DNA of 64,000 nt. Source: Desulfovibrio sp. ZJ369. Lineage in GTDB: Bacteria > Desulfobacterota > Desulfovibrionia > Desulfovibrionales > Desulfovibrionaceae. The DNA is taken from positions 1-64,000 of the forward strand of contig NZ_JAAKEI010000009.1 in NCBI RefSeq assembly GCF_011039085.1. The letters run 5' to 3'. The position numbers and the translations under genes were made by a program. Below are positions 1 through 64,000 of this stretch, in pieces. How positions within the stretch are numbered: the first letter of the stretch is position 1; each line of letters starts with the position of its first letter. Under the pieces are notes generated by a model. It saw only the letters and a list, made by a program, of their open reading frames with translations. It did no database searches and was not told the DNA's origin.

Positions 1-337
1 AATTGCCTGGCTGTTGCTTTTCCATCAAGATACGCATGAACAGCCTTGGTTCGGATTTCTTCAGATGCAAATTTCATCTCTGCAATCTAAACGATTTCTA
101 AATAAAATAAAAGTCAAATTGCTCTAGCCTTCCCCATTCTCATGCCGGGAAAAAACCTGCTTTCCCTGGGACTGGCCTTGCATTGTCCGCGGGCCAAGTG
201 TAGTTTCAAGGGCACACGCCCCAAGCAAATTCCGGCATGTAGATTGCATTTGAAATGTGTTATTTTCCATGCCCGGAACGGAGAGGCCTCCTTGCCGGGC
301 CACATCGCCCACAGCACAAGCAAGCACGGTGGATGCC
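1..337. other. Intergenic leader upstream of the sugar-nucleotide operon
   Basis: I see no supportable gene here. The short open frames on both strands have no ribosome binding site and look like shadows. The first 120 bases are AT-rich compared with the rest of this part of the window, which would suit a promoter region for the rightward operon that starts at 338, but I could not fix a -35/-10 pair with confidence. Confidence 0.5.
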
Positions 338-1534
338 ATGCACTTCATTGATCTTGACGCGCAGCAGGCGCGCATCAGGCCGGTTCTGGAAAGGCGCATT
401 GCCGCAGTGCTGCGCCACGGCCGCTACATCATGGGGCCTGAGGTGCGCGAGCTGGAAGAAAGGCTCGCGGCCTTTTGCGGCGCGCGGTACTGCCTGGGCT
501 GCGCATCGGGCAGCGCGGCTCTGGACCTGGCGCTGCTGGCCTGGGGCCTGGGCCCGGGCGACGCGGTTCTGACCACGGCCCTGAGTTTCATTGCCACGGC
601 CGAAAGCATTGCCCGCACCGGGGCCACACCGGTTTTCGTGGACATTGACCGCCATTTCAATCTGAACGCCTCCCATCTGGAACAGGCCCTGGCGGCCCTG
701 GAAAAAGGCGATCCTTCCCTGCATCCCCTGCCCCGGCAGGCCGTGGAAGGCCGTTTGCGGCCGCGCGCGATCATCGCCGTTGATCTCTTCGGCCGCCCGG
801 CTGAGTATGTCGAAATTCTCCGCGTGGCCCGCGCACACGGGCTCAAGGTGCTGGAAGATGCGGCCCAGGGCTTTGGAGGGCGTTACAGGGAGCAGGCGCT
901 CTGCGCCTGCGGCTGCGACGTCGCAACCACGAGCTTTTTCCCGGCAAAACCCCTGGGGTGCTACGGCGACGGCGGGGCCGTGTTCACCGATGACGCGGCA
1001 TTGGCCGCGCTGATCGACTCTTTGCGCTATCACGGCCGCATCGACGCGGATCATAAAAACGAAAACGTGCGCCTGGGCATGAACGGCCGTCTGGACACCC
1101 TTCAGGCGGCCATCCTGCTGGCCAAACTGGATATTTTCGCGCAAGAGCTGGATGAGCGCCAGGAGGTGGCGGCCCGCTGGGGCCGTCTGCTGGCCCATGT
1201 GCCGGGCCTGGACCTGCCCGCGCCGCCGCCGGCGCCGGGCCGGAGCACCTGGGCTCAGTACAGCGTGCTGCTGCCCGCAGGCACGGATCGCGCCGCCCTG
1301 GCGGCCCAACTCGCGCTTGAGGGCATCCCCACGGCCGTCAACTATCCCAAAGGCCTGCATACGCAAAAGGCCTTTGCCGCGCTGGGCTACGCTCCCGGGG
1401 ATTTTCCCGTGACCCGGGATGTGACTGCGCGCGTGCTTTCCCTGCCCATGCACCCCTATCTGGACGCCGCCACGCAGGAACGCGTCGCGGAAGCGTTGCG
1501 CGCGGCTCTGGCCCGCCAACATCAAGGAGAATAA
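338..1534 (+). CDS. DegT/DnrJ/EryC1 sugar aminotransferase (WbpE-like)
   Basis: A 398-residue PLP-dependent aminotransferase of the DegT/DnrJ/EryC1/StrS family, which transfers an amino group from glutamate to a keto-sugar nucleotide. The PLP lysine is about K204 in SFFPAKPLGCYGDGG and the aspartate that touches the pyridine nitrogen is D174 in LEDAAQ. I chose the ATG at 338 because the family N-terminus (FIDLDAQ) begins there; an in-frame start at 257 would add 27 residues of poor composition. The next gene, a Gfo/Idh/MocA dehydrogenase, starts 2 nt after the stop, and an acetyltransferase follows. That trio matches the WbpB-WbpE-WbpD route to UDP-2,3-diacetamido-2,3-dideoxy-glucuronate, so the WbpE step is the likely role. 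The exact sugar is inferred from context. Confidence 0.85.
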   Translation: MHFIDLDAQQARIRPVLERRIAAVLRHGRYIMGPEVRELEERLAAFCGARYCLGCASGSAALDLALLAWGLGPGDAVLTTALSFIATAESIARTGATPVFVDIDRHFNLNASHLEQALAALEKGDPSLHPLPRQAVEGRLRPRAIIAVDLFGRPAEYVEILRVARAHGLKVLEDAAQGFGGRYREQALCACGCDVATTSFFPAKPLGCYGDGGAVFTDDAALAALIDSLRYHGRIDADHKNENVRLGMNGRLDTLQAAILLAKLDIFAQELDERQEVAARWGRLLAHVPGLDLPAPPPAPGRSTWAQYSVLLPAGTDRAALAAQLALEGIPTAVNYPKGLHTQKAFAALGYAPGDFPVTRDVTARVLSLPMHPYLDAATQERVAEALRAALARQHQGE

Positions 1535-1536
1535 AG

Positions 1537-2604
1537 ATGCTGCATTTCGCGCTGGTGGGCTGCGGCCGCATTTCCAAGCGTCACTGCGAGCTGCTGGGCG
1601 GAGGTCAAATTCCCGGAGCCGCGCTGGCCGCCGTCTGCGACGTGAATGCCGAAAAAGCCAGAGCCCGGGGCGAGGAGTGGGGCGTGCCCTGGTTCACCAG
1701 CATGCACGACATGATGCGCAACCTCGGCCCGCAGATCGACGCGGTGAGCATTTTGACCGAGAGCGGCAACCATGCCCGTCATACCCTGGAGCTGGCCCCA
1801 TACGGCAAGCATATTCTGGTGGAAAAGCCCATGGCCCTGACCCTGGACGATGCGGACGCCATGATCCGCGCCTGCGACAAGGCCCACGTCAAACTCTTCG
1901 TGATCAAGCAGAACCGCTTCAACCTGCCGGTCATGAAAACGCGCGAAGCTTTGGAGGCCGGGCGCTTCGGCAAAATCGTCATGGGCACGGTGCGCGTGCG
2001 CTGGTGCCGACCGCAAAGCTATTACGATCAGGACGCCTGGCGCGGCACCTGGAGCATGGACGGCGGGGTGCTGACCAATCAGGCCAGCCATCATGTGGAT
2101 CTGCTGGAATGGATGCTGGGCGACGTGGAAAGCGTGTTCGCCAAAAGCCGCACCGCACTCGTGAACATCGAAGCCGAGGATACGGCCGTGGTTGTGCTCA
2201 AGTTCCGCAGCGGGGCCCTAGGCATTATTGAAGCCACCACGGCCGCGCGCCCCAAAGATCTGGAAGGCTCGCTCTCGATTTTGGGCGAAAAAGGCAGCGT
2301 GGTGATCGGCGGTTTTGCGGTGAACCGCATGGAGACCTGGAATTTCGATCCGCCTCTGCCCGAGGATCAGGAGGTGATGCGGCGCTTTTCCGTGAATCCG
2401 CCTGATGTGTACGGCTTCGGCCACCGCAGTTATTACGAGCATGTGCTGGCCTGCCTGGAAAACGGCGGCCATCAGCTCGTGGACGGCCTGGAGGGCCGCC
2501 GCAGCCTGGAACTGATCATGGCCATTTACGAATCCATTGAAACAGGCCGGGAAGTGCACCTGCGCTTCACCCCCCAGCACTGCCGCCTGGGCCACAGGGA
2601 GTAA
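1537..2604 (+). CDS. Gfo/Idh/MocA oxidoreductase (WbpB-like UDP-GlcNAcA dehydrogenase)
   Basis: A 355-residue NAD(P)-dependent oxidoreductase. The N-terminal Rossmann fold shows FALVGCGRIS near residue 4, and the family EKP catalytic motif is in LVEKPMAL near residue 90; the C-terminal half is the usual alpha/beta substrate domain (YYDQDAWRGTW, GGVLTNQASHHVDLL). An AAGGAG ribosome site lies 8 nt before the ATG, within the end of the aminotransferase gene, so the two are translated from one message. In the WbpB family the enzyme oxidises the 3-hydroxyl of UDP-GlcNAcA to the ketone that the neighbouring aminotransferase uses. The role here is inferred from the pairing; other 3-keto sugars are possible. 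Confidence 0.85.
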   Translation: MLHFALVGCGRISKRHCELLGGGQIPGAALAAVCDVNAEKARARGEEWGVPWFTSMHDMMRNLGPQIDAVSILTESGNHARHTLELAPYGKHILVEKPMALTLDDADAMIRACDKAHVKLFVIKQNRFNLPVMKTREALEAGRFGKIVMGTVRVRWCRPQSYYDQDAWRGTWSMDGGVLTNQASHHVDLLEWMLGDVESVFAKSRTALVNIEAEDTAVVVLKFRSGALGIIEATTAARPKDLEGSLSILGEKGSVVIGGFAVNRMETWNFDPPLPEDQEVMRRFSVNPPDVYGFGHRSYYEHVLACLENGGHQLVDGLEGRRSLELIMAIYESIETGREVHLRFTPQHCRLGHRE

Positions 2605-2809
2605 GACAAGGGCGCGGCCGCGCGTCTTCCGCCGGAACGGATCCGGCTTCAATCAGGAACCTGTTTAACCAACGCGGGTTTTTCCGGCATTCACGCCGTA
2701 CGCGGCCAAATGGCGGCGCTAATGCCCGCAGTACGCGTCGGGCCCGGCGCGCCTTTCGGGTCGGATCGCCCTGCGAAGCATACGATCTTTTATGCTTGGA
2801 GCGTTGCGC

Positions 2810-3403
2810 ATGGAATATTTCGTGCATCCCACAGCTTGCGTCGAAGCGGGCGCGCGTATCGGCGCAGGCACACGGATCTGGCATTTCTGCCATGTCATGA
2901 GCGAGGCCGTGATCGGCAGAAACTGCAATATAGGCCAAAACGTCTTTGTGGATAACGGCGCAGTGGTGGGCGACAACTGCAAATTGCAGAACAATGTCAG
3001 CGTCTACCGCCATGTGACGTTGGAGGACGGCGTTTTCTGCGGGCCGAGCATGGTTTTTACCAATGTCTTCAATCCGCGCGCAGAAATCAAAAAAATGGAT
3101 CAGGCCCGGCCCACGTTAATCCGGCAGGGGGCCAGCCTGGGAGCCAACTGCGTGATTGTTTGCGGCCTGATTGTGGGTCGATGCGCCTTTGTGGGCGCGG
3201 GTGCCGTGGTCACCCGCCATGTGCCGGATCATGCCCTGGTTTTCGGCAACCCGGCCCGCCAACGCGGCTGGGTCTGCACTTGCGGCGAAAAACTTGACGC
3301 CGCCCTCCGCTGTCAGGTCTGCGGCCAACAGTATGCGCCGGGAGCCGAAGGTCTGGGAGGTGTCCACTCCACTGTGGGACCAAACATTGCAAAAGATCGT
3401 TGA
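2810..3403 (+). CDS. Left-handed beta-helix N-acetyltransferase (WbpD/WlbB-like)
   Basis: A 197-residue acetyl-CoA-dependent transferase with hexapeptide repeats from about residue 5 to 160 (GARIGAGTRIWHF, IGRNCNIGQNVFV, LGANCVIVCGLIVG, FVGAGAVVT), ending in a small four-cysteine zinc ribbon (CTCGEKL..CQVCGQQY). The ATG at 2810 has GGAG 8 nt upstream; a start at 2792 adds only six residues. Family members such as WbpD acetylate the 3-amino group of UDP-2-acetamido-3-amino-glucuronate, which would finish the product of the two upstream genes. The 205-nt gap before it (2605-2809) holds no gene. This is probably part of the same transcript. Confidence 0.85.
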   Translation: MEYFVHPTACVEAGARIGAGTRIWHFCHVMSEAVIGRNCNIGQNVFVDNGAVVGDNCKLQNNVSVYRHVTLEDGVFCGPSMVFTNVFNPRAEIKKMDQARPTLIRQGASLGANCVIVCGLIVGRCAFVGAGAVVTRHVPDHALVFGNPARQRGWVCTCGEKLDAALRCQVCGQQYAPGAEGLGGVHSTVGPNIAKDR

Positions 3404-3487
3404 AAAAGTGAAGGCTTCATCCTTATGCAGGCTTTGTTTCTGTTCAAGCCAGTAGCCGCGTAAAAAAACTGTGAAGATGAAAACAGC

Positions 3488-3519
3488 AAGACAAGCTATT
3501 GCCAAAGAGCTTGTCTTGT
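3488..3519. terminator. Bidirectional hairpin between acetyltransferase and cheZ
   Basis: A perfect 11-bp inverted repeat, CAAGACAAGCT (3488-3498) and AGCTTGTCTTG (3509-3519), separated by 10 nt. It lies between two convergent genes. T-rich sequence follows on the plus strand (TACTTTCTCTC), and on the minus strand the exit reads TGTTTTC. It probably ends both transcripts. Confidence 0.6.
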
Positions 3520-3540
3520 ACTTTCTCTCATGGCGTTTTC

Positions 3541-4179
3541 CTACATGCCCAACTGGGCCAGCATGTCGTCAATGGCGCTTTGGGAGACGCCGTTTTTGTC
3601 CGGCCCTTTGAGCGTGGATGTGACTTTGCGGTTCTGGCGAAAATCCTGCACGGCTTTTTGGGCTTCGCTTTGCAGGGCCAGGGCGTCCTTGTCCGGGTGT
3701 TTTTCCGCGCCGTCCATGATCAGGCCTGAAGAGACATAAAGTTCCACCACGCTGTCTTCAATTTTGTTCAGCGCCGTCACCACTCGTTTAATGCGCTGGC
3801 CTGTAATGTCCTGAAAGCTCAGGGCGGTCAGCAGGCTGGTCAGATCGGCGCCGAGCTGTCGGTTGATCTCCACAAGCCGGGCCGTCTGGTCGGGCGTGGC
3901 CGTGTTCTCGCGCACGGCGGCCAGCAGTTCCGCGCTCTCTGCCTGCAGATCAAGATGCTTTTCCACGATCTCCATGATATTCATGGTGGCCGTTTCCGTC
4001 GCTTTGAGCACCTCGCCCAGTTGATCCGAGGCTTCATGAAAGAGGGCGTCGGTTTCCGGCGCGGGCACGGCCTGATCGCCGGAGGCCGTGGAAATTTGTT
4101 GATAAATATTTTTCAGCCCCTGGCGCATGTCCGCGCTCAATAACTTATAGACAGTCGGCTGAGCCTGTTTCGCTGCCAT
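3541..4179 (-). CDS. cheZ: CheZ-type chemotaxis phosphatase
   Basis: A 212-residue helical protein that should dephosphorylate phospho-CheY. The active-site segment SFQDITGQRIKRVV places the acid and amide residues at D124 and Q128, matching the QDxTGQ signature of CheZ. The C-terminus, SAIDDMLAQLGM, resembles the CheY-binding tail of E. coli CheZ (acidic, ending in a hydrophobic pair after LG). A flexible linker (residues 185-200) separates the two. A GGGGAG site precedes the ATG. The gene stands alone between convergent sugar-nucleotide genes and cpoB, with no other chemotaxis gene in view. Confidence 0.88.
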   Translation of the reverse strand: MAAKQAQPTVYKLLSADMRQGLKNIYQQISTASGDQAVPAPETDALFHEASDQLGEVLKATETATMNIMEIVEKHLDLQAESAELLAAVRENTATPDQTARLVEINRQLGADLTSLLTALSFQDITGQRIKRVVTALNKIEDSVVELYVSSGLIMDGAEKHPDKDALALQSEAQKAVQDFRQNRKVTSTLKGPDKNGVSQSAIDDMLAQLGM

Positions 4180-4356
4180 GTCTGCTCCCCTTTCGGCCTC
4201 TGGCCGGCGACTGCGCCGCCGTGCCGCAGGTTGCCTGTAATTCCGGAATGAATTCGCGCCCCCCGCAGGGTGTCGCGCCCGCGCATCCTCCAGCCAGCGG
4301 GCATTGCCGCCCGCAACACGGCCGCAATGCTCTGCCCTGGCGTCAAAAAATGCCGC

Positions 4357-5331
4357 TTACTTGTTGGTTTTCATAAAGGTTTTGGCGCGCGCGGCTTCCG
4401 GCGAGGTGGGGTACTTTTTAATCAGCTCCTGCATGCGGGCTTTGGCCGCGGCCCCCTGGTTCAGCTTGCTGAAACTGATGCCCTGCTTGAGATACGCGCC
4501 GGGCGCGCGCGTGGATTTGGGATATTTCTTGATCACCGTGTCATAGGCCAGGGCCGCGTCCGCGAACTGGTTGCGCTGGAAGTGGCATTCCGCCAGATAG
4601 TACTGGGCGTCGGGCACCAGATTGTGGCTTGGGTAATTTTTCAGAAAGTCCGAGAAAGAGCGCTGGGCTTCCGTATAGTTGCGGGCATTGAAGGCATTGA
4701 CTCCGGCGTCAAAGAGCGCCAGGGAAATGTCTTTTTGCGGAACCTGAAGCACAGGCTGGGGCGAAGGCTGGCCCCAGGTGGCTGCGCTCGGAGCCTGGGC
4801 GGGCTGGGCCTGACCCGCGGCCGGGGCATAGCCGCTGCCGCCCGCGGGCTGGCCGTAGGTTCCCTGCTCGGGCAGGCCGTAATTGCCTTGTGCCGCTTGG
4901 CCTGCCGTAGCGCCGGTCATGGGCGTTCCCACGGGGCTTGCGGGAGGGACCGCCAAGGGCGCGGCTGCGGAGGAAGCGAGCGGGGCTGCGGGCATGGGAT
5001 CGCCCAGGTTGAGATTCAGAGCCATGCTGCTCTCCACCTGCCGCAAGGCGGCGTCATGCCGGTTGACCCGCTCAACCAGGGCGCGCGCGCCGCCCGCATT
5101 CTGCAAATCGTCCATTTGACCTTTGAGCGTGTTCAGCTCCTGGCGCATGGCCTGCAGCTGGTTCCAGGTATCGGCCTGGGCGGGCTGCATTTGCCGCAGC
5201 TGCATATCGTGCTGCTGCACGCGCTGATCCAGATCCAGACTGCCGCTGCCTGAGCCGCTCTGCACGCAGGCGCCCAAAAACAAGGTGGCGCAGACCAGGG
5301 GCAGAAGATGGGAAGAACGGAATGTGTTCAT
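4357..5331 (-). CDS. cpoB: Tol-Pal system protein CpoB/YbgF-like lipoprotein
   Basis: A 324-residue envelope protein. It has a lipoprotein-type signal ending in LFLGAC near residue 22, then a coiled-coil-forming N-terminal region rich in Gln and Leu (residues 35-110), a long Ala/Pro/Gly-rich linker (about 120-200), and a C-terminal TPR domain of three repeats beginning LALFDAGVNAFNARNYTEAQ and ending near NK. That order is the YbgF/CpoB arrangement, which coordinates peptidoglycan synthesis with Tol-mediated outer-membrane constriction. No tol or pal gene is next to it; the upstream minus-strand genes are a small membrane protein, lspA and ileS, so it sits at the end of that group. In E. coli CpoB is soluble, so the lipobox is a difference. 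Confidence 0.8.
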   Translation of the reverse strand: MNTFRSSHLLPLVCATLFLGACVQSGSGSGSLDLDQRVQQHDMQLRQMQPAQADTWNQLQAMRQELNTLKGQMDDLQNAGGARALVERVNRHDAALRQVESSMALNLNLGDPMPAAPLASSAAAPLAVPPASPVGTPMTGATAGQAAQGNYGLPEQGTYGQPAGGSGYAPAAGQAQPAQAPSAATWGQPSPQPVLQVPQKDISLALFDAGVNAFNARNYTEAQRSFSDFLKNYPSHNLVPDAQYYLAECHFQRNQFADAALAYDTVIKKYPKSTRAPGAYLKQGISFSKLNQGAAAKARMQELIKKYPTSPEAARAKTFMKTNK

Positions 5332-5343
5332 GCTCTCCTCGTT

Positions 5344-5550
5344 TCAGCGTTGAATTTTTCTCAGGGCTTTTTTGCGGCCCGTGAAAAGATAAACAAGGCC
5401 GCCCAGTACCGGCAGAAAAACGACCAGCACCAGCCAGAGCGCGCGCTGTTGCGGACTTTCGAACTCATGATCCCAGATGTGCCAGATGCTCCAGAAACTG
5501 GGGAGCATGGGGATCAGCGCCACCAGAGGATGCCACCACGCGAAGCTCAT
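5344..5550 (-). CDS. Small two-TM protein, PLDc_N type
   Basis: A 68-residue protein with two hydrophobic helices (about residues 8-26 and 38-57) and a basic tail ([12 protein letters not shown]). The pattern of a first helix, a polar turn ([12 protein letters not shown]) and a second helix ending in [12 protein letters not shown] is that of PLDc_N-type small membrane proteins (phospholipase-D N-terminal-like), which often occur alone. Its ATG overlaps the stop of lspA by 4 nt, so it is translationally coupled to it. The function is unknown. Confidence 0.75.
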
Positions 5551-6071
5551 GCCGCGCTTCCTCCCTTGCCGGACGTTTGCGTGCCGGCCGCCGCAGGCGC
5601 GGGCGGCTTGCGCCAGAGAACAAAGCAGGCCAGAAAAGCCCCCAGGCAGATGGCCGTATCCGCCACATTAAAGGCGGGCCAATGCCAGTCGCCCACATGA
5701 AAATCCAGAAAATCGACCACTGCCCTGAAACGCAGGCGATCCGCGAGATTGCCCAGGGCCCCGCCCAAGACCAGGCCCAGGGCCGCGAACAGCCAGGGCT
5801 CGTCGTCGGCGCTGCGCGCCAGGGCGATGATTGCCCAGGCCGCCACGGTGGTGGCTGCCAGAAACAGCCAGAACTGCCATTCAATGTCCGAGCGGTTCAA
5901 AAAGCCAAAGGCCGCCCCCCGGTTGCGGATGTTGATCAGATCGAAAAAACCGGGAATCACCACCACGGGCCGGTGCACGGGAACAGTGGCCATGACCCAC
6001 CACTTGCTGAGCTGGTCCAGGACCATGACCAGCGCGGCCACGCCGAACAAAATCCGGTAACGGCGTTTCAT
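5547..6071 (-). CDS. lspA: Lipoprotein signal peptidase (signal peptidase II)
   Basis: A 174-residue inner-membrane aspartyl protease that cuts the signal peptide of prolipoproteins after diacylglyceryl transfer. Four membrane helices are visible. The two catalytic aspartates are D111 (GNLADRL) and D138 (FNVADTAI), and the conserved NRGAAFGFL segment is at about residues 50-58. The C-terminal 30 residues after the last helix are a Gly/Ala/Pro tail. The start overlaps the ileS stop by 4 nt; an ileS-lspA pair is a common bacterial arrangement. Confidence 0.96.
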
Positions 6072-8914
6072 CGGGCAGCGTGCTCCCCGTCGCCCCCCAG
6101 AGTCGGAAATTCGCGCAGCACTGCCGCGCAGCGCGGGCAGAGCGTGGGATGCGCGGGATCGCCGCCCAGCTCCGTACTGTAAATCCAGCAGCGCTCACAT
6201 TTTTCGCCGCGGGCTTTTTCCACGCCGATGGCCAGCCCGGCCACGTCCGCATCCCTCAGGGCCGTGCCCGGGGCCGCGTCCAACGGGGCCGTCTCCAGTT
6301 GGGAGACAATGCAGACCGCGCGCAGATCCGTGCCCAGACTTTGCAGGAGTTGGCGCAGCTCGTCGGCCAGATAGAGCGTCACCCGGGTGTCCAGGGAGTG
6401 CCCCACCACGCCGTCGCGGCGCAAGGGCTCAATGGCTTTGGTCACCGCGCCGCGCACGGCAAGCAGCACGTTCCAGTCGTCGCGGTGGCCTTCGTCCAGC
6501 AGCCAGGGCTGCACATTGACCGGGGGCAGCGCAAAGACCGTGCTCTGCGGTCCATGCAGGGCAGGGGGCAGATGGCTGAAGATTTCCTCGGCAGTGAAAG
6601 AGAGCACCGGAGCCATGTCGCGCAGCAGCAAGCAGAGAATATGATACAGGGCCGTCTGGGCCGAGCGGCGCTGGCGGCTGCTCGCGCCCGAAGCGTAGAG
6701 ACGATCCTTGAGGATGTCCAGGTACACGGAGGAAAGATCCGTGACGCAGTACTTGTGCAGAGTATGGTAGACCTTGTGAAATTCAAATTCCGCGTACGCC
6801 TGTTGCACGCGCTGGTGCACGCGGGCGGCCGTGTCCAGGGCAAAACGATCCAGGGGCAGCAAATCCTCAAGGGGCACAAGGTCCGCCGGGGCCAGACCGT
6901 CGATGTTGCCCAGGATGAAGCGGCAGGTATTGCGGATGCGCCGGTAGGCGTCCACCAGGCGGCCCAGAATCTGATCCGAAATGCGGATGTCCTCGCGGTA
7001 CTCCACCGAGGAAACCCAGAGGCGCACGATTTCGGCTCCGAATTTTTCAATGAGCTCCTGCGGGGCAATGACGTTGCCGATGGATTTGGACATTTTGCGG
7101 CCTTCGCCGTCCACCACATAGCCGTGGGTCAGCACCGCGCGGTAGGGGGCCTGCCCGCGCGTGCCCTCGGAAACCAGCAGCGAACTGTGAAACCAGCCCC
7201 GGTGCTGATCCGAGCCTTCCAGATAGAGATCGGCCGGGTAACGCAGTTCCGGGCGCTCCTCCAGCACAGCCGCAAAGCTGGTGCCGGAATCAAACCAGAC
7301 ATCCAGGATGTCGGTTTCCTTTTTCCAGCGGCGGCCGCCGCAGTGCGGGCACACGAGATCTTTGGGCGCGATCTCGTTCACATCGGTCTCGTACCAGTAG
7401 TCGCAGCCCGTGGGATGGCTGGCGAAGCGCGCGGCCATGTCGCGCATCCAGGCCGGATCGTTCCAGGCCTCGCCGCAATCCTCACAGAGCAGGGCCAGGA
7501 TGGGCACGCCCCACTGGCGCTGGCGCGAGATGCACCAGTCCGGCCGGGATTCGATCATATTGTAAATGCGGTCCCGTCCCCAGGCCGGAATCCAGCGCAC
7601 CGCGCGATCAATGCTTTGCAGGGCCCGGCCGCGCAGCTCGTTCTTTTCCATGCTGATAAACCATTGGGTCGTGGCCCGGAAGATCACCGGCTGCTTGCAG
7701 CGCCAGCAGTGCGGGTAGGAGTGGCTGATCGTGTCCTCATGCAGCAGCGCGCCCACTTCCGTAAGCTTTTCAATGACCCTGGGGTTGGCCTCGGTGACGG
7801 TGAGGCCCGCGAAAAATTCCACGGCGGGCAAAAAGCGGCCCGCGTCGTCCAGGGGCGAGTAGATCTCAAGGCCGTATTTCAGGCCCGCTTCATAGTCCTC
7901 GCGACCGTGCCCCGGCGCGGTATGCACGCAGCCGGTGCCTGTGTCCAGGGTAACGTGCGGGCCGAGGATCAGGGGCGAGGGGCGGTCGTAAAAAGGATGG
8001 CGCGCCATGAGCCCTTCCAGTTGCGCGCCTGTGGCCCGGCCCAGAATTGTGGGCCGATCCGGGCCGAAAAGGCCGGAGCAGGGCGCAAGGCGCTCTTCGG
8101 CCAGCAGGTACTGGGCTCCCCCTGCTTCCACCAGCACATAGCTGAATTCCGGATGCAGGCAAATGGCCATATTGTCCGGCAAGGTCCAGGGCGTGGTTGT
8201 CCAGATGGCCGCAAAGGCCCGCTGGGGATCGGCCTGGGGGAAGATTTTCTTCAGGCCCGGATCGGGCAGGGGAAAACGCACATAGATGGAGGGGGAAGTG
8301 TGGTCGTAATATTCCACCTCGGCTTCGGCCAGGGCCGTGTGACAGGAGCAGCACCAGTAAATGGGTTTCTTGGCCCGGATCACGTTGCCTTTTTCCACAA
8401 AGTCCGCCAGTTCGCGGGCCGTGGTGGCCTCATAGGCCGGATCCATGCTCATATAGGGCTTTTCCCAGGTTCCGAACACGCCCAGTCGCTTGAATTCCTC
8501 GCGCTGGATGTTGATCCATCTGGCCGCATACTCGCGGCAGAGCTTGCGCACCACATGCGCGGGCAGTTCTTTTTTTTTGGCCTTGAGTTCCTGCTCTACC
8601 TTATGCTCAATGGGCAGCCCGTGGCAGTCCCAGCCGGGCACATAGCGCGCCGCAAAACCCTGCATATTGCGCGATTTGACCACAATATCCTTGAGAATCT
8701 TGTTCAGCGCCGTGCCCATGTGGATATGGCCGTTGGCATAGGGGGGACCGTCGTGCAACACATAGTCGCCCCGGCTGCCCGAGGCGGCAATCATGGCCTC
8801 GCCGGCCTGGATTTCAGCCCATTTTTTGAGCAGTTCCGGCTCGCGCTGCGCCAGATTGGCCTTCATGGGAAAGGCGGTGTGCGGAAGATTCAACGTCTTT
8901 TTATAGTCGCTCAT
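6068..8914 (-). CDS. ileS: Isoleucyl-tRNA synthetase
   Basis: A 948-residue class I aminoacyl-tRNA synthetase charging tRNA-Ile. The HIGH-type motif is GHIHMG in [14 protein letters not shown] near residue 60, and KMSKS is in [11 protein letters not shown] near residue 607. The C-terminal zinc site CERCW...CPRC is present. The CP1 editing domain ([12 protein letters not shown], and [18 protein letters not shown]) is intact. I chose the ATG at 8914 over one 10 codons upstream because GGGAG lies 7 nt before it and the protein then begins [17 protein letters not shown], the usual family N-terminus. It heads the group ileS-lspA-small membrane protein. Confidence 0.97.
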
Positions 8915-8976
8915 GCTGGCTCCCGGCGGCTGTTTCCGGCTCAAGGGCCGTGGATATGCGGTGGAAAAATCGCTTT

Positions 8977-9005
8977 AGTGTGGGCAAAGACGGGTCTAAA
9001 GTCAA
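8977..9005 (-). promoter_or_regulatory. Candidate sigma70 promoter for ileS
   Basis: On the minus strand, TTGACT (9005-9000) is followed after 17 nt by CACACT (8982-8977), about 60 nt before the ileS ATG. The -35 is good and the -10 is weak. The assignment is from pattern only. Confidence 0.4.
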
Positions 9006-9343
9006 GAAGCAGGGCTGCCGGAGATATTCACGCCTTTAATGAAAATTGCATTACAACTATCTGAAATTTAAAATGAATTTTTTAGGAAATCATCTCAAAG
9101 GTGAATGTCCCGGCTGCCGCATACGATGCGTCAGCCCTGATATGCGGCCTCTTGAGGCTGCGGACAAAGTCGGCAGCCAGGAAAAATGCGGGCAGGTCGC
9201 GGCTGCGCCGCGCCCGTACACGATCGCTTTGCGCGCCTTTCCGCCCGGCAGCACAAAATCCGCGAAGCGGAGTTTGTCGTCAGTCCGGGAAGGTCACAGG
9301 GGCAGCCTTCGCAGGAACGTGCGTGCTGCGCCCAAAAAATATT
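9006..9343. other. Intergenic region between ileS and hypC
   Basis: No supportable gene. The first 80 nt are AT-rich (around 9036-9090) and the rest is GC-rich with no clear repeat. The sequence may hold control signals for ileS on the minus strand. Open frames crossing it on the plus strand are antisense extensions from ileS and lack ribosome sites. Confidence 0.4.
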
Positions 9344-9595
9344 CTAGAACTGCGCCGGGCTGCCCTCCATGGCTTCAGCCAGTTCGCGCAGAGCAGCCAG
9401 GCTGTCCTGCGCTTCCTGAGGGCTGAGGGTATGCATGGCAAAACCGGCATGGACTATCACATAATCGCCGACGTGCGGCGGTTCGGGCAAAAGCATCATG
9501 GAGGCCGTCAAAAAAGTATGGCTTTCGCCCACGCGCACGCGGGCCATGCCTTCTTCCTGAAGCTCCACGATCTGGGCGGGGATGGCAAGACACAT
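9344..9595 (-). CDS. hypC: HypC/HupF hydrogenase maturation chaperone
   Basis: An 83-residue protein beginning MCLAIPAQIVEL, the HypC signature with the essential Cys2. HypC binds HypD and the large-subunit precursor of [NiFe] hydrogenase and helps deliver the Fe(CN)2CO group. The usual DYVIVHAGFAMHTL segment lies in the middle. No other hyp gene is next to it. It is on the same strand as, and downstream of, the nhc redox operon, but separated from it by a hairpin repeat and about 370 nt, so joint transcription is doubtful. Hydrogenases in Desulfovibrio feed the periplasmic cytochromes that the Nhc complex uses, so the proximity makes sense. Confidence 0.93.
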   Translation of the reverse strand: MCLAIPAQIVELQEEGMARVRVGESHTFLTASMMLLPEPPHVGDYVIVHAGFAMHTLSPQEAQDSLAALRELAEAMEGSPAQF

Positions 9596-9814
9596 GGCTG
9601 AACCTCACTGCAAGGTAGAATAAGCATTCAAGGCGGAACGGCAAGCGCGTGGGACGCACGCGCCGCTTGCCGCCATCAGTCCGGCGGGGTGGCCCGGCCA
9701 AAGACCCGGGAGCGGCGCTGCGGGGGGGGCAGCAGGCGGGGAATGTGCAGGAGGCGGGGCCGCTGCGCCTGCCTGTGCGCGACGGCCCCGCCCTGTCCGT
9801 TGCAATGCTCTCTT

Positions 9815-9963
9815 AGAGCATTTTTTTGATTGAAAATATCCATTTTCAATCACTTCGCTGCCATCATTTCGCGTCCAGAACGCGGTCTGGACGCTCATTC
9901 GGCGCGGGCGCCAGCTAACGCTGTCGCCAGAGCGTTTAGCTAATTTCATTAGCAAAACGCTCT
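9815..9963. repeat. Modular palindromic repeat, copy A
   Basis: About 150 nt made of two hairpins joined by a core. The left arm pair is TGATTGAAAAT (9827-9837) with ATTTTCAATCA (9842-9852). The right is a 15-bp imperfect stem: AGAGCGTTT-a-GCTAAT (9929-9944) with ATTAGC-a-AAACGCTCT (9948-9963), which overlaps the nhcD stop codon. The core contains CATCATTTCGCGTCCAG and CTCATTCGGCGCGGGCG. The same core words return at 24.6-24.8 kb (reverse orientation) and 31.1-31.3 kb, so this is a dispersed element, not a simple terminator, though the right hairpin may stop nhc transcripts. Confidence 0.85.
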
Positions 9964-10108
9964 ACTTCGGACTGTTATTGCGTTTCTTCCTGGCCGGATA
10001 GAGTATGAAGTTCCAGTACAGCACATAGACGGGCAGCACCACAAACATCATGATGTACGCCCAGCTCTTGGTATACAGGAAGTATTGATAGAACGTGCTG
10101 AATTCCAT
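9962..10108 (-). CDS. nhcD: NhcD-like small membrane subunit
   Basis: A 48-residue protein with one hydrophobic helix (about residues 12-32) and a basic end (YPARKKRNN). It is the last gene of the nine-haem cytochrome operon, in the place of the small fourth subunit of the D. desulfuricans nhcABCD operon. I chose the ATG at 10108 because AGGAGAT lies 6-7 nt before it; the ATG at 10150 has no such site. Its stop lies inside the right hairpin of the repeat element at 9929-9963. The function is unknown beyond membership in the complex. Confidence 0.75.
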   Translation of the reverse strand: MEFSTFYQYFLYTKSWAYIMMFVVLPVYVLYWNFILYPARKKRNNSPK

Positions 10109-10247
10109 AGTGATCTCCTCTTGAAAAAGCCGGGGGCCGGCGCGCTTCAACGCCTGTCATGCGGGCGGCTTCTGCCGCGCTTCCCGTGGGGCCGGCCGGT
10201 GTTACGCTGCCCGGCGCGGCCCCCGCGGGCCTGTTTGATCATGCTGC

Positions 10248-11462
10248 TCAGTGCGCATCCTTGAAGTCGGGATGTTCATAGAGCACGGGCATGTTATACA
10301 CAATGAAGCGGTATGCCGTCACAATCATGGTCACCACGAAAATGGAGATGCAGATTTCCCAGATGCTCGGAAAATAGCGCTCCGCCGAGGGCAGATTGTA
10401 ATTGAAGGCAATCATGGAGACATTGAAGCGGTTGAGCACAATGCCGAGCACCGTGTTGGCCGCGGCAAAGCGGCAAAGACACAGGTTCTGGTCGCGCGCG
10501 CCCTTGGCGTAGAGCAGGGCGGGCAAGAGCACGAAGCAGAGCATTTCCACCAGCCACCACATGCCGTAGCCTGAGAAAAGGTAGGGGATGTTGGCCTGCA
10601 CCAGCATGTCGATAAGCTTGAGCATGAAATAGGCGAAGAGGATGAACGAGGCGGCCCTGGAGAAACTGAAGACGACCCCGTCGGCCTCGCGCAGATGCGT
10701 GGCGTCCATGTACTGATGCACGCCCTTGTGTGCGAACATGCCTTCAAAAATGACCATGGACGCGCCCGCGGCCATGGAGCTGACGAAGAAGAACATGGGC
10801 ATGAAGGGGGAGTACCAGAGCGGATGCAGTTTTTCCGGCGCAATCAGATAGAGTGCGCCCAGCGAGGATTGGTGCAGGGTGGAGAGGGTCACGCCGAAGA
10901 TGGTCAGCAAAATCGTGGCCCGGTTCACCAGGCTGTGCCAGGAGAGCAGGAAGGGGAATCTCCGGGACAGCCACTCCATGGGCGCCACGGAAAATTCGAT
11001 GAAAAGCACGGTGACGTATGTGGCCACGCACAGGCCCACTTCAAAAAGCACGGAAGTGGTGCCGGGAAAGAAGAACATGTACGGCAGGCGCAAGGGATGG
11101 CCGAGGTCGTAGAGCAGGGCCACGACCACGAAAGCGTAGCCCAGAAAGGCCGTGGTCACAGCCGGGCGCACCGCGGAGTGGAACTGCTTCATGCCCATTA
11201 CATAGCAGGCCACGGTTGTGAAGTAGCCGCCCGCCGCAAGGCACACGCCGCAGAGCAGGTCAAAGCCGATCCACAGGCCCCAGGGCTGATTGTCGTCCAG
11301 ATTGGTGACCGAGCCGATGCCCATGGTGAAGCGGATCACCGTGATGATCAGGCCCACCGCCAGAATGATCCAGGTGATGATATTGCCCGGCGTGCGGCGC
11401 AGCAGCGGATCGAGATTGAACAGCTTGTCTTTGGTGGGAATGACGATGCCGTGGTTTTCCAT
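10248..11462 (-). CDS. nhcC: NhcC: NrfD/HybB-type quinone-linked membrane subunit
   Basis: A 404-residue integral membrane protein with about ten helices, of the NrfD/PsrC/HybB family. In Hmc and related Desulfovibrio complexes this subunit exchanges electrons with the menaquinone pool or passes charge across the membrane. The start directly abuts the nhcB stop (1 nt apart on the minus strand), so the two are coupled. The order cytochrome, FeS protein, NrfD-like protein, small protein matches nhcABCD of D. desulfuricans. Confidence 0.88.
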   Translation of the reverse strand: MENHGIVIPTKDKLFNLDPLLRRTPGNIITWIILAVGLIITVIRFTMGIGSVTNLDDNQPWGLWIGFDLLCGVCLAAGGYFTTVACYVMGMKQFHSAVRPAVTTAFLGYAFVVVALLYDLGHPLRLPYMFFFPGTTSVLFEVGLCVATYVTVLFIEFSVAPMEWLSRRFPFLLSWHSLVNRATILLTIFGVTLSTLHQSSLGALYLIAPEKLHPLWYSPFMPMFFFVSSMAAGASMVIFEGMFAHKGVHQYMDATHLREADGVVFSFSRAASFILFAYFMLKLIDMLVQANIPYLFSGYGMWWLVEMLCFVLLPALLYAKGARDQNLCLCRFAAANTVLGIVLNRFNVSMIAFNYNLPSAERYFPSIWEICISIFVVTMIVTAYRFIVYNMPVLYEHPDFKDAH

Positions 11463-12572
11463 TTACTTATCCTCCCCGTGTCCGTCAGGATGCGCCGTCC
11501 TGGCTTCCCTGGCTTTCAGGGCCTCGGCCATGGCCCTGCGGGCCGTTTCGGCCGCGCCCGGGCCCTGGGTTTCCTCAATCTTGCGCACGGCGGCGTCCAC
11601 GGCGGCGGTCACGTCTTCTTTGGCCTGAGCGACGACCTGGTCCTGTTCGGCCTTGTGCACGGCCTCGCGGCGCTTGCTGATGGCGTAGGCCCCGCCGAAG
11701 AGCACGGGCCAGAAGGCCACGATCATGGGCACCGCGCCCAGGGCTCCATAGGTCAGTTCGCCCATGGGCTGCTTGCCCAGATGGGTGTTCAGGCCCAGTT
11801 GCTCCAGAGCCGGCCCGGCGTCGGCCGCGTTGTTGGGCCGCACGGCTTCGGCCGTGCCCGCGGCAGGAGCCAGAACCATCCAGGCTGTGCCGCCCGCGTC
11901 CCATTCGCCGTAGACATAATTCACATACTTGCCGGGATTGTCGGCAATGCGCGCGCGGGCCGCTTTGATCAGGTCGCTGCGCTTGCCGAAGGTCAGGGCA
12001 TTCACCGGGCAGGCTTCCACGCAACCGGGGAGTTTGCCTTCTTTGAGGCGGGGCTCGCAAAAGGTGCATTTTTGCACCAGGGGATCAAAGGCCTCGTCAT
12101 ACTGGAAGCCCGGCACATAGAAAGGACAGGCCACCATGCAGTAGCGGCAGCCCACGCATTGCGAGCCGTCATAGGCCACTGTGCCGTCGGGCAGCTTCTG
12201 GAAACATTTGGCGAAGCAGGCCGAGGCGCAGGCCGGATCATTGCAGTGGAAGCACTGCAATTTGCGGAAAACCGGCTTGCCGTTCATTTCGTACTTGTTG
12301 ACCACGGTCCATTCATACGCCGTGGTGCGGCGGCGGGTTTCCGTGACTGAGAGATCCGTGAAGGGCTTGGCCGGCCTGGGCAGATGATTCACTTTATTGC
12401 AGGCCGCTTCACAGCGGCGGCAGCCGATGCAGCGGGTCGTGTCGTGCAGCACGCCGTAGCTTTCTTCATAGTACGGAAAGGTATGGGAGGCGGCTTTGGC
12501 CACTTTGGCCGTGCCCAGTGCCGAAACCACGCCCGCGCTTCCCAGAATAGTCAGGAATTTTCTGCGATTCAT
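11463..12572 (-). CDS. nhcB: NhcB: Tat-exported 4Fe-4S ferredoxin subunit
   Basis: A 369-residue HybA-type iron-sulfur protein. It starts MNRRKFLTILGSAG, a twin-arginine signal, so it is exported folded to the periplasm. Ferredoxin-type cysteine groups follow: CIGCRRCEAAC, CFHCNDPACASAC, CVGCRYCMVAC and CTFC..CVEACP, enough for four 4Fe-4S clusters. A hydrophobic helix at about residues 275-297 (LTYGALGAVPMIVAFWPVLF) anchors it, and the C-terminal tail is highly charged and probably coiled. It sits 14 nt after nhcA. The role is to carry electrons between the multihaem cytochrome and the NrfD-like subunit. Confidence 0.9.
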   Translation of the reverse strand: MNRRKFLTILGSAGVVSALGTAKVAKAASHTFPYYEESYGVLHDTTRCIGCRRCEAACNKVNHLPRPAKPFTDLSVTETRRRTTAYEWTVVNKYEMNGKPVFRKLQCFHCNDPACASACFAKCFQKLPDGTVAYDGSQCVGCRYCMVACPFYVPGFQYDEAFDPLVQKCTFCEPRLKEGKLPGCVEACPVNALTFGKRSDLIKAARARIADNPGKYVNYVYGEWDAGGTAWMVLAPAAGTAEAVRPNNAADAGPALEQLGLNTHLGKQPMGELTYGALGAVPMIVAFWPVLFGGAYAISKRREAVHKAEQDQVVAQAKEDVTAAVDAAVRKIEETQGPGAAETARRAMAEALKAREARTAHPDGHGEDK

Positions 12573-12586
12573 ATGCCTTCTCCCTA

Positions 12587-13558
12587 CTAATCGGCGCGTT
12601 TATGGCAGGTTGTGCAGTCGGTGCTCCTGGGACGACCGACGTTCATGGCCGTGTGGCAGCCCATGCATTGCAGATGGTACGCGGCCTTGAGCTGCGGGCG
12701 CTCCGGATGCCTGGGATCAATGGTCGCGCTGTGGCAACTGCTGCACTTGGGCGGCGTGGCCGAAAGCGGGCTGTAATGATGGCAGGCCGCACAGAGCGTT
12801 TCCGGCCGGGTGTGGAAGGCCTGGGCCAGCTTGTCGTCCTTGATCCCCTCCATCAGCGAATTGAGATGGCGGCGGTGGGTGAACAGGGTCGGCTTGTATT
12901 CTTTGGCCAGCTCGCCAATGACCACCTTGAGCGGAGCATCCTTGGGCGCAAGATAGGGCACGGGCTTTTGGGCCAGCACGGTTTTCGCGGCCAGGGCCTC
13001 GTTTTCTTCAGCGGGCAGCTCCCCGGCAATGCCCTGTTGCAACTGGGCATTGGTCATGGCGGGCGTCACATTATGGCAGGACGCGCACCAGGCCGCGTCG
13101 CGCCTGGGTTTTACAAGAACATGACAGCCCGCGCATTCCCGGCGCTTGAGCTGCTGCTCATGACAGCTCACACAACTCTGCGGCGTATTCTCGCCCTTGG
13201 GGCGTTGGGCGATGTTCGTGGCGTGCATGGCCCGCTCAAGGGTGATGAAATTGCCCTCGGCTTTGCCTCCCACCGTATGACAGGTGGTACAAGCCACCGT
13301 ATCGCCCGTATGGTGGCAGGACTCGCAGTTTTCGATTTTTTTCTCGTGGATCAGGTGATTGAAGACCACGGGTTTCATGGCCGAGCCCTTGGGATTGGGC
13401 TTTTCGCCCACCGGGAAGATGACCATGGCCGACGGCGCGCCGCTGTCCGTGGCCTCCAGGGAAGCCGCGGCCGCAGAGCCCGCCCCCCAGGCCGTCAGAC
13501 ACGCCGCGCCGGCCAGGGCCATCGCCGCCAGCAGAAGCAGTGTTGTGCCGTTCCTCAT
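12587..13558 (-). CDS. nhcA: NhcA: nine-haem cytochrome c
   Basis: A 323-residue secreted cytochrome. After a signal peptide (MRNGTTLLLLAAMALAGAAC to about AAAA) there are nine CxxCH haem sites: CESCH, CTTCH, CVSCH, CAGCH, CASCH, CAACH, CSSCH, CMGCH, CTTCH. Nine sites, split into two c3-like groups around a long linker, is the layout of D. desulfuricans NhcA, and the run MKPVVFNHLIHEKKI is very like it. It should accept electrons from periplasmic type I cytochrome c3 and pass them to NhcB/NhcC. I chose the ATG at 13558 (AAGGAC 8 nt upstream); starts at 13591 and 13573 precede the signal peptide and look unlikely. Confidence 0.95.
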   Translation of the reverse strand: MRNGTTLLLLAAMALAGAACLTAWGAGSAAAASLEATDSGAPSAMVIFPVGEKPNPKGSAMKPVVFNHLIHEKKIENCESCHHTGDTVACTTCHTVGGKAEGNFITLERAMHATNIAQRPKGENTPQSCVSCHEQQLKRRECAGCHVLVKPRRDAAWCASCHNVTPAMTNAQLQQGIAGELPAEENEALAAKTVLAQKPVPYLAPKDAPLKVVIGELAKEYKPTLFTHRRHLNSLMEGIKDDKLAQAFHTRPETLCAACHHYSPLSATPPKCSSCHSATIDPRHPERPQLKAAYHLQCMGCHTAMNVGRPRSTDCTTCHKRAD

Positions 13559-13896
13559 ATGCTTGTCCTTTTGCATACAGTACCCCAACATACCCAGCCC
13601 GCGGCACCGCGCCGCGGGCTGCCTCCGGCCCCCCGGAGGGGCAGACGGTCAGATGCCGCCACGGTAGCCCAGGGCGCGAAGCACGTCAAGGAGGGGGGGC
13701 GCGTTGAAAGGGGTTCTCAAGCCCGGAAAAACAGGGCATTGAGAAAATTTTCATAAAAAAAAGCCGCGTTCGTTACAGGCGACAAAAACCGCGTGCGCGT
13801 GCGGGCCGCCGGAGGCATCCAAGCGCCTTGGCGCGGCCCCAGCCGCCCGCGGGCTTTCCGGACTTCACGGCAGGGGGCATTTTCTGCCTTCGCGAT
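13559..13896. other. Leader of nhc operon with GC hairpin
   Basis: No gene. A perfect 10-bp inverted repeat AGCCCGCGGC (13596-13605) / GCCGCGGGCT (13611-13620) lies about 40-60 nt before the nhcA start and would fold in the nhc mRNA leader, or end upstream transcription. A smaller GCCCC/GGGGC pair follows at about 13629. On the minus strand a run of eight T at 13757-13764 lies downstream of miaA and may mark the end of that transcript, although I see no strong stem before it. Confidence 0.5.
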
Positions 13897-14856
13897 TCAG
13901 CAGGCCCAGTGCCGCCGGGCCTGCGCCAGCACGGCCGCGGGATCGTCGGGCGGCAGAAAAATCGCCTCGGCACGGGCCCGGAACCAGGTCAACTGGCGTT
14001 TGGCATAGGCGCGGGTATTGCGCAGCCAGAGGCTGCGGCACTGCTCAAGGCTGATGCGGCCTTGCAGATGGGCCAGAGCTTCGGCCGCGCCGATGCCCGA
14101 CCAGCCGGGCGCGGCCGGATCGTCGCAGCGACTCAGAGCCTGCCGGGCTTCGTCCAGGGCGCCGGCGGCCAGCATCAGATCCAGCCGCCGCGCCAGGCGC
14201 GGCTCCAGCCAGGCCAGATCCGCATTGAGCACCAGCAGGGGGCCCCGGCAGAGCGGGGGGCTCATGGCGTTCGCGTGCCACCAGCTGAACGGGCGGCCCG
14301 TGCCCTCCAGCACTTCCAGGGCGCGGCCGATGCGCTGGCGGTCGTGCGGGTGGATGCGCGCCGCATAGGCCGGATCCGCCGCGGCCAGCTCGCCATGCAG
14401 CGCGGGCGCGCCTTCCGCCTCCAGGCGGGCTTGCAGGCGCGCGGCGATGGCCGGATCCACGGGCGGGATTTGGGCAATGCCGCGCAGCAGGGTCTGAAAA
14501 TAGAGGCCCGTGCCGCCCACCAGCAGGGGCGTCCTGCCGCGCGCCAGCAGTTGCCGGGCCCTGGCCGCGGCCTGTTCCGCCCATTGCCCGGCGCTGATCT
14601 TTTGCGTTGCGGGCAGAAAGCCGTAGAGATGATGGCCGCAGCGGGCGCGCTCTTCCGGCGAGGGCTGGGCCGTGATCAGCGGAAAGTCGGCATAGACCTG
14701 CCGGGAATCGGCGTTGATCACCTCGCCGTCCAGGGCTTCGGCCAGGAGCAGGGCCGCCGCGGTCTTGCCCGCGCCCGTGGGCCCGGCCAGACAGATCACG
14801 GGCGCGGGCCGGGACGCCGGAGGCGCGGCCGGAACCGGGGTTGCCCGCAGGCTCAT
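13897..14856 (-). CDS. miaA: tRNA dimethylallyltransferase
   Basis: A 319-residue enzyme that adds a dimethylallyl group to A37 of tRNAs reading UNN codons. The P-loop is LAGPTGAGKTAAA, followed by INADSRQVYADFPLITAQPS, LLVGGTGLYFQTLLRGI and HPHDRQRIGRALEV, all MiaA signatures. The start I use (14856) overlaps the coaD stop as ATGA; a longer frame to 15030 is just antisense-free read-in of coaD in another frame. It ends the rsmD-coaD-miaA group, each joined by a 4-nt overlap. Confidence 0.95.
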   Translation of the reverse strand: MSLRATPVPAAPPASRPAPVICLAGPTGAGKTAAALLLAEALDGEVINADSRQVYADFPLITAQPSPEERARCGHHLYGFLPATQKISAGQWAEQAAARARQLLARGRTPLLVGGTGLYFQTLLRGIAQIPPVDPAIAARLQARLEAEGAPALHGELAAADPAYAARIHPHDRQRIGRALEVLEGTGRPFSWWHANAMSPPLCRGPLLVLNADLAWLEPRLARRLDLMLAAGALDEARQALSRCDDPAAPGWSGIGAAEALAHLQGRISLEQCRSLWLRNTRAYAKRQLTWFRARAEAIFLPPDDPAAVLAQARRHWAC

Positions 14857-15395
14857 TCCGGCACGCGAAAGCCGCCGTGCGGCGCGGCCAGACAGGGCGT
14901 GCCCCGGCGCACCTGGCCCTTGTCGTATTTTTCCATGAGCATGCGGCGCACGTTTTCCGGCACCAGGCCCTTGACGTCCGCGCCGTGGCTGGCCGCGGCC
15001 TTGACAATGGTGGAACTGATGAACAGCCATTGGTAATCGGTCATCATGAAGACCGTCTGGATGTGGCGTTGCAAACGGCGGTTCATCAGGGCCAACTGGA
15101 ATTCGTACTCAAAATCCGAGACCGCGCGCAGCCCGCGCAGGATGGCGCAGGCCCCGCGCTCGGCCGCATATTCCACGGTCAGGCCCGAAAATGGCTCCAC
15201 CACGGCGCGGGGCTCGTTTTTCAGGGCTTCGCGGGCCATCCGCACGCGCTCCTCATGGCTGAAGAGCGGAAATTTGGGCGTGTTGTCGGCCACGGCCACC
15301 AGAACTTGATCAAAAACCTCGCAGCCGCGGCGGATCAGGCTCAGATGACCGTTGGTCAGGGGATCGAAAGTCCCGGGGTATAATGCTGTTTTCAT
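14853..15395 (-). CDS. coaD: Pantetheine-phosphate adenylyltransferase
   Basis: A 180-residue enzyme of CoA synthesis, joining ATP and 4'-phosphopantetheine. Motifs: YPGTFDPLTNGHL (the T/HxGH nucleotidyltransferase site), ILRGLRAVSDFEYEFQLALMN, and the ISSTIVK segment near the C-terminus. It is about 20 residues longer than usual because of a tail after KYDKGQ (RRGTPCLAAPHGGFRVPE), which may be an extension through the start of miaA. It overlaps rsmD and miaA by 4 nt each. An rsmD-coaD pair is widespread in bacteria. Confidence 0.95.
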   Translation of the reverse strand: MKTALYPGTFDPLTNGHLSLIRRGCEVFDQVLVAVADNTPKFPLFSHEERVRMAREALKNEPRAVVEPFSGLTVEYAAERGACAILRGLRAVSDFEYEFQLALMNRRLQRHIQTVFMMTDYQWLFISSTIVKAAASHGADVKGLVPENVRRMLMEKYDKGQVRRGTPCLAAPHGGFRVPE

Positions 15396-15943
15396 GGCAG
15401 TGTCCAGATGCAGATGCGGGTCTGCCCGAAGAGGCGGTCAGCCAGCAGGTTGAGGGCGGGCGGCGGGGCAAGTGTGAGATCTTTTTCGATCTCCGCGCTC
15501 ACCAGGGCGCCCGGAGCCAGCCAGTTGTTTTCCGCCAGGGCGCGCAAGGCCGCCTGGGCCAGATTTTTGCGGTAAGGCGGATCCATAAAGACCAGATCAA
15601 AGGGCTCAATGGGCGGTCGCCGCAGCAGGCGCGCCACGTCCTCCCTGAGCAGCCGGGCCTGCTCCGCAAGGCCCAGATCCGCGATGTTTTGTTGCAGGCA
15701 GCGCACGGCCAGGGCCGCGTTTTCCACCAGCAGGGCCGAGAGCGCGCCCCGGCTCAGAGCCTCGAACGCCAGGCTGCCGCTGCCCGCGAAAAGATCCAGC
15801 ACGCGCGTGCCGTGCCAGTGCAGGCCCCGGGCCTCAAGCATGGAAAAAAGCGCCTCGCGCGTTCTGCCCATGGCCGGACGGTAGCCTTCGCCCTGCACGG
15901 TTTTCAGCACGCGGCCGCCCAATCTGCCGGCAATGATCCGCAT
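15392..15943 (-). CDS. rsmD: 16S rRNA (guanine966-N2)-methyltransferase
   Basis: A 183-residue SAM-dependent methyltransferase. It starts MRIIAGRLGGRVLK with GGGAG 7 nt before the ATG at 15943 (an upstream ATG four codons earlier lacks this). The SAM loop is VLDLFAGSGSLAFEALSRGA and the catalytic motif is DPPY in LVFMDPPYRKN. It acts on the small subunit during 30S assembly. It is the first gene of the rsmD-coaD-miaA group. Confidence 0.94.
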   Translation of the reverse strand: MRIIAGRLGGRVLKTVQGEGYRPAMGRTREALFSMLEARGLHWHGTRVLDLFAGSGSLAFEALSRGALSALLVENAALAVRCLQQNIADLGLAEQARLLREDVARLLRRPPIEPFDLVFMDPPYRKNLAQAALRALAENNWLAPGALVSAEIEKDLTLAPPPALNLLADRLFGQTRICIWTLP

Positions 15944-15989
15944 GGCGGCTCCCATCCGGTTGAATGTCGCGCAGGATGCCGGGCCGCGC

Positions 15990-17600
15990 CTACATGCGCG
16001 AAAGCAGGCGGGTCATGGCGTAATCCATCTTGGCCAGGGCCTCCTGCAGTTCGGTCTGCTCCACCCAGGGGCGCTGCTCCACATCGGCCAGCTTGCCCTT
16101 GAACATGTCCCACTTGCGCTCCAGCTCGCCGGTGAGAAAAGTCCAGTCCACCCTGGGGTGCGCCTGGCCTTCATGCAGCACGGTCCGGGCCACCTGGCGG
16201 CCCTCCAGGACCATTTCCTCAAGATAGGCGGGAATCAGGGGCCGGATGCCGAACCGTTGCTCAATGAGCCCGGCCAGCGTGGTCTGGGCCGAATTTTCGC
16301 CGTGCACCAGCACGATGTGCGCGCCGTCCCGGGCCAGGGGGGCGGCCCAGTCCAGCAGCTGGCTCTGCCCGGCATGGCCCGAAAAGCCGTTGATGGTGAA
16401 AATGCGCGCGGCCACTTCCATATCCTCGCCGAAGAGCGTGATCTTTGCGGCGCGCTCCACCAGTTTGCGGCCCGGCGTGCCCACGGCCTGGTAGCCCACA
16501 AAGACCACGCTGGCCCCGGGCCGCCAGATATTGTGCTTGAGGTGATGCTTGATCCGCCCGGCATTGCACATGCCACTGGCTGAAATGACCACGGCCGGGC
16601 CCTGATAGCTGTTGATGGCCTGCGATTCCTCGGCGCTCATGGTATAGCGCAGATGGGGCAGGGCAAAAGGATCTTCGCCGTCGTTCAGCAGGGCCCGCGC
16701 GTCCTCGTCGAAAAGCTCGCGGTGGCGCTGAAAGACTTCCGTGGCGCGGATGGCCAGGGGGCTGTCCACGAAAACGGGCATGTCCGCGGGCAGCTTGCCC
16801 TGTTTGTTGAGAATGTGCAGGCAGTAGAGCACTTCCTGGGTGCGCTCCACGGCAAAGGCCGGGATGATCACCTTTTCGCCGCGGCTGTGGCTGTAGGCGA
16901 TGGCTTCGGCCAGCTCCTCGGTGCTCGTGCTTTCATTTTTATGATTGCGGTCGCCGTAGGTGGATTCCATGAACACATAATCGGCCACGGGCGGATTTTC
17001 CGGATCGCGCACGATCAGGGACTGGGGGCGGCCAATGTCGCCGGAAAAGATCAGGCTGGTGGTTTTGCCGTTCTCCTCGGCCTCGATGCGCAGGGAGCCG
17101 GAGCCCAGAATATGCCCGGCGTCATAGTAGGTCACGCGGATGCCCGGCGCGGGCTCGAAAGTCCTGTGGTAGTCCACGGGTTGAAACAGGGTGGCCGCTT
17201 TTTGGGCGTCTTCCATGCCGTACAGCGCGAGAGGCGGGTTTTTGAGCCCGCGGCGCTCGTACTTTTTGGCTTCCCACTGGGCTTCCATTTCCTGAATGTG
17301 GGCGCTGTCCTGGAGCATGATCTCCAGCAGCTCGCCCGTGGCCCTGGTGCAGTAGACGGGGTTGGCATAGCCGTTTTTGACCAGCAGGGGCAGCAGGCCC
17401 GAATGGTCTATATGGGCGTGGGTGATCAGGATGAAGTCAATGCCGGCGGGCTCGTAGATTCCGGCCTCGCGGTTGCGGGCTTCAATGGCCTTGTTGCCCT
17501 GGTGCATGCCGCAGTCCACGCAGAAACGCGTGCCGCCGACCTCGATCATGTAGCAGGAGCCGGTCACGGTCTGCGCCGCGCCCAGAAATTGAACCTTCAT
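15990..17600 (-). CDS. Beta-CASP metallo-beta-lactamase RNase-like protein
   Basis: A 536-residue metallo-hydrolase. The zinc ligands are in ITHAHIDHSGLLP (HxHxDH) near residue 62, YDAGHILGS near 162, and SGDIG near 189. The beta-CASP domain motifs are STYGDRNHK, IPAFAVERTQE, ISASGMCNAGRI and FSGHAGQSQLLDW. This is the bacterial YsgF/CPSF-like family of exo/endo-ribonucleases. The start MKVQFLGAAQTVTGS has an AGGAGAT-like site before it. The function in RNA turnover is from the family; the substrate is unknown. It stands alone, opposite in direction to the LOG gene. Confidence 0.88.
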   Translation of the reverse strand: MKVQFLGAAQTVTGSCYMIEVGGTRFCVDCGMHQGNKAIEARNREAGIYEPAGIDFILITHAHIDHSGLLPLLVKNGYANPVYCTRATGELLEIMLQDSAHIQEMEAQWEAKKYERRGLKNPPLALYGMEDAQKAATLFQPVDYHRTFEPAPGIRVTYYDAGHILGSGSLRIEAEENGKTTSLIFSGDIGRPQSLIVRDPENPPVADYVFMESTYGDRNHKNESTSTEELAEAIAYSHSRGEKVIIPAFAVERTQEVLYCLHILNKQGKLPADMPVFVDSPLAIRATEVFQRHRELFDEDARALLNDGEDPFALPHLRYTMSAEESQAINSYQGPAVVISASGMCNAGRIKHHLKHNIWRPGASVVFVGYQAVGTPGRKLVERAAKITLFGEDMEVAARIFTINGFSGHAGQSQLLDWAAPLARDGAHIVLVHGENSAQTTLAGLIEQRFGIRPLIPAYLEEMVLEGRQVARTVLHEGQAHPRVDWTFLTGELERKWDMFKGKLADVEQRPWVEQTELQEALAKMDYAMTRLLSRM

Positions 17601-17832
17601 GGCATCTCCTTTGCGGAAGTGCGGCCCGGAACGGGCGTTTTTTCCGTACGACTATGCCTGTCATCGCGGCCAAGCGCAAGCCCCGCGTCGGGTCGGGGCA
17701 GGCGCATGCCGGGGAAATCGCAGGGTTTTGCCGCGGCCCTGGAACGCATTGCCTTTGCCCGGCCGCGCACATATACTGGCCGAAGCGAAAAACAGGCGCG
17801 CCCGCGGCGCGTCCCCGCCCCAAGGAGCAATC

Positions 17833-18501
17833 ATGCCTGAATTACGACAAAATATTGTGGACGATCTGACTTCCGTGACAACCGAATCCTGGCGCACGTT
17901 CAGGATCATGGCGGAAATGGTCACGGCCCTGGACCAGCTCAACGCCCTGAAGAGCAACTGCATTTCCATTTTCGGCTCGGCCCGCTGCACGCCGGACATG
18001 CAGGAGTATCAGGATGCGGAAAAGATCGCGCACATGCTGGTGCAGGCGGGTTTCGGGATCATCACCGGCGGCGGCCCGGGCATCATGGAGGCGGCCAACA
18101 AGGGGGCCAGCGAGGCCGGGGGCGAGTCCGTGGGCCTGCACATCCATCTGCCGCACGAGCAGGGCTGCAACAACTATGTAAAAACCCGCTGCAATTTCCG
18201 CTATTTTTTCATCCGCAAGTTCATGTTCGTGAAATACGCCATGGCCTATGTGGTCATGCCCGGCGGCATGGGCACCATCGACGAGCTTTCCGAGGCCTTT
18301 GTGCTGGCTCAGACCGGCCGCACCCGGCCTTTTCCGATCATTCTGTATGATTCGCGCTACTGGAGCGGCTTTCTGGAATGGCTGCGCCACAGCATGGTCG
18401 CGGGGGGCTTTATCCAGGAGGCCGAGATCCAGAAACTGGTCACGGTCTGCGACACGCCCGAGGAAGTGGTCAACCATCTGTGCAAGATCATTATCCTCTA
18501 G
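17833..18501 (+). CDS. LOG family protein (YgdH/PpnN or cytokinin-activating type)
   Basis: A 222-residue Rossmann-fold protein. It has ITGGGPGIMEAANKGA and MPGGMGTIDELSEAF, the phosphate-binding PGGxGTxxE signature of the LOG family, whose members hydrolyse nucleoside 5'-monophosphates to base and ribose 5-phosphate. I chose the ATG at 17833 (AAGGAG 7 nt before it). A region before the signature (SIFGSARC) is the first beta-strand. tadA follows 100 nt downstream, same strand. Confidence 0.87.
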   Translation: MPELRQNIVDDLTSVTTESWRTFRIMAEMVTALDQLNALKSNCISIFGSARCTPDMQEYQDAEKIAHMLVQAGFGIITGGGPGIMEAANKGASEAGGESVGLHIHLPHEQGCNNYVKTRCNFRYFFIRKFMFVKYAMAYVVMPGGMGTIDELSEAFVLAQTGRTRPFPIILYDSRYWSGFLEWLRHSMVAGGFIQEAEIQKLVTVCDTPEEVVNHLCKIIIL

Positions 18502-18601
18502 TGCCGCGTGAAGCGCACCAGTACCCCGTACTGCATAACGTTTCGGGGGACTGGCCGCCGGCTGCGCGATCTTCACACCGAATGGACCGATGAGGCGTGA
18601 C

Positions 18602-19129
18602 ATGACGCTTGTTCTGCCGCGCGTTTTCGAGGCTGCGGGGCCTGTGCCGGCCCCGCCGTCCGGGCATACCTGGGAAGGACTCATGGATCTGGCCCTGGAA
18701 GCGGCGGCCGAGGGCGGCCGCGCGGGCGAAGTGCCGGTGGGCGCCGTGATTGCCGGGCCCGACGGGCGCATCCTGGCCCGCGCGCGCAACGCGCCGGTCA
18801 GTCTGCACGATCCCACGGCGCATGCCGAAATTCTGGCTCTGCGCGCCGCGGGCGCGGCGCTGGGCAATTATCGCCTTGCGGGTTGCGTGCTGGTGGTCAC
18901 CCTGGAGCCCTGCGCCATGTGCGCGGCGGCCCTGGCGCACGCCCGCCTGGCCGGGCTGGTTTTCGGCGCGGCCGACGCCCTGGCCGGGGCCGTGGTTTCC
19001 CGCGCCGAGTATTTGGATGCCGCGCCCTGCAACCACCGGGTCTGGCAGATGGGTGGCGTGCGGGCCGCAGCCTGCGCCGCGCTGCTGCGCGATTTTTTCG
19101 CGGGCAGGCGCGAGCGTGCTCCCGGATAA
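18602..19129 (+). CDS. tadA: tRNA-specific adenosine deaminase
   Basis: A 175-residue zinc deaminase that converts A34 to inosine in the tRNA-Arg anticodon. The active site is HAEILAL (HAE with the catalytic Glu) and LEPCAMCAAAL (PCxxC). The first 24 residues are an extra Pro/Ala-rich segment before the usual MDLALEAAAEG start. The ATG at 18602 has GAGG 8 nt before it; a start at 18590 is four codons upstream. The next gene begins 17 nt after the stop. Confidence 0.92.
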   Translation: MTLVLPRVFEAAGPVPAPPSGHTWEGLMDLALEAAAEGGRAGEVPVGAVIAGPDGRILARARNAPVSLHDPTAHAEILALRAAGAALGNYRLAGCVLVVTLEPCAMCAAALAHARLAGLVFGAADALAGAVVSRAEYLDAAPCNHRVWQMGGVRAAACAALLRDFFAGRRERAPG

Positions 19130-19146
19130 GACCATGAGGATGATTG

Positions 19147-20691
19147 ATGCTTGAACTGACGGTTTTTCTGAGCGGGGCTCTGGTCATGGTGCTGGAAATG
19201 GTGGGCGCGCGGGTGCTGGCCCCGCATGTGGGCACGTCGGCCGTTGTCTGGACCAGCCTGATCGGCGTGGTGCTGGCCTGCCTGGCCCTGGGAGCCTGGG
19301 CCGGAGGGCGCCGGGCCGATAAAAGGCTTTCCCGCGCCGGCCTGGGCCAGGCTCTGGCCGGGGCCGGAGCCGGCTGCGGCCTGACGGCCTTCTGCCATAC
19401 GGCGGTGGGCGCGGGCGTGACCTCGGCCATCGGCAATCTCTATCTGGCGGCCGTGGCCGCGGCTGCGGGCATTTTCGCCGTGCCCGCCTTTTTTTTCGGG
19501 ATGATCACGCCCTATGTGATCCGCCTGCGCATCGCCCGGGTGGATACTTCCGGCGCCACAGTGGGCAGACTGTATGCGCTCTCCACAGCGGGCAGCATTC
19601 TTGGCACCTTTTTGGGCGGCTTTGTGCTGATCTCCTTTTTTTCCAGCACCATCATTCTTTGGGGCGCGGCCATCTGCATGCTGCTGCTTTCTCTGGGCAA
19701 CGCGCCGGGCAGGCCGCTGCTGCGGCTGCTTCTGCTGGCGCTCTGCGTTCTGCTGGCCTGGCAGAACACGCTCTACAGGCAATGGCTGGCGCGCAACGGG
19801 CGGGGCGTCATGCTGGAAAGCCCCTACAACAACATTCGGATCAGCGAGGGCCTGGATCCGGCCGAGGGCAACAGGCGGGTGCGCCTGATGGCCACGGATC
19901 CCGGCTACAGCCAGTCCGGCATGTATCTGGACGCGCCGGACGAACTCTATTTCGAGTACACCCGTTTTTACGCTTTGGGTCCCTATTTCGTGCCCAAGGC
20001 GCAAAGCGTGCTGATGCTCGGCGGGGGCGGCTATTCGGTGCCCAAGTGGCTGCTGGCCGGGCGGGCGCGCCCGCACGCGCCCGGCGGTCCCGGAGGCCGG
20101 GATCTGCGCCTGACCGTGGTGGAGCTTGATCCGGCCATGACCGCGGCGGCGCGGCGCTGGTTCGGCCTGCGGCAGGATTCGCGGCTCACCGTGCTGCATG
20201 AGGACGCCCGCGCTTTTCTGAACCGGCAGAAAAGCCGCTATGATCTGGTTTTTGTGGATGTTTTCAACTCGCATTATTCCGTGCCCTTTCAGATGGCCAC
20301 GCAGGAGGCCGCGCAGGCCTTGCGCCGGGCTGTGGCTCCGGGCGGCGCGCTGCTGATGAATCTCATTTCCGCGGTGGAAGGCGAGGACGGGCGTCTGTTC
20401 CGGGGCATTTACCAGGCTCTTGCCGCGGCTTTTCCGGATGTGCGCGTTTTTTGCGTGGGGCGGCCGGAGCGGCCTGCCGAGGTGCAGAACCTTATGCTCG
20501 TGGCCTTTGCGGAAAAACGGCCCGAAAGCGGGCGGGAGATGGCCCCGGACGGGGAAAGCCCGCCTGTGCCCCCACAGCTGGCCGCCATGCTGCGCGCCAG
20601 GCATCTCCGGCCTGTGGACCGGGATATTGCGCCGCTCACCGACGATCTGGCCCCGGTTGAGCGCTATGCGCTGATGCTCCTGCGGCCATGA
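19147..20691 (+). CDS. Membrane-anchored spermidine synthase-like protein
   Basis: A 514-residue protein in two parts. Residues 1-210 have about six to seven hydrophobic helices (first: FLSGALVMVLEMVGARVLAP), and residues 230-510 are a Rossmann methyltransferase-like domain: SVLMLGGGGYSVPKWL as the SAM loop, VVELDPAMTAAARRWF, and DLVFVDVFNSHYSVPF. Such proteins, found in many bacteria, are annotated as fused MFS/spermidine synthase. GAGG precedes the ATG at 19147. No speD-like partner is in view, so polyamine synthesis is unproven. It is downstream of tadA, 17 nt apart. Confidence 0.8.
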   Translation: MLELTVFLSGALVMVLEMVGARVLAPHVGTSAVVWTSLIGVVLACLALGAWAGGRRADKRLSRAGLGQALAGAGAGCGLTAFCHTAVGAGVTSAIGNLYLAAVAAAAGIFAVPAFFFGMITPYVIRLRIARVDTSGATVGRLYALSTAGSILGTFLGGFVLISFFSSTIILWGAAICMLLLSLGNAPGRPLLRLLLLALCVLLAWQNTLYRQWLARNGRGVMLESPYNNIRISEGLDPAEGNRRVRLMATDPGYSQSGMYLDAPDELYFEYTRFYALGPYFVPKAQSVLMLGGGGYSVPKWLLAGRARPHAPGGPGGRDLRLTVVELDPAMTAAARRWFGLRQDSRLTVLHEDARAFLNRQKSRYDLVFVDVFNSHYSVPFQMATQEAAQALRRAVAPGGALLMNLISAVEGEDGRLFRGIYQALAAAFPDVRVFCVGRPERPAEVQNLMLVAFAEKRPESGREMAPDGESPPVPPQLAAMLRARHLRPVDRDIAPLTDDLAPVERYALMLLRP

Positions 20692-21038
20692 ACGTCTTCC
20701 GGCCGCTTCAGACCGCCGGCTCAGGCGTGCCGGGGCGAATTTTTTTGGCGCGTGCGGTGAACGGCGACGCGCCCGGCAGAGCGTTTTGCCGCCCTGCGGG
20801 TTTTTCGCCGACGCACGGATGGAATCTTGCGGGATGGCGCTGAAATCTGTACTTTAGTCTCTGGAGCGTCAGCGGTGTGAAACTCCCCGCGCAGGGCAGT
20901 CCGAGCAGGCGCGCCCTCCGCGCGGCGCGGCCTTGCGGGCCGGAGAACAGATTTTTTCCCGTGAGTTTATTGCAGGCATGATTCTGCGCCCACGCGGCCG
21001 CGCTACACCGGAAAATGTTTGAGACAAGGAGGCCCCCT
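20692..21038. other. Intergenic region, no gene
   Basis: Apart from the terminator-like stem at 20716-20747 I see no feature in this 347-nt GC-rich region. No open frame in it has a ribosome site. Confidence 0.4.
20716..20747 (+). terminator. Likely terminator after the spermidine synthase-like gene
   Basis: A short stem CCGGC (20716-20720) / GCCGG (20729-20733) followed by a seven- to eight-T run at 20740-20747. The stem is short but the U-run is good. Confidence 0.4.
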
Positions 21039-21275
21039 ATGGAGCATATGCCCACAATCAAACCCGTATCCACCACGGATCAGGTCCTGACCATGCTGGG
21101 GCAGAAGCTGAACAACCGCCAGGAGCTGACTCTGGCCGAAAACCTGATGGCCATGAGCGCCGCGGCCCGGACCAAGGCCGACTTCTATGGCCCCGGCCCG
21201 GCGACCATGCAGTTGCAGCACCCTCAGTTGCCTGAGGACGTCAAGGGGATTCTGGCCAACTACAGCGGGGTCTGA
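21039..21275 (+). CDS. Hypothetical protein, 78 residues
   Basis: A small soluble protein with no family that I recognise. GGAGG lies 6-8 nt before the ATG at 21039, which supports this start over one eight codons upstream. The body is helical (VLTMLGQKLNNRQELTLAENLMAMSAAAR) with a conserved-looking tail of Pro/Leu residues (PEDVKGILANYSGV). It may be expressed alone; the nearest plus-strand gene is 244 nt away. Confidence 0.6.
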   Translation: MEHMPTIKPVSTTDQVLTMLGQKLNNRQELTLAENLMAMSAAARTKADFYGPGPATMQLQHPQLPEDVKGILANYSGV

Positions 21276-21518
21276 GGCGCATCAGCGCCGCAGCAGACCG
21301 GCGCGGAGCAGGCCTGCCGCCACATCATCGGCAGCCTGGCATTTTTCTGGTGAAGCTGACGGCTTTGGAAATGCCGGCTTTTCAAGGCAGACGTTCCCCG
21401 CTGACCGTCATGTCCGGCAGGAGCCGCCACCCTTTCCGGTGTTTTGCGCCGTATGCGGATCCACATTTAACAGCGCGGGGGCCAGGCGGCCCGGCCGCGC
21501 GGAGTGCGAGGAAGTTTT

Positions 21519-21803
21519 TTGAACGAGACCATTGATGATCTCACTGTGCAGTATGAGGAAAACGGCCAGATCCTGATCAAAGAGATCGACAAGGTGGTGT
21601 TGAGCAAGGGCGCCTGGACCACGATTCTGTTCCGCTATCAACAATGGCGGCCGGAAACCGATGACTACGGCCCGGAGAAATATGTGATCCGTCGCTATAA
21701 AAAATCCGGCGGCGAGTACCGCCAGCAATCCAAGTTCACCATTTCCAGCGCGGAACAGGCCCGCAAGATTGTTGACGCCCTGCTTTCCTGGATTGAAAAA
21801 TAA
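21519..21803 (+). CDS. Conserved hypothetical protein, 94 residues
   Basis: A small basic/acidic soluble protein I do not recognise by name. The start is probably TTG at 21519: GAGGAAG lies 5 nt before it, and the protein then begins NETIDDLTVQYEENGQ. The GTG at 21504 would overlap that ribosome site. It is well structured in appearance (alternating beta-like strands VVLSKGAWTTILFRYQQW, then a helix QARKIVDALLSWIEK). No operon partner. Confidence 0.65.
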   Translation: MNETIDDLTVQYEENGQILIKEIDKVVLSKGAWTTILFRYQQWRPETDDYGPEKYVIRRYKKSGGEYRQQSKFTISSAEQARKIVDALLSWIEK

Positions 21804-21885
21804 GCCGGCCCGGCGATCCCGCTGCTTTTTTCAGGTTTCGGCCAGGTTTTAGGGCGTTTTAAAAGCAATATGCTCTATGACGGGC

Positions 21886-21925
21886 AAGGGCTTGTGAGGT
21901 TCTTGCGGGAGCCTCACAAGCCCTT
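21886..21925. repeat. Perfect 14-bp hairpin, intergenic
   Basis: AAGGGCTTGTGAGG (21886-21899) pairs with CCTCACAAGCCCTT (21912-21925) around a 12-nt loop. There is no T-run after it on the plus strand. It lies after the 94-residue ORF and before the minus-strand CDS, so it may end either message. A partial copy of the modular repeat end (AAAAGCAATATGCTCTA at about 21861-21877) sits just upstream. Confidence 0.55.
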
Positions 21926-22045
21926 GGGTCAGATGGGTACAACATTCCCGCTGTTGCAGCGCAGATCAGCCGTGCACGCGCAAGCCCCGGCGTCCGGCAG
22001 GAGCGTCAGGGATTTTTTCGTATCCGGGCTGATGCGCCTGGCGGC

Positions 22046-22417
22046 TTAGCGGGTCATGTCCTTCAGGGAATTTTTGAGCTCATGCGCCTTGTCTTTCACG
22101 CTGCTTTTGACGTCGTGAAAGGCATCGCTCATGGAGTCTTTGGCCTGACGAGCGCCGCTTTCCATGCTTTTGCCGCTTTTGCGGGCCTTTTCGCTCAGGC
22201 TGCTGCCTGTCTGACGCGTTCTGCTCTTCATATCCTTCGTGGATTCCCGGGCGTTGTCGCCGGCCATGCTTTGCGCTTTCTCGCCCATATCCGACATGTT
22301 TTTTTGCGCGGAATGAGACATACCCTTATCCGCGGCGCGGGCGACGGTTTTTTTCTTCATGGTCTGGGATCTGGACGTTGTTTTCGTCGTATCGGATGTA
22401 TTGACTGAAGCGTTCAT
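22046..22417 (-). CDS. Repetitive, LEA-like/CsbD-like hydrophilic protein
   Basis: A 123-residue, very hydrophilic protein rich in Ser, Lys, Ala, Met and Asp, with no hydrophobic core and a loose periodic pattern (MSDMGEKAQSMAGD, KSGKSMESGARQAKDSMSD, KDKAHELKNSLKDM). It should be disordered or a long helix, as in LEA or stress-response proteins. A GAGGAA site precedes the ATG. Its function is unknown; the similarity is in composition only. Confidence 0.6.
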   Translation of the reverse strand: MNASVNTSDTTKTTSRSQTMKKKTVARAADKGMSHSAQKNMSDMGEKAQSMAGDNARESTKDMKSRTRQTGSSLSEKARKSGKSMESGARQAKDSMSDAFHDVKSSVKDKAHELKNSLKDMTR

Positions 22418-22487
22418 TCTTTGTTCCTCATATCTTGCGGAAGCCGTGGACGGGTTCCGGTTCTCTGGTTCATGGCAACGTCACTGT

Positions 22488-22517
22488 AAAAAAAGACCCC
22501 GACATTCTGCCGGGGCC
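22488..22517 (-). terminator. Intrinsic terminator on the minus strand
   Basis: On the minus strand a stem with a five-pair G/C core (CGGGG 22511-22515 with CCCCG 22497-22501) is followed by seven U (22494-22488). It lies about 220 nt after the LuxR-type regulator and would end that message before the LEA-like gene. The rest of 22418-22739 contains no gene that I can support. Confidence 0.7.
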
Positions 22518-22739
22518 CTGGATAGATTTCAGCTTGTCTCCGGCGCATGGTATAACAACGCCGTTTCTCTGTCGCTGAAATAAACGCGTTGCCAGTATAG
22601 AATATAAAATATGTACTGCATCTCTCCTGTCAAGCCGCAGCAGTCCCGGCCAGGACCACGGCTTGGGGCAACGCCTGGGCAGCGCCGCCGCAGTGGACGC
22701 AGAAGCCGCGTCTGTCCGGCGCAGGCGACGCGCCTGGGC

Positions 22740-24386
22740 TCACGTCCTGTTTTGTGCGCTGTCCGCCGCCCGGCAGACCAGCCAGGGCAGTTCGTGGCGG
22801 CTGTTGATGCTCAGCCGCCGTAAAATATTCCTGATGTGCGTTTTCAGGGTGCTCTGAGAGATGTTCAGGCTGCCGCAGATTTCCACGTCCTGGTGTTTCT
22901 GGACCAGCATGGCTGCAACCAGAGCCTGCTGGCGGGTCAGGCCCAGGGCGCGGAAAATCCGTTCGCACTGCTCCAGACTGAGCGTTTCGGACGGCATGCC
23001 GCCTTCATCTTCCGGTTTTTTCTCTTTTTCACACGTCAGGGCCTGCATGGCTGCGGGCGCGTTTTCCAGAGGCAGGAAGGCGGGGCGCGTTTCCCGGCCA
23101 TCGCGGGGAGAAGCCCAGAAAACGAGCCGCTCCAGCAGAAAGACAAAGGCAAAGCTGGAAATCAGAATGGTAACGGCCAGAAAGGCAAAGAGATAATTGA
23201 CCGTGGTGCCGTGGGAAAGACTGGTGCGGATGCCGGGCAGGGCATATGTGCCGAGCAGCAGGCTGAACAGGAGGGTTGCCCCGCCAAAGCCGATCAGCCG
23301 GATGCCGTTGCCCTCGCCGCTTTGCTTCAGACGCGAGGCCGCAAAGAAGAGCGTGGCGTAACTGTACACGCCGAGCAGCGTGTAGGCGAAATGCAGGCTG
23401 TCCAGGGACAGGGCCGGAGATTCGCGGTGCAGCAGGGGCCAGGCCGTGTAGCCCACCACCAGCAGGGGGCCCATGAGCAGAATGGTCCGCCAGATGGAGG
23501 CCCGGCGCGCCAGATGGATGCAGAGCGGCGATATGAGGCAGCTCAGTGCCGCGATCAGCAGCAAATGCGGCTTGGGCCGCGGGAGCAGCGGCTCCATGAC
23601 GGCCAGCAGACTGTAGTACAGGCCGTGGCTTACGCCGGCCAGCGCGTAAACGGGGTATATCGGCCACAGCGCGCCCGCAAACGTCCAGCCGGGCTTGCAG
23701 CCAGGCTGGCCCGCGCCGTCCCCGGTATCGGGTTCAGAATTTTCAGGCGCTTCCAGCAGGAGTCTGGCTGCCAGAGCAAAGACCACGGGCAGCAGAAAAA
23801 GGCTGTCCGGGCGCAGGGTCAACATGCCGTGGATCAGGGAGCGGCTGATAATGATCCCGCCGCTGACCACAATCAATGTGCCCAGGCGCGACAGCCCGGC
23901 CACGCCCATGCCCAGAACCATAAAGCCCGCGGCAAAGCCGAAGCCCGCGGGCAGGCTGAGCGACATGCCCGCGAGCGGGCCGGAAAACAGGGGAATATCC
24001 AGGCCCGCCAGAGCCGGAAGCATCAGGCAGGCGCTGCCCGCGATCCAGAGCCGGTTAAGAGCGCCTTTGCGGCGCAGCTGTGCCCTGAACAGGCCCATCA
24101 GCAAAAGGGACGCGGCCGCGCCGGGCAGGACCGCGAACAGGCGTCCGAACTCATCATTGAAAAGCAGGGGCTCCATGTCTCCGTAGCCCCGGAACGTCAG
24201 CCAGAGCCAGGCGTTCAGGCAGCCCGCACCCAAAATATAGCGGAGCTCTTTCAAGCTGTACCTCGCAGTCATGACGGCGCTCAGCGCGCGTGCATGCCCC
24301 TTTTCTCCCTGTTCTGTGAAAAAAAAGTCCTGCATGACGCGGTCGCCGGCATGAAGGGAATTTTGCGCCGTACAAGGATAATACAT
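22740..24386 (-). CDS. Twelve-TM sensor with C-terminal LuxR DNA-binding domain
   Basis: A 548-residue protein in two parts: about residues 45-430 contain twelve hydrophobic helices in an MFS-like layout, and residues 475-540 are a LuxR/GerE HTH (GLTRQQALVAAMLVQK, ICGSLNISQSTLKTHIRNIL, LSINSRHELPWL). Proteins like this occur in Desulfovibrio and Eggerthella-type bacteria and are inferred to sense a small molecule through the membrane part. The start is uncertain: ATG at 24386 or at 24335 (17 codons in), neither with a strong ribosome site. It is divergent from the TRAP transporter, which makes that operon a plausible target. A minus-strand terminator lies 220 nt after it. Confidence 0.8.
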   Translation of the reverse strand: MYYPCTAQNSLHAGDRVMQDFFFTEQGEKGHARALSAVMTARYSLKELRYILGAGCLNAWLWLTFRGYGDMEPLLFNDEFGRLFAVLPGAAASLLLMGLFRAQLRRKGALNRLWIAGSACLMLPALAGLDIPLFSGPLAGMSLSLPAGFGFAAGFMVLGMGVAGLSRLGTLIVVSGGIIISRSLIHGMLTLRPDSLFLLPVVFALAARLLLEAPENSEPDTGDGAGQPGCKPGWTFAGALWPIYPVYALAGVSHGLYYSLLAVMEPLLPRPKPHLLLIAALSCLISPLCIHLARRASIWRTILLMGPLLVVGYTAWPLLHRESPALSLDSLHFAYTLLGVYSYATLFFAASRLKQSGEGNGIRLIGFGGATLLFSLLLGTYALPGIRTSLSHGTTVNYLFAFLAVTILISSFAFVFLLERLVFWASPRDGRETRPAFLPLENAPAAMQALTCEKEKKPEDEGGMPSETLSLEQCERIFRALGLTRQQALVAAMLVQKHQDVEICGSLNISQSTLKTHIRNILRRLSINSRHELPWLVCRAADSAQNRT

Positions 24387-24860
24387 ATTATTTTTTTATA
24401 TTTCAATGGGATGAATGTATCATCCTTTGAGGTATATGCCCTGGCGGGCTACCTGCATCCCGTATTTTCGCCTCTTTTTTTGCAAATTACCACCGCGGAT
24501 GATTGGCCGGATGTGGGCTTGTGCGTAAAAGTACACACTGAGAAAAATGCCGGGCTTCACGATCCGGGCAGGAGATGCCCGCGCCGAATGAGCCTGAAAA
24601 CCACGCTTTTCAGGCGCTTGTCCCGCTTGCGGGGAAATGATGGCAGCGCCGCTTTTGAAATTGAATAATTTCAAAAGCAAAATGCTCTAATTGCTGTCTC
24701 CATCCGTAGCTTCCTTCGTCGCAACGGCTGAAGCCTGGACGCGAAATGATGGCAGCGAAGTGATTGAAAATGAATATTTTCAATCAAAAATGCTCCAGGA
24801 GGATGTGCCTTGCAAGGGCGTTGTTTCGCGCCGTAACTCTAAAAGTGGCAGGAGGTTGCC
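24387..24860. other. Divergent intergenic region
   Basis: No gene. The first 160 nt (24370-24540) are strongly AT-rich, suiting promoters for the LuxR-type gene; a short dyad GATGA-ATGTA-TCATC is at about 24410-24424. The rest is taken up by the repeat array at 24577-24796. The leader of the TRAP gene is only about 60 nt after the repeat. Confidence 0.5.
24577..24796. repeat. Modular palindromic repeat, copy B (two units)
   Basis: Two units in the orientation opposite to copy A. Unit B1 ends with a stem of GCTTTTGAAATT and AATTTCAAAAGC (24651-24678) and AAAATGCTCT; unit B2 (24734-24796) repeats CCTGGACGCGAAATGATGGC, a TGATTGAAAAT stem and AAAATGCTCC. B2 matches the reverse complement of copy A over about 60 nt. 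Between them is CCGTAGCTTCCTTCGTCGCA, which also occurs in copy C. A left edge word (GCCCGCGCCGAATGAG) matches copy A. Confidence 0.85.
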
Positions 24861-25886
24861 ATGAACAGGATGTTTTCCCTTGCCGCGGGACTCGTGACCG
24901 CGCTTTCCCTGCTGGCGGGACCGGCCCTGGCGGCTGACGCGCCGGCCTACGACGGCCCGAAACTCAAGTTTCGGGTGGCCCACACCACGCCTCCGGGCAA
25001 TCACATCACCCTGGCCTTTGAGAAATTCAAAGAGCTGGTGGAGCAAAAGAGCAACGGCAAAATCAGGGTTCAGGTCTTTCCCAACGCCATCCTGGGCAGC
25101 GACCGCGTGCTGATGGAAGGCGCTCAGAAGGGCAGCCTGGAAATGGCCGTCAGCTCCACGCCGAACATGGCCAATTTTTCTCCCCTCTATCAGGTCTTTG
25201 ACCTGCCGTACATCACCAGCCCCAAAAATCAGGAAAAGCTGTACAAGTCAATTGATTCTGGCGCGCTTGGCGAATATTTCAAAAAAGTGGGCAACAGCAT
25301 CGGTCTTGAGCCGATCATGTACGCCGAATACGGCTACCGCAACTTTGTGACCATCAACCGCCCGGTTTCCAGGGTGGAGGATCTGGCGGGCCTCAAGGTG
25401 CGCACCACGGACTCGGCCGTTGAAGTGGAAGTGGCCAAGATCCTGAAGATGAATCCCACGCCCGTGGCCTGGGGCGAAGTGTACACGGCCTTGCAGCAGG
25501 GCACTGTGGACGGCGAGGGCAACACCTTTCCGCATATGTACGGGGCCAAGCATCACGAAGTGCTGAAATACGCCGTGACCTCGGCCCACAACTACGGCAT
25601 GCAGGTCATGATGGCCAATAAGGCCTGGTGGGACAAGCTGCCGCCCGAAGCCCAAAAGCTGATCCGCGAGGCCGCGGCCGAAGCCCTGGCATACCAGCGC
25701 AGCGTGCTGTACCCCAGGAATGAGGCCGAGGCGCGCGAAGGCTTCATCAAGGCCGGCATCAGGATCGTGGAGCTTGACGATGCGCAGCTTGACGCCTTCC
25801 GCAAGGCCACCCGGCCTGTCTGGGAGAAGTTCAAGGACAAGCTGCCGCCCGATCTCGTGGAGCTGGTGCTCGAAACGCAGAAATAA
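24861..25886 (+). CDS. TRAP transporter solute-binding protein (DctP family)
   Basis: A 341-residue periplasmic binding protein with a Sec signal (MNRMFSLAAGLVTALSLLAG to AALAAD). The DctP motifs are KLKFRVAHTTPPGNHITLAF near residue 35, the carboxylate-binding arginine region AGLKVRTTDSAVEV, and GTVDGEGNTFPHMYG. Its ligand is an organic acid of unknown type. AGGAGG lies 5 nt before the ATG. The membrane part of the transporter is 153 nt downstream, with a GC hairpin in between. Confidence 0.92.
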   Translation: MNRMFSLAAGLVTALSLLAGPALAADAPAYDGPKLKFRVAHTTPPGNHITLAFEKFKELVEQKSNGKIRVQVFPNAILGSDRVLMEGAQKGSLEMAVSSTPNMANFSPLYQVFDLPYITSPKNQEKLYKSIDSGALGEYFKKVGNSIGLEPIMYAEYGYRNFVTINRPVSRVEDLAGLKVRTTDSAVEVEVAKILKMNPTPVAWGEVYTALQQGTVDGEGNTFPHMYGAKHHEVLKYAVTSAHNYGMQVMMANKAWWDKLPPEAQKLIREAAAEALAYQRSVLYPRNEAEAREGFIKAGIRIVELDDAQLDAFRKATRPVWEKFKDKLPPDLVELVLETQK

Positions 25887-25902
25887 GCCCGCCGTATTGA
25901 TT

Positions 25903-25931
25903 CCGCCGCGCGGAGAACCCCCGCGCGGCGG
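25903..25931 (+). promoter_or_regulatory. Intercistronic GC hairpin in the TRAP operon
   Basis: A perfect 11-bp stem CCGCCGCGCGG (25903-25913) / CCGCGCGGCGG (25921-25931), loop 7 nt, in the gap between the binding-protein and permease genes, without a T-run. It could stabilise the upstream half of the message or reduce downstream expression, a common need because binding proteins are made in excess of permeases. Confidence 0.55.
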
Positions 25932-26039
25932 ACGATCCATCGTTGCTCCCCCCCCCGCGTCCGGAAAGATCCGGTCCGGCCCGCAAGGGTCCGGGCCGCG
26001 AACCGCCGCGCGTCACCGCTGCAGCTCATGGAGTGAGCC

Positions 26040-27965
26040 ATGTCTTCAACCTGCCGCAAATTTTTGCGTCTGCTTGACGCGGATCTGGAAAAGCCGTTTC
26101 TGGTCATCGGCCTGCTCCTGATGATCCTGATCATCACATATCAGACGCTCTACCGTTATTCGATCACCCAAATGCTCGTGCTGCTGGACGCCCCGGCATT
26201 TGTCGCCTGGTTCGGCGCGTATCTGCCCGTTGCCAAAATCAGGGAAACCGTCTCCAACTGGGTGGGGCTCTCGGTCTGGTCCGAGGAAACGGCCCGCTAT
26301 CTTTTCATCTGGATATCCTATCTGGCCATTCCCCTGGCCATCCGCCGGCGCAGCAACATCCGGGTGGACATCATTTATGATCGGCTTTCGCCCCGTGTGC
26401 AGGGCATAAGCTGGATCGTGGTGGATCTCTGCCTGCTGGCCCTCAGCGGCTTCATGACCCTGGAGGGCCTGGAGCACGTCCGCATGCAGCTCGCCATGCC
26501 CCAGATGACCGCGGCGCTCGGCATTCCCTATGCCATACCCTATCTGATCCTGCCGCTGGGCTTCGGACTGATGAGCCTGCGCGCGCTTCAGGACATTGCG
26601 GATCAGCTCCGCGTCACGGCCTGGCCGGACGCCCTGGCCGGCATAGCGTTCACCGCGCTGCTGTTCGCGCCGGTCTTTCTTTTTGAGGATGTGAACGCCA
26701 TTGCCCTCTTGTTCGGCTATTTCATAGCCCTCTTGCTGATCGGCGTGCCCATCGCCTTCAGTCTGGGCATTGCGGGCCTGATGACCGTGCTCGGCGCGGG
26801 AACGCTGCCGGTGGACTATCTTGCTCAGGTGGCCTTTACTTCCATCGACAATTTCCCGATCATGGCGATTCCTTTCTTTATCGCCGCCGGGGTGTTCATG
26901 GGCGCGGGCGGCCTTTCGCGCCGTCTGCTGGCCCTGGCCGACGAGCTGGTGGGCGGACTGGCCGGAGGCATGGCCCTTGCCAGCATTGCCACCTGCATGT
27001 TTTTCGCGGCCATCAGCGGTTCGGGCCCGGCCACGGTGGCGGCCATCGGGACTCTGACCATCCCGGCCATGGTCGAGCGCGGCTACGACAAGCTCTTTGC
27101 CGCCGCGGTGGTGGCCGCGGCCGGGGCCATCGGCGTGATGATCCCGCCGAGCAATCCCTTTGTGGTGTACGGCGTGGCCGCCCAGGCTTCCGTGGGCAAG
27201 CTCTTTCTGGCGGGCATCACGCCGGGCGTGCTCACCGGCCTGGCCCTGATGGTCACCGCCTATGTCATCGCCCGCAAAAACGGCTGGCGCGGCGAATCCC
27301 GGCCGCGCAACCTGAAGAGCGTGACGGCCGCCGTCTGGGATGCCAAATGGGCCTTGCTTGTGCCGGTCATCGTGCTGGGCGGCATCTACGGCGGCCTGAT
27401 GACGCCCACCGAGGCCGCGGCCATTGCCGCCATGTACGGCCTGCTGGTGGGGCTGTTCATTTACCGCGAGCTGAACTGGCGCTCGCTCCGGAAATGCTGT
27501 GTGGAATCCGCGCAGACTTCGGCCGTGATCATCATGCTGATGTCCATGGCGACTATTTTCGGCAATGTGATGACCCTGGAGCAGGCGCCAGAGCGCATTG
27601 CCTCGGCCATCCTCAACCTGACCGCCAACAAGATCGCCATCCTGCTGCTGATCAATGTGCTCCTGCTCTGGGTGGGCACCTTTATGGAGGCCCTGGCCGC
27701 CATCGTGATCCTCACGCCCATTTTGCTGCCGCTGGTCACCAAAGTGGGCGTGGATCCGATCCACTTCGGCGTGATCATGGTGGTCAACCTGGCCATCGGC
27801 TTCGTGACGCCGCCCGTGGGCGTGAATCTCTTTGTGGCCTGCGGCATCACCAAGCAGAAGATCGAACTGGTCTCCAGGGCCGCCATGCCTTTCATTCTGA
27901 CCATGCTGGCGATCCTGCTGCTGGTGACCTTCTGGCCGACGCTCTCGCTCTATTTGCTGCAATAG
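26040..27965 (+). CDS. TRAP transporter fused DctQM permease
   Basis: A 641-residue membrane protein joining the small DctQ part (residues 1-190, four helices) and the large DctM part (about 200-641, twelve helices). The DctM signature AISGSGPATVAAIGTLTIPAM lies near residue 325 and MIPPSNPFVVYGV near 365. TRAP permeases use a sodium gradient to take up the ligand from the binding protein. The fusion is complete and in frame. Ribosome site and operon position agree with co-expression with the binding protein. Confidence 0.93.
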   Translation: MSSTCRKFLRLLDADLEKPFLVIGLLLMILIITYQTLYRYSITQMLVLLDAPAFVAWFGAYLPVAKIRETVSNWVGLSVWSEETARYLFIWISYLAIPLAIRRRSNIRVDIIYDRLSPRVQGISWIVVDLCLLALSGFMTLEGLEHVRMQLAMPQMTAALGIPYAIPYLILPLGFGLMSLRALQDIADQLRVTAWPDALAGIAFTALLFAPVFLFEDVNAIALLFGYFIALLLIGVPIAFSLGIAGLMTVLGAGTLPVDYLAQVAFTSIDNFPIMAIPFFIAAGVFMGAGGLSRRLLALADELVGGLAGGMALASIATCMFFAAISGSGPATVAAIGTLTIPAMVERGYDKLFAAAVVAAAGAIGVMIPPSNPFVVYGVAAQASVGKLFLAGITPGVLTGLALMVTAYVIARKNGWRGESRPRNLKSVTAAVWDAKWALLVPVIVLGGIYGGLMTPTEAAAIAAMYGLLVGLFIYRELNWRSLRKCCVESAQTSAVIIMLMSMATIFGNVMTLEQAPERIASAILNLTANKIAILLLINVLLLWVGTFMEALAAIVILTPILLPLVTKVGVDPIHFGVIMVVNLAIGFVTPPVGVNLFVACGITKQKIELVSRAAMPFILTMLAILLLVTFWPTLSLYLLQ

Positions 27966-28094
27966 AGCCTGTTTGGGAACCTGTCATGATCCCCGGCGCG
28001 CGGCCAGGCGCGGCATGCCGGGGATCTCCCTTTCAAGTTCCCGGCATTGGGCGTATACTCTCGGCTGCTGCGCATGGCGCGGGAGGAAAACGGC

Positions 28095-28784
28095 ATGGCG
28101 AATTTTTTGTATCTCTCGGATGTATTCTGCCCGTGGTGCTATGGTTTCGGGCCTGTGCTCGAGCGCCTGTGCGCGGAGCACCCGGATCTTCCGGTGCGCG
28201 TGCTTGGCGGGAACCTTGTGCCCGAACCTGTGAGCCTCGCGCAACTGCAGGAAGATTCTCCCAGCTTGCGGGATTTTTTTATCCGCCTGGAAAAAACCAC
28301 GGGCAGGCCAGTGAGCGCGTTTTTGCGCCTTTTGGAACGCAGGCCGGACCTCTGCCTGCACTCCCCGGCAATCTCCGTGCCTCTGGCGGCCCTGAAGCGC
28401 CTTGCGCCGGGTCAGGCTCTACAGCAGATGGAAGCTTTTCAGGAGTCTCTCTACGGCCGGGGCGAGGATGTGCTTTCCCGTTCCGTGCAGCATGCGCTGG
28501 CGGCGCGCTGGAATGTGCGCGCCGCGGACTTTGATCAGGCTCTGGCCCAGGACGCCACGCAAGAGCAGGCCCGCTGCGAGGCAGAGGAAGCCGCCGCGCT
28601 GATGGGCGAATTGCGCCTCTATCCCACGCTTTTTTTGGAGCAGGGCCAAAAGCGGCTGCTGCTGGCCCGCGGCTATGCGCCCTATGCCACGGTAAAGAAG
28701 GCGCTGACCGCCGCTCTGGCGGGCACGAGCGACCAGGCGGCGCAAGGCGCGGCCTGCGGCCTGGACGGGCAGGGCTGCTGCTGA
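28095..28784 (+). CDS. DsbA-family thioredoxin-like protein
   Basis: A 229-residue protein of the DsbA/FrnE-like family without a signal peptide. It begins ANFLYLSDVFCPWCYGFGP, with CPWC near residue 12 as the redox pair. The C-terminal thioredoxin half has LRLYPTLFLEQGQK with the cis-proline. The tail ends GLDGQGCC. GGGAGG lies 8 nt before the ATG at 28095, and I prefer it to 28047. It is likely a cytoplasmic disulfide or GST-kappa-like protein; the substrate is unknown. Confidence 0.8.
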   Translation: MANFLYLSDVFCPWCYGFGPVLERLCAEHPDLPVRVLGGNLVPEPVSLAQLQEDSPSLRDFFIRLEKTTGRPVSAFLRLLERRPDLCLHSPAISVPLAALKRLAPGQALQQMEAFQESLYGRGEDVLSRSVQHALAARWNVRAADFDQALAQDATQEQARCEAEEAAALMGELRLYPTLFLEQGQKRLLLARGYAPYATVKKALTAALAGTSDQAAQGAACGLDGQGCC

Positions 28785-28886
28785 GAGCCTTGCGCGGCCG
28801 GCGCGCGATTCGTCACGCCTGCGCGCCGGGATCGCGGCGCTGCAGCTCTCGGAGCTTTGTGGGCATGGCGTCTCTTCTGAAAATAC

Positions 28887-30548
28887 TTACTGCGCGGCCG
28901 CCAACCCGTCCCCCCGCAGATCCGCGGCGCCCTGAAGCACGCCGCTCTCGTGGCGCAGAATGGCTCCGGCATGGCCCATCGCCTCGCTGTAGTCTTCCAC
29001 AGAGCGCACCACATGCCCGCGCTCACGCAGGCTTTGGGCCACGCTCTCCGGGATGCGCCGCTCCAGCTTGAGATCATTGGACGGCGCGCCCCAACTCCGG
29101 CCCAGCAGCCAGCGCGGGGCATTGACCGCCTCCTGCGGCGTCAGGCCGAAATCCACAATCCGGGTGGTCAGCGCGGCCAGGGTCTGCGGCTGGCCCTGGC
29201 CGCCCATGCTGCCGTAAATCAGTCGCGGCGTGCCGTTTTTCAGCAGCATGGCCGGGCTCAGGGTGTGCGCAACGCGCTTGCCCGGCTGCAGGCAATTAAC
29301 CTGCGCCGGGTCCAGGGAAAAGGCGCAACCCCGGTTCTGCAGCAGAATGCCCGTCTCGCCGGCCACCATGCCCGATCCGAATTCATGGTAAATGCTCTGG
29401 AGCATGGAAACCGCATTGCCTGCCGCGTCTGTCACGCCCACCCAGACCGTGTCCCCGCCGGGCGCAAGGGGCGGCAGAGGCCCGGCGCTGCGTTCCGGGC
29501 TGATGCGCGCGGCCAGTTCGCGCCCGTATGCGGGCGAGAGCAGGCGATCCGTCGGGATATGCGTAAAGTCCGGGTCGCCAAGATAACGGTCGCGATCCGC
29601 CGCGGCCGCGGCCGTGGCTTCCACCAGCAGATGATAGTAGTCGGCGCTGCCTTCGCCCAGGGCGCGCACATCCATCTGATTGAGGATATTCAATATTTCC
29701 AGCGTGGTCAGGCCCTGGCAGTTGGGCGGCGGCGTGCAGGCCTCATAGTCGCGGTACGGCACGCGCAGCGGGTCTTGCCAGTCGGCATGGTGATCGGCCA
29801 GATCGCCCACCGTGAGCAGGCCGCCGTGCAGCATCATGGAGTCCGCAATGCCGCGGGCCGTGGCGCCGTGGTAAAATTCGTCGGGCCCGTTTTGCGCCAG
29901 ACGCGCCAGCGTGCGGGCCAGATTCTCCTGCCGCAGCACCTCGCCGCAGGCATAGGCGCGGCCGTCTTCCCTGCAGAAAATCTCGTTGAAGGCGGTGAAC
30001 TGATGCAGGCTGCGCCCCGGCCCCTGGTTGCTGGTATCCAGGGCCAGCCAGTAAGCCAGGGACGCGCTGACCGCAAAACCGTCTTGGGCGTAGCCTTGGG
30101 CCGCGTCAAGCAGTTGCGCCCAGGTCAGGGGCGAGCCCAGGGAGGCTTTGCTCAGCGCAAAGGCCTCGCCCCAGCCGGAAACCGCGCCGGGCACGGTGTT
30201 CACGGCCATATAGCCGCGCTGGGGCACGGCTTTGAAGCCCCGCAGGGCATAGGCCTTCGGCGTGGCGGCCGCAGCGGCCCGGCCGCTGCCGTTGAGGGCC
30301 TTGAGCTCGCCCTTGGCCGCGTCGTAAATCAGCCAGAAATTGTCGCCGCCAAGGCCGCACATGTGCGGATAGACCACGGAGAGCACAGCAGCCGCGGCAA
30401 TGGCCGCGTCCACGGCTGTGCCGCCCCGGCGCAGGATGTCCAGCCCGGCCTGTGAGGCCAGGTAATGAGGCGTGGTAACCATGCCCCGCAGGCTCTGCGG
30501 GTTGATGGCGGCGGAAGCAGTGGCAGCGTAACGGCAGGTCGTGCTCAT
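28887..30548 (-). CDS. Gamma-glutamyltransferase
   Basis: A 553-residue Ntn-hydrolase of the GGT family, which would cleave gamma-glutamyl bonds. The self-cleavage/nucleophile threonine is in GGDTVWVGVTDAAGNAV near residue 365, and the small-subunit signature GSGMVAGETGILLQNRG follows. I start at 30548 because GGAGAA lies 8 nt before it; a frame upstream to 30740 adds 64 residues of poor composition. No Sec signal is seen, so location is uncertain; the protein resembles shorter GGT homologues. It is convergent with the DsbA-like gene. Confidence 0.88.
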   Translation of the reverse strand: MSTTCRYAATASAAINPQSLRGMVTTPHYLASQAGLDILRRGGTAVDAAIAAAAVLSVVYPHMCGLGGDNFWLIYDAAKGELKALNGSGRAAAAATPKAYALRGFKAVPQRGYMAVNTVPGAVSGWGEAFALSKASLGSPLTWAQLLDAAQGYAQDGFAVSASLAYWLALDTSNQGPGRSLHQFTAFNEIFCREDGRAYACGEVLRQENLARTLARLAQNGPDEFYHGATARGIADSMMLHGGLLTVGDLADHHADWQDPLRVPYRDYEACTPPPNCQGLTTLEILNILNQMDVRALGEGSADYYHLLVEATAAAAADRDRYLGDPDFTHIPTDRLLSPAYGRELAARISPERSAGPLPPLAPGGDTVWVGVTDAAGNAVSMLQSIYHEFGSGMVAGETGILLQNRGCAFSLDPAQVNCLQPGKRVAHTLSPAMLLKNGTPRLIYGSMGGQGQPQTLAALTTRIVDFGLTPQEAVNAPRWLLGRSWGAPSNDLKLERRIPESVAQSLRERGHVVRSVEDYSEAMGHAGAILRHESGVLQGAADLRGDGLAAAQ

Positions 30549-30754
30549 GCAAGTTCTCCGGCGGCCCGGGCCGCGCGTTGTGCCGCATGCGGGCGATCCC
30601 GGCGGCCGGATGAGGGAATGTTTGCTGAAGGCATTTACGCCAGCATAGCCCAGTCCGCGCGCCGCGTAAACCCGTGGGCAAGCGTGCCGCCTGACCGCCA
30701 AAGGCAAAAGACAAGATCGGGAACACTCCCCGTCAATCACAGGAGAAAAAAAGC

Positions 30755-30835
30755 ATGCGCATCACAGGCAGCCACCTGAAGGAAATCCGACAGGAGTTTG
30801 CCCACCTCAAGCCCGCCGTTATCACGCTGGACTAG
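30755..30835 (+). CDS. 26-residue ORF with good ribosome site, possible gene remnant
   Basis: ATG at 30755 follows CAGGAG 9 nt upstream, and the frame reads MRITGSHLKEIRQEFAHLKP, then six more residues to a TAG. The N-terminus looks like a normal protein start, so I read it either as a leader peptide or as the 5' end of a gene cut off by the sequence that begins at about 30836. I cannot name the gene. Confidence 0.35.
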   Translation: MRITGSHLKEIRQEFAHLKPAVITLD

Positions 30836-30861
30836 GGTCAGCCCCCATTAAGCCATGCAAA

Positions 30862-30967
30862 GCCGCCTTTTTACGTCCGGCGGCGTTGCAAGGTCAACAG
30901 TGACCTTGCGGTATGTGTGATATCCGCTGACAAATATCCTTTGTCAGCCAAAACACTGGTCTAGACC
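30862..30967. repeat. Cluster of four consecutive hairpins
   Basis: Four dyads in 106 nt: GCCGCC (30862-30867)/GGCGGC (30879-30884); GCAAGGTCA (30888-30896)/TGACCTTGC (30901-30909); GCTGACAAA (30926-30934)/TTTGTCAGC (30940-30948); and the palindrome GGTCTAGACC (30958-30967). All arms are perfect. No open frame spans them. The arrangement could be a structured RNA or a protein-binding/recombination site at the left border of the conjugative element. Confidence 0.6.
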
Positions 30968-31080
30968 ATAGCCAACTACCTGCAGCAATGGCAAAAATCT
31001 CAAGTCCCCGGAACTGCGCATCCGCAACTTCGAGTAGACCGCTCCGACATCCAAGCAAAAAACCTGCCAAAGCTCACTTT

Positions 31081-31325
31081 AGAGCATTTTGCTTTTGAAA
31101 TTATTCAATTTCAAAAGCGGCGCCGCCATCATTTCGCGTCCAGGCTTCAGCCGTTGCGACGAAGGAAGCTACGGATGAAGACAGCAACTGGTTACTGCGG
31201 CAGCCAGCCAACGCAACCGCTGTCGCTATCCGTAAGCAAGCAAAGCTTGCTAACGGCTACCGCAACGCGGTCTGGACGCTCATTCGGCGCGGGCGTCCGC
31301 TCCCGCGGCCGCCAGAGCAATTTCA
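31081..31325. repeat. Modular palindromic repeat, copy C
   Basis: About 245 nt in the same orientation as copy A. It opens AGAGCATTTT and a perfect 12-bp stem GCTTTTGAAATT (31091-31102)/AATTTCAAAAGC (31107-31118). Then come CATCATTTCGCGTCCAG, the word GCGACGAAGGAAGCTACGGA shared (reversed) with copy B, an AGCAAGC/GCTTGCT stem near 31240, and CTGGACGCTCATTCGGCGCG shared with copy A. It lies just left of the conjugative region. Confidence 0.85.
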
Positions 31326-31976
31326 AAGTCACTCACATATAAATCCCTGGAGTGCCCTCACGATACATTTTCTTTAATTTCATATAGATATAGGAAAATC
31401 CCGGAGCCTGACTCTGACGTTTCATGCCCTGGAGATCCCCCGGTTGATTATCCATTTTCTTATCCATTTTTTTGCCTTCTTCTTCATTTTCACCATAAGT
31501 TACTGATAGTTATTGAAATCAGAAAAAAATCCCAAAAAAATAAAATTTTTTGGGATTTGAGCGCGTTTTTTATCCGCAATGAACTCCTCCCGGCCATGTG
31601 TCTCGCGGCATGGTCGGGCGGAGTTTTTTTCATATACGGCATACCTCTCCGTCCTCCTTCCTTTCAGAAACTCCCACATAGCCGGTCTCCTCCGCTCAAG
31701 CTCCGCTGTCTTGGGACGGCGTGCCTTCCAGGTGCCCGCCTGCGGTGATCGTGATGCCCACGTTCAGGCCATCATCGTCAACTCTCCCCATGATCCTCTC
31801 TGGGGAAAAGGCCGTCCAGAGAAAGCCAAAAAAAGCCGCTGAGCGGCAACTCAACGGCTTCATTGCAGAACTGATGTTCTTACGCATGTGACGTGAGAAC
31901 AACGATAGCCGGAAGGTTCCTCGTTGTCAACAACGAATCTGCTGTTTTTGTCTTTTTCCTGGGCAAAGAGAAAAAA
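31326..31976. other. AT-rich region at the left end of the conjugative element
   Basis: About 650 nt with no gene that I can support; short frames at 31557-31842 (plus) and 31696-31902 (minus) lack ribosome sites and family resemblance. It holds the strong hairpin at 31527-31558. Base composition falls sharply here compared with the chromosome to the left. The promoter for the tra operon is probably in the last 150 nt. Confidence 0.45.
31527..31558 (+). terminator. Strong intrinsic terminator-like hairpin
   Basis: Perfect 13-bp arms AAATCCCAAAAAA (31527-31539) and TTTTTTGGGATTT (31546-31558) with a 6-nt loop; the U-rich arm is part of the stem. It would work in both directions and insulates the tra operon from the sequence on the left. 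Confidence 0.6.
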
Positions 31977-33143
31977 ATGAAAACTTTTTCGCCAAAAGGA
32001 AAGATTCACGGCCCGATTCTACCTTTGTTTGTCTTGCAAAAACCGATCACGTTTGGAGCAAAGGCCATGTACGCGATCTTATGCGATTATGCCGCCGAAA
32101 AAGACCATTGCTGGCCGTCTCAGGCTACACTTGCCAAACGCCTGTCATGCAGCATCAGCAGCATCAAAAATTACCTTGGCGAACTTGTCAGAGAAAAGCT
32201 CATTTCCATCAGGCGTGAGCAATACCGTTCTTCCGTTTATTATCTCTTGCGGCCTGAGGAACTTGTCGAAAAACAAGAGACAAAACTTGCCCACAAGCAG
32301 TCAGAATCTGGCTGTCATGAGGCAAAATCTGGCTACTTAACCAATCTTAACAAACAACGAAAAGAAAGAAACTCCCCCCTTTCCCCCCATGCGTGGGGAG
32401 AAATGGCGGCAAGTCCTGTCCGCCGCACGCTCGGAGCGCCTGCGGCGGGGGGTGTGTCTTCTCCCTTGCGTGATTTTGAAAATACCTGGGCCTTGTACCC
32501 CAAAAAGGAGGCCAAGGGCTTCGCCCGAATGGCCTGGCTTACACTTCTGCGAAGCGGCCAGCTTCCGGCGCTCCCGGAACTTCATGCCGCGATACGGCGA
32601 TTCGCGAACTCAAAAAGCTGGCAACGCGAGCAGGGACGCTTTGTGCCACAAATGGGCAACTGGCTGCGCGGACAACGCTGGCTTGATCCATTTCCTCCTG
32701 CGGAGCTGGCCGAGGCGGCACAAGATCAGTCTACACTTCAAGCTCTTCGTGCCCTCGAAGAGCGGGAACAGCGCCTGAAGGAACAGCAGAAAGCAAAAAG
32801 AGCGCGACTGCGGCCCTTGTTCGATGCCTTTGCGGCGGAGTTCCCGCCCATAGCCAATGATGCCATGCCGTTTGGCATCTGGCAGTACTTGCATTCCCAG
32901 AATCGTGCGCCCTCGGCAGCCGATGTTCCACCAGACAATCCCCTCGGCATTGTCGAGTTTCTGAACGAGTTCAAACGCCGTCGTCAGACGCCGAATTTCC
33001 TCACGAAACATCAGCCGCTGAACGCCCGGCGCGAAGCCGGAACTCCCCGCCGTTCGGTGGGAGACATTTTGAGGAACCTGTCTGTCCCGCGCTTTTTCCC
33101 CGGAGGGGAACAACCCGAGTGCACCGCAATCGCTCACGCATAA
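31977..33143 (+). CDS. Winged-HTH replication-like protein
   Basis: A 388-residue protein. Residues 25-100 are a winged helix (MYAILCDYAAEKDHCWPSQA, LAKRLSCSISSIKNYLGEL, LISIRREQYRSSVYYLL), the HTH_36 type seen in plasmid and phage replication initiators and in conjugative-element regulators. The middle part resembles DnaD/primosomal domains (FENTWALYPKKEAKGFARMAW). The ATG at 31977 is favoured by the domain start; only a weak GAG precedes it. It is the first gene of the operon, 10 nt before dotH. Likely a replication or control protein for the element; the exact function is inferred. Confidence 0.6.
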   Translation: MKTFSPKGKIHGPILPLFVLQKPITFGAKAMYAILCDYAAEKDHCWPSQATLAKRLSCSISSIKNYLGELVREKLISIRREQYRSSVYYLLRPEELVEKQETKLAHKQSESGCHEAKSGYLTNLNKQRKERNSPLSPHAWGEMAASPVRRTLGAPAAGGVSSPLRDFENTWALYPKKEAKGFARMAWLTLLRSGQLPALPELHAAIRRFANSKSWQREQGRFVPQMGNWLRGQRWLDPFPPAELAEAAQDQSTLQALRALEEREQRLKEQQKAKRARLRPLFDAFAAEFPPIANDAMPFGIWQYLHSQNRAPSAADVPPDNPLGIVEFLNEFKRRRQTPNFLTKHQPLNARREAGTPRRSVGDILRNLSVPRFFPGGEQPECTAIAHA

Positions 33144-33153
33144 AGGATTTGTC

Positions 33154-34095
33154 GTGAAAAAAACAGTGTGTCTTCTGGTGCTGGCGGCACTCTCCGGGCA
33201 ACCCGCCCTGGCCAGTGAGCCTACGCCGCCCGCAACGAATCAGCAAACCGTTGTTCTCGGACAGCCGGAACTCGGAGCGCCAAACTCCGCACCTGGGGAA
33301 AAGAAAGAGGACGCGCAAGCCCTGTTTGAAGAATCCTTGCGGCAGATGATGCCGCTGGATCAGGGGCAGATTCAGGAATACCGCGAGCGGTCGGCTCAGC
33401 GTGAACGCGCTCTCCTGCCGGTGTCCCCTGATCTGAACACGCGCACGGTAAGCGTATCTCTTGAGCCGGGTCATTCGCCTGTACCGATATTCACCACGGC
33501 CAATATTGCCACTTCGCTGGTGTTCCATGATTCCACGGGGCAGCCCTGGCCCATTACATCCGTAACCAACGGTGGGCCTTCCTCCTTTCAGGTGCTGCGG
33601 CCCGACTTGCCTGATGGGAATCTGCTCAATGTCATGCCCACACAGGGCTACGCCACGTCCACTATTGTGGTGACGCTGGAAGGCCGGGACATGCCGCTGG
33701 TCATCAGGCTGGAGTCGGATTCCGTGCGCTCGCCGGAGCGCAAGGCGGACGCGCTTGTCCTGTTCCGGCTTGCCCATCACGGCCCGAAGGCCAGTGTTCC
33801 CGTCCTCAAGGACATCAGGGAAACGACGGATTCCTCCATGCTGGCCTTTCTTGACCGGGTTCCGCCGGAGGGAGCTGTGCGGATTCGCATGGAACCGCGA
33901 TCTGAAAAAGTCGGCATCTGGAAATACAACGGCAAGCACTACATCAGGACAAGCAACTCCCTGATGTGGCCAGCCTGGAGCGCGGTAGTCAGCGGCGCGG
34001 GCAATACCCGCTGCTACGAGACGCCTGCCACAACGCGCATCATGCTCTCCGTCAACGGTCAGATTCAGACTTTTGTCCTGAGCAGCGGTCAGTAA
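33154..34095 (+). CDS. DotH/IcmK (TraN) type IVB secretion core protein
   Basis: A 313-residue secreted protein (GTG start; signal KKTVCLLVLAALSGQPALA). In the Dot/Icm core complex DotH forms the outer-membrane ring with DotC and DotD. The conserved blocks SVSLEPGHSPVPIFTTANIATSLVFHD and GQPWPI, plus the beta-rich C-terminal half (GIWKYNGKHYIRTSNSLMWP), match the DotH family. It begins 10 nt after the replication-like gene and is followed by dotG, as in IncI traN-traO. Confidence 0.85.
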   Translation: MKKTVCLLVLAALSGQPALASEPTPPATNQQTVVLGQPELGAPNSAPGEKKEDAQALFEESLRQMMPLDQGQIQEYRERSAQRERALLPVSPDLNTRTVSVSLEPGHSPVPIFTTANIATSLVFHDSTGQPWPITSVTNGGPSSFQVLRPDLPDGNLLNVMPTQGYATSTIVVTLEGRDMPLVIRLESDSVRSPERKADALVLFRLAHHGPKASVPVLKDIRETTDSSMLAFLDRVPPEGAVRIRMEPRSEKVGIWKYNGKHYIRTSNSLMWPAWSAVVSGAGNTRCYETPATTRIMLSVNGQIQTFVLSSGQ

Positions 34096-34104
34096 GGGGT
34101 AAAC

Positions 34105-35214
34105 ATGAACCTCACCAGCACGGAAAAAAAGCGCCGCGTTATCATGTTCGGCCTGTTGGGGACGGCGCTTGCGGTTGTGGTTGTTTTTGCCGCCTTTGTG
34201 GTCTTCACGCCGGAAAAGCCGTCTTCCAGCGCCAGGCTGGTTTCAGCGCGATCCGAATCCATTACGGGACGGGCGGGCGGCGAAGGCTCTGATGAATACA
34301 ACGACAAGCTCAAAAAGCATGATGCCCGGCAAGCCGATGCCGCGCTTCAGAAAGGCGAAAGTTTTGTGCCCACGCCTGTGGGACAGCGGAGGCCCGTGGT
34401 CGTGAAGAAGGAAGACACGCGCCCGGCCCCGCCGCCTGTCGTGCCGGTGCGTACTACTCCTGTCCGTACTCAGGCAACGGACAACGCCATGCTCAAGCGA
34501 ATGATGGAGGATTTGGACGCCCTGGACACCAAACTGTCCGCCGTTGCCGTGGGCGAAGGCAAGATTGTCTATCTGCGCGAGTTCTCCGAAGAAGCTCCGG
34601 CGGCCACGCCTGTTGCGGCAATACAGGAAACAGCACCGCCCGCGAACACGCCAGAATCCGTAACGCTCAAGCCGGGCGATCTGCTCTATGCCATCATGGA
34701 TGTGAGCGTGAACTCGGATGTGCCGTCCGCCGTGCTGGCCACAGTCACCTCCGGCGCATACCGCAACGCGCGGCTGATGGGCGGCTTCCAGCGGCATGAC
34801 GAACGCCTTGTCCTGGCCTTCAATCGCGCGGTTCTGCCCTCCGGCGAAACCGTCCAGCTTGAAGCCTACGCCGTTGACCCGTCCACTTCGGAAGCCTCGG
34901 TCGCCAGTTCCGTGAATACCCATTTCTTCAGCCGCTGGGGTGGCCTTATCGCGTCCGCCTTTCTTGAGGGACTGGGCAGCGCCAAGCGGTACAGCGGCGC
35001 GCAAAGCACCATCTACGGCTACGGCAATGACGCTACGGATCAAATGGTCTGGAACGAATATAGTCTCAGCGATCAGGCATGGATAGCCGCCGGAAAGGTG
35101 GGCGAAAAGGCCGGGAAAATCTTTGAAAAGGGCTTTGACCGTCCGCCGACCGTCCGGCTGGCAAGCGGAACGCCCGTAGGCGTCCTCGTCGTCAACGTCA
35201 AAAAGGAAAAGTGA
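34105..35214 (+). CDS. DotG/IcmE (TraO) core protein with VirB10-like domain
   Basis: A 369-residue protein with one TM helix near residues 14-33 (MFGLLGTALAVVVVFAAFVV) and a C-terminal VirB10/TrbI-type domain (KPGDLLYAIMDVSVNSDVPSAVLATV, ERLVLAFNRAVLPSGETVQLEAYA, ATQ-like loops). It spans the periplasm to link inner and outer membranes. The long decapeptide repeats of Legionella DotG are missing, as in TraO-type proteins. It follows dotH by 9 nt. Confidence 0.85.
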   Translation: MNLTSTEKKRRVIMFGLLGTALAVVVVFAAFVVFTPEKPSSSARLVSARSESITGRAGGEGSDEYNDKLKKHDARQADAALQKGESFVPTPVGQRRPVVVKKEDTRPAPPPVVPVRTTPVRTQATDNAMLKRMMEDLDALDTKLSAVAVGEGKIVYLREFSEEAPAATPVAAIQETAPPANTPESVTLKPGDLLYAIMDVSVNSDVPSAVLATVTSGAYRNARLMGGFQRHDERLVLAFNRAVLPSGETVQLEAYAVDPSTSEASVASSVNTHFFSRWGGLIASAFLEGLGSAKRYSGAQSTIYGYGNDATDQMVWNEYSLSDQAWIAAGKVGEKAGKIFEKGFDRPPTVRLASGTPVGVLVVNVKKEK

Positions 35215-35220
35215 ATCGTT

Positions 35221-35703
35221 ATGCCAGCTGACTGCTACTTCATTATTACCGACCAGAACATGTTTCCCATTTTATTGGGAATTGCAGGCGTATTTATCCT
35301 TTTGTCGTTTCTCGCAACGCAAAGCGACAAATGGAAGCGTATGTATACAGAGCTTCAATTCATAACATCTGATGAAATCATGGAGATGAAAAATGTCAAT
35401 GTAAGGCAGGCTGCTGAACTTCTGTATCTTCAGAAAGAAAATAGTGAACTGCTTGAATACAAAATGAAATACAAAAATGCCGAATATGACCTGAAACATA
35501 TTGAAAAACTGAAATTTGCGGCATCAGTGGGCAATGTAGCCATATTGGCCGCACAAGGCATGACTCAGGCGCAAATAGCATCGCTCCTTGGCCTGTCACA
35601 CACTCAGGTTCATACGCGATGCAAGAAATTCCGGATCAAAACCTGTGGCATCCTCAAGAGAGAACAACGAAAGAATGCCGCAGAAAACGAACGCAGCAGG
35701 TAA
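35221..35703 (+). CDS. Membrane-anchored protein with C-terminal HTH, unknown function
   Basis: A 160-residue protein. One hydrophobic helix at about residues 14-30 (MFPILLGIAGVFILLSFLAT) is followed by a coiled-coil region (residues 55-100, QAAELLYLQKENSELLEYKM) and a C-terminal HTH (GMTQAQIASLLGLSHTQVHTR, sigma70-region-4 or LuxR-like). Codon use is much more AT-rich than the tra genes either side, which suggests a later insertion. It sits in the place of DotF/TraP but does not look like it. A membrane-tethered DNA-binding protein in a T4SS operon is unusual. Confidence 0.6.
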   Translation: MPADCYFIITDQNMFPILLGIAGVFILLSFLATQSDKWKRMYTELQFITSDEIMEMKNVNVRQAAELLYLQKENSELLEYKMKYKNAEYDLKHIEKLKFAASVGNVAILAAQGMTQAQIASLLGLSHTQVHTRCKKFRIKTCGILKREQRKNAAENERSR

Positions 35704-35707
35704 CGAC

Positions 35708-36214
35708 ATGGACAATTACGTCGCCAATGTCATCCCGCATGTGCAGCAATGGTGGCCGGTGCTTGTCCGGCTGGCCTATCTGGCAGGGCTTGTCTTTGCC
35801 GTGATTTCACTGGGGCAGGCCATCAGTCACAAACACCGCTTCAACCGCTCCACAGCGGTCTGGACGTTCGTCTGCGCCGTACTGCTCCTGAACCTGCCCG
35901 CGCTCATGGATTCCCTCTCCATGACGGTTTTCAATCAAAGTTCCGAGCAGTCATTGAGCTACAGCCCGCCGTCTTCGCCCGGTTCCGTTTACATCCAGTT
36001 TGCGGTGTACGCCATTGCCACAGTCGGGTTGATCGGCATTGCGCGGGGGCTGTGTCTCATGCGCGACACGCCCAATCAACCCGCGAACCTCAGTCGGGGC
36101 ATCGTCCATCTTTTCGGCGGAATACTCGCCGTCAATCTCGTCGCCTTCCTGCGCGGCATCGGAGCCACCATAGGAGGCGATGTGCAAACATATATAGCCA
36201 GGCTCCTTGGCTAA
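35708..36214 (+). CDS. DotE/IcmC (TraQ) inner membrane protein
   Basis: A 168-residue protein with four hydrophobic helices (first at WWPVLVRLAYLAGLVFAVIS, last near HLFGGILAVNLVAFLRGIG). Length, helix pattern and the next gene (DotP-like) match IcmC/DotE and IncI TraQ. I chose ATG 35708; an in-frame extension upstream overlaps the preceding gene and looks spurious. The function in secretion is not established in the family beyond need for transfer. Confidence 0.75.
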   Translation: MDNYVANVIPHVQQWWPVLVRLAYLAGLVFAVISLGQAISHKHRFNRSTAVWTFVCAVLLLNLPALMDSLSMTVFNQSSEQSLSYSPPSSPGSVYIQFAVYAIATVGLIGIARGLCLMRDTPNQPANLSRGIVHLFGGILAVNLVAFLRGIGATIGGDVQTYIARLLG

Positions 36215-36226
36215 TGGAGAAAAACC

Positions 36227-36616
36227 ATGGACATCGACAAGAATACCTTTTCCATATCTTCCATCCGCCTCACCGCCGCTTTCATGGGCATGGCCTCCGT
36301 CTGGCTGTTTGCGCCCGAAATCGTGCAGGCCGCCGTGACCTTCGGGGAAATCGGCCAGAACATCGCCGACAACTCCAAGGGGGTCGCCAGGGGCATCACG
36401 ATGGCGGGCTATACCGCCGGAGTGGGCATGGCCGCGTGGGGAACCGTGGACATGTATAAAGCTGTGAAAAATCAGGGGCAAAGCACCTATGCGGGCGGCC
36501 TGACCAAAGTGATCATCGGCGCTCTGGCGCTCGGCCTGGGAGAACTCCTCGGCTCCGGTTCCGCCACCCTTTTCGGCTCTGACCAGACCTCCGGCATGGA
36601 TGAACTCGGCCTGTAG
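36227..36616 (+). CDS. DotP/IcmD (TraR) small membrane protein
   Basis: A 129-residue protein: a signal-like helix (residues 14-35, SIRLTAAFMGMASVWLFAP), the motif FGEIGQNIADNSKGVARGITMAGY conserved in IcmD/DotP, and a second hydrophobic region (TKVIIGALALGLGELLGSG). IcmD is a short T4BSS component adjacent to IcmC in Legionella, and the same order is kept here. The stop is 15 nt before dotI. Confidence 0.75.
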   Translation: MDIDKNTFSISSIRLTAAFMGMASVWLFAPEIVQAAVTFGEIGQNIADNSKGVARGITMAGYTAGVGMAAWGTVDMYKAVKNQGQSTYAGGLTKVIIGALALGLGELLGSGSATLFGSDQTSGMDELGL

Positions 36617-36631
36617 GCGTGAGGCGATGAA

Positions 36632-37339
36632 ATGAGCATCTTCAACAAACGAAAAGACGCCCCGAAGCCGCAGGAGCCGGAACAGGGCATGAACGCCATT
36701 CATGCGGAACCGCCCGCCCCGGATGCCGCCGCCGTCATCGGCGGTCTGGACTGGTACAGGACGCAGTTTCGCCGTTCCATGAAGCTCTCGCTGTGTCTGG
36801 TCGCGGCGCTCTGCCTGAGCGTTTCCCTCTCGGCGCTGCTGCTCCTGAACCAGCCGAAGCCGCGCTACTTCGCGGCCACGCCGGACTTGCGGCTCGCGCC
36901 GATGGTTCCGCTGGATCAGCCGCTGCTGACGCAGGAGGGGCTGCTGACCTGGGTCTCAAGCGCCATTACCGGAGCCATGTCGCTCAACTTTCTGGAATGG
37001 CGGGAAAAGCTGGAAAGCATCAGGCCACACTTTGAGGACGAGGCGTTCAAATCCTTCCTCGCTTCCCTGCAAGGTTCCGGCATCCTGGACATGATCCGGG
37101 ACAAACGGCTTTCCGCGTCCGCTGTCGCCACGCGCGCGCCGGTCATCATCGCTTCCGGTCTGGTGGGCGGCAGGGCCACATGGAAAATCGAGTTTCCCCT
37201 GATTGTTTCCTACGAATCCAGCCAGGGAGTGGAAAGCACGCAAAAACTTCTTGCAACTGTCCTTGTCCGCCGCGCGTCCACGGCAAAGACGCCGCGCGGC
37301 GTAGTCATTCAACAAGTGGTGCTGAAAAGGGATTCCTGA
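36632..37339 (+). CDS. DotI/IcmL (TraM) inner-membrane ring protein
   Basis: A 235-residue protein with a cytoplasmic Pro/Glu-rich N-terminus, a single TM helix at about residues 52-75 (MKLSLCLVAALCLSVSLSAL), and a periplasmic VirB8-like NTF2 domain (LTWVSSAITGAMSLNFLEW, IRPHFEDEAFKSFLASL). DotI forms the VirB8-type ring of Dot/Icm. It ends at the first base of dotO. Confidence 0.85.
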   Translation: MSIFNKRKDAPKPQEPEQGMNAIHAEPPAPDAAAVIGGLDWYRTQFRRSMKLSLCLVAALCLSVSLSALLLLNQPKPRYFAATPDLRLAPMVPLDQPLLTQEGLLTWVSSAITGAMSLNFLEWREKLESIRPHFEDEAFKSFLASLQGSGILDMIRDKRLSASAVATRAPVIIASGLVGGRATWKIEFPLIVSYESSQGVESTQKLLATVLVRRASTAKTPRGVVIQQVVLKRDS

Positions 37340-38424
37340 TGCTTGATATGCTGGTCAACGGCGTGGATCGCGGCGTCCGTGCCCTGTCTGAAGCGTTTGC
37401 CGCGCCGGTTCACAGCTATTGCAGACTGGAAACCGTGGACAACGGCGTTCTGGTGGCCGATGACGGCAGTCTCATCAGTCTCATGCGGCTGGAAGGCTCC
37501 CTGGTTCATGTCGGCGAGAAGGAATACGCGGGCATTATTGCCGGTTTGACGGAAAAGCTGCAATCAACGCTGTCCAAACCGGGCCATGTCCTGCAAGTCG
37601 TCTTTGAATATGACCCGGAAAGCAGCGGGGAACGGATTGCCGGGCTTCTTGAGCCGTCGCGCCTGACGGCCAAAAACCTCGGCCTGCACATCGGCCCGCT
37701 GCTGGAGGATTGGGGTCATGCCCTGCAACGCTACTGCGCTCTGGAAACATGCCGGATCGTGCCGTGGAAAACTTGCGCGCGCTGGATTTGGAAGGCGTAT
37801 GCTGCGTAAAATTCCGTATCTGCCTCTGCACCTGGGCCTGTGTGCGGGAAAACGAGCAGGAAGCTCATCTTCTGCTCAGGCGTCGTGTCGCGGAACTCTC
37901 CAAGGCGGTTCAGGGCTGGGGAACGTGCGATGTGACGGAAGCACTCGGCGATCCGCTGCTCGGTTTTACCGCGACCCTGCCCGGCCTGATGCCGTCCAGT
38001 CCGGCCCCGATTACGGCCGCGCCGCTTCAGGACGCCATCGGCATGTGGCCCTTGCGTTCGGCTTCTCCGTGGCGGGAAGGCAGTCTTTTGTTCCGCACTC
38101 AGGACGGCAAAATCATGCCGTTCGCGCCGAACTCCTCGGAACAGGCCGCGTGGATTGATTTGGGTGTCGCGCCGATGGGCGGGGGAAAGTCCGTTTTCCT
38201 CAACGCCATGAACTTCCACGGAAGACGTGGCTATCCGCAACAATCTCTATCAGCGCCTGGGGCCGTCCGAAGCCTTGCGGCGGCTGGCTGCGCGTTTTCC
38301 GGGCGGTTCGGCCAAGGCCGAAGTGGAACGCCGCAGGCGCAAGGTCGAAGACCAGAGCGACGCCGATGAGGAAGTCGTCAACGTCATTCTGGAAATTGCC
38401 CATGAAATAGCGGGGGAACAATGA
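37339..38424 (+). pseudogene. DotO/IcmB (TraU) ATPase gene, frameshifted with internal deletion
   Basis: Three pieces of one gene in two frames. N-terminal piece (frame 1, 37339 to about 37750): LDMLVNGVDRGVRALSEAFA to LLEDWGHALQRYCALET. Middle piece (frame 3, about 37830-38217): DPLLGFTATLPGLMPS, SPWREGSLLFRTQDGKIMPF, and the Walker A VAPMGGGKSVFLNAMNF. C-terminal piece (frame 1 again, about 38227-38424): NNLYQRLGPSEALRRLA, FPGGSAKAEVERRR. Walker B and most of the ATPase domain (several hundred residues in homologues of about 1000) are missing between the Walker A and the C-terminus. As written it cannot make a working DotO. Assembly error is the main alternative. Confidence 0.8.
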
Positions 38425-39518
38425 AAAAGCTCTTTTTTGCCCTGGCCCTTGTCCTGCTGCCGGTTTCGGCCTGGGCCGGAGGCTGCGGCTGCGGTTCCGT
38501 CAGAGCCATTGTCACGGCAGCGAAGTCCGAAACCATTCAGGCGGTCAACGCGCACACGGCGGCGGAAGCGCAGGCCATCCGCTCGGAAATCCTGCTGGCC
38601 GCGCAAAACATCATCGGCACGCTGAAAGCGGAATCCGCCACCATTGTGCGGGCGCTGGTCGCGCTCAAGGAGAGCAATGCCGCCGCCCTCAAGGGGCAGG
38701 CCGTGGCGGGCGAGGCCATGAAAACAGAGGACATGTACGGCAAGGCCGCGCAACCTGCCGGACTGTGCGGGAGCAGTTCCCTGGGCGCGGGCATCCAGCT
38801 CGGCGCTCAGGCCGGCCAGGAAATCCACGCCGCCATGCGTGAAAAGCAGCTTGAACATGCCCATACGCCCAAGAAGCCGGTGGAATTTCTCCAGCGTGTG
38901 CTGGCGGATGATCAGCCTACGGAAAAGGAGACTCTGGCGGCTCTGTTTCCGCTTCAGACCACGTTGACCGAAGATCAGGTGGCGCAGGCGCATGAAGTCA
39001 TAAAGACGCTCGGCAATCCCCGCCCGCTGCCGGTGGTGACGGAGGAACAGAAGAACACGCCCGCCGGGCAGACCTACGCGGCGGCGCGAAAAATCCATGA
39101 GGAGCGGGTGGCTGCGGTCATGGAATCACTGAACAACCATGTGGTCTATCACGCGCCCACCTTGCCGGATGACGTGACGGCCTGGGCGGAAAATCAGTGG
39201 TCGGAAGCGGGCGGGAGCGGCACGCCGCCCGGCATTGTGAACGGCAGGCTCTCGGAAGCAGGGCTGTACAAACTGCTCTCGCAGATGCGCGTGGGCAATC
39301 CCAACTGGTTCGCGCAAATCGCCTCCGCAACGGATGCCGGCCTCTTGCGGGAGCTGGTCATCATGCAGGCGTTTCAACTGGAACTGACGCGCAAGAATAC
39401 GGACTTGCTGAACAGGCTGACCGTCATCGCCTCACTGGACTATCTCACATGCATGGAAGGCACGACGGGCAAGGAAATGGATGACCTCTACACGCGCATG
39501 GTCGGCGCGCAACAGTAG
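38421..39518 (+). CDS. Secreted protein in TraW position of the tra operon
   Basis: A 365-residue protein with a clear signal peptide (MKKLFFALALVLLPVSAWAG) followed by a CGCG motif. The mature part is helical and Ala-rich, with no known domain that I can name; it ends in a stretch of conserved-looking helices (LYKLLSQMRVGNPNWFAQI, RELVIMQAFQLELTRKNTDLL). The ATG overlaps the dotO remnant by 4 nt. In IncI1 the gene between traU and traY includes traW, so this is likely a TraW-like periplasmic T4SS component. Confidence 0.6.
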   Translation: MKKLFFALALVLLPVSAWAGGCGCGSVRAIVTAAKSETIQAVNAHTAAEAQAIRSEILLAAQNIIGTLKAESATIVRALVALKESNAAALKGQAVAGEAMKTEDMYGKAAQPAGLCGSSSLGAGIQLGAQAGQEIHAAMREKQLEHAHTPKKPVEFLQRVLADDQPTEKETLAALFPLQTTLTEDQVAQAHEVIKTLGNPRPLPVVTEEQKNTPAGQTYAAARKIHEERVAAVMESLNNHVVYHAPTLPDDVTAWAENQWSEAGGSGTPPGIVNGRLSEAGLYKLLSQMRVGNPNWFAQIASATDAGLLRELVIMQAFQLELTRKNTDLLNRLTVIASLDYLTCMEGTTGKEMDDLYTRMVGAQQ

Positions 39519-39536
39519 GGGGCGGCTATGCGACTG

Positions 39537-39809
39537 CTACAACGAAAAAAGGTCGGCATGAGTGCCGGTGCGGTAAAAAACGCAATCGTTCCCGCTTACT
39601 TTATACACAAGAAGCCAATCCGGTTCTATATGCAACTCCCGGTATGGTTTCCACTCACCTTTGAGGGCATGATCACGACAACGCTCGGGCAGTTGTTCCT
39701 CATTAAGCAAAAGCATAATTATCGTTTTCAGCTTTTGCATATCGTAGCCGCGATGTTCCACCTTTCTCAAATCACGGCGAAATTGAGCGGTAAAAGTGGA
39801 ATTACGCAC
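39537..39809 (-). CDS. yafQ: YafQ-family mRNA interferase toxin
   Basis: A 90-residue RelE-superfamily endoribonuclease. Catalytic residues of YafQ are present: His in CRDHALKGEW, HIEPDW (His, Asp, Trp) and the terminal RTGTHADLF (His, Phe). It starts with GTG directly after the antitoxin stop, so translation is coupled. It lies antisense between traW-like and dotA genes of the plus-strand operon. The toxin cleaves ribosome-bound mRNA; the partner antitoxin is upstream. Confidence 0.93.
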   Translation of the reverse strand: MRNSTFTAQFRRDLRKVEHRGYDMQKLKTIIMLLLNEEQLPERCRDHALKGEWKPYRELHIEPDWLLVYKVSGNDCVFYRTGTHADLFSL

Positions 39810-40070
39810 TTATATTCCCAACTGCCTGAAAAGGTCTTCCGCATCCTTGGCGTGAAATATTTCCTCTCCCCGTTCCGCTTTCTCTATGGTTTCACGGGTC
39901 AGTGCGTTGGGGATTTCCTCACTGAAAGGAAGGCGCTTTTCTCGAGCAATTCTCGTCAACGTCATACGCAATGCATCAGAAACAGTAAGCCCCCAATCCG
40001 CAAGGATGGCACTGGCTTCATCCCTGATGGCAGGATCAATTCTGGCACGAACAACGGCGTTGGCAGACAT
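39810..40070 (-). CDS. dinJ: DinJ/RelB-family antitoxin
   Basis: An 86-residue antitoxin. The N-terminus (NAVVRARIDPAIRDEASAIL) is the ribbon-helix-helix DNA-binding part and the rest binds YafQ. AGGAG lies 8 nt before the ATG at 40070. In frame, longer versions to 40385 are antisense to dotA. The pair stabilises mobile elements. It splits the space between two tra genes and is transcribed against them. Confidence 0.9.
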   Translation of the reverse strand: MSANAVVRARIDPAIRDEASAILADWGLTVSDALRMTLTRIAREKRLPFSEEIPNALTRETIEKAERGEEIFHAKDAEDLFRQLGI

Positions 40071-40148
40071 ATTTTTTCTCCTTTTGAAAAATGTAGCCCA
40101 AATGTGCGCATTGTCAAGTATCACACAGCGTTGAATCGGAGGGCAGTC

Positions 40149-41957
40149 ATGGCCACATCTGACCTTCCCGCGACTTCGGAAGTCCTGCTCCCGACCGATG
40201 CCAGCAAGCATATTCTGGACACCTTTCTGGGGCAGGGCTGGGATACCTGGGGCGCGAGCCTTGGCGGCAGCCATGCTTCCGAACTGATGCTTGAAATGTT
40301 CAGCGCCTTCAATCTGGTGGCTCTCGCGGTGGTGTCGGCCCTGTTCATCTGGATTCTGGCCGTTGCCGTGGCCGGAACCGCGCATGAGGGAACACCCTTC
40401 GGCAAGCGGTACAGCTCGCTGTGGATGCCCTTGCGTTTTGTGGGCGCAATGGGCGCGCTGGCTCCCATCTTCAAAGGGCTGTCACTTTTTCAGGTGGCGA
40501 TTCTGGCCTGCCTTGGTTTCAGCATCAACCTCGGCAACTACGTCTGGGAGCTGGGTACGGACTATTTTGTGGAGCATGGCGGTCAGCTCACCGTGCAGGC
40601 TCCGGATCAGAACGTCACCCACTACGCGGCCATCAGCAATGGCGCGTTGGAATCGCTGACGCTGCAATACTACCTGAGCGAACGACGCGGCCTGAACATC
40701 ACGCCTGGCGGGGAATGGACATACAGCGGCAACTGGTTCCGCTCCGGGGGCGAATACAGGTTCATTTTCAACGGCAATGCCGGTTCGATCACGGTTTCCT
40801 GCGTGGATGAAGGCGACGCCCTGTGCCGGGGCAAGGTCAACGCCGTAAGCGCGGCGGTTTCCGCGCTTTCGCCCCTGGCGCAGCAGCTTGCCGATCCCGA
40901 CACGCCCGCATCCTCCATTGATCCCCGTGCCCTCTACGATGCGGCCACCAAGGTCAACCAGACCATTCTGGCCGATGTGCAGAACTACGCGCAACAGGGG
41001 CAGCTTCAGGGCAAGCTCAACGAATTCAGGGAAAATGCCGCGCAATACGGCTGGTTCGCGGCAGGCTCATCCTACTGGTCAATCGCCTGGATCAATCAGG
41101 AAGTCCGCGAGGCCATGTACTCCGGCATTACCTACAGCCCGCACGAATACACGATGTCGGAGCTTCAGGCGCTGATGCACGGCCTGCGGGACTATGAAGC
41201 GGCCAAAGAACGGGTGGCCAACTACATCAAGACCGCCTACGCTAGCCGGAGGGGTATTTCCGACACCACGGCCACACCGTCCGTCACGGACGAAGGCCGG
41301 GCCTTTGACGAAATTTGCAACTGGCTGCGGGCGACCCTGAACCAGCTTGTGGCCGGCAACATCCTGCCCATAGCCATTGAAAAACTGTCCTCCGGCGATC
41401 CCATCATGGCCGTGTCCAACGTGGGGGATTACCTCATCGGCTCGGCCTGGGGGCTGGCCTCGGCGCTCGGTGTGGTGGACGTGGCCCACTCAATGGGCAA
41501 GGCGCTCCCCTTTGTGGGCAAGGCCATTCCCAATCTGGACAAATACATCAGTTTCGCCCTGTTCACGGTCTTTCTGCCGCTCCTGCTCTACGGGCTGGCG
41601 CTGGCCTATTATCTGCCCGCCATTCCGTTCATCCGCTGGATTTCCGCTCTGGCGGGCTGGATCATTCTGGTGGTGGAAGCTCTGGTCGCGGCTCCGCTCT
41701 GGCTCTGCGCCCACGCCATGCCCGATGGCGAGGGCGCGGCAGGTCAGCACGGCAAACGGGGCTATTTCCTCCTTCTCGGCATCCTGATCCGTCCGCCGCT
41801 CATGGTCTGCGGCTTCTTTGCCGCCGTCATCCTCATGAACGTGGTGGGTCGGATGCTCGGCGCGGGCTTTGAGATGTTTGTCGGCGTCACCGCGCGGCCT
41901 CGGAACAGGCCGCGCTGGAAGAAAATTTCACCCTCGTGCTTGCGGCCTGGGGCATGA
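40149..41957 (+). pseudogene. DotA (TraY) inner membrane protein, C-terminal end lost
   Basis: 602 codons. Helix-rich N-terminal part (LMLEMFSAFNLVALAVVSAL, LFKVAILACLGF-like), a long periplasmic loop, and further helices (LLLYGLALAYYLPAIPFI, MVCGFFAAVILMNVVGRML) match DotA/TraY. After GFEMFVGV at about 41886 the frame runs into unrelated residues and a stop at 41957, while frame 2 carries the next gene. DotA homologues continue further with more membrane segments, so the 3' end is deleted. GGAGG lies 7 nt before the ATG at 40149; an open frame to 39528 covers the antisense toxin pair and is spurious. Confidence 0.75.
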
Positions 41958-42205
41958 CTGAGGCCGATATTCCCGGCGTCATCTCGGCCTTGCGATTGCG
42001 TCTGCTGGTGTTGGCCGTTCCGATGCTGGCCTGTCTCGTTGCGGCGGCCTGGTCGCACAGTCCGCTTTCTTTCCTGTCATTGGCCTGCATCGCGCCGCCC
42101 TGTCTGCTGGGCCTCGTTACAGCACTCTGGCGCATTTTCATCCTGCGAACCCGTCGTTTTACGCCGCTGTGCCGCTGGCTGCTGCGTTTCCGCAAGCCCT
42201 CATAG
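41885..42205 (+). pseudogene. IcmV/TraX-like membrane protein, 5' end lost
   Basis: Frame 2 from about 41885 reads RAASEQAALEENFTLVLAAW and continues through two hydrophobic helices (LLVLAVPMLACLVAAAW, LACIAPPCLLGLVTALWR) to RRFTPLCRWLLRFRKPS. The two-helix layout and position after dotA resemble IcmV (next to dotA in Legionella) and TraX. No start codon with a ribosome site exists in the remaining part (the GTG at 41936 is inside the sequence). It is fused out of frame to the truncated dotA, so one deletion seems to have removed both gene ends. The family call is tentative. Confidence 0.55.
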
Positions 42206-42254
42206 CGGGCGGGGGTGTGTCTGTTTTCACCTTCTCTATAAAGGAGCAATCATC

Positions 42255-42725
42255 GTGATACCCAAAACTCTGCTGATGCTGTCCTGTCTGGCGCTTGCCG
42301 CCTGCGCGCACAAAGCCGCGCCACCGGTTTCGCCTTCCGTCGATTTTGTAGCGGCTACCCTCGGCCAGGCTGCGGAACAGGCCCACAGCGAACTCGCCAT
42401 GCTTGCCCGGCTGCGCGGGGAGGGAATGCAGCCCTTGCTGCCGCCCACCGATCCTTCTCTGACGCAACCTGTCTCCATCGACTGGGCAGGCGAAGCGTCC
42501 GGGGCGCTCAAGGCCATCTGCCTGCACGTCGGCTACCGCTACCGGGAAACCGGCGCTCCCACGGCGCAAGCCATGCCCGTTGTGGTGCATGGTCTGAATC
42601 GTCCGGCGCATGAACTGCTGGAGGACATTGCCTGGCAGATTCAGCCGCAGGCTGTGCTGCGCGTCGATCCGGTCAATCGGGTGCTGACGCTGGCCAGAAC
42701 TTTCGGGCTGGAGGGAAGGTCATGA
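42255..42725 (+). CDS. DotD (TraH) outer-membrane lipoprotein
   Basis: A 156-residue lipoprotein with GTG start (AAGGAG 8 nt before) and lipobox LAAC near residue 16. The mature part has the DotD fold motifs (VSIDWAGEASGALKAICLHVGY, PVVVHGLNRPAHELLEDI, AVLRVDPVNRVLTLA), similar to the secretin N-domain. DotD helps place DotH in the outer membrane. It overlaps dotC by 4 nt. Confidence 0.8.
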   Translation: MIPKTLLMLSCLALAACAHKAAPPVSPSVDFVAATLGQAAEQAHSELAMLARLRGEGMQPLLPPTDPSLTQPVSIDWAGEASGALKAICLHVGYRYRETGAPTAQAMPVVVHGLNRPAHELLEDIAWQIQPQAVLRVDPVNRVLTLARTFGLEGRS

Positions 42726-43978
42726 AAGCTCCCGCCCTCCTTATTCCCAAAGAGCCGTTGCCCGATTTGCATGAGCCTCCCCTCCACAGGGAAAGTTACC
42801 AGAAAGGCTTTCGGGACGGTTTTCAGGACGGCTTTGCTGCCGCCGACCTGTCCACACCCGGCGTCGTCCTCTGCGGAAGCGGCCTTCTGGCATTGTTGAT
42901 TGCCTGCATCGTGGTCATGCGCCACGCCTCGCGTGTGGTGAATATCCTTTGCCAGCGTTTCCAGGTTGACGTGTCCAAAAAGTCCGCTTCACAAAAACTG
43001 GCCGCGCTGGTTCTGCCGTTTCTGCTCTGCGCCGGTCTGAGCGGATGCGCCGGAAAACAGGGCGAAGTCGTCAATCCCGCGCCCGTGTCGCCGGATGTTG
43101 TCAACGCTCCGGCTCCCGCCGACAGCGCCGACAAGGGAACGGGGAATTTCATACCCCATGACGCCTCATATCAGGAAGATGCCTCCGGACAATCCCTTGA
43201 AGTGAACCTTCCCGCTGACCCGGCCTCCGGGCCGCGTGACGGCGAACCCGCCGAACTGGCGGAACTGCTGGAAATGAAGGGTAGCGGCGGCAAGGAACAA
43301 AGCGCCGTCCAGCTCATGCGGCCAGGAGCCATTCGGGAAGCGGCGCGACTCATCACGTTCCAGACCGCCATGTCCTGGCGCTACGGCCAGCTTGTGGCGG
43401 AAACGGAACGCTACAGCGCCATCATGGACACGGCGTTCAATTTTGGGCCGCTCATGCTCACCCAGGGCGAAGCCCTGATCCTGCCGCCGCAGATCGCGCG
43501 GGCGGGCGCGTCCATGCGCATCGAGGACGGGGCCACGGCCACAGCCGCCAAAACAACCTACGAACTGCTGGAACCGGCGCGCTACATCGCGGTTGTCCCT
43601 CACTGGCGGGAATTTCTCATGGCCGATGACTTCCCCGCGCCGGAACAACCCAACCCCGCCGTCCTGCCAGAGAACGCGGAAGAACAGGCTATCTGGCGGG
43701 CGGCGGTACGCGAAGCCTGGGCGCAGGGACTGGCCGAAGCGGATCAGCTCTATGCCGACAATGTGTCTCGCATGGCGCGGAGCTATCGCGGGGTCATGCT
43801 CTACCACCTGCTCACCGCCCAACATCTCCTGAGCCGGGTCAACACGGCATCCGCCGACTTGGGGACGCGCACGCAAGGCAACAAGCTGAACATCGGCCAA
43901 AAGGTGTACAGGATTACCGCGCCTTCCGCCTTTACCGTCTCGCCTCCCGCGCGAACGAAGGGAGGGAAGCGGCAATGA
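42722..43978 (+). CDS. DotC (TraI) lipoprotein with N-terminal membrane extension
   Basis: A 418-residue frame. From residue 84 (GTG at 42971) it is a normal DotC: a lipoprotein signal (SKKSASQKLAALVLPFLLCA, then GLSGC) and conserved DotC blocks (AARLITFQTAMSWRYGQLVA, FNFGPLMLTQGEALILPPQI, AEADQLYADNVSRMARSYRG). The first 83 residues hold one TM helix (VLCGSGLLALLIACIVVM) and look like a separate small protein in the same frame. So either a fusion, or two genes with DotC starting at the internal GTG. DotC forms part of the outer-membrane core with DotD and DotH. Confidence 0.8.
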   Translation: MKAPALLIPKEPLPDLHEPPLHRESYQKGFRDGFQDGFAAADLSTPGVVLCGSGLLALLIACIVVMRHASRVVNILCQRFQVDVSKKSASQKLAALVLPFLLCAGLSGCAGKQGEVVNPAPVSPDVVNAPAPADSADKGTGNFIPHDASYQEDASGQSLEVNLPADPASGPRDGEPAELAELLEMKGSGGKEQSAVQLMRPGAIREAARLITFQTAMSWRYGQLVAETERYSAIMDTAFNFGPLMLTQGEALILPPQIARAGASMRIEDGATATAAKTTYELLEPARYIAVVPHWREFLMADDFPAPEQPNPAVLPENAEEQAIWRAAVREAWAQGLAEADQLYADNVSRMARSYRGVMLYHLLTAQHLLSRVNTASADLGTRTQGNKLNIGQKVYRITAPSAFTVSPPARTKGGKRQ

Positions 43979-45126
43979 GCGGCAACGTGTATCCCGCCGA
44001 ACCCCGCATCCGCTGGGACTATTCGCAGATCAACGATCTGCTGCTCTGGGCCACGCACAGCGGCATGTCCGATCTGTGCCTGCGCTCCGGCCTTCCGGCC
44101 TGGATGCGGCTCAACGGCGCATGGCGGCAGGTTACGCAGCGTCCCATCACCACGGATGAACTGCTGGCCGCGCTGGAGCATCTGACCCGAAACAACTCCG
44201 TTTCCGCGCAGATCAAATCCGGCCAGTCGGATTATGATTTCGCCCATGAAATTGAGGAAGCGCGCGGCGTGCGCCGTCGCTATCGCGGCAACGCCACGCC
44301 GGTGGCGGACGGCTATTCCACAGGCGTCAAAATCGTCTTCCGCGCCATTCCCTCCCTGCCGCCCGCGCTGGAAGATTTGAACGTGGAGCAGGGCATCCTT
44401 GACCACGCCATGCCGTCCAACGGTCTGGTGCTGGTCACGGGCGTGATGGGGTCGGGCAAGTCCACCCTGCTGGCCGCCATCCTCCGGCGCATCATCGAAA
44501 ACGGCGGCCGCCACGTCAGCACCTATGAAGCGCCCATCGAGTTCGATTTTGATGCCGTACCCAAGCCCGGCGGCCCTGTCTCGCAAAGCACGATTCCCGA
44601 ACACCTGCAATCGTTTCTCACGGCCACGCGCAACAGTACGCGCACGGCCCCGGACGTGGTGCTGATTGGCGAAAGCCGCGATCCCGATACCCTGCGGGGC
44701 ATGATGGAAAGCGCGGAAATCGGCGTGGCCGCCTATTCCACCGTGCATACCCGCTCCGTGCCGGAAACGCTCTCCCGCATCATCAATGTCTTCCCGTTCG
44801 CGGAGCGGCTGCAAGTCACAGCCACGCTGCTTTCCAGTCTGCGGCTGATTGTCTCGCAACGCCTGCTCCCCTTGCCGGACAAGAGCGGACGTATCGCCCT
44901 GCGCGAGTATCTGGCTTTTACGCCGGAGATTCGGGAAACCCTGCTGGATACGCCGCTGGAACGTCTGATTCTGAAAACCGAAGAACTGCTGGCCGTCTCA
45001 GGCCAGAGAATACAGGACGCCGCACAAGCCGCCTATGAGGACGGCAAACTCGCCAGAGAAAACTATCTGGCGATTCTGGCGGAACGCAAACACAAAGGAG
45101 GAACTTCGTATGGCGCAACGGCATAA
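43975..45126 (+). CDS. DotB (TraJ) secretion ATPase
   Basis: A 383-residue hexameric ATPase of the PilT/VirB11 class. Walker A is GVMGSGKSTLLAAI near residue 155; the Asp box STYEAPIEFDF and Walker B-like region APDVVLIGESRDPDT follow, then the His box VAAYSTVHTRSVPETL. It works at the cytoplasmic base of Dot/Icm with DotO. It overlaps dotC by 4 nt and the next gene by 17 nt. Confidence 0.9.
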   Translation: MSGNVYPAEPRIRWDYSQINDLLLWATHSGMSDLCLRSGLPAWMRLNGAWRQVTQRPITTDELLAALEHLTRNNSVSAQIKSGQSDYDFAHEIEEARGVRRRYRGNATPVADGYSTGVKIVFRAIPSLPPALEDLNVEQGILDHAMPSNGLVLVTGVMGSGKSTLLAAILRRIIENGGRHVSTYEAPIEFDFDAVPKPGGPVSQSTIPEHLQSFLTATRNSTRTAPDVVLIGESRDPDTLRGMMESAEIGVAAYSTVHTRSVPETLSRIINVFPFAERLQVTATLLSSLRLIVSQRLLPLPDKSGRIALREYLAFTPEIRETLLDTPLERLILKTEELLAVSGQRIQDAAQAAYEDGKLARENYLAILAERKHKGGTSYGATA

Positions 45127-45880
45127 CGTCGTTTCCCTGTCCGGCGGAAAGGACAGTACGGCCATGCTGCTTATGCTGCTTGAGCGGGGCGAACCCGTGG
45201 CCGATGTCGTGTTTTTCGACACCGGCTGGGAATTCCCTGAAATGTACGAGCATCTGGAACAGCTCGAAGCCTTCACCGGCCTGAAAATCACGCGCCTGCG
45301 TCCCAGACTGCCGGTGGACGTGGAAACGGACAAATCGCCCTTTGACTGGCTTTTCTCCGACATGCCCGTAACACGCCGGGGCAGCGGAGAAATCCATATG
45401 CTTGGCCGTCAGTGGCCGAACGCCAAAATACGCTGGTGTACCGGCTACAAGCGGGATGCGCTTCACGCGCATCTTCTGGCGCTCACACACCGACAAAACG
45501 TCACACTGCCTCTGTATCAGTGTGTCGGCTTTGCCGCCGACGAACAGTATCGGCTTGGCAAAAATGCCAAGAGGGACAATTCCTACTGCGTGAAACGGTA
45601 TCCGCTTATTGAATGGGGCGTCACGGAGGCCGATGCACTGGCTTATTGCTACAAACGCGGCTTTGCCTGGAACGGACTGTACCGTTTCTTCAGTCGTGTC
45701 AGTTGCTTCTGCTGTCCTCTGCAACCTCTTGATGAACTGCGGACGCTTCGCCGCCATTTTTCCGATTTGTGGCAACGGATGCTCGTCATGGAATCCTGGT
45801 TGCCGGAAAACAGGCGGCGTTTCAAGGATACCACAGTATCAGCCCTGGATGCCCGTTTTGCGGCTGAGGAGGTGGAATGA
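45110..45880 (+). CDS. PP-loop ATPase, PAPS-reductase-like cargo protein
   Basis: A 256-residue protein with VVSLSGGKDSTAMLLMLLER at the N-terminus (SGGKDS PP-loop) and DVVFFDTGWEFPEM. Near the end is RVSCFCCPLQPLDEL, a close Cys group that could hold metal or Fe-S. The fold is that of PAPS reductase/DndC-like proteins. True assimilatory PAPS reductases end in a KxECGLH tail, which is absent. AGGAGG lies 8 nt before ATG 45110. It is inserted between dotB and icmT in the operon. Proteins of this type occur in phages and islands; here the substrate is unknown. Confidence 0.7.
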   Translation: MAQRHNVVSLSGGKDSTAMLLMLLERGEPVADVVFFDTGWEFPEMYEHLEQLEAFTGLKITRLRPRLPVDVETDKSPFDWLFSDMPVTRRGSGEIHMLGRQWPNAKIRWCTGYKRDALHAHLLALTHRQNVTLPLYQCVGFAADEQYRLGKNAKRDNSYCVKRYPLIEWGVTEADALAYCYKRGFAWNGLYRFFSRVSCFCCPLQPLDELRTLRRHFSDLWQRMLVMESWLPENRRRFKDTTVSALDARFAAEEVE

Positions 45881-46152
45881 TGCCCGGCGAAGTTCTCTGG
45901 CGCGACACCGCGCTCACGCCAAAAATCTTCATTCTGGACGCCCGCGCCGTCTTTCCTCTGGCTCTCTGGTTGTTCCATTGGGCCTGGTGGACAGCGGCCA
46001 TTGCCGTCGCGGCAATCCTCGTCCTTTACCTCGTGCAGCGCACCGGCATGACGCCGCTTGCCTGCTTTCGCGCCATCCGCGTGGCCTGCATGGGACGGCG
46101 GCGGGAAACAAGAAACAATGAAAGCCAGTGGCGCAAACGCTGCCGCTGGTGA
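45877..46152 (+). CDS. IcmT (TraK) small T4BSS protein
   Basis: A 91-residue protein, WRDTALTPKIFILDARAVFP then two hydrophobic helices (LALWLFHWAWWTAAIAVAAI, LVLYLV) and a short basic end (RRRETRNNESQWRKRCRW). This matches IcmT/TraK in length and N-terminal motif. It overlaps the PP-loop gene by 4 nt. Confidence 0.8.
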   Translation: MMPGEVLWRDTALTPKIFILDARAVFPLALWLFHWAWWTAAIAVAAILVLYLVQRTGMTPLACFRAIRVACMGRRRETRNNESQWRKRCRW

Positions 46153-46174
46153 CGAAAACCATTTGAGGTCAATT

Positions 46175-46390
46175 ATGCCCAACGAAATCATCAACAGCTA
46201 TGGCCTGTTCGACGCTCCCGTCCGTGCTCGCGAAAAAGAGCGCGTCACACTCACTCAGACGGACATTGAGCGCCAGCTTGAGGCGGGCGCGTTTCTCATG
46301 AGCCGCGAGGAAGCTATCGCCGCCGGATTTCTCAATCCCCTGGAAGAGCCGGATGCCGTCATTGTGGACATCGCGCGGGAGGAAGCATGA
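46175..46390 (+). CDS. Small hypothetical protein, 71 residues
   Basis: ATG 46175 has GAGG 6 nt before it, and the stop overlaps the next start by 4 nt. It is acidic and soluble (TLTQTDIERQLEAGAFLMSR). I do not recognise it. Position between icmT and the ArdC-like gene suggests a role in transfer or a small partner of ArdC, but nothing in the sequence shows which. Confidence 0.6.
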   Translation: MPNEIINSYGLFDAPVRAREKERVTLTQTDIERQLEAGAFLMSREEAIAAGFLNPLEEPDAVIVDIAREEA

Positions 46391-47778
46391 GCCAAACACA
46401 GCAAGAAGAAAGGAAAAGTCGTTTCCAGGTCAGCCGTGAGGTGCAGGAAGAGTTTGTCAACGGCATTGCCGAAACCATGCTTTCCCTCACCAGCCGGGCG
46501 GGCGGCGCGCCAAGGATCGCCGCCGCGCCGGCAGGAACGCCGTTTTGCCCGACAACCGGCAGGGAGTACGGCGGCCCCAACATGTTGCGCCTCATGCTGG
46601 CCGGGATGGAAAAGGGCTACGCTGACGACCGCTGGCTGACGTTCAAACAGGTGCGGCACTACCAGAGCGAGCACCCGAATCTGAAAGTGGGGATCAAAAA
46701 GGGAGAACACGGGATCAAGCTCCTGCGCCCCGAAGAAGTGTTCTTCACCATCGGGGAAGATGAAAAATGGACATTCCATTCCCAGGATGAGGCAAGAGCC
46801 ATTGAAGAGCAGCGCAAGCAGGGCGCAAAGCTCCCGCCTGTCCAGCACAAGACGCTGTTTTATCCCTTCACGGTGTTCAATGCGGAACAAATCTACGGAC
46901 TGCCTGCCAAAGAAAGAACGACTCCGGCGCTCACGGAACAGGAACGCAACGTGTTTCTGGAGAAATTCGTCGCCGATTCCGGCGTTGCCGTCGAACACCA
47001 CAAAGGCCCTGCTGCATACAGCCATGCCGAAGATGTGGTGAAGCTGCCGTTCCCGGACAGTTTCAAGAGTTCTGACGCCTATTACGCCGCCAAGCTGCGG
47101 GGCTTCTATGAGGCAACAGGTCACAGCTCGCGGGAGAATCGGCAAACGGAGCCGGAAACCCTCAAAAGCCGCGCTTTCGAGGAAATGCGGGCGGAAATGT
47201 TCACCCTGCTGGCCGGGGCAAAATTCAATCTGCCCATGCCCGAAAACAGCGCGTCCGCGCAAGTGGCCAACTGGAACCGGAAGTTTTCCGGCGGAGACGT
47301 GGCGGAGCTGTTCAGGGCTGCGACTGACGCGGCCAGGGCGCTGACTTCCATGCGTCAGTTCGAGGCAGGGGAAAAACCACGCGACTGGTGGTTCCCCAGG
47401 CCCGAAGCCTGGGCGGAGCTGGAAGCCATGCAGAAGCAGCGGGACGCGGCGGTCGGCGTCTCCCCGACACAGGCCGCGTCGTCCGAGGCTTCAGCACGGC
47501 GCGATCCGACTCTGGCCGAATCCGTCGCCGCGTTCGAGGCTGCGGACAATCCCGTCGCCAAGGCCCGCGCCATTCTCCAGAACCCCGACTTCCTGGACAT
47601 GGCGCTCAAACAGGACCCTCAGCATATCAGGGAGCTTGCCGACCTTTGCGGCCAGCTTTCCTTTGCCCTGAGCCATGAGGCCGAGGCCACTCAGGAACAG
47701 GCTCCTGCCGGAGCTGTCGAAAGTTCCATTCCGCTCACGGAACAGAAAAACGCGGCCAAACGCCGCATGAGGATATGA
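46387..47778 (+). CDS. ArdC-like antirestriction / ssDNA-binding protein
   Basis: A 463-residue protein. The N-terminal part matches the ArdC N-domain (DUF1738): REYGGPNMLRLMLAGMEKGY, DRWLTFKQVRHYQ and VGIKKGEHGIKLL. ArdC-type proteins bind single-stranded DNA and protect incoming strands in conjugation. The C-terminal third is Ala/Glu-rich with no named domain. It is followed directly by topB. Confidence 0.75.
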   Translation: MSQTQQEERKSRFQVSREVQEEFVNGIAETMLSLTSRAGGAPRIAAAPAGTPFCPTTGREYGGPNMLRLMLAGMEKGYADDRWLTFKQVRHYQSEHPNLKVGIKKGEHGIKLLRPEEVFFTIGEDEKWTFHSQDEARAIEEQRKQGAKLPPVQHKTLFYPFTVFNAEQIYGLPAKERTTPALTEQERNVFLEKFVADSGVAVEHHKGPAAYSHAEDVVKLPFPDSFKSSDAYYAAKLRGFYEATGHSSRENRQTEPETLKSRAFEEMRAEMFTLLAGAKFNLPMPENSASAQVANWNRKFSGGDVAELFRAATDAARALTSMRQFEAGEKPRDWWFPRPEAWAELEAMQKQRDAAVGVSPTQAASSEASARRDPTLAESVAAFEAADNPVAKARAILQNPDFLDMALKQDPQHIRELADLCGQLSFALSHEAEATQEQAPAGAVESSIPLTEQKNAAKRRMRI

Positions 47779-47779
47779 C

Positions 47780-49903
47780 ATGAGACTGTTTATTGCCGAA
47801 AAACCCTCCTTGGGCCGCGCCATTGCCGCTGGTCTTGGCAATCAGAAAAAAGCCGAAGGCTGCATCCGTTGCGGCGATGACGTGGTGACATGGTGTTTCG
47901 GGCACATGCTCGAACAGGCCTGGCCGCAGGATTACAAGCCTGAATACGCCCAATGGCGGCGTGAACACCTGCCCATCATTCCCGACCAATGGAAATACAA
48001 GGTCAAAAAGGACGCCGCCGCGCAGCTTAAAATCATCGGTTCCCTGCTGCGGGACGCCGATTCCGTGGTTCATGCGGGCGATCCCGATCGTGAAGGCCAG
48101 CTTCTTGTGGATGAGGTGCTGGAACACTTTCACTACAGGGGACGGGTGGAGCGTATCTGGCTGGCCTCACTGGACGATCTTTCGGTCAGGAAGGCGCTGG
48201 CAAACCTCACGGACAACGCCCGCTACGCGCCCTTGCGCGACGCCGCCCGCGCCCGAAGCCGCGCCGACTGGCTGGCGGGCATCAACGCCACCCGCGCCCT
48301 GACCATCAAGGGCCGCGCGGAAGGGCGCTCGGACGTGCTTTCCCTGGGCCGCGTCCAGACGCCCACTCTGGCGCTGGTGGTCGCGCGCGATCTGGAAATT
48401 TCCCATTTCAAGTCTGTGGATTATTTCGTTCTGCGGGCCTCGCTCGTTCACATCGCTGGAGACTTTGCCGTTACCTTCGCGCCCTCCGAGGATCTGGCCG
48501 GGCTGGATGCCTGCGGACGCCTGACTGATGCCTCCGTAGCCGAAGCCCTGGTTACAGCCCACACGAATACGGACGGCCTTGTAACAGAAGCCACGCGAGA
48601 GGCGAAAAGCAAGGCCGCGCCGTTGCCGCACAGTCTTTCCTCCCTGCAAAAAGCCGCTTCCGCCCAGCTCGGCATGTCGGCGCAACAGGTGCTGGATACC
48701 GCGCAAGCCCTGTACGAAAAAAAGCTGACCACCTATCCGCGCACCGATTGCCGTTATCTGCCGGAAGAACAGTTTGCGGATGCCGCCGCCGTGCTGGCCG
48801 CGCTTTCCTCGGTTCCCGGTCTGGAGCAGGTGGCGGGAACGGCGGACGCTTCCCTGAAAAGCGCCGCGTGGAACACCAAAAAGGTGACGGCGCACCACGC
48901 CATCGCGCCCACGGGCGAAATTCCGCCGGACTCGCTCCCGCAGAAGGAACGCGATCTCTACCTCATGATTGCCACGGCCTTTTATCTGCAATTCCACGCG
49001 CCCATGCGCTATGAGGCGCAAAAAGTCGCTGTCTCTCTTGCCGATACCCGCTGGGAGGGTACAGGACGGCGCATCCTTGATCCCGGTTGGACGGCCTTCA
49101 GCGGCCATGACGATGAAGACGGTGATTCCGAAGAACAGTCTCTGCCGCCGCTGGAAAAGGGCGATGCCGTTCACTGCCGCGACGTGCAGACCCTGAAGAA
49201 AAAGACTTCGCCGCCCTCCCGTTTCTCCGAAGGGACACTCATTGAGGCGATGGCCAATGTCCATCGCTTTGTGGCCGATGCCGACGCCAAAGCCGCGCTC
49301 AAGGACGCCAAGGGCATCGGCACCGAAGCCACCCGCGCCAGAGTTCTCGAAACCCTGAAAGAGCGAGGCTATCTCGTTGCCGACAAAAAAGCCCTTGTCT
49401 CCACGCCGCTCGGCAGGGAAGTCATTGCCCTCACCCCGCCCGCGCTCAAAGACCCCATCACCACGGCGGAATGGGAATCCCGCCTTGAGGCCATCGCTCA
49501 GGGCCAGGAAACGCTGGATGCCTTTCTGGCCGATCAGTGCAGGATTCTGCCGGACTTGCTTGCGCCCATTCTCGGCAACGGCAAGCCCGCCTTTCCCTGC
49601 CCGGCCTGCGGCGCGGCCCTGAACCGTCGCAAGCGCAAAAAGGACGGCGCGTGGTTCTGGGGCTGCACCGCCTGGCCCGACTGCAAGGTCATCCTGCCCG
49701 ACGACAAAGGCAAGCCCGGAAAGGCCAGAGCCAAGCCCGCGCTTTCCGAATACGCCTGCCCGGCCTGCGGCAAGCCGCTCGTCAAACGCTCCGGCGCGAA
49801 AGGCGAGTTCTACGGCTGCTCCGGCTATCCCGGATGCAAGAAAACCTGGCCCGTCGCTCCGGGCGGCGCTCCGGACTTTGAGGCGAAAAGTAAGAAGAAA
49901 TAA
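47780..49903 (+). CDS. topB: DNA topoisomerase III
   Basis: A 707-residue type IA topoisomerase. TOPRIM acidic residues are in HAGDPDREGQLLVDE near residue 95, and the catalytic Tyr is in LTTYPRTDCRYLP near residue 320. Two C-terminal Cys4 zinc ribbons (CPACGAALNRR..CTAWPDC and CPACGKPLVK..CSGYPGC) bind DNA. Conjugative elements carry TopB to separate DNA during transfer or replication. ATG at 47780; AGGA upstream, 1 nt after the previous stop. Confidence 0.9.
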   Translation: MRLFIAEKPSLGRAIAAGLGNQKKAEGCIRCGDDVVTWCFGHMLEQAWPQDYKPEYAQWRREHLPIIPDQWKYKVKKDAAAQLKIIGSLLRDADSVVHAGDPDREGQLLVDEVLEHFHYRGRVERIWLASLDDLSVRKALANLTDNARYAPLRDAARARSRADWLAGINATRALTIKGRAEGRSDVLSLGRVQTPTLALVVARDLEISHFKSVDYFVLRASLVHIAGDFAVTFAPSEDLAGLDACGRLTDASVAEALVTAHTNTDGLVTEATREAKSKAAPLPHSLSSLQKAASAQLGMSAQQVLDTAQALYEKKLTTYPRTDCRYLPEEQFADAAAVLAALSSVPGLEQVAGTADASLKSAAWNTKKVTAHHAIAPTGEIPPDSLPQKERDLYLMIATAFYLQFHAPMRYEAQKVAVSLADTRWEGTGRRILDPGWTAFSGHDDEDGDSEEQSLPPLEKGDAVHCRDVQTLKKKTSPPSRFSEGTLIEAMANVHRFVADADAKAALKDAKGIGTEATRARVLETLKERGYLVADKKALVSTPLGREVIALTPPALKDPITTAEWESRLEAIAQGQETLDAFLADQCRILPDLLAPILGNGKPAFPCPACGAALNRRKRKKDGAWFWGCTAWPDCKVILPDDKGKPGKARAKPALSEYACPACGKPLVKRSGAKGEFYGCSGYPGCKKTWPVAPGGAPDFEAKSKKK

Positions 49904-49914
49904 AGGGAGCCTGT

Positions 49915-49953
49915 GGGGAGGGAAACCCTTTTGCAAAAGGGGTCTCCCTCCCC
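49915..49953 (+). terminator. Long hairpin after topB
   Basis: GGGGAGGGA (49915-49923) pairs with TCCCTCCCC (49945-49953), with an inner CCCTTTT/AAAAGGG stem. The U-run after it is broken (CCTTTTCTAAAC), so it may be an attenuator, not a full stop. Confidence 0.6.
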
Positions 49954-49997
49954 GCGCCCTCCTTTTCTAAACTTTTATCAGTCAAGGACTGTGAAAG

Positions 49998-50414
49998 ATG
50001 AAATATATGGTGACATTTTTGCTGTGCATGGCTCTGGCCGCGCCGTGTTTTGCAGGCTCCTGTCAGGATATGCGGGAAGCCGTGGGCGGCGCGATTCAGG
50101 AGCGCAACGGCAGAGTTTCAGAGACGCATGACGTGCTCATGCCCGATCCGGAAACCGAGCGCGACGCGCTTTCCGGCTGTCTCGCTTCCATCAATGGCAT
50201 CGGGGACGCCTTCAGCCTTGGCGTGACGCTTCCCGGCATGGAGCAGATTGTCGCGGGCATCTGCAAGCAGGTGGATTCCTACATCCACCAGAAAATCAAC
50301 AACGCGCACAATCAGGTGCTGAATACCGTCAACGGCATCGGCGGCAACAATCCTTTTAAAGTTTACGGAACAAGCGGCGACTACATCCTCCATCTCAAGG
50401 GGAATCTCAAATGA
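49998..50414 (+). CDS. Secreted hypothetical protein, 138 residues
   Basis: A signal peptide (MKYMVTFLLCMALAAPCFAG) and a mature part with three cysteines (CQDM, GCLAS, GICKQ). No family recognised. Its position between topB and dotM, with a 4-nt overlap to the next gene, suggests a periplasmic part of the transfer apparatus. Confidence 0.6.
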   Translation: MKYMVTFLLCMALAAPCFAGSCQDMREAVGGAIQERNGRVSETHDVLMPDPETERDALSGCLASINGIGDAFSLGVTLPGMEQIVAGICKQVDSYIHQKINNAHNQVLNTVNGIGGNNPFKVYGTSGDYILHLKGNLK

Positions 50415-50659
50415 GGGCGGTCGGTCTCCTCTTGCTTGCCCTTTGTCTGATGCCGAGCCTTGCCCTGAGCGCACAACGCAGGAAAGTCGCGTTCCCGCCA
50501 CAGCATCCCTTGACGGCTGACTGCGTTCCGGACGCGGCCCGCGTCAGCGGGATGCCCGACGCCGTGCTGCGCGACGGGCGCTTCAGGGACAACCTGAACA
50601 AACTCCGGCAAGAGGGCCTTTCCATGCTGCCGTTACAAACCACGGAGACACGGCCATGA
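50411..50659 (+). CDS. Small secreted hypothetical protein, 82 residues
   Basis: A signal peptide (MRAVGLLLLALCLMPSLALS) followed by a 60-residue mature part with one Cys (LTADCVPDAARVSGMPDAVL). ATG overlaps the previous stop by 4 nt and its stop overlaps dotM by 4 nt. Function unknown. Confidence 0.55.
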   Translation: MRAVGLLLLALCLMPSLALSAQRRKVAFPPQHPLTADCVPDAARVSGMPDAVLRDGRFRDNLNKLRQEGLSMLPLQTTETRP

Positions 50660-52014
50660 ACCAGTCCGGCAACGGCGGGGAAGATCAGCGCCTGTTCTTG
50701 TGGTTCGCGTGCCTGATTATCGTTTTCTGCATTGTGCCGCTGCTGTACGCCGCGCATTCCAATGCCGTAAACGTCCCGCTTCTGAATCTGGCCAAAGCGC
50801 AGCTCAAGGCGTTCACGCTGTTTTTCGAGGAAGCGGAAATCGCTTTCGGACGCATTGACGCCGCCGATCCCGCCTCTTTGTCATGGGACACCATGCAAAA
50901 GGTGCTTCGCTACACCGGCTCATGGATTCGCTGGCCGTTTCTTCTGCTGCTTGTTCTGTTCGGCGTGGCCTCCATCTTCATGGGCCGCGTGGGAGGTCTT
51001 GTCCGGCGCTTCAACATGGAAAGTCTGCTGAAAAACAATGCGGAGTCCTTTCCCTGTCTGCGGCCTGTGGTGGGGCGCGGCAAGTATCTGCTCTCGCCAA
51101 AATCCTATGATTCCGGCTTGTGGCGAATCGCCCGGACGCCCGTCCAGTTCGCGCTGGAACACGGACTGCTGCTTGATGAACAGGGTGAGCCGTTCACGCC
51201 GGAACAGGCCCTGAAAAACGGCTTGCCGTCCACGGCGCTTCCCGCCTGGGGACACGCCCGGCTGGATGAAGCAAAGGCTCTCGCCGTGCTGCGAGAACAA
51301 CTCGGCAAACGATTTGAAGGATTCGAGGGCCTGTCGCCCTGCCGCCGCGCCCTGGCTGCCGCCTTTCTGGCCTATGCGGGCGGGAACAAGAAGGGCTGCA
51401 TCGCTTTGCTGGATGCCGTTTCTCTTTCCTACGCCGAGAATCATGAGCAGGCGTCCTGTCCTTTGCTGGAAGAAGGCCGCTTTGTCAGCAAGCTGAAAAA
51501 AGAATGGGGCTGTCACTCCTCCCTGCTGACCGAGAAGTGTCTCAGCATCCATGCCGCCTATGAGCTGCCCTGGTTCATGGCCCTGCTGTATCGGGCGCGG
51601 CAAAAAGGCGTACTGGCCACGTCGCAGTTCCTCTGGCTCCGGCCGCTGGATCGACCGCTCTGGTATGCCCTCAATCAGTGCGGCGGACGCGCGGCATGGG
51701 CCGAAGCCTCCGCGCCGTGGGCGCAGTATCTGGCGGAGGAGAAAGCCGGAATGCTTCTGGCTGAACCGCATATTCAGCCTGCCGTTGTCAGTCTCAAGCA
51801 AGCTCTGGCCGATCAGGGCTGGCTGACCGAAATCTTTGTGCCGCCCACGCCGGAAACGATGCCGGTTCCGCCCACTGAACCCGCCGGAACTTCGACTCTG
51901 GATACCGAATTTTCTTCCGTGGAACCGCCGCCGGAAGTGGTTCTGGCTGAAGCGGAAGACGATCCCGAATACGACGCCAACGAAGATGAAAAGTTGGCTG
52001 ACGAATACTTTTAG
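50656..52014 (+). CDS. DotM/IcmP (TrbA) coupling-complex protein
   Basis: A 452-residue protein with two N-terminal TM helices (LFLWFACLIIVFCIVPLLYA; WPFLLLLVLFGVASIFM) and a soluble cytoplasmic domain (ESFPCLRPVVGRGKYLLSPK, WRIARTPVQFALEHGLL). The C-terminal 60 residues are Pro/Glu-rich. In Dot/Icm it joins DotL in the type IV coupling complex that selects substrates. dotL follows 11 nt later. Confidence 0.85.
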   Translation: MNQSGNGGEDQRLFLWFACLIIVFCIVPLLYAAHSNAVNVPLLNLAKAQLKAFTLFFEEAEIAFGRIDAADPASLSWDTMQKVLRYTGSWIRWPFLLLLVLFGVASIFMGRVGGLVRRFNMESLLKNNAESFPCLRPVVGRGKYLLSPKSYDSGLWRIARTPVQFALEHGLLLDEQGEPFTPEQALKNGLPSTALPAWGHARLDEAKALAVLREQLGKRFEGFEGLSPCRRALAAAFLAYAGGNKKGCIALLDAVSLSYAENHEQASCPLLEEGRFVSKLKKEWGCHSSLLTEKCLSIHAAYELPWFMALLYRARQKGVLATSQFLWLRPLDRPLWYALNQCGGRAAWAEASAPWAQYLAEEKAGMLLAEPHIQPAVVSLKQALADQGWLTEIFVPPTPETMPVPPTEPAGTSTLDTEFSSVEPPPEVVLAEAEDDPEYDANEDEKLADEYF

Positions 52015-52025
52015 AGGCTGTACTT

Positions 52026-53801
52026 ATGAACAGAACCATCAGAGGTCTGGAAGACCATGAAACGCAGGAACGAAAGCGCCTGCACCGGGACGTGCGCTCC
52101 CCCGCGCAGCGCCTCGCGGATTCTCTCAAACTCGGTCAGGTGCAGACCGGCGGAATTTTTGCGGCGGGGGCGTGTCTGTTTCTTTTTCCGGCCTGCGCCA
52201 CACCACTGTTTTGTCTTGGTCTGGCGTTCTTTCTCGCCCGTTGCGCCTGTGTGAACAGGGAACGCCTGCCGTTTCGGATGCCGCTGGGATTGTACGGCAC
52301 GGACAGGGGCGATCCGCTCCCTGGCAGACGCGGTTTTGCCAGGCCGGAAGGCATCTTTTTCCTCGGCAATCGGCTTCAGGACGGGAAGGAACTCTGGCTG
52401 AAAGCCAAGGATATTCTGACCCACTGCCTGCTTTTCGGCACAACCGGCTCAGGCAAGACGGAGACGCTGGTTTCCCTTTCCTACAATGCCCTGGCAACGG
52501 CATCCGGGCTGTTCTACATCGACCCCAAAGCCAGCCCCAAGCTGGCGGTGCAGATATGGCAGATGGCCCGTTTCCTTGGCCGGGACGATGATTTTCGTGT
52601 GCTGAACTACGGCACTTCCGGCAAGGTCAAGGGCAAGTCTCCGCGCCGTCTTTCCAACACGAACAATCCATTCACGTTCGGCTCGGCGGAAGCCCTGACA
52701 CAGCTTCTTGTTTCCCTCATGCCAGCATCGGACGGGGCCAATTCCATCTTTGCCGACAAGGCGCAGGCTCTGATTTCCGGCGTCATGTATGCCCTGGTTG
52801 ACCTGCGGGACAAGGGGCTGCTCAAGCTCTCCACATCGATCATCCGTGATTCCCTGGCCCTGGAAAAATGCGTGGCTCTGGCCCTGCATCCCGAACTGGA
52901 TCAGGAATCCCGCGCCTCCATCCAGGCGGCGCTTGCCACCTCCGGCTGGATTGCCGGGCGCGACCTGAAAGACCAGCCGGAATCCTTCGCGGAGCAGTTC
53001 GGCTATGCGCAATCCTACTTCGGCAAGGCCCTTTCCAGCCTGACGGATACCTACAGCCACATCTACGGCGCGGAAGACGGGGAAGTGGATTTCGCGGATG
53101 CCATCATGCAGCGACGCATCCTCGTGGTTTTATTGCCTTCTTTGGAAAAAGCTCCCGCTGAACTCGCCAGTCTCGGCAAAATCAGCCTTTCCGCCATCCG
53201 CAACGCCTGCGCCGTTGGCCTTGGCGCGAATATCGAAGGCGACGCCGCTGATGTGCTGGAGGCCCTTCCGACTGACGCCACAGGCATCGGGCCGTATCTG
53301 TGCATCGTGGATGAATACGCGGCCATTGTTACGCCGGGCTTTGAAGTCGTGCTGACACAGGGGCGCGGCCTGGGCATTGCCGCCATTGTGGCTTCACAGG
53401 ATTACGCCGGTATTCTGGAAGCTGACCAGAAAGGCGCGCAACAGATGGTGGCAAACACCTCTTTGAAAGTCTTCATGAAAATGCAGGACGCTGAGAAGAC
53501 ATGGGAATTATTGCGCGGGCAGGCAGGGCAAAGCACTGTCCTTCGCACCACAGGCTTCAACGTCAATGAACAAATCAGTTCCGACTACCGCGACGCCAAT
53601 TCCACCACAGTGGAGCAGGAAGACCGCGTTGTCCTGCGCGACTTGCAGGAACAGATAGAGGGCGAGGCCCATTTTGTCTTTTCCGGCCAGATCGTCCGGG
53701 GCGATATGTTCTATGCCAATCCCTCACTCAAAAAGGCGCAACTGAGAGTGCCGCAGTTGTTGCAACTCAGTCAGGAGGCGGTAATCCATGAAGCTGCATA
53801 G
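52026..53801 (+). CDS. DotL/IcmO (TrbC) type IV coupling protein
   Basis: A 591-residue ATPase with two N-terminal TM helices around residues 38-72 and an ATPase domain. Walker A is LLFGTTGSGKTETLVSL near residue 138 and Walker B is LCIVDEYAAI near 427. It would bring the relaxase-DNA complex to the T4SS channel. It is shorter than Legionella DotL (no long C-terminal adaptor-binding tail), like TrbC. The stop is 22 nt before the convergent HigA gene. Confidence 0.88.
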   Translation: MNRTIRGLEDHETQERKRLHRDVRSPAQRLADSLKLGQVQTGGIFAAGACLFLFPACATPLFCLGLAFFLARCACVNRERLPFRMPLGLYGTDRGDPLPGRRGFARPEGIFFLGNRLQDGKELWLKAKDILTHCLLFGTTGSGKTETLVSLSYNALATASGLFYIDPKASPKLAVQIWQMARFLGRDDDFRVLNYGTSGKVKGKSPRRLSNTNNPFTFGSAEALTQLLVSLMPASDGANSIFADKAQALISGVMYALVDLRDKGLLKLSTSIIRDSLALEKCVALALHPELDQESRASIQAALATSGWIAGRDLKDQPESFAEQFGYAQSYFGKALSSLTDTYSHIYGAEDGEVDFADAIMQRRILVVLLPSLEKAPAELASLGKISLSAIRNACAVGLGANIEGDAADVLEALPTDATGIGPYLCIVDEYAAIVTPGFEVVLTQGRGLGIAAIVASQDYAGILEADQKGAQQMVANTSLKVFMKMQDAEKTWELLRGQAGQSTVLRTTGFNVNEQISSDYRDANSTTVEQEDRVVLRDLQEQIEGEAHFVFSGQIVRGDMFYANPSLKKAQLRVPQLLQLSQEAVIHEAA

Positions 53802-53822
53802 CGCGAAACAGTCTGTTCCCTG

Positions 53823-54200
53823 CTACAGAAAAACCTTGTACGGGATATTGAACACTTTTTCCAGCCGCTTGGCCATATTCATAGAAATAAGTCGCTTCCC
53901 GCTTTCCATAGCGGAAATACAGTTCTGCGTGGTGCCGAGTTTTTCCGCCAATTCCTGCTGCGTCCATTCCATCTTCCCACGGAACCCCCGAAGAGCCATA
54001 GCGGGCGAAGCATCAGAAAAAACTTCATCGGCGCTGACGACTTCTTCTCCCTCTGAATTGACCCGGCGCACCTTGTGTCCGGCCAGTGTCAACATCCCCT
54101 TGATGGCATCGGCCACCATACTCGCCTTGGCTGCGGGAACGGAGAGAGAAATTATCGCCTGTCCCGCTTCCGCCGGAAGGAGCTGCATTTCAGTCTGCAT
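53823..54200 (-). CDS. XRE-type HigA antitoxin
   Basis: A 125-residue protein with a C-terminal XRE HTH (WTQQELAEKLGTTQNCISAM, then ESGKRLISMNMAKRLEKVF). It starts at ATG 54200 (10 nt after the toxin stop). Toxin first, antitoxin second is the HigBA order. The HTH is expected to bind the promoter at 54535-54562. Residues 1-60 before the HTH bind toxin or fold separately. Confidence 0.85.
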   Translation of the reverse strand: MQTEMQLLPAEAGQAIISLSVPAAKASMVADAIKGMLTLAGHKVRRVNSEGEEVVSADEVFSDASPAMALRGFRGKMEWTQQELAEKLGTTQNCISAMESGKRLISMNMAKRLEKVFNIPYKVFL

Positions 54201-54210
54201 ATCAATTCCC

Positions 54211-54528
54211 CTATTTGACGCGGCTGTAGTCCACACTGCCATGCGGCCCGACATACCGTATTTCCATTATCCGAATTTCCCTATCAATGACTTTCCACAC
54301 GACGACATAACGCGGGCGTCCGCTGTTCAAATGACAGTGATGCACGTCCTTGCCGCCGACGATCCGGCCATAATTACGCCACGTCGGCTGCTCCGGTCCT
54401 TTATCCTCAAGATCAAGTTTCAGAGCATACAGACGGCCCAAAATATCACCGGGCAACTTGCGCGCCTGCTTATCGGCCTTGCCGGAAAAGTCCACTTTCC
54501 AAGGTCTGTTGTCGTGTGCGCCTTCCAT
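54211..54528 (-). CDS. RelE/HigB-type toxin
   Basis: A 105-residue RelE-superfamily protein (FSGKADKQARKLPGDILGRL, GGKDVHHCHLNSGRPRYVVV, ending IMEIRYVGPHGSVDY). Likely a ribosome-dependent mRNA cutter, paired with the XRE antitoxin downstream. Its ATG is only 6 nt from a -10 element, so the message may be leaderless. No ribosome binding site is visible. Confidence 0.85.
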   Translation of the reverse strand: MEGAHDNRPWKVDFSGKADKQARKLPGDILGRLYALKLDLEDKGPEQPTWRNYGRIVGGKDVHHCHLNSGRPRYVVVWKVIDREIRIMEIRYVGPHGSVDYSRVK

Positions 54529-54534
54529 GTAAAA

Positions 54535-54562
54535 AATATAGCGAATTATGATATATTGTCAA
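54535..54562 (-). promoter_or_regulatory. Promoter and operator of the higBA-type pair
   Basis: On the minus strand TTGACA (54562-54557) is followed by 16 nt and TATATT (54540-54535). An inverted repeat AATATA/TATATT overlaps both boxes, a likely HigA-binding site. Confidence 0.7.
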
Positions 54563-54619
54563 TGAGTTTATTTCAATTTTGCTATGCAAGCTCCATGCAA
54601 GCAGCCAAGGAGAACTTCT

Positions 54620-55387
54620 ATGTTCAAGCACCCTCATGCCTTACTGGTAACAGTAGCCATTTTTCTGTGTCCCCTGATATTCTTTGCGCCATCCCTCCAC
54701 GCCGGAACGCTCATGTCTGACCGGCTCGCCGTGGAAGTCGGGGTAAAAGCCGAGATCGCCAAAGACCTGTCCCAAGCTTACCGGCCTTTGGAGGCGCTCT
54801 CCGGCAGAACCTGCCTGGACGGCAGGCCGGTGGACGGTTTTCAGGGCGATATCCTTGAATACTGGTCGAATCTTGAATGCCCCTATTGCGGCATCCAGGA
54901 ACCGCTTCAGGCGCAACGGGACAATCCCAATCTGTGCATCGTCGTGCGGCATATTCCCTCGGATGAATACGGCGAATCGCTGAAAAAAGCTCTGGCCTAT
55001 GAGGCATTGCGCGGCTTTTCCCTCAATGCGGCGCATCGCTTCTGGGATGCCGTTCTGCCAAAAACTACGCTCGGCATTCCGGTTCCCTATGAAGCCGCGT
55101 TGCAAACCGCAATGCAGGAAGCCGCCATTGCGCCGGAAGCCCTTGCGGACGCCCTGCAAGCTGCCACCTCTCTGGTGAGCGCGGATATTGTCGCCGCGCA
55201 ATCGCGCATCACGTCCACACCCACATGGATTCTCAACGGCATCCGCTTTCCGGCCTGCGACTTCACGGCGGCGGAACTGCCCACGGCCCTGGAACTGAGC
55301 CGCCAGGTTCGCGCCGGAGACACAAACGCTCAGGAGCGCGTGGCGGGAATCATCACGCGCGGCCTGCTGAACGAATCTCTTTTGTAG
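54620..55387 (+). CDS. Secreted DsbA/DsbC-like thioredoxin-fold protein
   Basis: A 255-residue protein with a signal peptide (FKHPHALLVTVAIFLCPLIF, through SLHAG) and thioredoxin-like CPYC motif (NLECPYCGIQEPLQ near residue 85). The middle carries helices and the end is STPTWILNGIRFPACDF with a possible cis-Pro. AAGGAG lies 8 nt before ATG 54620. In conjugative systems such proteins (TrbB-like) form disulfides in periplasmic T4SS parts. It is divergent from the higBA-type pair. Confidence 0.75.
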   Translation: MFKHPHALLVTVAIFLCPLIFFAPSLHAGTLMSDRLAVEVGVKAEIAKDLSQAYRPLEALSGRTCLDGRPVDGFQGDILEYWSNLECPYCGIQEPLQAQRDNPNLCIVVRHIPSDEYGESLKKALAYEALRGFSLNAAHRFWDAVLPKTTLGIPVPYEAALQTAMQEAAIAPEALADALQAATSLVSADIVAAQSRITSTPTWILNGIRFPACDFTAAELPTALELSRQVRAGDTNAQERVAGIITRGLLNESLL

Positions 55388-55404
55388 CCGAAGGGGACAG
55401 GCGC

Positions 55405-55460
55405 TTGACCTTTTGCCACAGCTCTTTTATCTTACTTCCAAGATAATACTTGGAAGTAAG
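55405..55460 (+). promoter_or_regulatory. abrB-like promoter with perfect palindromic operator
   Basis: TTGACC (55405-55410), 17 nt, TATCTT (55428-55433). A perfect 12-bp inverted repeat CTTACTTCCAAG (55431-55442) / CTTGGAAGTAAG (55449-55460) overlaps the -10 end and start site, so a protein bound there would block transcription. The likely binder is the AbrB-type protein encoded 17 nt downstream. Confidence 0.75.
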
Positions 55461-55477
55461 AAACAAGGAGAACCGGC

Positions 55478-55651
55478 ATGGAACTGGCCAGGCTCACCTC
55501 GCGCTGCCAACTCACGCTTCCCCGCGAAGTCCGGCAGAAGCTCGGCGTCAAGGAAGGGGACAAGGTTGTTTTCTTTGAGGAAAACGGGCGGATTTTTATT
55601 GAAAACGCTGAAAAGCTGAAACTCGCCCAAACGGAACACAATGACGGGTAG
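55478..55651 (+). CDS. AbrB/MazE-family DNA-binding protein
   Basis: A 57-residue swapped-hairpin protein: LTSRCQLTLPREVRQKLGVK then GDKVVFFEENGRIFIEN. AAGGAG is 8 nt before the ATG. There is no toxin next to it, so it is more likely a regulator than an antitoxin. The perfect operator in its leader points to autorepression, and the methylase-helicase gene 45 nt downstream may share its control. Confidence 0.85.
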   Translation: MELARLTSRCQLTLPREVRQKLGVKEGDKVVFFEENGRIFIENAEKLKLAQTEHNDG

Positions 55652-55696
55652 CCCGACCATGCGCCGCCTGCCCGTCCTCCAGACAAGGACAGACAC

Positions 55697-58600
55697 ATGG
55701 CCAGACGGCGCAAGCAGGCAAACGATCCTCGCCAGTTGTCGCTCTTCGATGTAATGGCGACGCAGATCGAGGAAATACGGGCGGAAAACATCCAGGACGA
55801 CATGCGGGAGGAAGCCGTTTCCCCCGCACAGGCTGAACAGGCGCAACCGGCTTCCGTTGTGCCGGAGCCGGAACAGCATCAGGGCTTTTCCTTTCCGACA
55901 AACGACAAGCCGGAAAGAACGCTCCTCGGCGTCAACGGCAACGGCGAATCCGTGTATGAAATGCGCGACGGCTCGCGCATGTACAGCCGCAATCCTAAAA
56001 TCATGCAGGTCATGGACGGCGACAAACGGACGCCCGAAAAGCTGTTTGAGGCCGGCGATGACGACTATCTGACCGTACAGGAAATCCACCATTTCACCCA
56101 TACCCTTCCCTGGGAGGTGCAACATGCTCGACAGATCAACCTGTCCCCTCGAAATCGCAAGAAAGGTTCTCAAGCCCGAAACAATCAACGACGTGCGCAG
56201 CGGGGGCTACACGCCCCTGGGCTACTCGATTTTGGATCGATGGGCACTGAACAGCCCCGACGAACTGAGGATGCTGGAAGCGAAGGGGAGCCTGGCCTTC
56301 GACCTGAAACTGTACGGTCAGCAACAGACGGAAGCACAGGCGTTGAGCAGCGAGACGGCCCGGCAGGCGAGCCTGCGGGGGATGTCCGATTGGGAGATAT
56401 TGGAGAGCATGGGCATCGACATGAGCCTGAAAATTACCAAATAACTCCTGAAGACCGGCTGGGCGTTGGCGGTGCGAAAACCAAATATGCGGATAATATC
56501 GCCGCCATACGCCTGCTCAAACAGCTTCAGGCCAATGGCGCGAAGCTGGCCACGCCGGAAGAACAGAAAATTCTTGTCCGCTATGTGGGCTGGGGCGGGC
56601 TGCCGCAGGTCTTTGACGCTAAAAATGAGCAATGGGCCGCTGAATACCGGGAATTGCAGGGCCTGCTTTCCCCGGACGACTATGCGGCCGCCCGCCGTTC
56701 CACGCAGGATGCCCACTACACTTCGGAAACGGTCATTCGGGGCATATATGAGGGACTTTCCCGGCTTGGCCTCGGCACGGGTGAATCTCTCCGCATCCTA
56801 GAGCCTTCAGCGGGCATCGGCCACTTCATCGGTCTCTGCCCCAAACATTTCAGTGCCCTCTTTTTAGCGGTGGAGCAGGATCCCACGACTTCAGCCATCG
56901 CTCAATACCTTTATCCCCAAGAAGTACATCTTAACACCGGTTTCCAGAACAGTCGGCTTCGTCACGCTGGCATAGACGCCGTGGTCGGCAATCCTCCCTT
57001 CGGCAAGCAGTCGCTGTACGATCCTGATTTCCCCGAACTGCGGAAATTCTCCATCCACAACTATTTCCTGGCCAAGTCCATCAGCCTGATGCGGGAAGGC
57101 GGCATCGCGGCCTTTGTGGTCAGCCGCTATTTTCTGGACGCCGCCGATTCCTCGGCGCGTGAGCATATTGCGGGCCAGGCCGATCTTCTCGGCGCTATCC
57201 GCCTGCCGGAAACAGCCTTTCGCCAGAACGCGCTCACCGATGTCACGACCGACATCGTGTTTTTCCAGCGGCATAATGGCGAAAACAAGCGAAGCAGGGA
57301 TTGGATCACGACGGGTTCGGAGGTTGTGGACGACCTCAAAAACGGTGGTTCGCGCCAGGCCGTGATCAACAGCTATTTCCTCCAGAATCCCGGCCAGATG
57401 ATCGGCAGAATGGTCTTTGACGGCGGCATGTACGAGGGCGCGCTGTCCTGTATCACCGACACGCCACTGGAACTCGGCCCGGAAATCGCCAAACGTCTGG
57501 ACGCGCTTCCTGCGGACTGCTTCGTGCCGCGAGAGGAAAGCCCGCAAAACACGGAAGTCCGGGTACGCAACGCCGACTTCATCCGCAGCCCGTATTTCCA
57601 GGCGCTGAAGCCCGGCGCGTTGTGCGTTGAGCCGCAAAGCCGGAAGATTGCCTTCAAAGTCGCCTCCGCCTTTGCTGAAAGCGATTACGATCTGCTGCCG
57701 GTCAAAAACGAAACCGCCCGGTTGCGTCTGGCGGGCATGATTCAGATTCGGGACACGTTGCGCGAATTGCTCAATGAGGAAAAGAGCGACGGCGACGGAA
57801 GTAAAATGACGGTTCTGCGTGGCCGTCTCAACAGTCAGTATGACGCTTTCGTCAAAAAGTACGGCCACCTCAATTCCCAGACCAATCGCGGCCTGATGCG
57901 GGACGACCCCGAACACAGCCTGCTGGAATCACTCGAGGCCGACTACGACAAGGGCCTGTCGCCGGAAACGGCCCGCAAGCATGGCGGAACCGCCCGTCCC
58001 GCCTCGGCCAAAAAGGCCGCCATTTTCCGGCAGCGGGTGCTCAAGCCCGCGCAGGTGGCGGAAACAGCGGAAAACGCCAGAGACGCCCTGCTCATTGCCC
58101 TGCGGGAAAACGGCAGGGTGGATTTCAGCCGCATGGCGCAGCTTCTGCATCGTCCGGCGGAGGACATTCAGACGGAATTGCGCGACCAGGGGCAGATTTT
58201 CCTGAATCCCGCCACTGAGGAGTGGGAAATCCGCGACAGATACCTGACCGGCAATGTCCGGGCCAAACTGCATCGGGCGCAGGCCGCGGCGGAATCCGAT
58301 CCCCGCTTCGCTCCCAATGTGGAAGCGTTGGCTGCCGTCATGCCGCCGGATATTGAGGCTGTGGACATCGGCATCAAATTCGGATCGGCCTGGGTTCCGG
58401 CGCAGGTCATCTCGGATTTTGTGGAGCATCTGCACGGCGGCAAGGGGATGCAGGAGATCACCTGGCTGCCCACGCTCGGACGCTGGCTGGCGAAAGTGGA
58501 TATCCGGGACATGGCCATAAACGACAATGTGTGGGGCATCCCCGAATATCCGGCGGAAAAGATTCTTGAATCCTTGCTCATCAATCGCCCCATCAAGGTT

Positions 58601-59881
58601 GAGAAGGAAAGCGGCAGTTATGATGAAAACGGAAAGCCCATTATGGTCATTGATCAGGAACTGACCGCCGCCGCCATGCAAAAGGCCGATGAAATCAAAC
58701 AGGCGTTTCTGGATTGGGTATGGACGGACGATGAACGGCGCGACATGCTCAGCAAACTTTACAACGAACGCTTCAATACCAACGTGCCGCCGCAGTATGA
58801 CGGATCGCATCTTGAGCTGGTCAACGCATCCGAGGCGGTCAAACTGCGTCCGCACCAGAAAAATGCGGTGTGGCGGGCAATTCAGGAGGGAACTTGTCTG
58901 TTCGACCACGTTGTGGGCGCGGGAAAGACGCTGGCCTGTGTGGCCACGGTCATGGAATCCAAACGCATGGGCTTTCTTTCCAAGCCCATGATTGTTGTCC
59001 CCAACCATTTGCTGCACCAGTGGCGCGATGAATTTTACAAATTGTATCCAGACGCCAACATTCTCGTTGCGGACAAGACGGATTTTACCAAACAGAACAG
59101 GCAGCGGCTCTTTGCCAAAATCGCCACAGGTGATTGGGATGCCGTCATTGTGGCGCATTCATCCTTTCGCAAGATCGATATGCCGCGTGATGTGCAGGAG
59201 GAAATTCTTCAGGAACAGATCAACATGGTTATAGACGCCATTGCGGCCGCAAAAGAGGCGGCGGGCGGACGGGCCACCATCAAGCAACTGGAAAAACAGC
59301 GGGAGAAAATGGAAACCCGCTACCAGGAACTGGTTGCCTCGGCAGGCAAGAAAGATGAGAATGTGGACTTTTCGGACTTGGGCGTGGATGCGCTCTTTGT
59401 GGATGAAAGCCATGAGTTCAAGAATCTGGCCTTTCAGACCACGATGAACGTCTCCGGCCTGGGTAATGTCACAGGTTCCGCCAAGGCGCTCGACCTGTTC
59501 ATCAAGTGCCGCTATCTGCAACGCAAAAATGATGGACGTGGCCTGTACTTCATGACCGGAACGCCTATCAGCAATACCATTGCTGAAGTCTATACTCTGC
59601 AACGCTATATGCAGTATGAGGAGCTGAAAAACAAGGATATTGAATTTTTTGACGCCTGGGCTTCCACGTTCGGGCAAGTCACCAACGGCTGGGAGTTGGA
59701 CGCTACGGGGGTCAACTACAAACTCTCATTTCACGTCCAAATAGATCTATTTAGACTTATAATATCTTATATTTCAATATATTATCTAAAATCATTCATC
59801 CAGAGAAGTCCAGGAAAAGCGCCTTGCATCCCGCTGTTTTCCGGGTATTATTCAGGGTATCCATACCAATCGGTATTCTGA
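55697..59881 (+). pseudogene. Methylase-helicase (DarB-like) gene, 3' part lost
   Basis: A 1394-codon frame that is real up to about 59,715. Order: N-terminal region (LSLFDVMATQIEEIRAE), a low-complexity stretch (codons 145-250), N6-methylase motifs (LEPSAGIGHFIG; VVGNPPFGKQS near codon 432), then an SNF2/DEAD helicase domain with Walker A DHVVGAGKTLACVAT (about 1073), LFVDESHEFKN (about 1233) and MTGTPISNTIAEVY (about 1288). The frame then passes NGWELDATGVNYKL and runs into AT-rich residues without the second helicase domain. Similar large proteins in conjugative elements and phage P1 (DarB) protect from restriction. It was cut by the integrase module or by a deletion. Confidence 0.8.
56124..56444 (+). 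CDS. Overprinted 106-residue ORF inside the helicase gene
   Basis: A frame +1 ORF inside the N-terminal low-complexity part of the helicase frame. It has GGGAGG 6 nt before the ATG and its protein is ordinary in composition (LEIARKVLKPETINDVRSGG, LGYSILDRWALNSPDELRML, SDWEILESMGIDM), and its third codon positions are mostly G or C, as in neighbouring genes, while the helicase frame there reads Arg/Gly/Glu-rich linker. So both frames may be used. Function unknown. Confidence 0.6.
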   Translation: MLDRSTCPLEIARKVLKPETINDVRSGGYTPLGYSILDRWALNSPDELRMLEAKGSLAFDLKLYGQQQTEAQALSSETARQASLRGMSDWEILESMGIDMSLKITK

Positions 59882-59989
59882 AATATTCTCATATAATTTA
59901 TTGAGAATACTACAAATATTTTTATTTGTGGGTATCGGATACCATAGGATTCATGGGGACTTACGGGTATCCCTGACACGGAGAAAACC
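59716..59989. repeat. AT-rich junction with five GGTAT repeats
   Basis: A leader of the integrase pair. GGTAT occurs at 59844, 59856, 59872, 59931 and 59966; two are paired as dyads, GGTAT-CC-ATACC (59856-59867) and GGTATC-G-GATACC (59931-59943). A separate inverted repeat TATTCTCA (59884-59891)/TGAGAATA (59902-59909) lies between them. These could be integrase arm sites, or an operator for an excision regulator such as the AlpA-like protein. The helicase similarity ends at its left edge. Confidence 0.65.
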
Positions 59990-61189
59990 ATGCTGGATGA
60001 TCGCTTTATTCAAGGCTTGAAAGCCGCCGACAAGCCGAAAAAGTACGCGGACGGCGGCGGGCTGTTCCTGTTCATTCCGGCCAGCGGCAAAAAGCTCTGG
60101 CGACTGGCGTACCGTTTTGACCGAAAGGCCAAGCTCCTTTCCTTCGGTGAATATCCCCAGGTGTCGCTCCGCGCCGCACGGCAACGCCGGGATGAAGCCA
60201 AGGAGGTGCTCAAGGACGGCATTGACCCGGCGGAACACAGGAAGGCCGCGCGGGCATCGACCGACACAGCCACCTTTCAAAGCGTGGCTATGGAATGGTA
60301 CGAGCGGGAAACCCTTCACTGTAGAAGCCGCTATCGCGCCTTCATGATGCGGGGGATGACGGAATATTTCTTTCCGGCCTTCGGCGGAAAGGTCATGACA
60401 GACATTGCCGCCGAAGACATTATGAGCGCCATTGAACCGTTGCGGCAATCCGGGAAATTGCGCGGAGGCCGCAGACTGACGGATGTCTGCGGCCAGATAT
60501 GCCGCTATGCCGTCGCCACAGGCAAGGCCGCGCGGGACGCCACGGAAGAACTGCCCATGTCGCTGCGTTCCAGACAAACAGGACACAGAGCCGCCGCGCT
60601 CGACGCCGGGAAACTCGGCCAGATTATGCTCAACCTTGAGCGGCATGACGGCTATTTCCCCGTCAAATGCGCTCTGCGGCTGGTTCCCTTGCTGTTTGTC
60701 CGTTCCGGCGAATTACGCTGCGCGGCATGGAGCGAATTTGATTTCTCCCGCAGGCTCTGGATCATCCCCGCGCAACGCATGGCGGCGAAACATGAGCATG
60801 TTGTGCCTCTCGCGCCGCAGGTAGTCAACATTCTCAGGGAATTGAAGGCATACTCCGGTCATGGAACCTTGCTGTTCCCCGGCGTTCGCATACCTGAACG
60901 TCCCATCGACATATCTACCATCACCGTTTCCCTGCGCAGACGCGGATATGACGGCATAAAGCTGTCCTTTGACGGAATCCGCTCTCTTGTTGCCAAACTG
61001 TTGCCCGATCTTGGGTACGAACAGAACATCATCGACATACAGTTGGCGCGCTCCGGCCGCACACGTTTTGATCCGTGGCAGTATCTGCCGGAAAGAAAAA
61101 CCATGATGCGGGAATGGGCCGGGTATCTTTTTCTCCTGCGAGACAAGGCGTTGCGGGAGACATCCCGTCAGGGAGGTACGTCATGCTGA
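59990..61189 (+). CDS. P4-type integrase paralogue lacking catalytic residues
   Basis: A 399-residue protein aligned over its whole length with the next gene (DUF4102 N-domain PKKYADGGGLFLFI, then a tyrosine recombinase domain). The first catalytic Arg remains (LFVRSGELR). But HGFR of the active form is DGIR here, the LAH box is LAR, and the segment that contains the catalytic Tyr (AYNHAQYLP) is shortened to RFDPWQYLP, so Tyr appears to be lost. It should be inactive in strand cutting. It overlaps the active integrase start by 7 nt. It may be a structural partner, as with accessory recombinases in multi-integrase elements. Confidence 0.8.
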   Translation: MLDDRFIQGLKAADKPKKYADGGGLFLFIPASGKKLWRLAYRFDRKAKLLSFGEYPQVSLRAARQRRDEAKEVLKDGIDPAEHRKAARASTDTATFQSVAMEWYERETLHCRSRYRAFMMRGMTEYFFPAFGGKVMTDIAAEDIMSAIEPLRQSGKLRGGRRLTDVCGQICRYAVATGKAARDATEELPMSLRSRQTGHRAAALDAGKLGQIMLNLERHDGYFPVKCALRLVPLLFVRSGELRCAAWSEFDFSRRLWIIPAQRMAAKHEHVVPLAPQVVNILRELKAYSGHGTLLFPGVRIPERPIDISTITVSLRRRGYDGIKLSFDGIRSLVAKLLPDLGYEQNIIDIQLARSGRTRFDPWQYLPERKTMMREWAGYLFLLRDKALRETSRQGGTSC

Positions 61190-62388
61190 CCGACACGCAA
61201 ATCAGGAATCTGAAGCCCGCTGAAAAAGCGAAAAAATACGCGGACGGCGGCGGTCTGTACCTCTATGTCGCCAGGACCGGCTCAAAGCTCTGGCGCATGG
61301 CGTACCGCTTCAATGACAAGGAAAAGCTGCTCAGTTTCGGGGAATATCCGATTGTCTCTTTGAAGGATGCCCGGACAAAACGGAATGAGGCCAAAAAGCT
61401 GCTTGCCGACGGTATTGATCCGGGCAGGCACAAGAAAGAGATGAAGAACGCCGCCCTTCTCGCGGAAGCCAATACTTTCGAGCATGTTGTCCTTGAATGG
61501 CATGAAACGCAGACCGTCCACAATTCCGAAAAAGACAGGGAAAGAAAACTATACACATTCAGACACTATCTTTTCCCCGCGTTGAAACGGAAGCCCATTT
61601 CCGAGGTCACGGCGCAAGACCTGCTGCTGATACTCAAGCCCCTTGAAAAACAGGGACAGGAGCTTGTCGCCCACAGAATCATCCAGTATTGCGGCATGGT
61701 TTTCCGCTACGCCGTGGCCACAGGCAGAGTGACGCGCAACATTGCCGTCGACCTTCGCGGAGCCATACGTCCGCATCAGGGCAGGCACAGGGCCACCATC
61801 GTTTCCAATGAAAAAATCGGCGTGCTTCTGAACAGGTTGGACAACTATCCCGGCCATTTCCAGGTTAAGTGCGCGTTGCGTCTTTTCCCTCTGCTCTTTG
61901 TCCGTTCCGTCGAACTTGCCCGCGCCGAATGGCGCGAGTTCAATTTTGAAGCACGGGAATGGCACATACCTGGCGAGCGTATGAAAATGCGAAAACCGCA
62001 CATCGTCCCGTTGTCATCACAGGCGATTGCCATTCTCAAGGAGCTTCACGCCGTTACCGGGGGCGGAACCTATCTTTTCCCCTCAAGAAACAGCGTGAGG
62101 AAGCCTATTCACTATTCCACTCCGTTACAGGCATTGCGCGCCCTGGGATACGGCAAGGAGGAAATGTGTATTCATGGCTTCCGGTCTATGGCCTCGACCC
62201 TGCTCAATGAACAGGGCTTTGATCCGGACTGGATAGAACGGCAACTGGCTCACAAGGAAAAGGATACCTCCCGTATCGCCTACAACCATGCCCAATATCT
62301 TCCCCAGCGGCATCGCATGATGCAGGCATGGGCTGACTTTTTGGACGGCTTGCGCGAAGAGGCACAGCAGGACAATGAAGTGTCATAA
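61183..62388 (+). CDS. P4-type tyrosine integrase, complete
   Basis: A 401-residue integrase. N-terminal DUF4102 domain (LTDTQIRNLKPAEKAKKYAD), then the recombinase domain with catalytic residues: Arg in LFVRSVELA, Lys in RMKMRKPHIVPL, HGFRSMAST (His, Arg), LAHKEKD (His) and AYNHAQYLP (Tyr). GGGAGG lies 6 nt before ATG 61183. It would integrate and excise an island or plasmid-like element. Located next to the AT-rich 62389-62664 and the AlpA-like gene. Confidence 0.93.
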   Translation: MLTDTQIRNLKPAEKAKKYADGGGLYLYVARTGSKLWRMAYRFNDKEKLLSFGEYPIVSLKDARTKRNEAKKLLADGIDPGRHKKEMKNAALLAEANTFEHVVLEWHETQTVHNSEKDRERKLYTFRHYLFPALKRKPISEVTAQDLLLILKPLEKQGQELVAHRIIQYCGMVFRYAVATGRVTRNIAVDLRGAIRPHQGRHRATIVSNEKIGVLLNRLDNYPGHFQVKCALRLFPLLFVRSVELARAEWREFNFEAREWHIPGERMKMRKPHIVPLSSQAIAILKELHAVTGGGTYLFPSRNSVRKPIHYSTPLQALRALGYGKEEMCIHGFRSMASTLLNEQGFDPDWIERQLAHKEKDTSRIAYNHAQYLPQRHRMMQAWADFLDGLREEAQQDNEVS

Positions 62389-62664
62389 TGTCTGTTACAA
62401 GCAACAAGGGGCGAATATGTCCAATACAATCCAGTGAAAACATTACCTCCATGCGTGTTTATAATTATATAATTTCAATAAGTTACATCAACACATCTTC
62501 AAACACAAAAACATGTCAAGTGGTATTTTGAATTTTTTTAAACACAAGCGGCATCTCACAGGACAATATTGGATTTATCCCGCTGTATGCGGGAACCTCA
62601 AATCAGAAGGGACGGAAAAACCTATGATATGCTGTGCCGAACCTAACCAGACAGGAGAAAGTCC

Positions 62665-62868
62665 ATGCAAAATATACCCAGTAACGCTCTGCTTCGTCTG
62701 CCGCAGGTACTTGCGCTCATCCCCGTCAGCCGTAGCGCATGGTGGGCGGGCTGCAAGAGCGGTCGGTATCCGAAACCCGTCAAACTCGGTCCGCGCACAA
62801 CGGCGTGGAGAGCGGCGGATATTGCCGCGCTTCTGGAAAAGCTCACTGTCGATCCGGAGGAAAAATGA
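62665..62868 (+). CDS. AlpA-family transcriptional regulator / excisionase-like
   Basis: A 67-residue protein with a MerR-like winged HTH (LLRLPQVLALIPVSRSAWWA, KSGRYPKPVKLGPRTTAW). AlpA proteins control integrase and excision in phage-like elements. An AGGAG is 7 nt before the ATG. Its stop overlaps the next frame as ATGA. Confidence 0.88.
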   Translation: MQNIPSNALLRLPQVLALIPVSRSAWWAGCKSGRYPKPVKLGPRTTAWRAADIAALLEKLTVDPEEK

Positions 62869-63590
62869 ATCCCGTTTTTCCCCCGGCTCTCCGTCCGTCA
62901 CTCCCGCAGGAGTGCCGGAAGCGTGCATCCGGTCAAGGCCGTGCCCGGTCGGGCCGCTTCGCGGGCCTTGACCAAACGCCCTTGCTTTCCGGCTATGGAT
63001 GCTTGCGGGCGACGGACGAGGAAGCCTCCGGCGGGGGCTCGGTCAAAGGAAACTCGCAAGCCAGAAGCATAAAGACAACGACACGAAAAAGCGTTTCCCG
63101 CCTCCCACGGCTCTCCCCCATACCGGCACGCGGCGGGCGCGATACCTGCAAGCCCGTCCCGGCTTACTCTCCTCAGAATCTTCCCGATACATACGGCGTT
63201 GCCTCCCGCCCGACGTTCAAATGCCCGCGCCGTCATGTGCATCATGCTGACCATGTTGTGAGCCGGATACTGATTGAGCGGCTTGTGCATGGCGTTCAGT
63301 CTTTCGCCGCATACCGCCTTCTTACGAGCCGGATGTTTATCTGGAGCCGTCGCTATACCCGCCAGCGACACACCGGATACGACTGCGCTTCACGCCCGAT
63401 ACGCACTCGCCGCATTCCTGATGCCCGCACCATGCGTCTTTGTTTTTGCGCGGATGCCTGTTCATTTGTCCGTCATTGTCTCCGAGGGCCAGCTTACGTT
63501 TCGTCTATACGCTGCGCGTATAGCCTCACGGCTGGCGAGGGGCAAAGCCCCTTCGAACCCCAAAAGGCAAAAAGGCAGGAAAGGCAATGA
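62865..63590 (+). CDS. Uncertain ORF between AlpA and MobC, probably mostly oriT region
   Basis: The frame has ATGA overlaps with the AlpA gene on the left and mobC on the right, and GGAGG before the ATG, which fits an operon. But the 241-residue product is Arg/Ser/Cys-rich with no usual protein pattern (QGRARSGRFAGL, RLPRLSPIPARGGRD). A minus-strand frame (62898-63371) is also open and looks somewhat more protein-like. I think the sequence may mainly be a transfer origin region. Confidence 0.35.
   Translation: MNPVFPPALRPSLPQECRKRASGQGRARSGRFAGLDQTPLLSGYGCLRATDEEASGGGSVKGNSQARSIKTTTRKSVSRLPRLSPIPARGGRDTCKPVPAYSPQNLPDTYGVASRPTFKCPRRHVHHADHVVSRILIERLVHGVQSFAAYRLLTSRMFIWSRRYTRQRHTGYDCASRPIRTRRIPDARTMRLCFCADACSFVRHCLRGPAYVSSIRCAYSLTAGEGQSPFEPQKAKRQERQ
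63484..63523. other. Candidate origin of transfer (oriT)
   Basis: A perfect 8-bp inverted repeat CTATACGC (63505-63512) / GCGTATAG (63516-63523) is 7 nt from GAGGGCCAGCTTAC (63484-63497). On the minus strand this reads inverted repeat then GTAAGCTGGCCCTC, similar in layout to oriT sites of IncQ-type plasmids; on the plus strand CCAG/CTTA is like ColE1-type nic sites. It lies 63 nt before mobC. Confidence 0.5.
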
Positions 63591-63937
63591 GGCGCGTCAA
63601 GCCCGTGCGCAACGCCGCTGTCATCGTGCGCGTGTTCCCGGAGGAGCGCGACATCCTCCGCTTCAACGCGGGAGTGCATGGCATGAGCATGTCGGAGTAC
63701 ATCCGCCAGACCTGCCTTGGCATCCGCCTGCGAAAAACGCCGGAAGAGAAACGGCGGTTGCGGGAACTGGCCCGCATCGGCGCGAACATCAACCAGCTCG
63801 CGAGATGGGCCAACACCTATAAGCGGGCAACGGAAGCCGTGGAGGTATTGACGGCGCTGGCAGGCATCGAACGGCGCATCGCCGAGTTCGCATCATGCGC
63901 TTCAGCGGAAAATGAACCGGAGGCCGGGCCATGCTGA
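63587..63937 (+). CDS. MobC-family relaxosome accessory protein
   Basis: A 116-residue protein. The N-terminal VIVRVFPEERDILRFNAGVH and SEYIRQTCLG form a ribbon-helix-helix, and ELARIGANINQLARWANTYK is the MobC signature. It helps open the nic region for the relaxase. It overlaps the relaxase by 7 nt (ATGCTGA). Confidence 0.9.
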   Translation: MRRVKPVRNAAVIVRVFPEERDILRFNAGVHGMSMSEYIRQTCLGIRLRKTPEEKRRLRELARIGANINQLARWANTYKRATEAVEVLTALAGIERRIAEFASCASAENEPEAGPC

Positions 63938-64000
63938 TGAAAGTTTTTCCGCACGGCACAGGAGAAGGCGACAAGCCCAGCCGCTATCTTGTGTGCCCGG
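63931..64000 (+). CDS. Relaxase, N-terminal fragment (runs off the window)
   Basis: Only the first 23 codons: MLMKVFPHGTGEGDKPSRYL and a few more. The pattern (K-F/V-hydrophobic-P-H-G-T-G) is typical of small mobilization relaxases of the MOBP/HEN-like kind. GGAGG is 7 nt before ATG 63931. The rest is past the right end. Confidence 0.6.
   Translation, partial: MLMKVFPHGTGEGDKPSRYLVCP

Follow-up and report, generated by a model that had tools for sequence, protein, structure and literature searches.

A catalytically dead P4-type integrase kept beside a live paralogue in a nested mobilizable element of Desulfovibrionaceae

The integrase pair and its surroundings

As a rule, the P4-type integrases so common in genomic islands are regarded as systems of a single protein. 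The window analysed here (the whole stretch of 64,000 nt from Desulfovibrio sp. ZJ369) has two of them in tandem, int1 and int2, with the ATG start codon of int2 at 61183, 7 nt inside the end of int1 (Table 1). The original prediction described two P4-type integrases that overlap by these 7 nt and align end to end, and that description is borne out: the two open frames encode proteins that are 43% identical over their whole length. By eye, a ribosome-binding sequence can be picked out ahead of each gene, ggag at 59980-59983 for int1 and gggagg at 61171-61176, inside int1, for int2.

Upstream lies the 5' part of an interrupted methylase/helicase gene, whose open frame runs on into the inserted DNA as far as 59881, and further upstream a set of conjugation genes that includes TraO/DotG-like, DotI/IcmL, DotA/TraY, TraI, DotB/TraJ-type ATPase, topoisomerase III and DotM genes. 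The relaxase gene at the other side continues past the window end (L040:5931-7145).

Table 1. Features of the window around the integrase pair, with the basis on which each was assigned
Feature	Position	Strand	Basis
Type IVB-type conjugation genes, among others	34105..52011	+	Gene list, family scan
TrbC/TraG-D-like coupling-protein gene, intact	52026..53798	+	Gene list, family scan
Methylase/SNF2-type helicase host gene, 5' part, interrupted	55697..59721	+	Homologues, Pfam
attL core GTCAACTACAA, left end of element	59711..59721	+	Comparison with uninterrupted genes
Pair of arm-type-like repeats, GGGTAT-N6-GGGTAT	59843..59860	+	Motif scan
Two GGGTATC motifs (59930, 59965) between arm sites and int1; candidate operator or third arm site	59930..59970	+	Motif scan
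int1, P4-type integrase, catalytically dead by its residues, 399 aa	59990..61189	+	ORF, Pfam, alignment
int2, P4-type integrase with full catalytic set, 401 aa	61183..62388	+	ORF, Pfam, alignment
alpA-like gene (PF05930), probable excisionase or regulator	62665..62868	+	Pfam
Mobilization accessory gene, NikA-like PF21983, MobC PF05713	63587..63937	+	Pfam
Relaxase gene start, MobA/VirD2 nuclease domain, MbeA-like	63931..64000	+	Pfam

Domains and catalytic residues

Both proteins carry, above the Pfam gathering score, the arm domain PF13356, the core-binding domain PF22022 and the catalytic domain PF00589, the three domains that together mark a P4-type integrase; PF00589 in Int1 is barely over the cut-off (29.5 vs 27.1 bits). 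Domain by domain, Int1 and Int2 are 64% identical in the arm, 32% in the core-binding and 42% in the catalytic part.

The catalytic columns were read from one alignment of five Int1 orthologues, Int2 and 31 other P4 integrases, with the catalytic Lys at the position that we take, from this alignment and the lambda/XerD pattern, to be the right one. Int2 has the complete set R K H R H Y (R241, K268, H331, R334, H357, Y367) with which it had been credited. The corresponding columns of Int1 read R A D R R F. The first Arg (R238) is retained, as had been noticed, and so is the second (R331), while A265, D328 and F360 take the places of Lys, His and Tyr, and R354 stands at the second-His position; the Lys box is RMAAK in Int1 as against RMKMR in Int2. 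Four residues present in Int2 are absent between the second-His and Tyr positions, so that the shortened box without a catalytic Tyr is confirmed, with Phe at the Tyr position. The loss of the catalytic His (DGIR for HGFR) also stands, Asp being common to all five orthologues, as are the Ala, the Phe and both arginines. On two points the original prediction needs amendment: its list of lost residues was right as far as it went, but did not mention that the catalytic Lys is gone too; and LAR for LAH, true of Int1 itself, is not a fixed change, since three of the orthologues have His at that position and two have Arg (hence R A D R R/H F for the group). RKHRHY is complete in 30 of the 31 other P4 integrases, the remaining one (L036) having an unreadable residue at one position. 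Because all five orthologues share Ala, Asp and Phe where 30 of 31 other integrases have the set intact, the loss of these residues from Int1 is no chance event. Judged by its sequence, Int1 is a P4-family protein by descent that should have no integrase activity.

In the predicted structure (mean pLDDT 81.8, pTM 0.49) Int1 has three domains and ends in a long helix; among solved structures the closest are lambda integrase-DNA complexes, with TM-scores of ~0.4, and P4-type arm domains. The models were made from shallow alignments of 16 rows (pTM 0.49 and 0.53) and, with such low TM-scores to whole solved integrases, back the presence of the domains only.

The element, its insertion site and its host

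An intact homologue of the interrupted gene (G178:C44) encodes 2242 amino acids with Eco57I/N6-methylase, SNF2 and helicase C-terminal domains, and the insertion point falls near its residue 1371, between the SNF2 and the helicase C-terminal domains. Uninterrupted target genes are found in G098:C16, G108, G053, G089 and G178:C44, where the site reads GTGAACTACAAG or a variant of it. In each of the five pair-bearing genomes (our own, G096, G098, G177 and G178) the 11-bp core GT(C/G/A)AACTACAA stands at attL, the element starts at the same codons, and the rest of the host gene resumes after the same core at attR. Both ends lie on one contig in G098, G096 and G177, giving elements of ~17.2, 14.2 and 17.2 kb (n=3), and on separate contigs in our own genome, where the matching attR is on G000:C46 (L073:7455), and in G178 (C78). 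In short, the ends are precise and marked by direct repeats, and relatives have the site unoccupied.

All five elements share int1, int2, alpA, the relaxase gene and parA, and the content behind these is variable. The cargo of G098, G096 and G177 consists mostly of type I restriction-modification genes, while that of our own element includes a type ISP enzyme; a toxin-antitoxin-like pair and a tetracycline-type gene were named by eye. A Pfam scan of 18 cargo and hypothetical proteins from the three one-contig elements gave no match to conjugation families; it covered these elements but for a handful of frames that were small or similar to those scanned. The element thus combines an integrase, an excisionase-like gene and a relaxase, without a conjugation apparatus of its own. 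The SNF2 gene stands behind type IVB-type conjugation genes, which marks the host as a conjugative element, whether complete or not. int1-int2 serves as the integrase module of an integrative mobilizable element that sits inside this conjugative one and is predicted to be mobilized by a helper.

At the left end, where the scan covered our own element and G098, the arm-type-like repeats are present. Similar pairs lie ~80 bp inside the right end in our own element, G098 and G177, and partly in G178; they are absent from G096, which has an IS200-like transposase gene at that end. The repeats recur, slightly changed, at both ends of an element with a single integrase, G177:C7, and a motif scan of the pair elements against G177:C7 found no extra arm sites special to Int1.

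Distribution of the pair

Among 288 genomes of the family, 39 have a match to Int1 at E <= 1e-90, and five of them encode a full-length, stop-free Int1, 89-91% identical to ours (our own being the query); the next best match scores half as high (405 vs 819 bits). Int2 is found in the same five genomes as copies that are 91-92% identical, after which identity drops to 61%. The overlap of the two genes is 7 nt in each of the five, which span two genus codes, g1 and g32. The Int1 type occurs in five of 348 genomes of the order and, in an even sample of 395 genomes of the phylum, only in our own and G098; the searches of family, order and phylum considered no more than 4 to 6 candidates in any genome, at strict E-values and in overlapping genome sets, and more distant dead/live pairs could have escaped them. 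Viral contigs scanned with Int1 yielded no relative, and the same contigs scanned with a mixed alignment yielded 27 loci whose similarity is ordinary and does not exceed 40% identity to Int1. Among the plasmid matches listed, the best is 38.5% identical. Broken pieces of P4 integrases are present elsewhere in our own genome, and the 3' ends of tRNA genes adjoin several other P4 integrases (by eye).

Sister elements with one integrase

In a quick tree, Int1, Int2 and the integrases of G177:C7, G054 and G106 form one clade (98% SH-aLRT). The G177:C7 element has its insertion ~330 codons further on in the same SNF2 gene. The gene occupied by the G054 element is related to TrbC/TraD coupling proteins, and the G106 element sits in a gene with the same start; by its start, this is also the gene that is intact at 52026..53798 in the window. 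The G054 element has alpA in common with the pair elements, and its relaxase and parA products are 64% and 81% identical to theirs, the latter over 114 residues. These sisters use one live integrase, so Int1 is not generally needed for elements of this kind. The dead/live pair is a single lineage, and its link with the target site is a single evolutionary association.

The stem leading to Int1 is long (1.67 changes per column, vs 0.58 for Int2) and its tips are short. This looks like fast change after separation followed by constraint, as in a change of function, with the long branches blurring the exact placement of Int1. A recent tandem duplication of int2 as the source of int1 is ruled out by the identity of only 43% between the proteins and by the long Int1 stem within the same clade.

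Selection on int1

Over ten pairs (Nei-Gojobori), dN/dS is 0.154-0.234 for int1 (mean 0.189) and 0.074-0.162 for int2 (mean 0.128); the corresponding ranges are 0.137-0.211 for the relaxase gene of the element and 0.091-0.155 for parA. Within the catalytic domain the nonsynonymous/synonymous ratio is 0.18 for the dead protein and 0.14 for the live one. In a neutral simulation without indels, none of 1000 copies was stop-free at 0.25 changes per site (mean 8.1 stops), and stop-free copies made up 1% at 0.13 and 7.1% at 0.065 changes per site. On the strength of these dN/dS values and this simulation, int1 is held about as tightly as the relaxase gene and a little less tightly than int2: it is under strong purifying selection.

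That the first gene is kept by selection had been proposed from its intact frame, together with the reservation that a catalytically complete first gene in close relatives, or signs of neutral decay, would make it a dying duplicate after all. Neither was found. The five close copies all lack the catalytic residues, all five frames are free of stops and frameshifts, and dN/dS is far from 1. One might still suppose that int1 is a duplicate on its way out, with the decay yet to come. Its catalytic residues are gone, the second-His position varies (Arg in two, His in three of the five), its stem is long, its dN/dS is slightly above that of int2, and broken P4 integrases do occur in the same genome. 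Such a gene should hardly have a dN/dS as low as that of the relaxase gene, nor share the same three dead residues in all five copies, nor remain open at a divergence at which simulated neutral copies have accumulated eight stops on average. We therefore reject that explanation and give it next to no credence. Since int1 has been kept intact by selection in five related bacteria despite the loss of its cutting chemistry, it is probably a non-cutting helper of the second integrase.

Movement of the pair

Comparison of the pair with its surroundings (host identity being that of the 1200 nt of host gene before the insertion) gives values that disagree in both directions. Identities of the host gene downstream of the insertion, calculated without gaps, were set aside. 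Our own genome and G177 are 75.3% identical in the host gene, 90.8% in int1 and 90.0% in int2; for G098 and G177 these values are 75.2%, 93.7% and 96.2%, for G096 and G177 83.8%, 95.4% and 92.5%, and for our own genome and G098 87.9%, 91.6% and 90.5%. The pair G177 and G178 deviates in the opposite direction, with 98.3% in the host gene as against 95.6% in int1 and 95.4% in int2. The host genes of G177, which is filled, and G053, which is empty, are 99.7% identical. Because the similarities of pair and host gene disagree, the pair moves independently of its hosts, and because they disagree both ways, insertion of the element at this site has happened repeatedly, every copy found having the dead gene aboard. 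Part of the disagreement could come from homologous recombination between host elements. Mobility is, at any rate, compatible with the loss of Int1 catalysis.

This bears on the notion that Int1 is a dominant-negative brake, which would join Int2 tetramers or fill arm sites, lower excision and so keep the element in its host element. A protein with a whole predicted fold and an arm domain but no catalysis would suit that role, and the gene overlap would set the ratio of Int1 to Int2. The element has nevertheless passed from one diverged host to another, Int1 being present in all five copies found, and a core-binding domain diverged to 32% identity is not what one expects of a simple poison subunit that fills the same half-sites. 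We consider a brake improbable.

Comparable systems

Tyrosine-recombinase proteins poor in catalytic residues that are essential or select targets have been described, as GinC (PMC5385486) and TnsF (PMC10293859). GinC is the third integrase-like protein of the four-gene ginABCD operon of GInts, in which it stands with two further integrases and GinD, and all four genes are reported there to be essential for excision and integration. It lacks the first Arg, and by the account in PMC10214605 the whole catalytic motif, a defect different from that of Int1; here, moreover, there are two adjacent integrase-like genes and not three, followed by alpA. TnsF of Tn6022 is an inactivated tyrosine recombinase that selects one conserved gene, comM. 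As presented in PMC10293859, it works for a Tn7-type transposase, bears zinc fingers at its N-terminus and has TniQ as a binding partner, whereas Int1 has only integrase domains by Pfam, an arm domain among them, and a live partner of its own family.

Tfp of SEs, strand-biased circularizing elements (PMC10214605), likewise has a tyrosine-recombinase fold without the catalytic motif. Its gene is flanked by two integrase genes, gene overlaps in the operon point to coupled translation, and the authors suppose that it binds DNA without processing it. SEs have two live integrases and Srap in an intA-tfp-intB-srap operon, in contrast with the one live integrase beside one dead, followed by alpA, of the present element. 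Tfp is recombinase-like by fold prediction only, whereas Int1 is an end-to-end paralogue of Int2 that belongs to the P4 family and has an arm domain. No deletion of tfp could be made, and Tfp is, on the description in PMC10214605, a structural parallel of putative function.

MTnPi of Prevotella intermedia is a mobilizable element with two adjacent tyrosine recombinases, and its authors suspected that both may be needed (PMC4755523). The two have no significant similarity to one another, unlike Int1 and Int2, and neither is known to have lost catalytic residues. The best-ranked matches of a search of open-licence literature described no dead/live pair of full-length P4-type paralogues.

MrpR of SP-beta (PMC10516654) leads in another direction. 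It has a tyrosine-recombinase fold, has lost recombinase function and is kept as a DNA-binding protein, a repressor, and one may ask whether Int1 is likewise a dedicated transcriptional regulator, sitting on the GGGTATC motifs at 59930 and 59965 and setting integrase levels. The location of these motifs, between the arm sites and int1, the position of int1 as first gene of the pair and its retained arm domain all accord with this, and the motifs would fit a regulator equally well. The residue pattern of MrpR is, however, nearly the reverse of that of Int1: it keeps Lys and Tyr and has lost Arg I and His, where Int1 keeps the arginines and has lost Lys, His and Tyr. It acts phage-wide, and is not known to be a member of an integrase pair. 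Binding to arm sites alone would need neither core-binding nor catalytic domain, yet the nonsynonymous/synonymous ratio of the Int1 catalytic domain is no higher than 0.18; the element already has an AlpA-type gene aboard; and such motifs also precede the integrase gene of G177:C7, which has no second integrase. A regulator is thus unlikely, if somewhat less so than a brake.

A probable non-cutting partner

The reading that we favour, with modest confidence, returns to the non-cutting helper: Int2 would do all the cutting and rejoining, and Int1 would be a DNA-binding, non-catalytic subunit of the complex, most likely one that helps to recognise or hold this target. (DNA binding by Int1, its complex with Int2 and its role in target choice are what we infer.) The original prediction had suggested, by way of example, the holding of DNA or of a heteromeric synapse; this fits the predicted whole fold, the retained arm domain and pair of arginines, and the published precedents. 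The dN/dS of int1, somewhat above that of int2 (0.189 vs 0.128), weighs against assigning Int1 to the complex as a subunit.

In such a complex Int2 would carry out the whole chemistry, as expected of its single relatives. Int1 would bind the arm-type repeats through its conserved arm domain and would probably use its diverged core-binding domain and the arginines that it has kept to contact a half-site of the core or target; it keeps what arm-site binding and the clamping of DNA phosphates should need, and not what cutting needs. It would sit in the integration/excision complex as a non-catalytic subunit, and the overlapping frames would hold its ratio to Int2 fixed. Two arrangements can be envisaged. 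Int1 may occupy core half-sites, in which case Int2 could perform only one strand exchange, and replication or a host resolvase would take care of the other. Alternatively, Int1 may stay outside the core, with Int2 in all four half-sites, as is presumably so for the single-integrase relatives.

One can go further and regard the pair as a heteromeric P4-type integrase in which the dead paralogue is an obligatory target-recognition or architectural subunit that shifted the element to a new SNF2 site, its one-integrase sisters being at other sites. This extension is tentative, and we doubt it slightly more than we believe it.

Significance

IMEs or ICEs of Firmicutes are known to insert into, and disrupt, snf2 genes of conjugative elements, and IMEs also enter VirD4 coupling-protein genes (PMC5704250, PMC12942858). 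One of these papers, a review, treats gene-disrupting IMEs mainly under serine recombinases, and the nested element of PMC12942858 has triple serine integrases, whereas the present one, in Desulfovibrionaceae, uses P4-type tyrosine integrases with a dead partner. Together, the pair elements and their sisters form a family of mobilizable elements whose insertions break up genes of conjugative elements, as in Firmicutes. If the favoured reading is true, the pair would provide a direct test case for a tyrosine integrase that gained a new target, or new control, through duplication and the silencing of one copy, and natural relatives with a single integrase and a defined att site would aid its study.

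Related elements with a single integrase

The SNF2/methylase gene that the integrase pair interrupts also receives an element with one live P4 integrase and alpA, found in G177. Its integrase is 60-61% identical to Int2, the live member of the pair. Compared with the site that the pair uses, this element enters the gene about 330 codons further downstream. Other single-integrase relatives have a TrbC/TraD-like coupling-protein gene as their insertion target (L100 on contig C8 of G054 and L101 on contig C145 of G106), and the alpA-relaxase-parA backbone of the pair element is also present in G054 at L100.

Cargo and neighboring genes

The cargo of these elements is varied (see the table). The frame with elongation-factor-G-type domains in the G177 element, which has fragments of type I restriction genes on both sides, looks by eye like a ribosomal-protection tetracycline-resistance gene. 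The small second recombinase genes in the G098 and G177 cargo adjoin type I specificity genes, for which they possibly serve as a switch. At the right end of the G096 element, where the IS200-like transposase gene sits, the arm repeats are missing, and this copy may no longer be able to excise. In the host element, a small gene pair that reads by eye as a HigB/HigA-like toxin-antitoxin pair has the coupling-protein gene on one side and the interrupted helicase gene on the other.

Features of the pair element, its relatives and the host element
Feature	Location	Remarks
Type ISP restriction-modification enzyme, 1599 aa	L040:11448-16247, beyond the window	Own element, cargo; opposite orientation; Pfam
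Frame with elongation-factor-G-type domains	L044:6992-8923	G177 element, cargo; family scan
Small second recombinase gene	L042:10402-11328	G098; Pfam Phage_integrase
Small second recombinase gene	L044:11255-12181	G177
IS200-like transposase gene	L043:4293-4718	G096 element, near right end; family scan
Small gene pair	window 53823-54528	- strand; one with helix-turn-helix domain (Pfam), the other without a Pfam match
Live P4 integrase and alpA element	L098 (G177:C7), about 137-10931
Single P4 integrase, then AlpA	L046 (G000:C28) 15876-17902	Own genome

P4 integrases elsewhere in the genome

Elsewhere in the window's own genome, a single, more distant P4 integrase precedes an AlpA that is 97% identical to that of the pair element. 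This looks like an integrase module swapped in front of the same backbone; the contig stops shortly past these genes. The whole genome yields 22 matches to Int1, the catalytically dead member of the pair, with fragments among them, and several sit, by eye, behind tRNA 3' ends: the genome appears to carry many P4-type islands.
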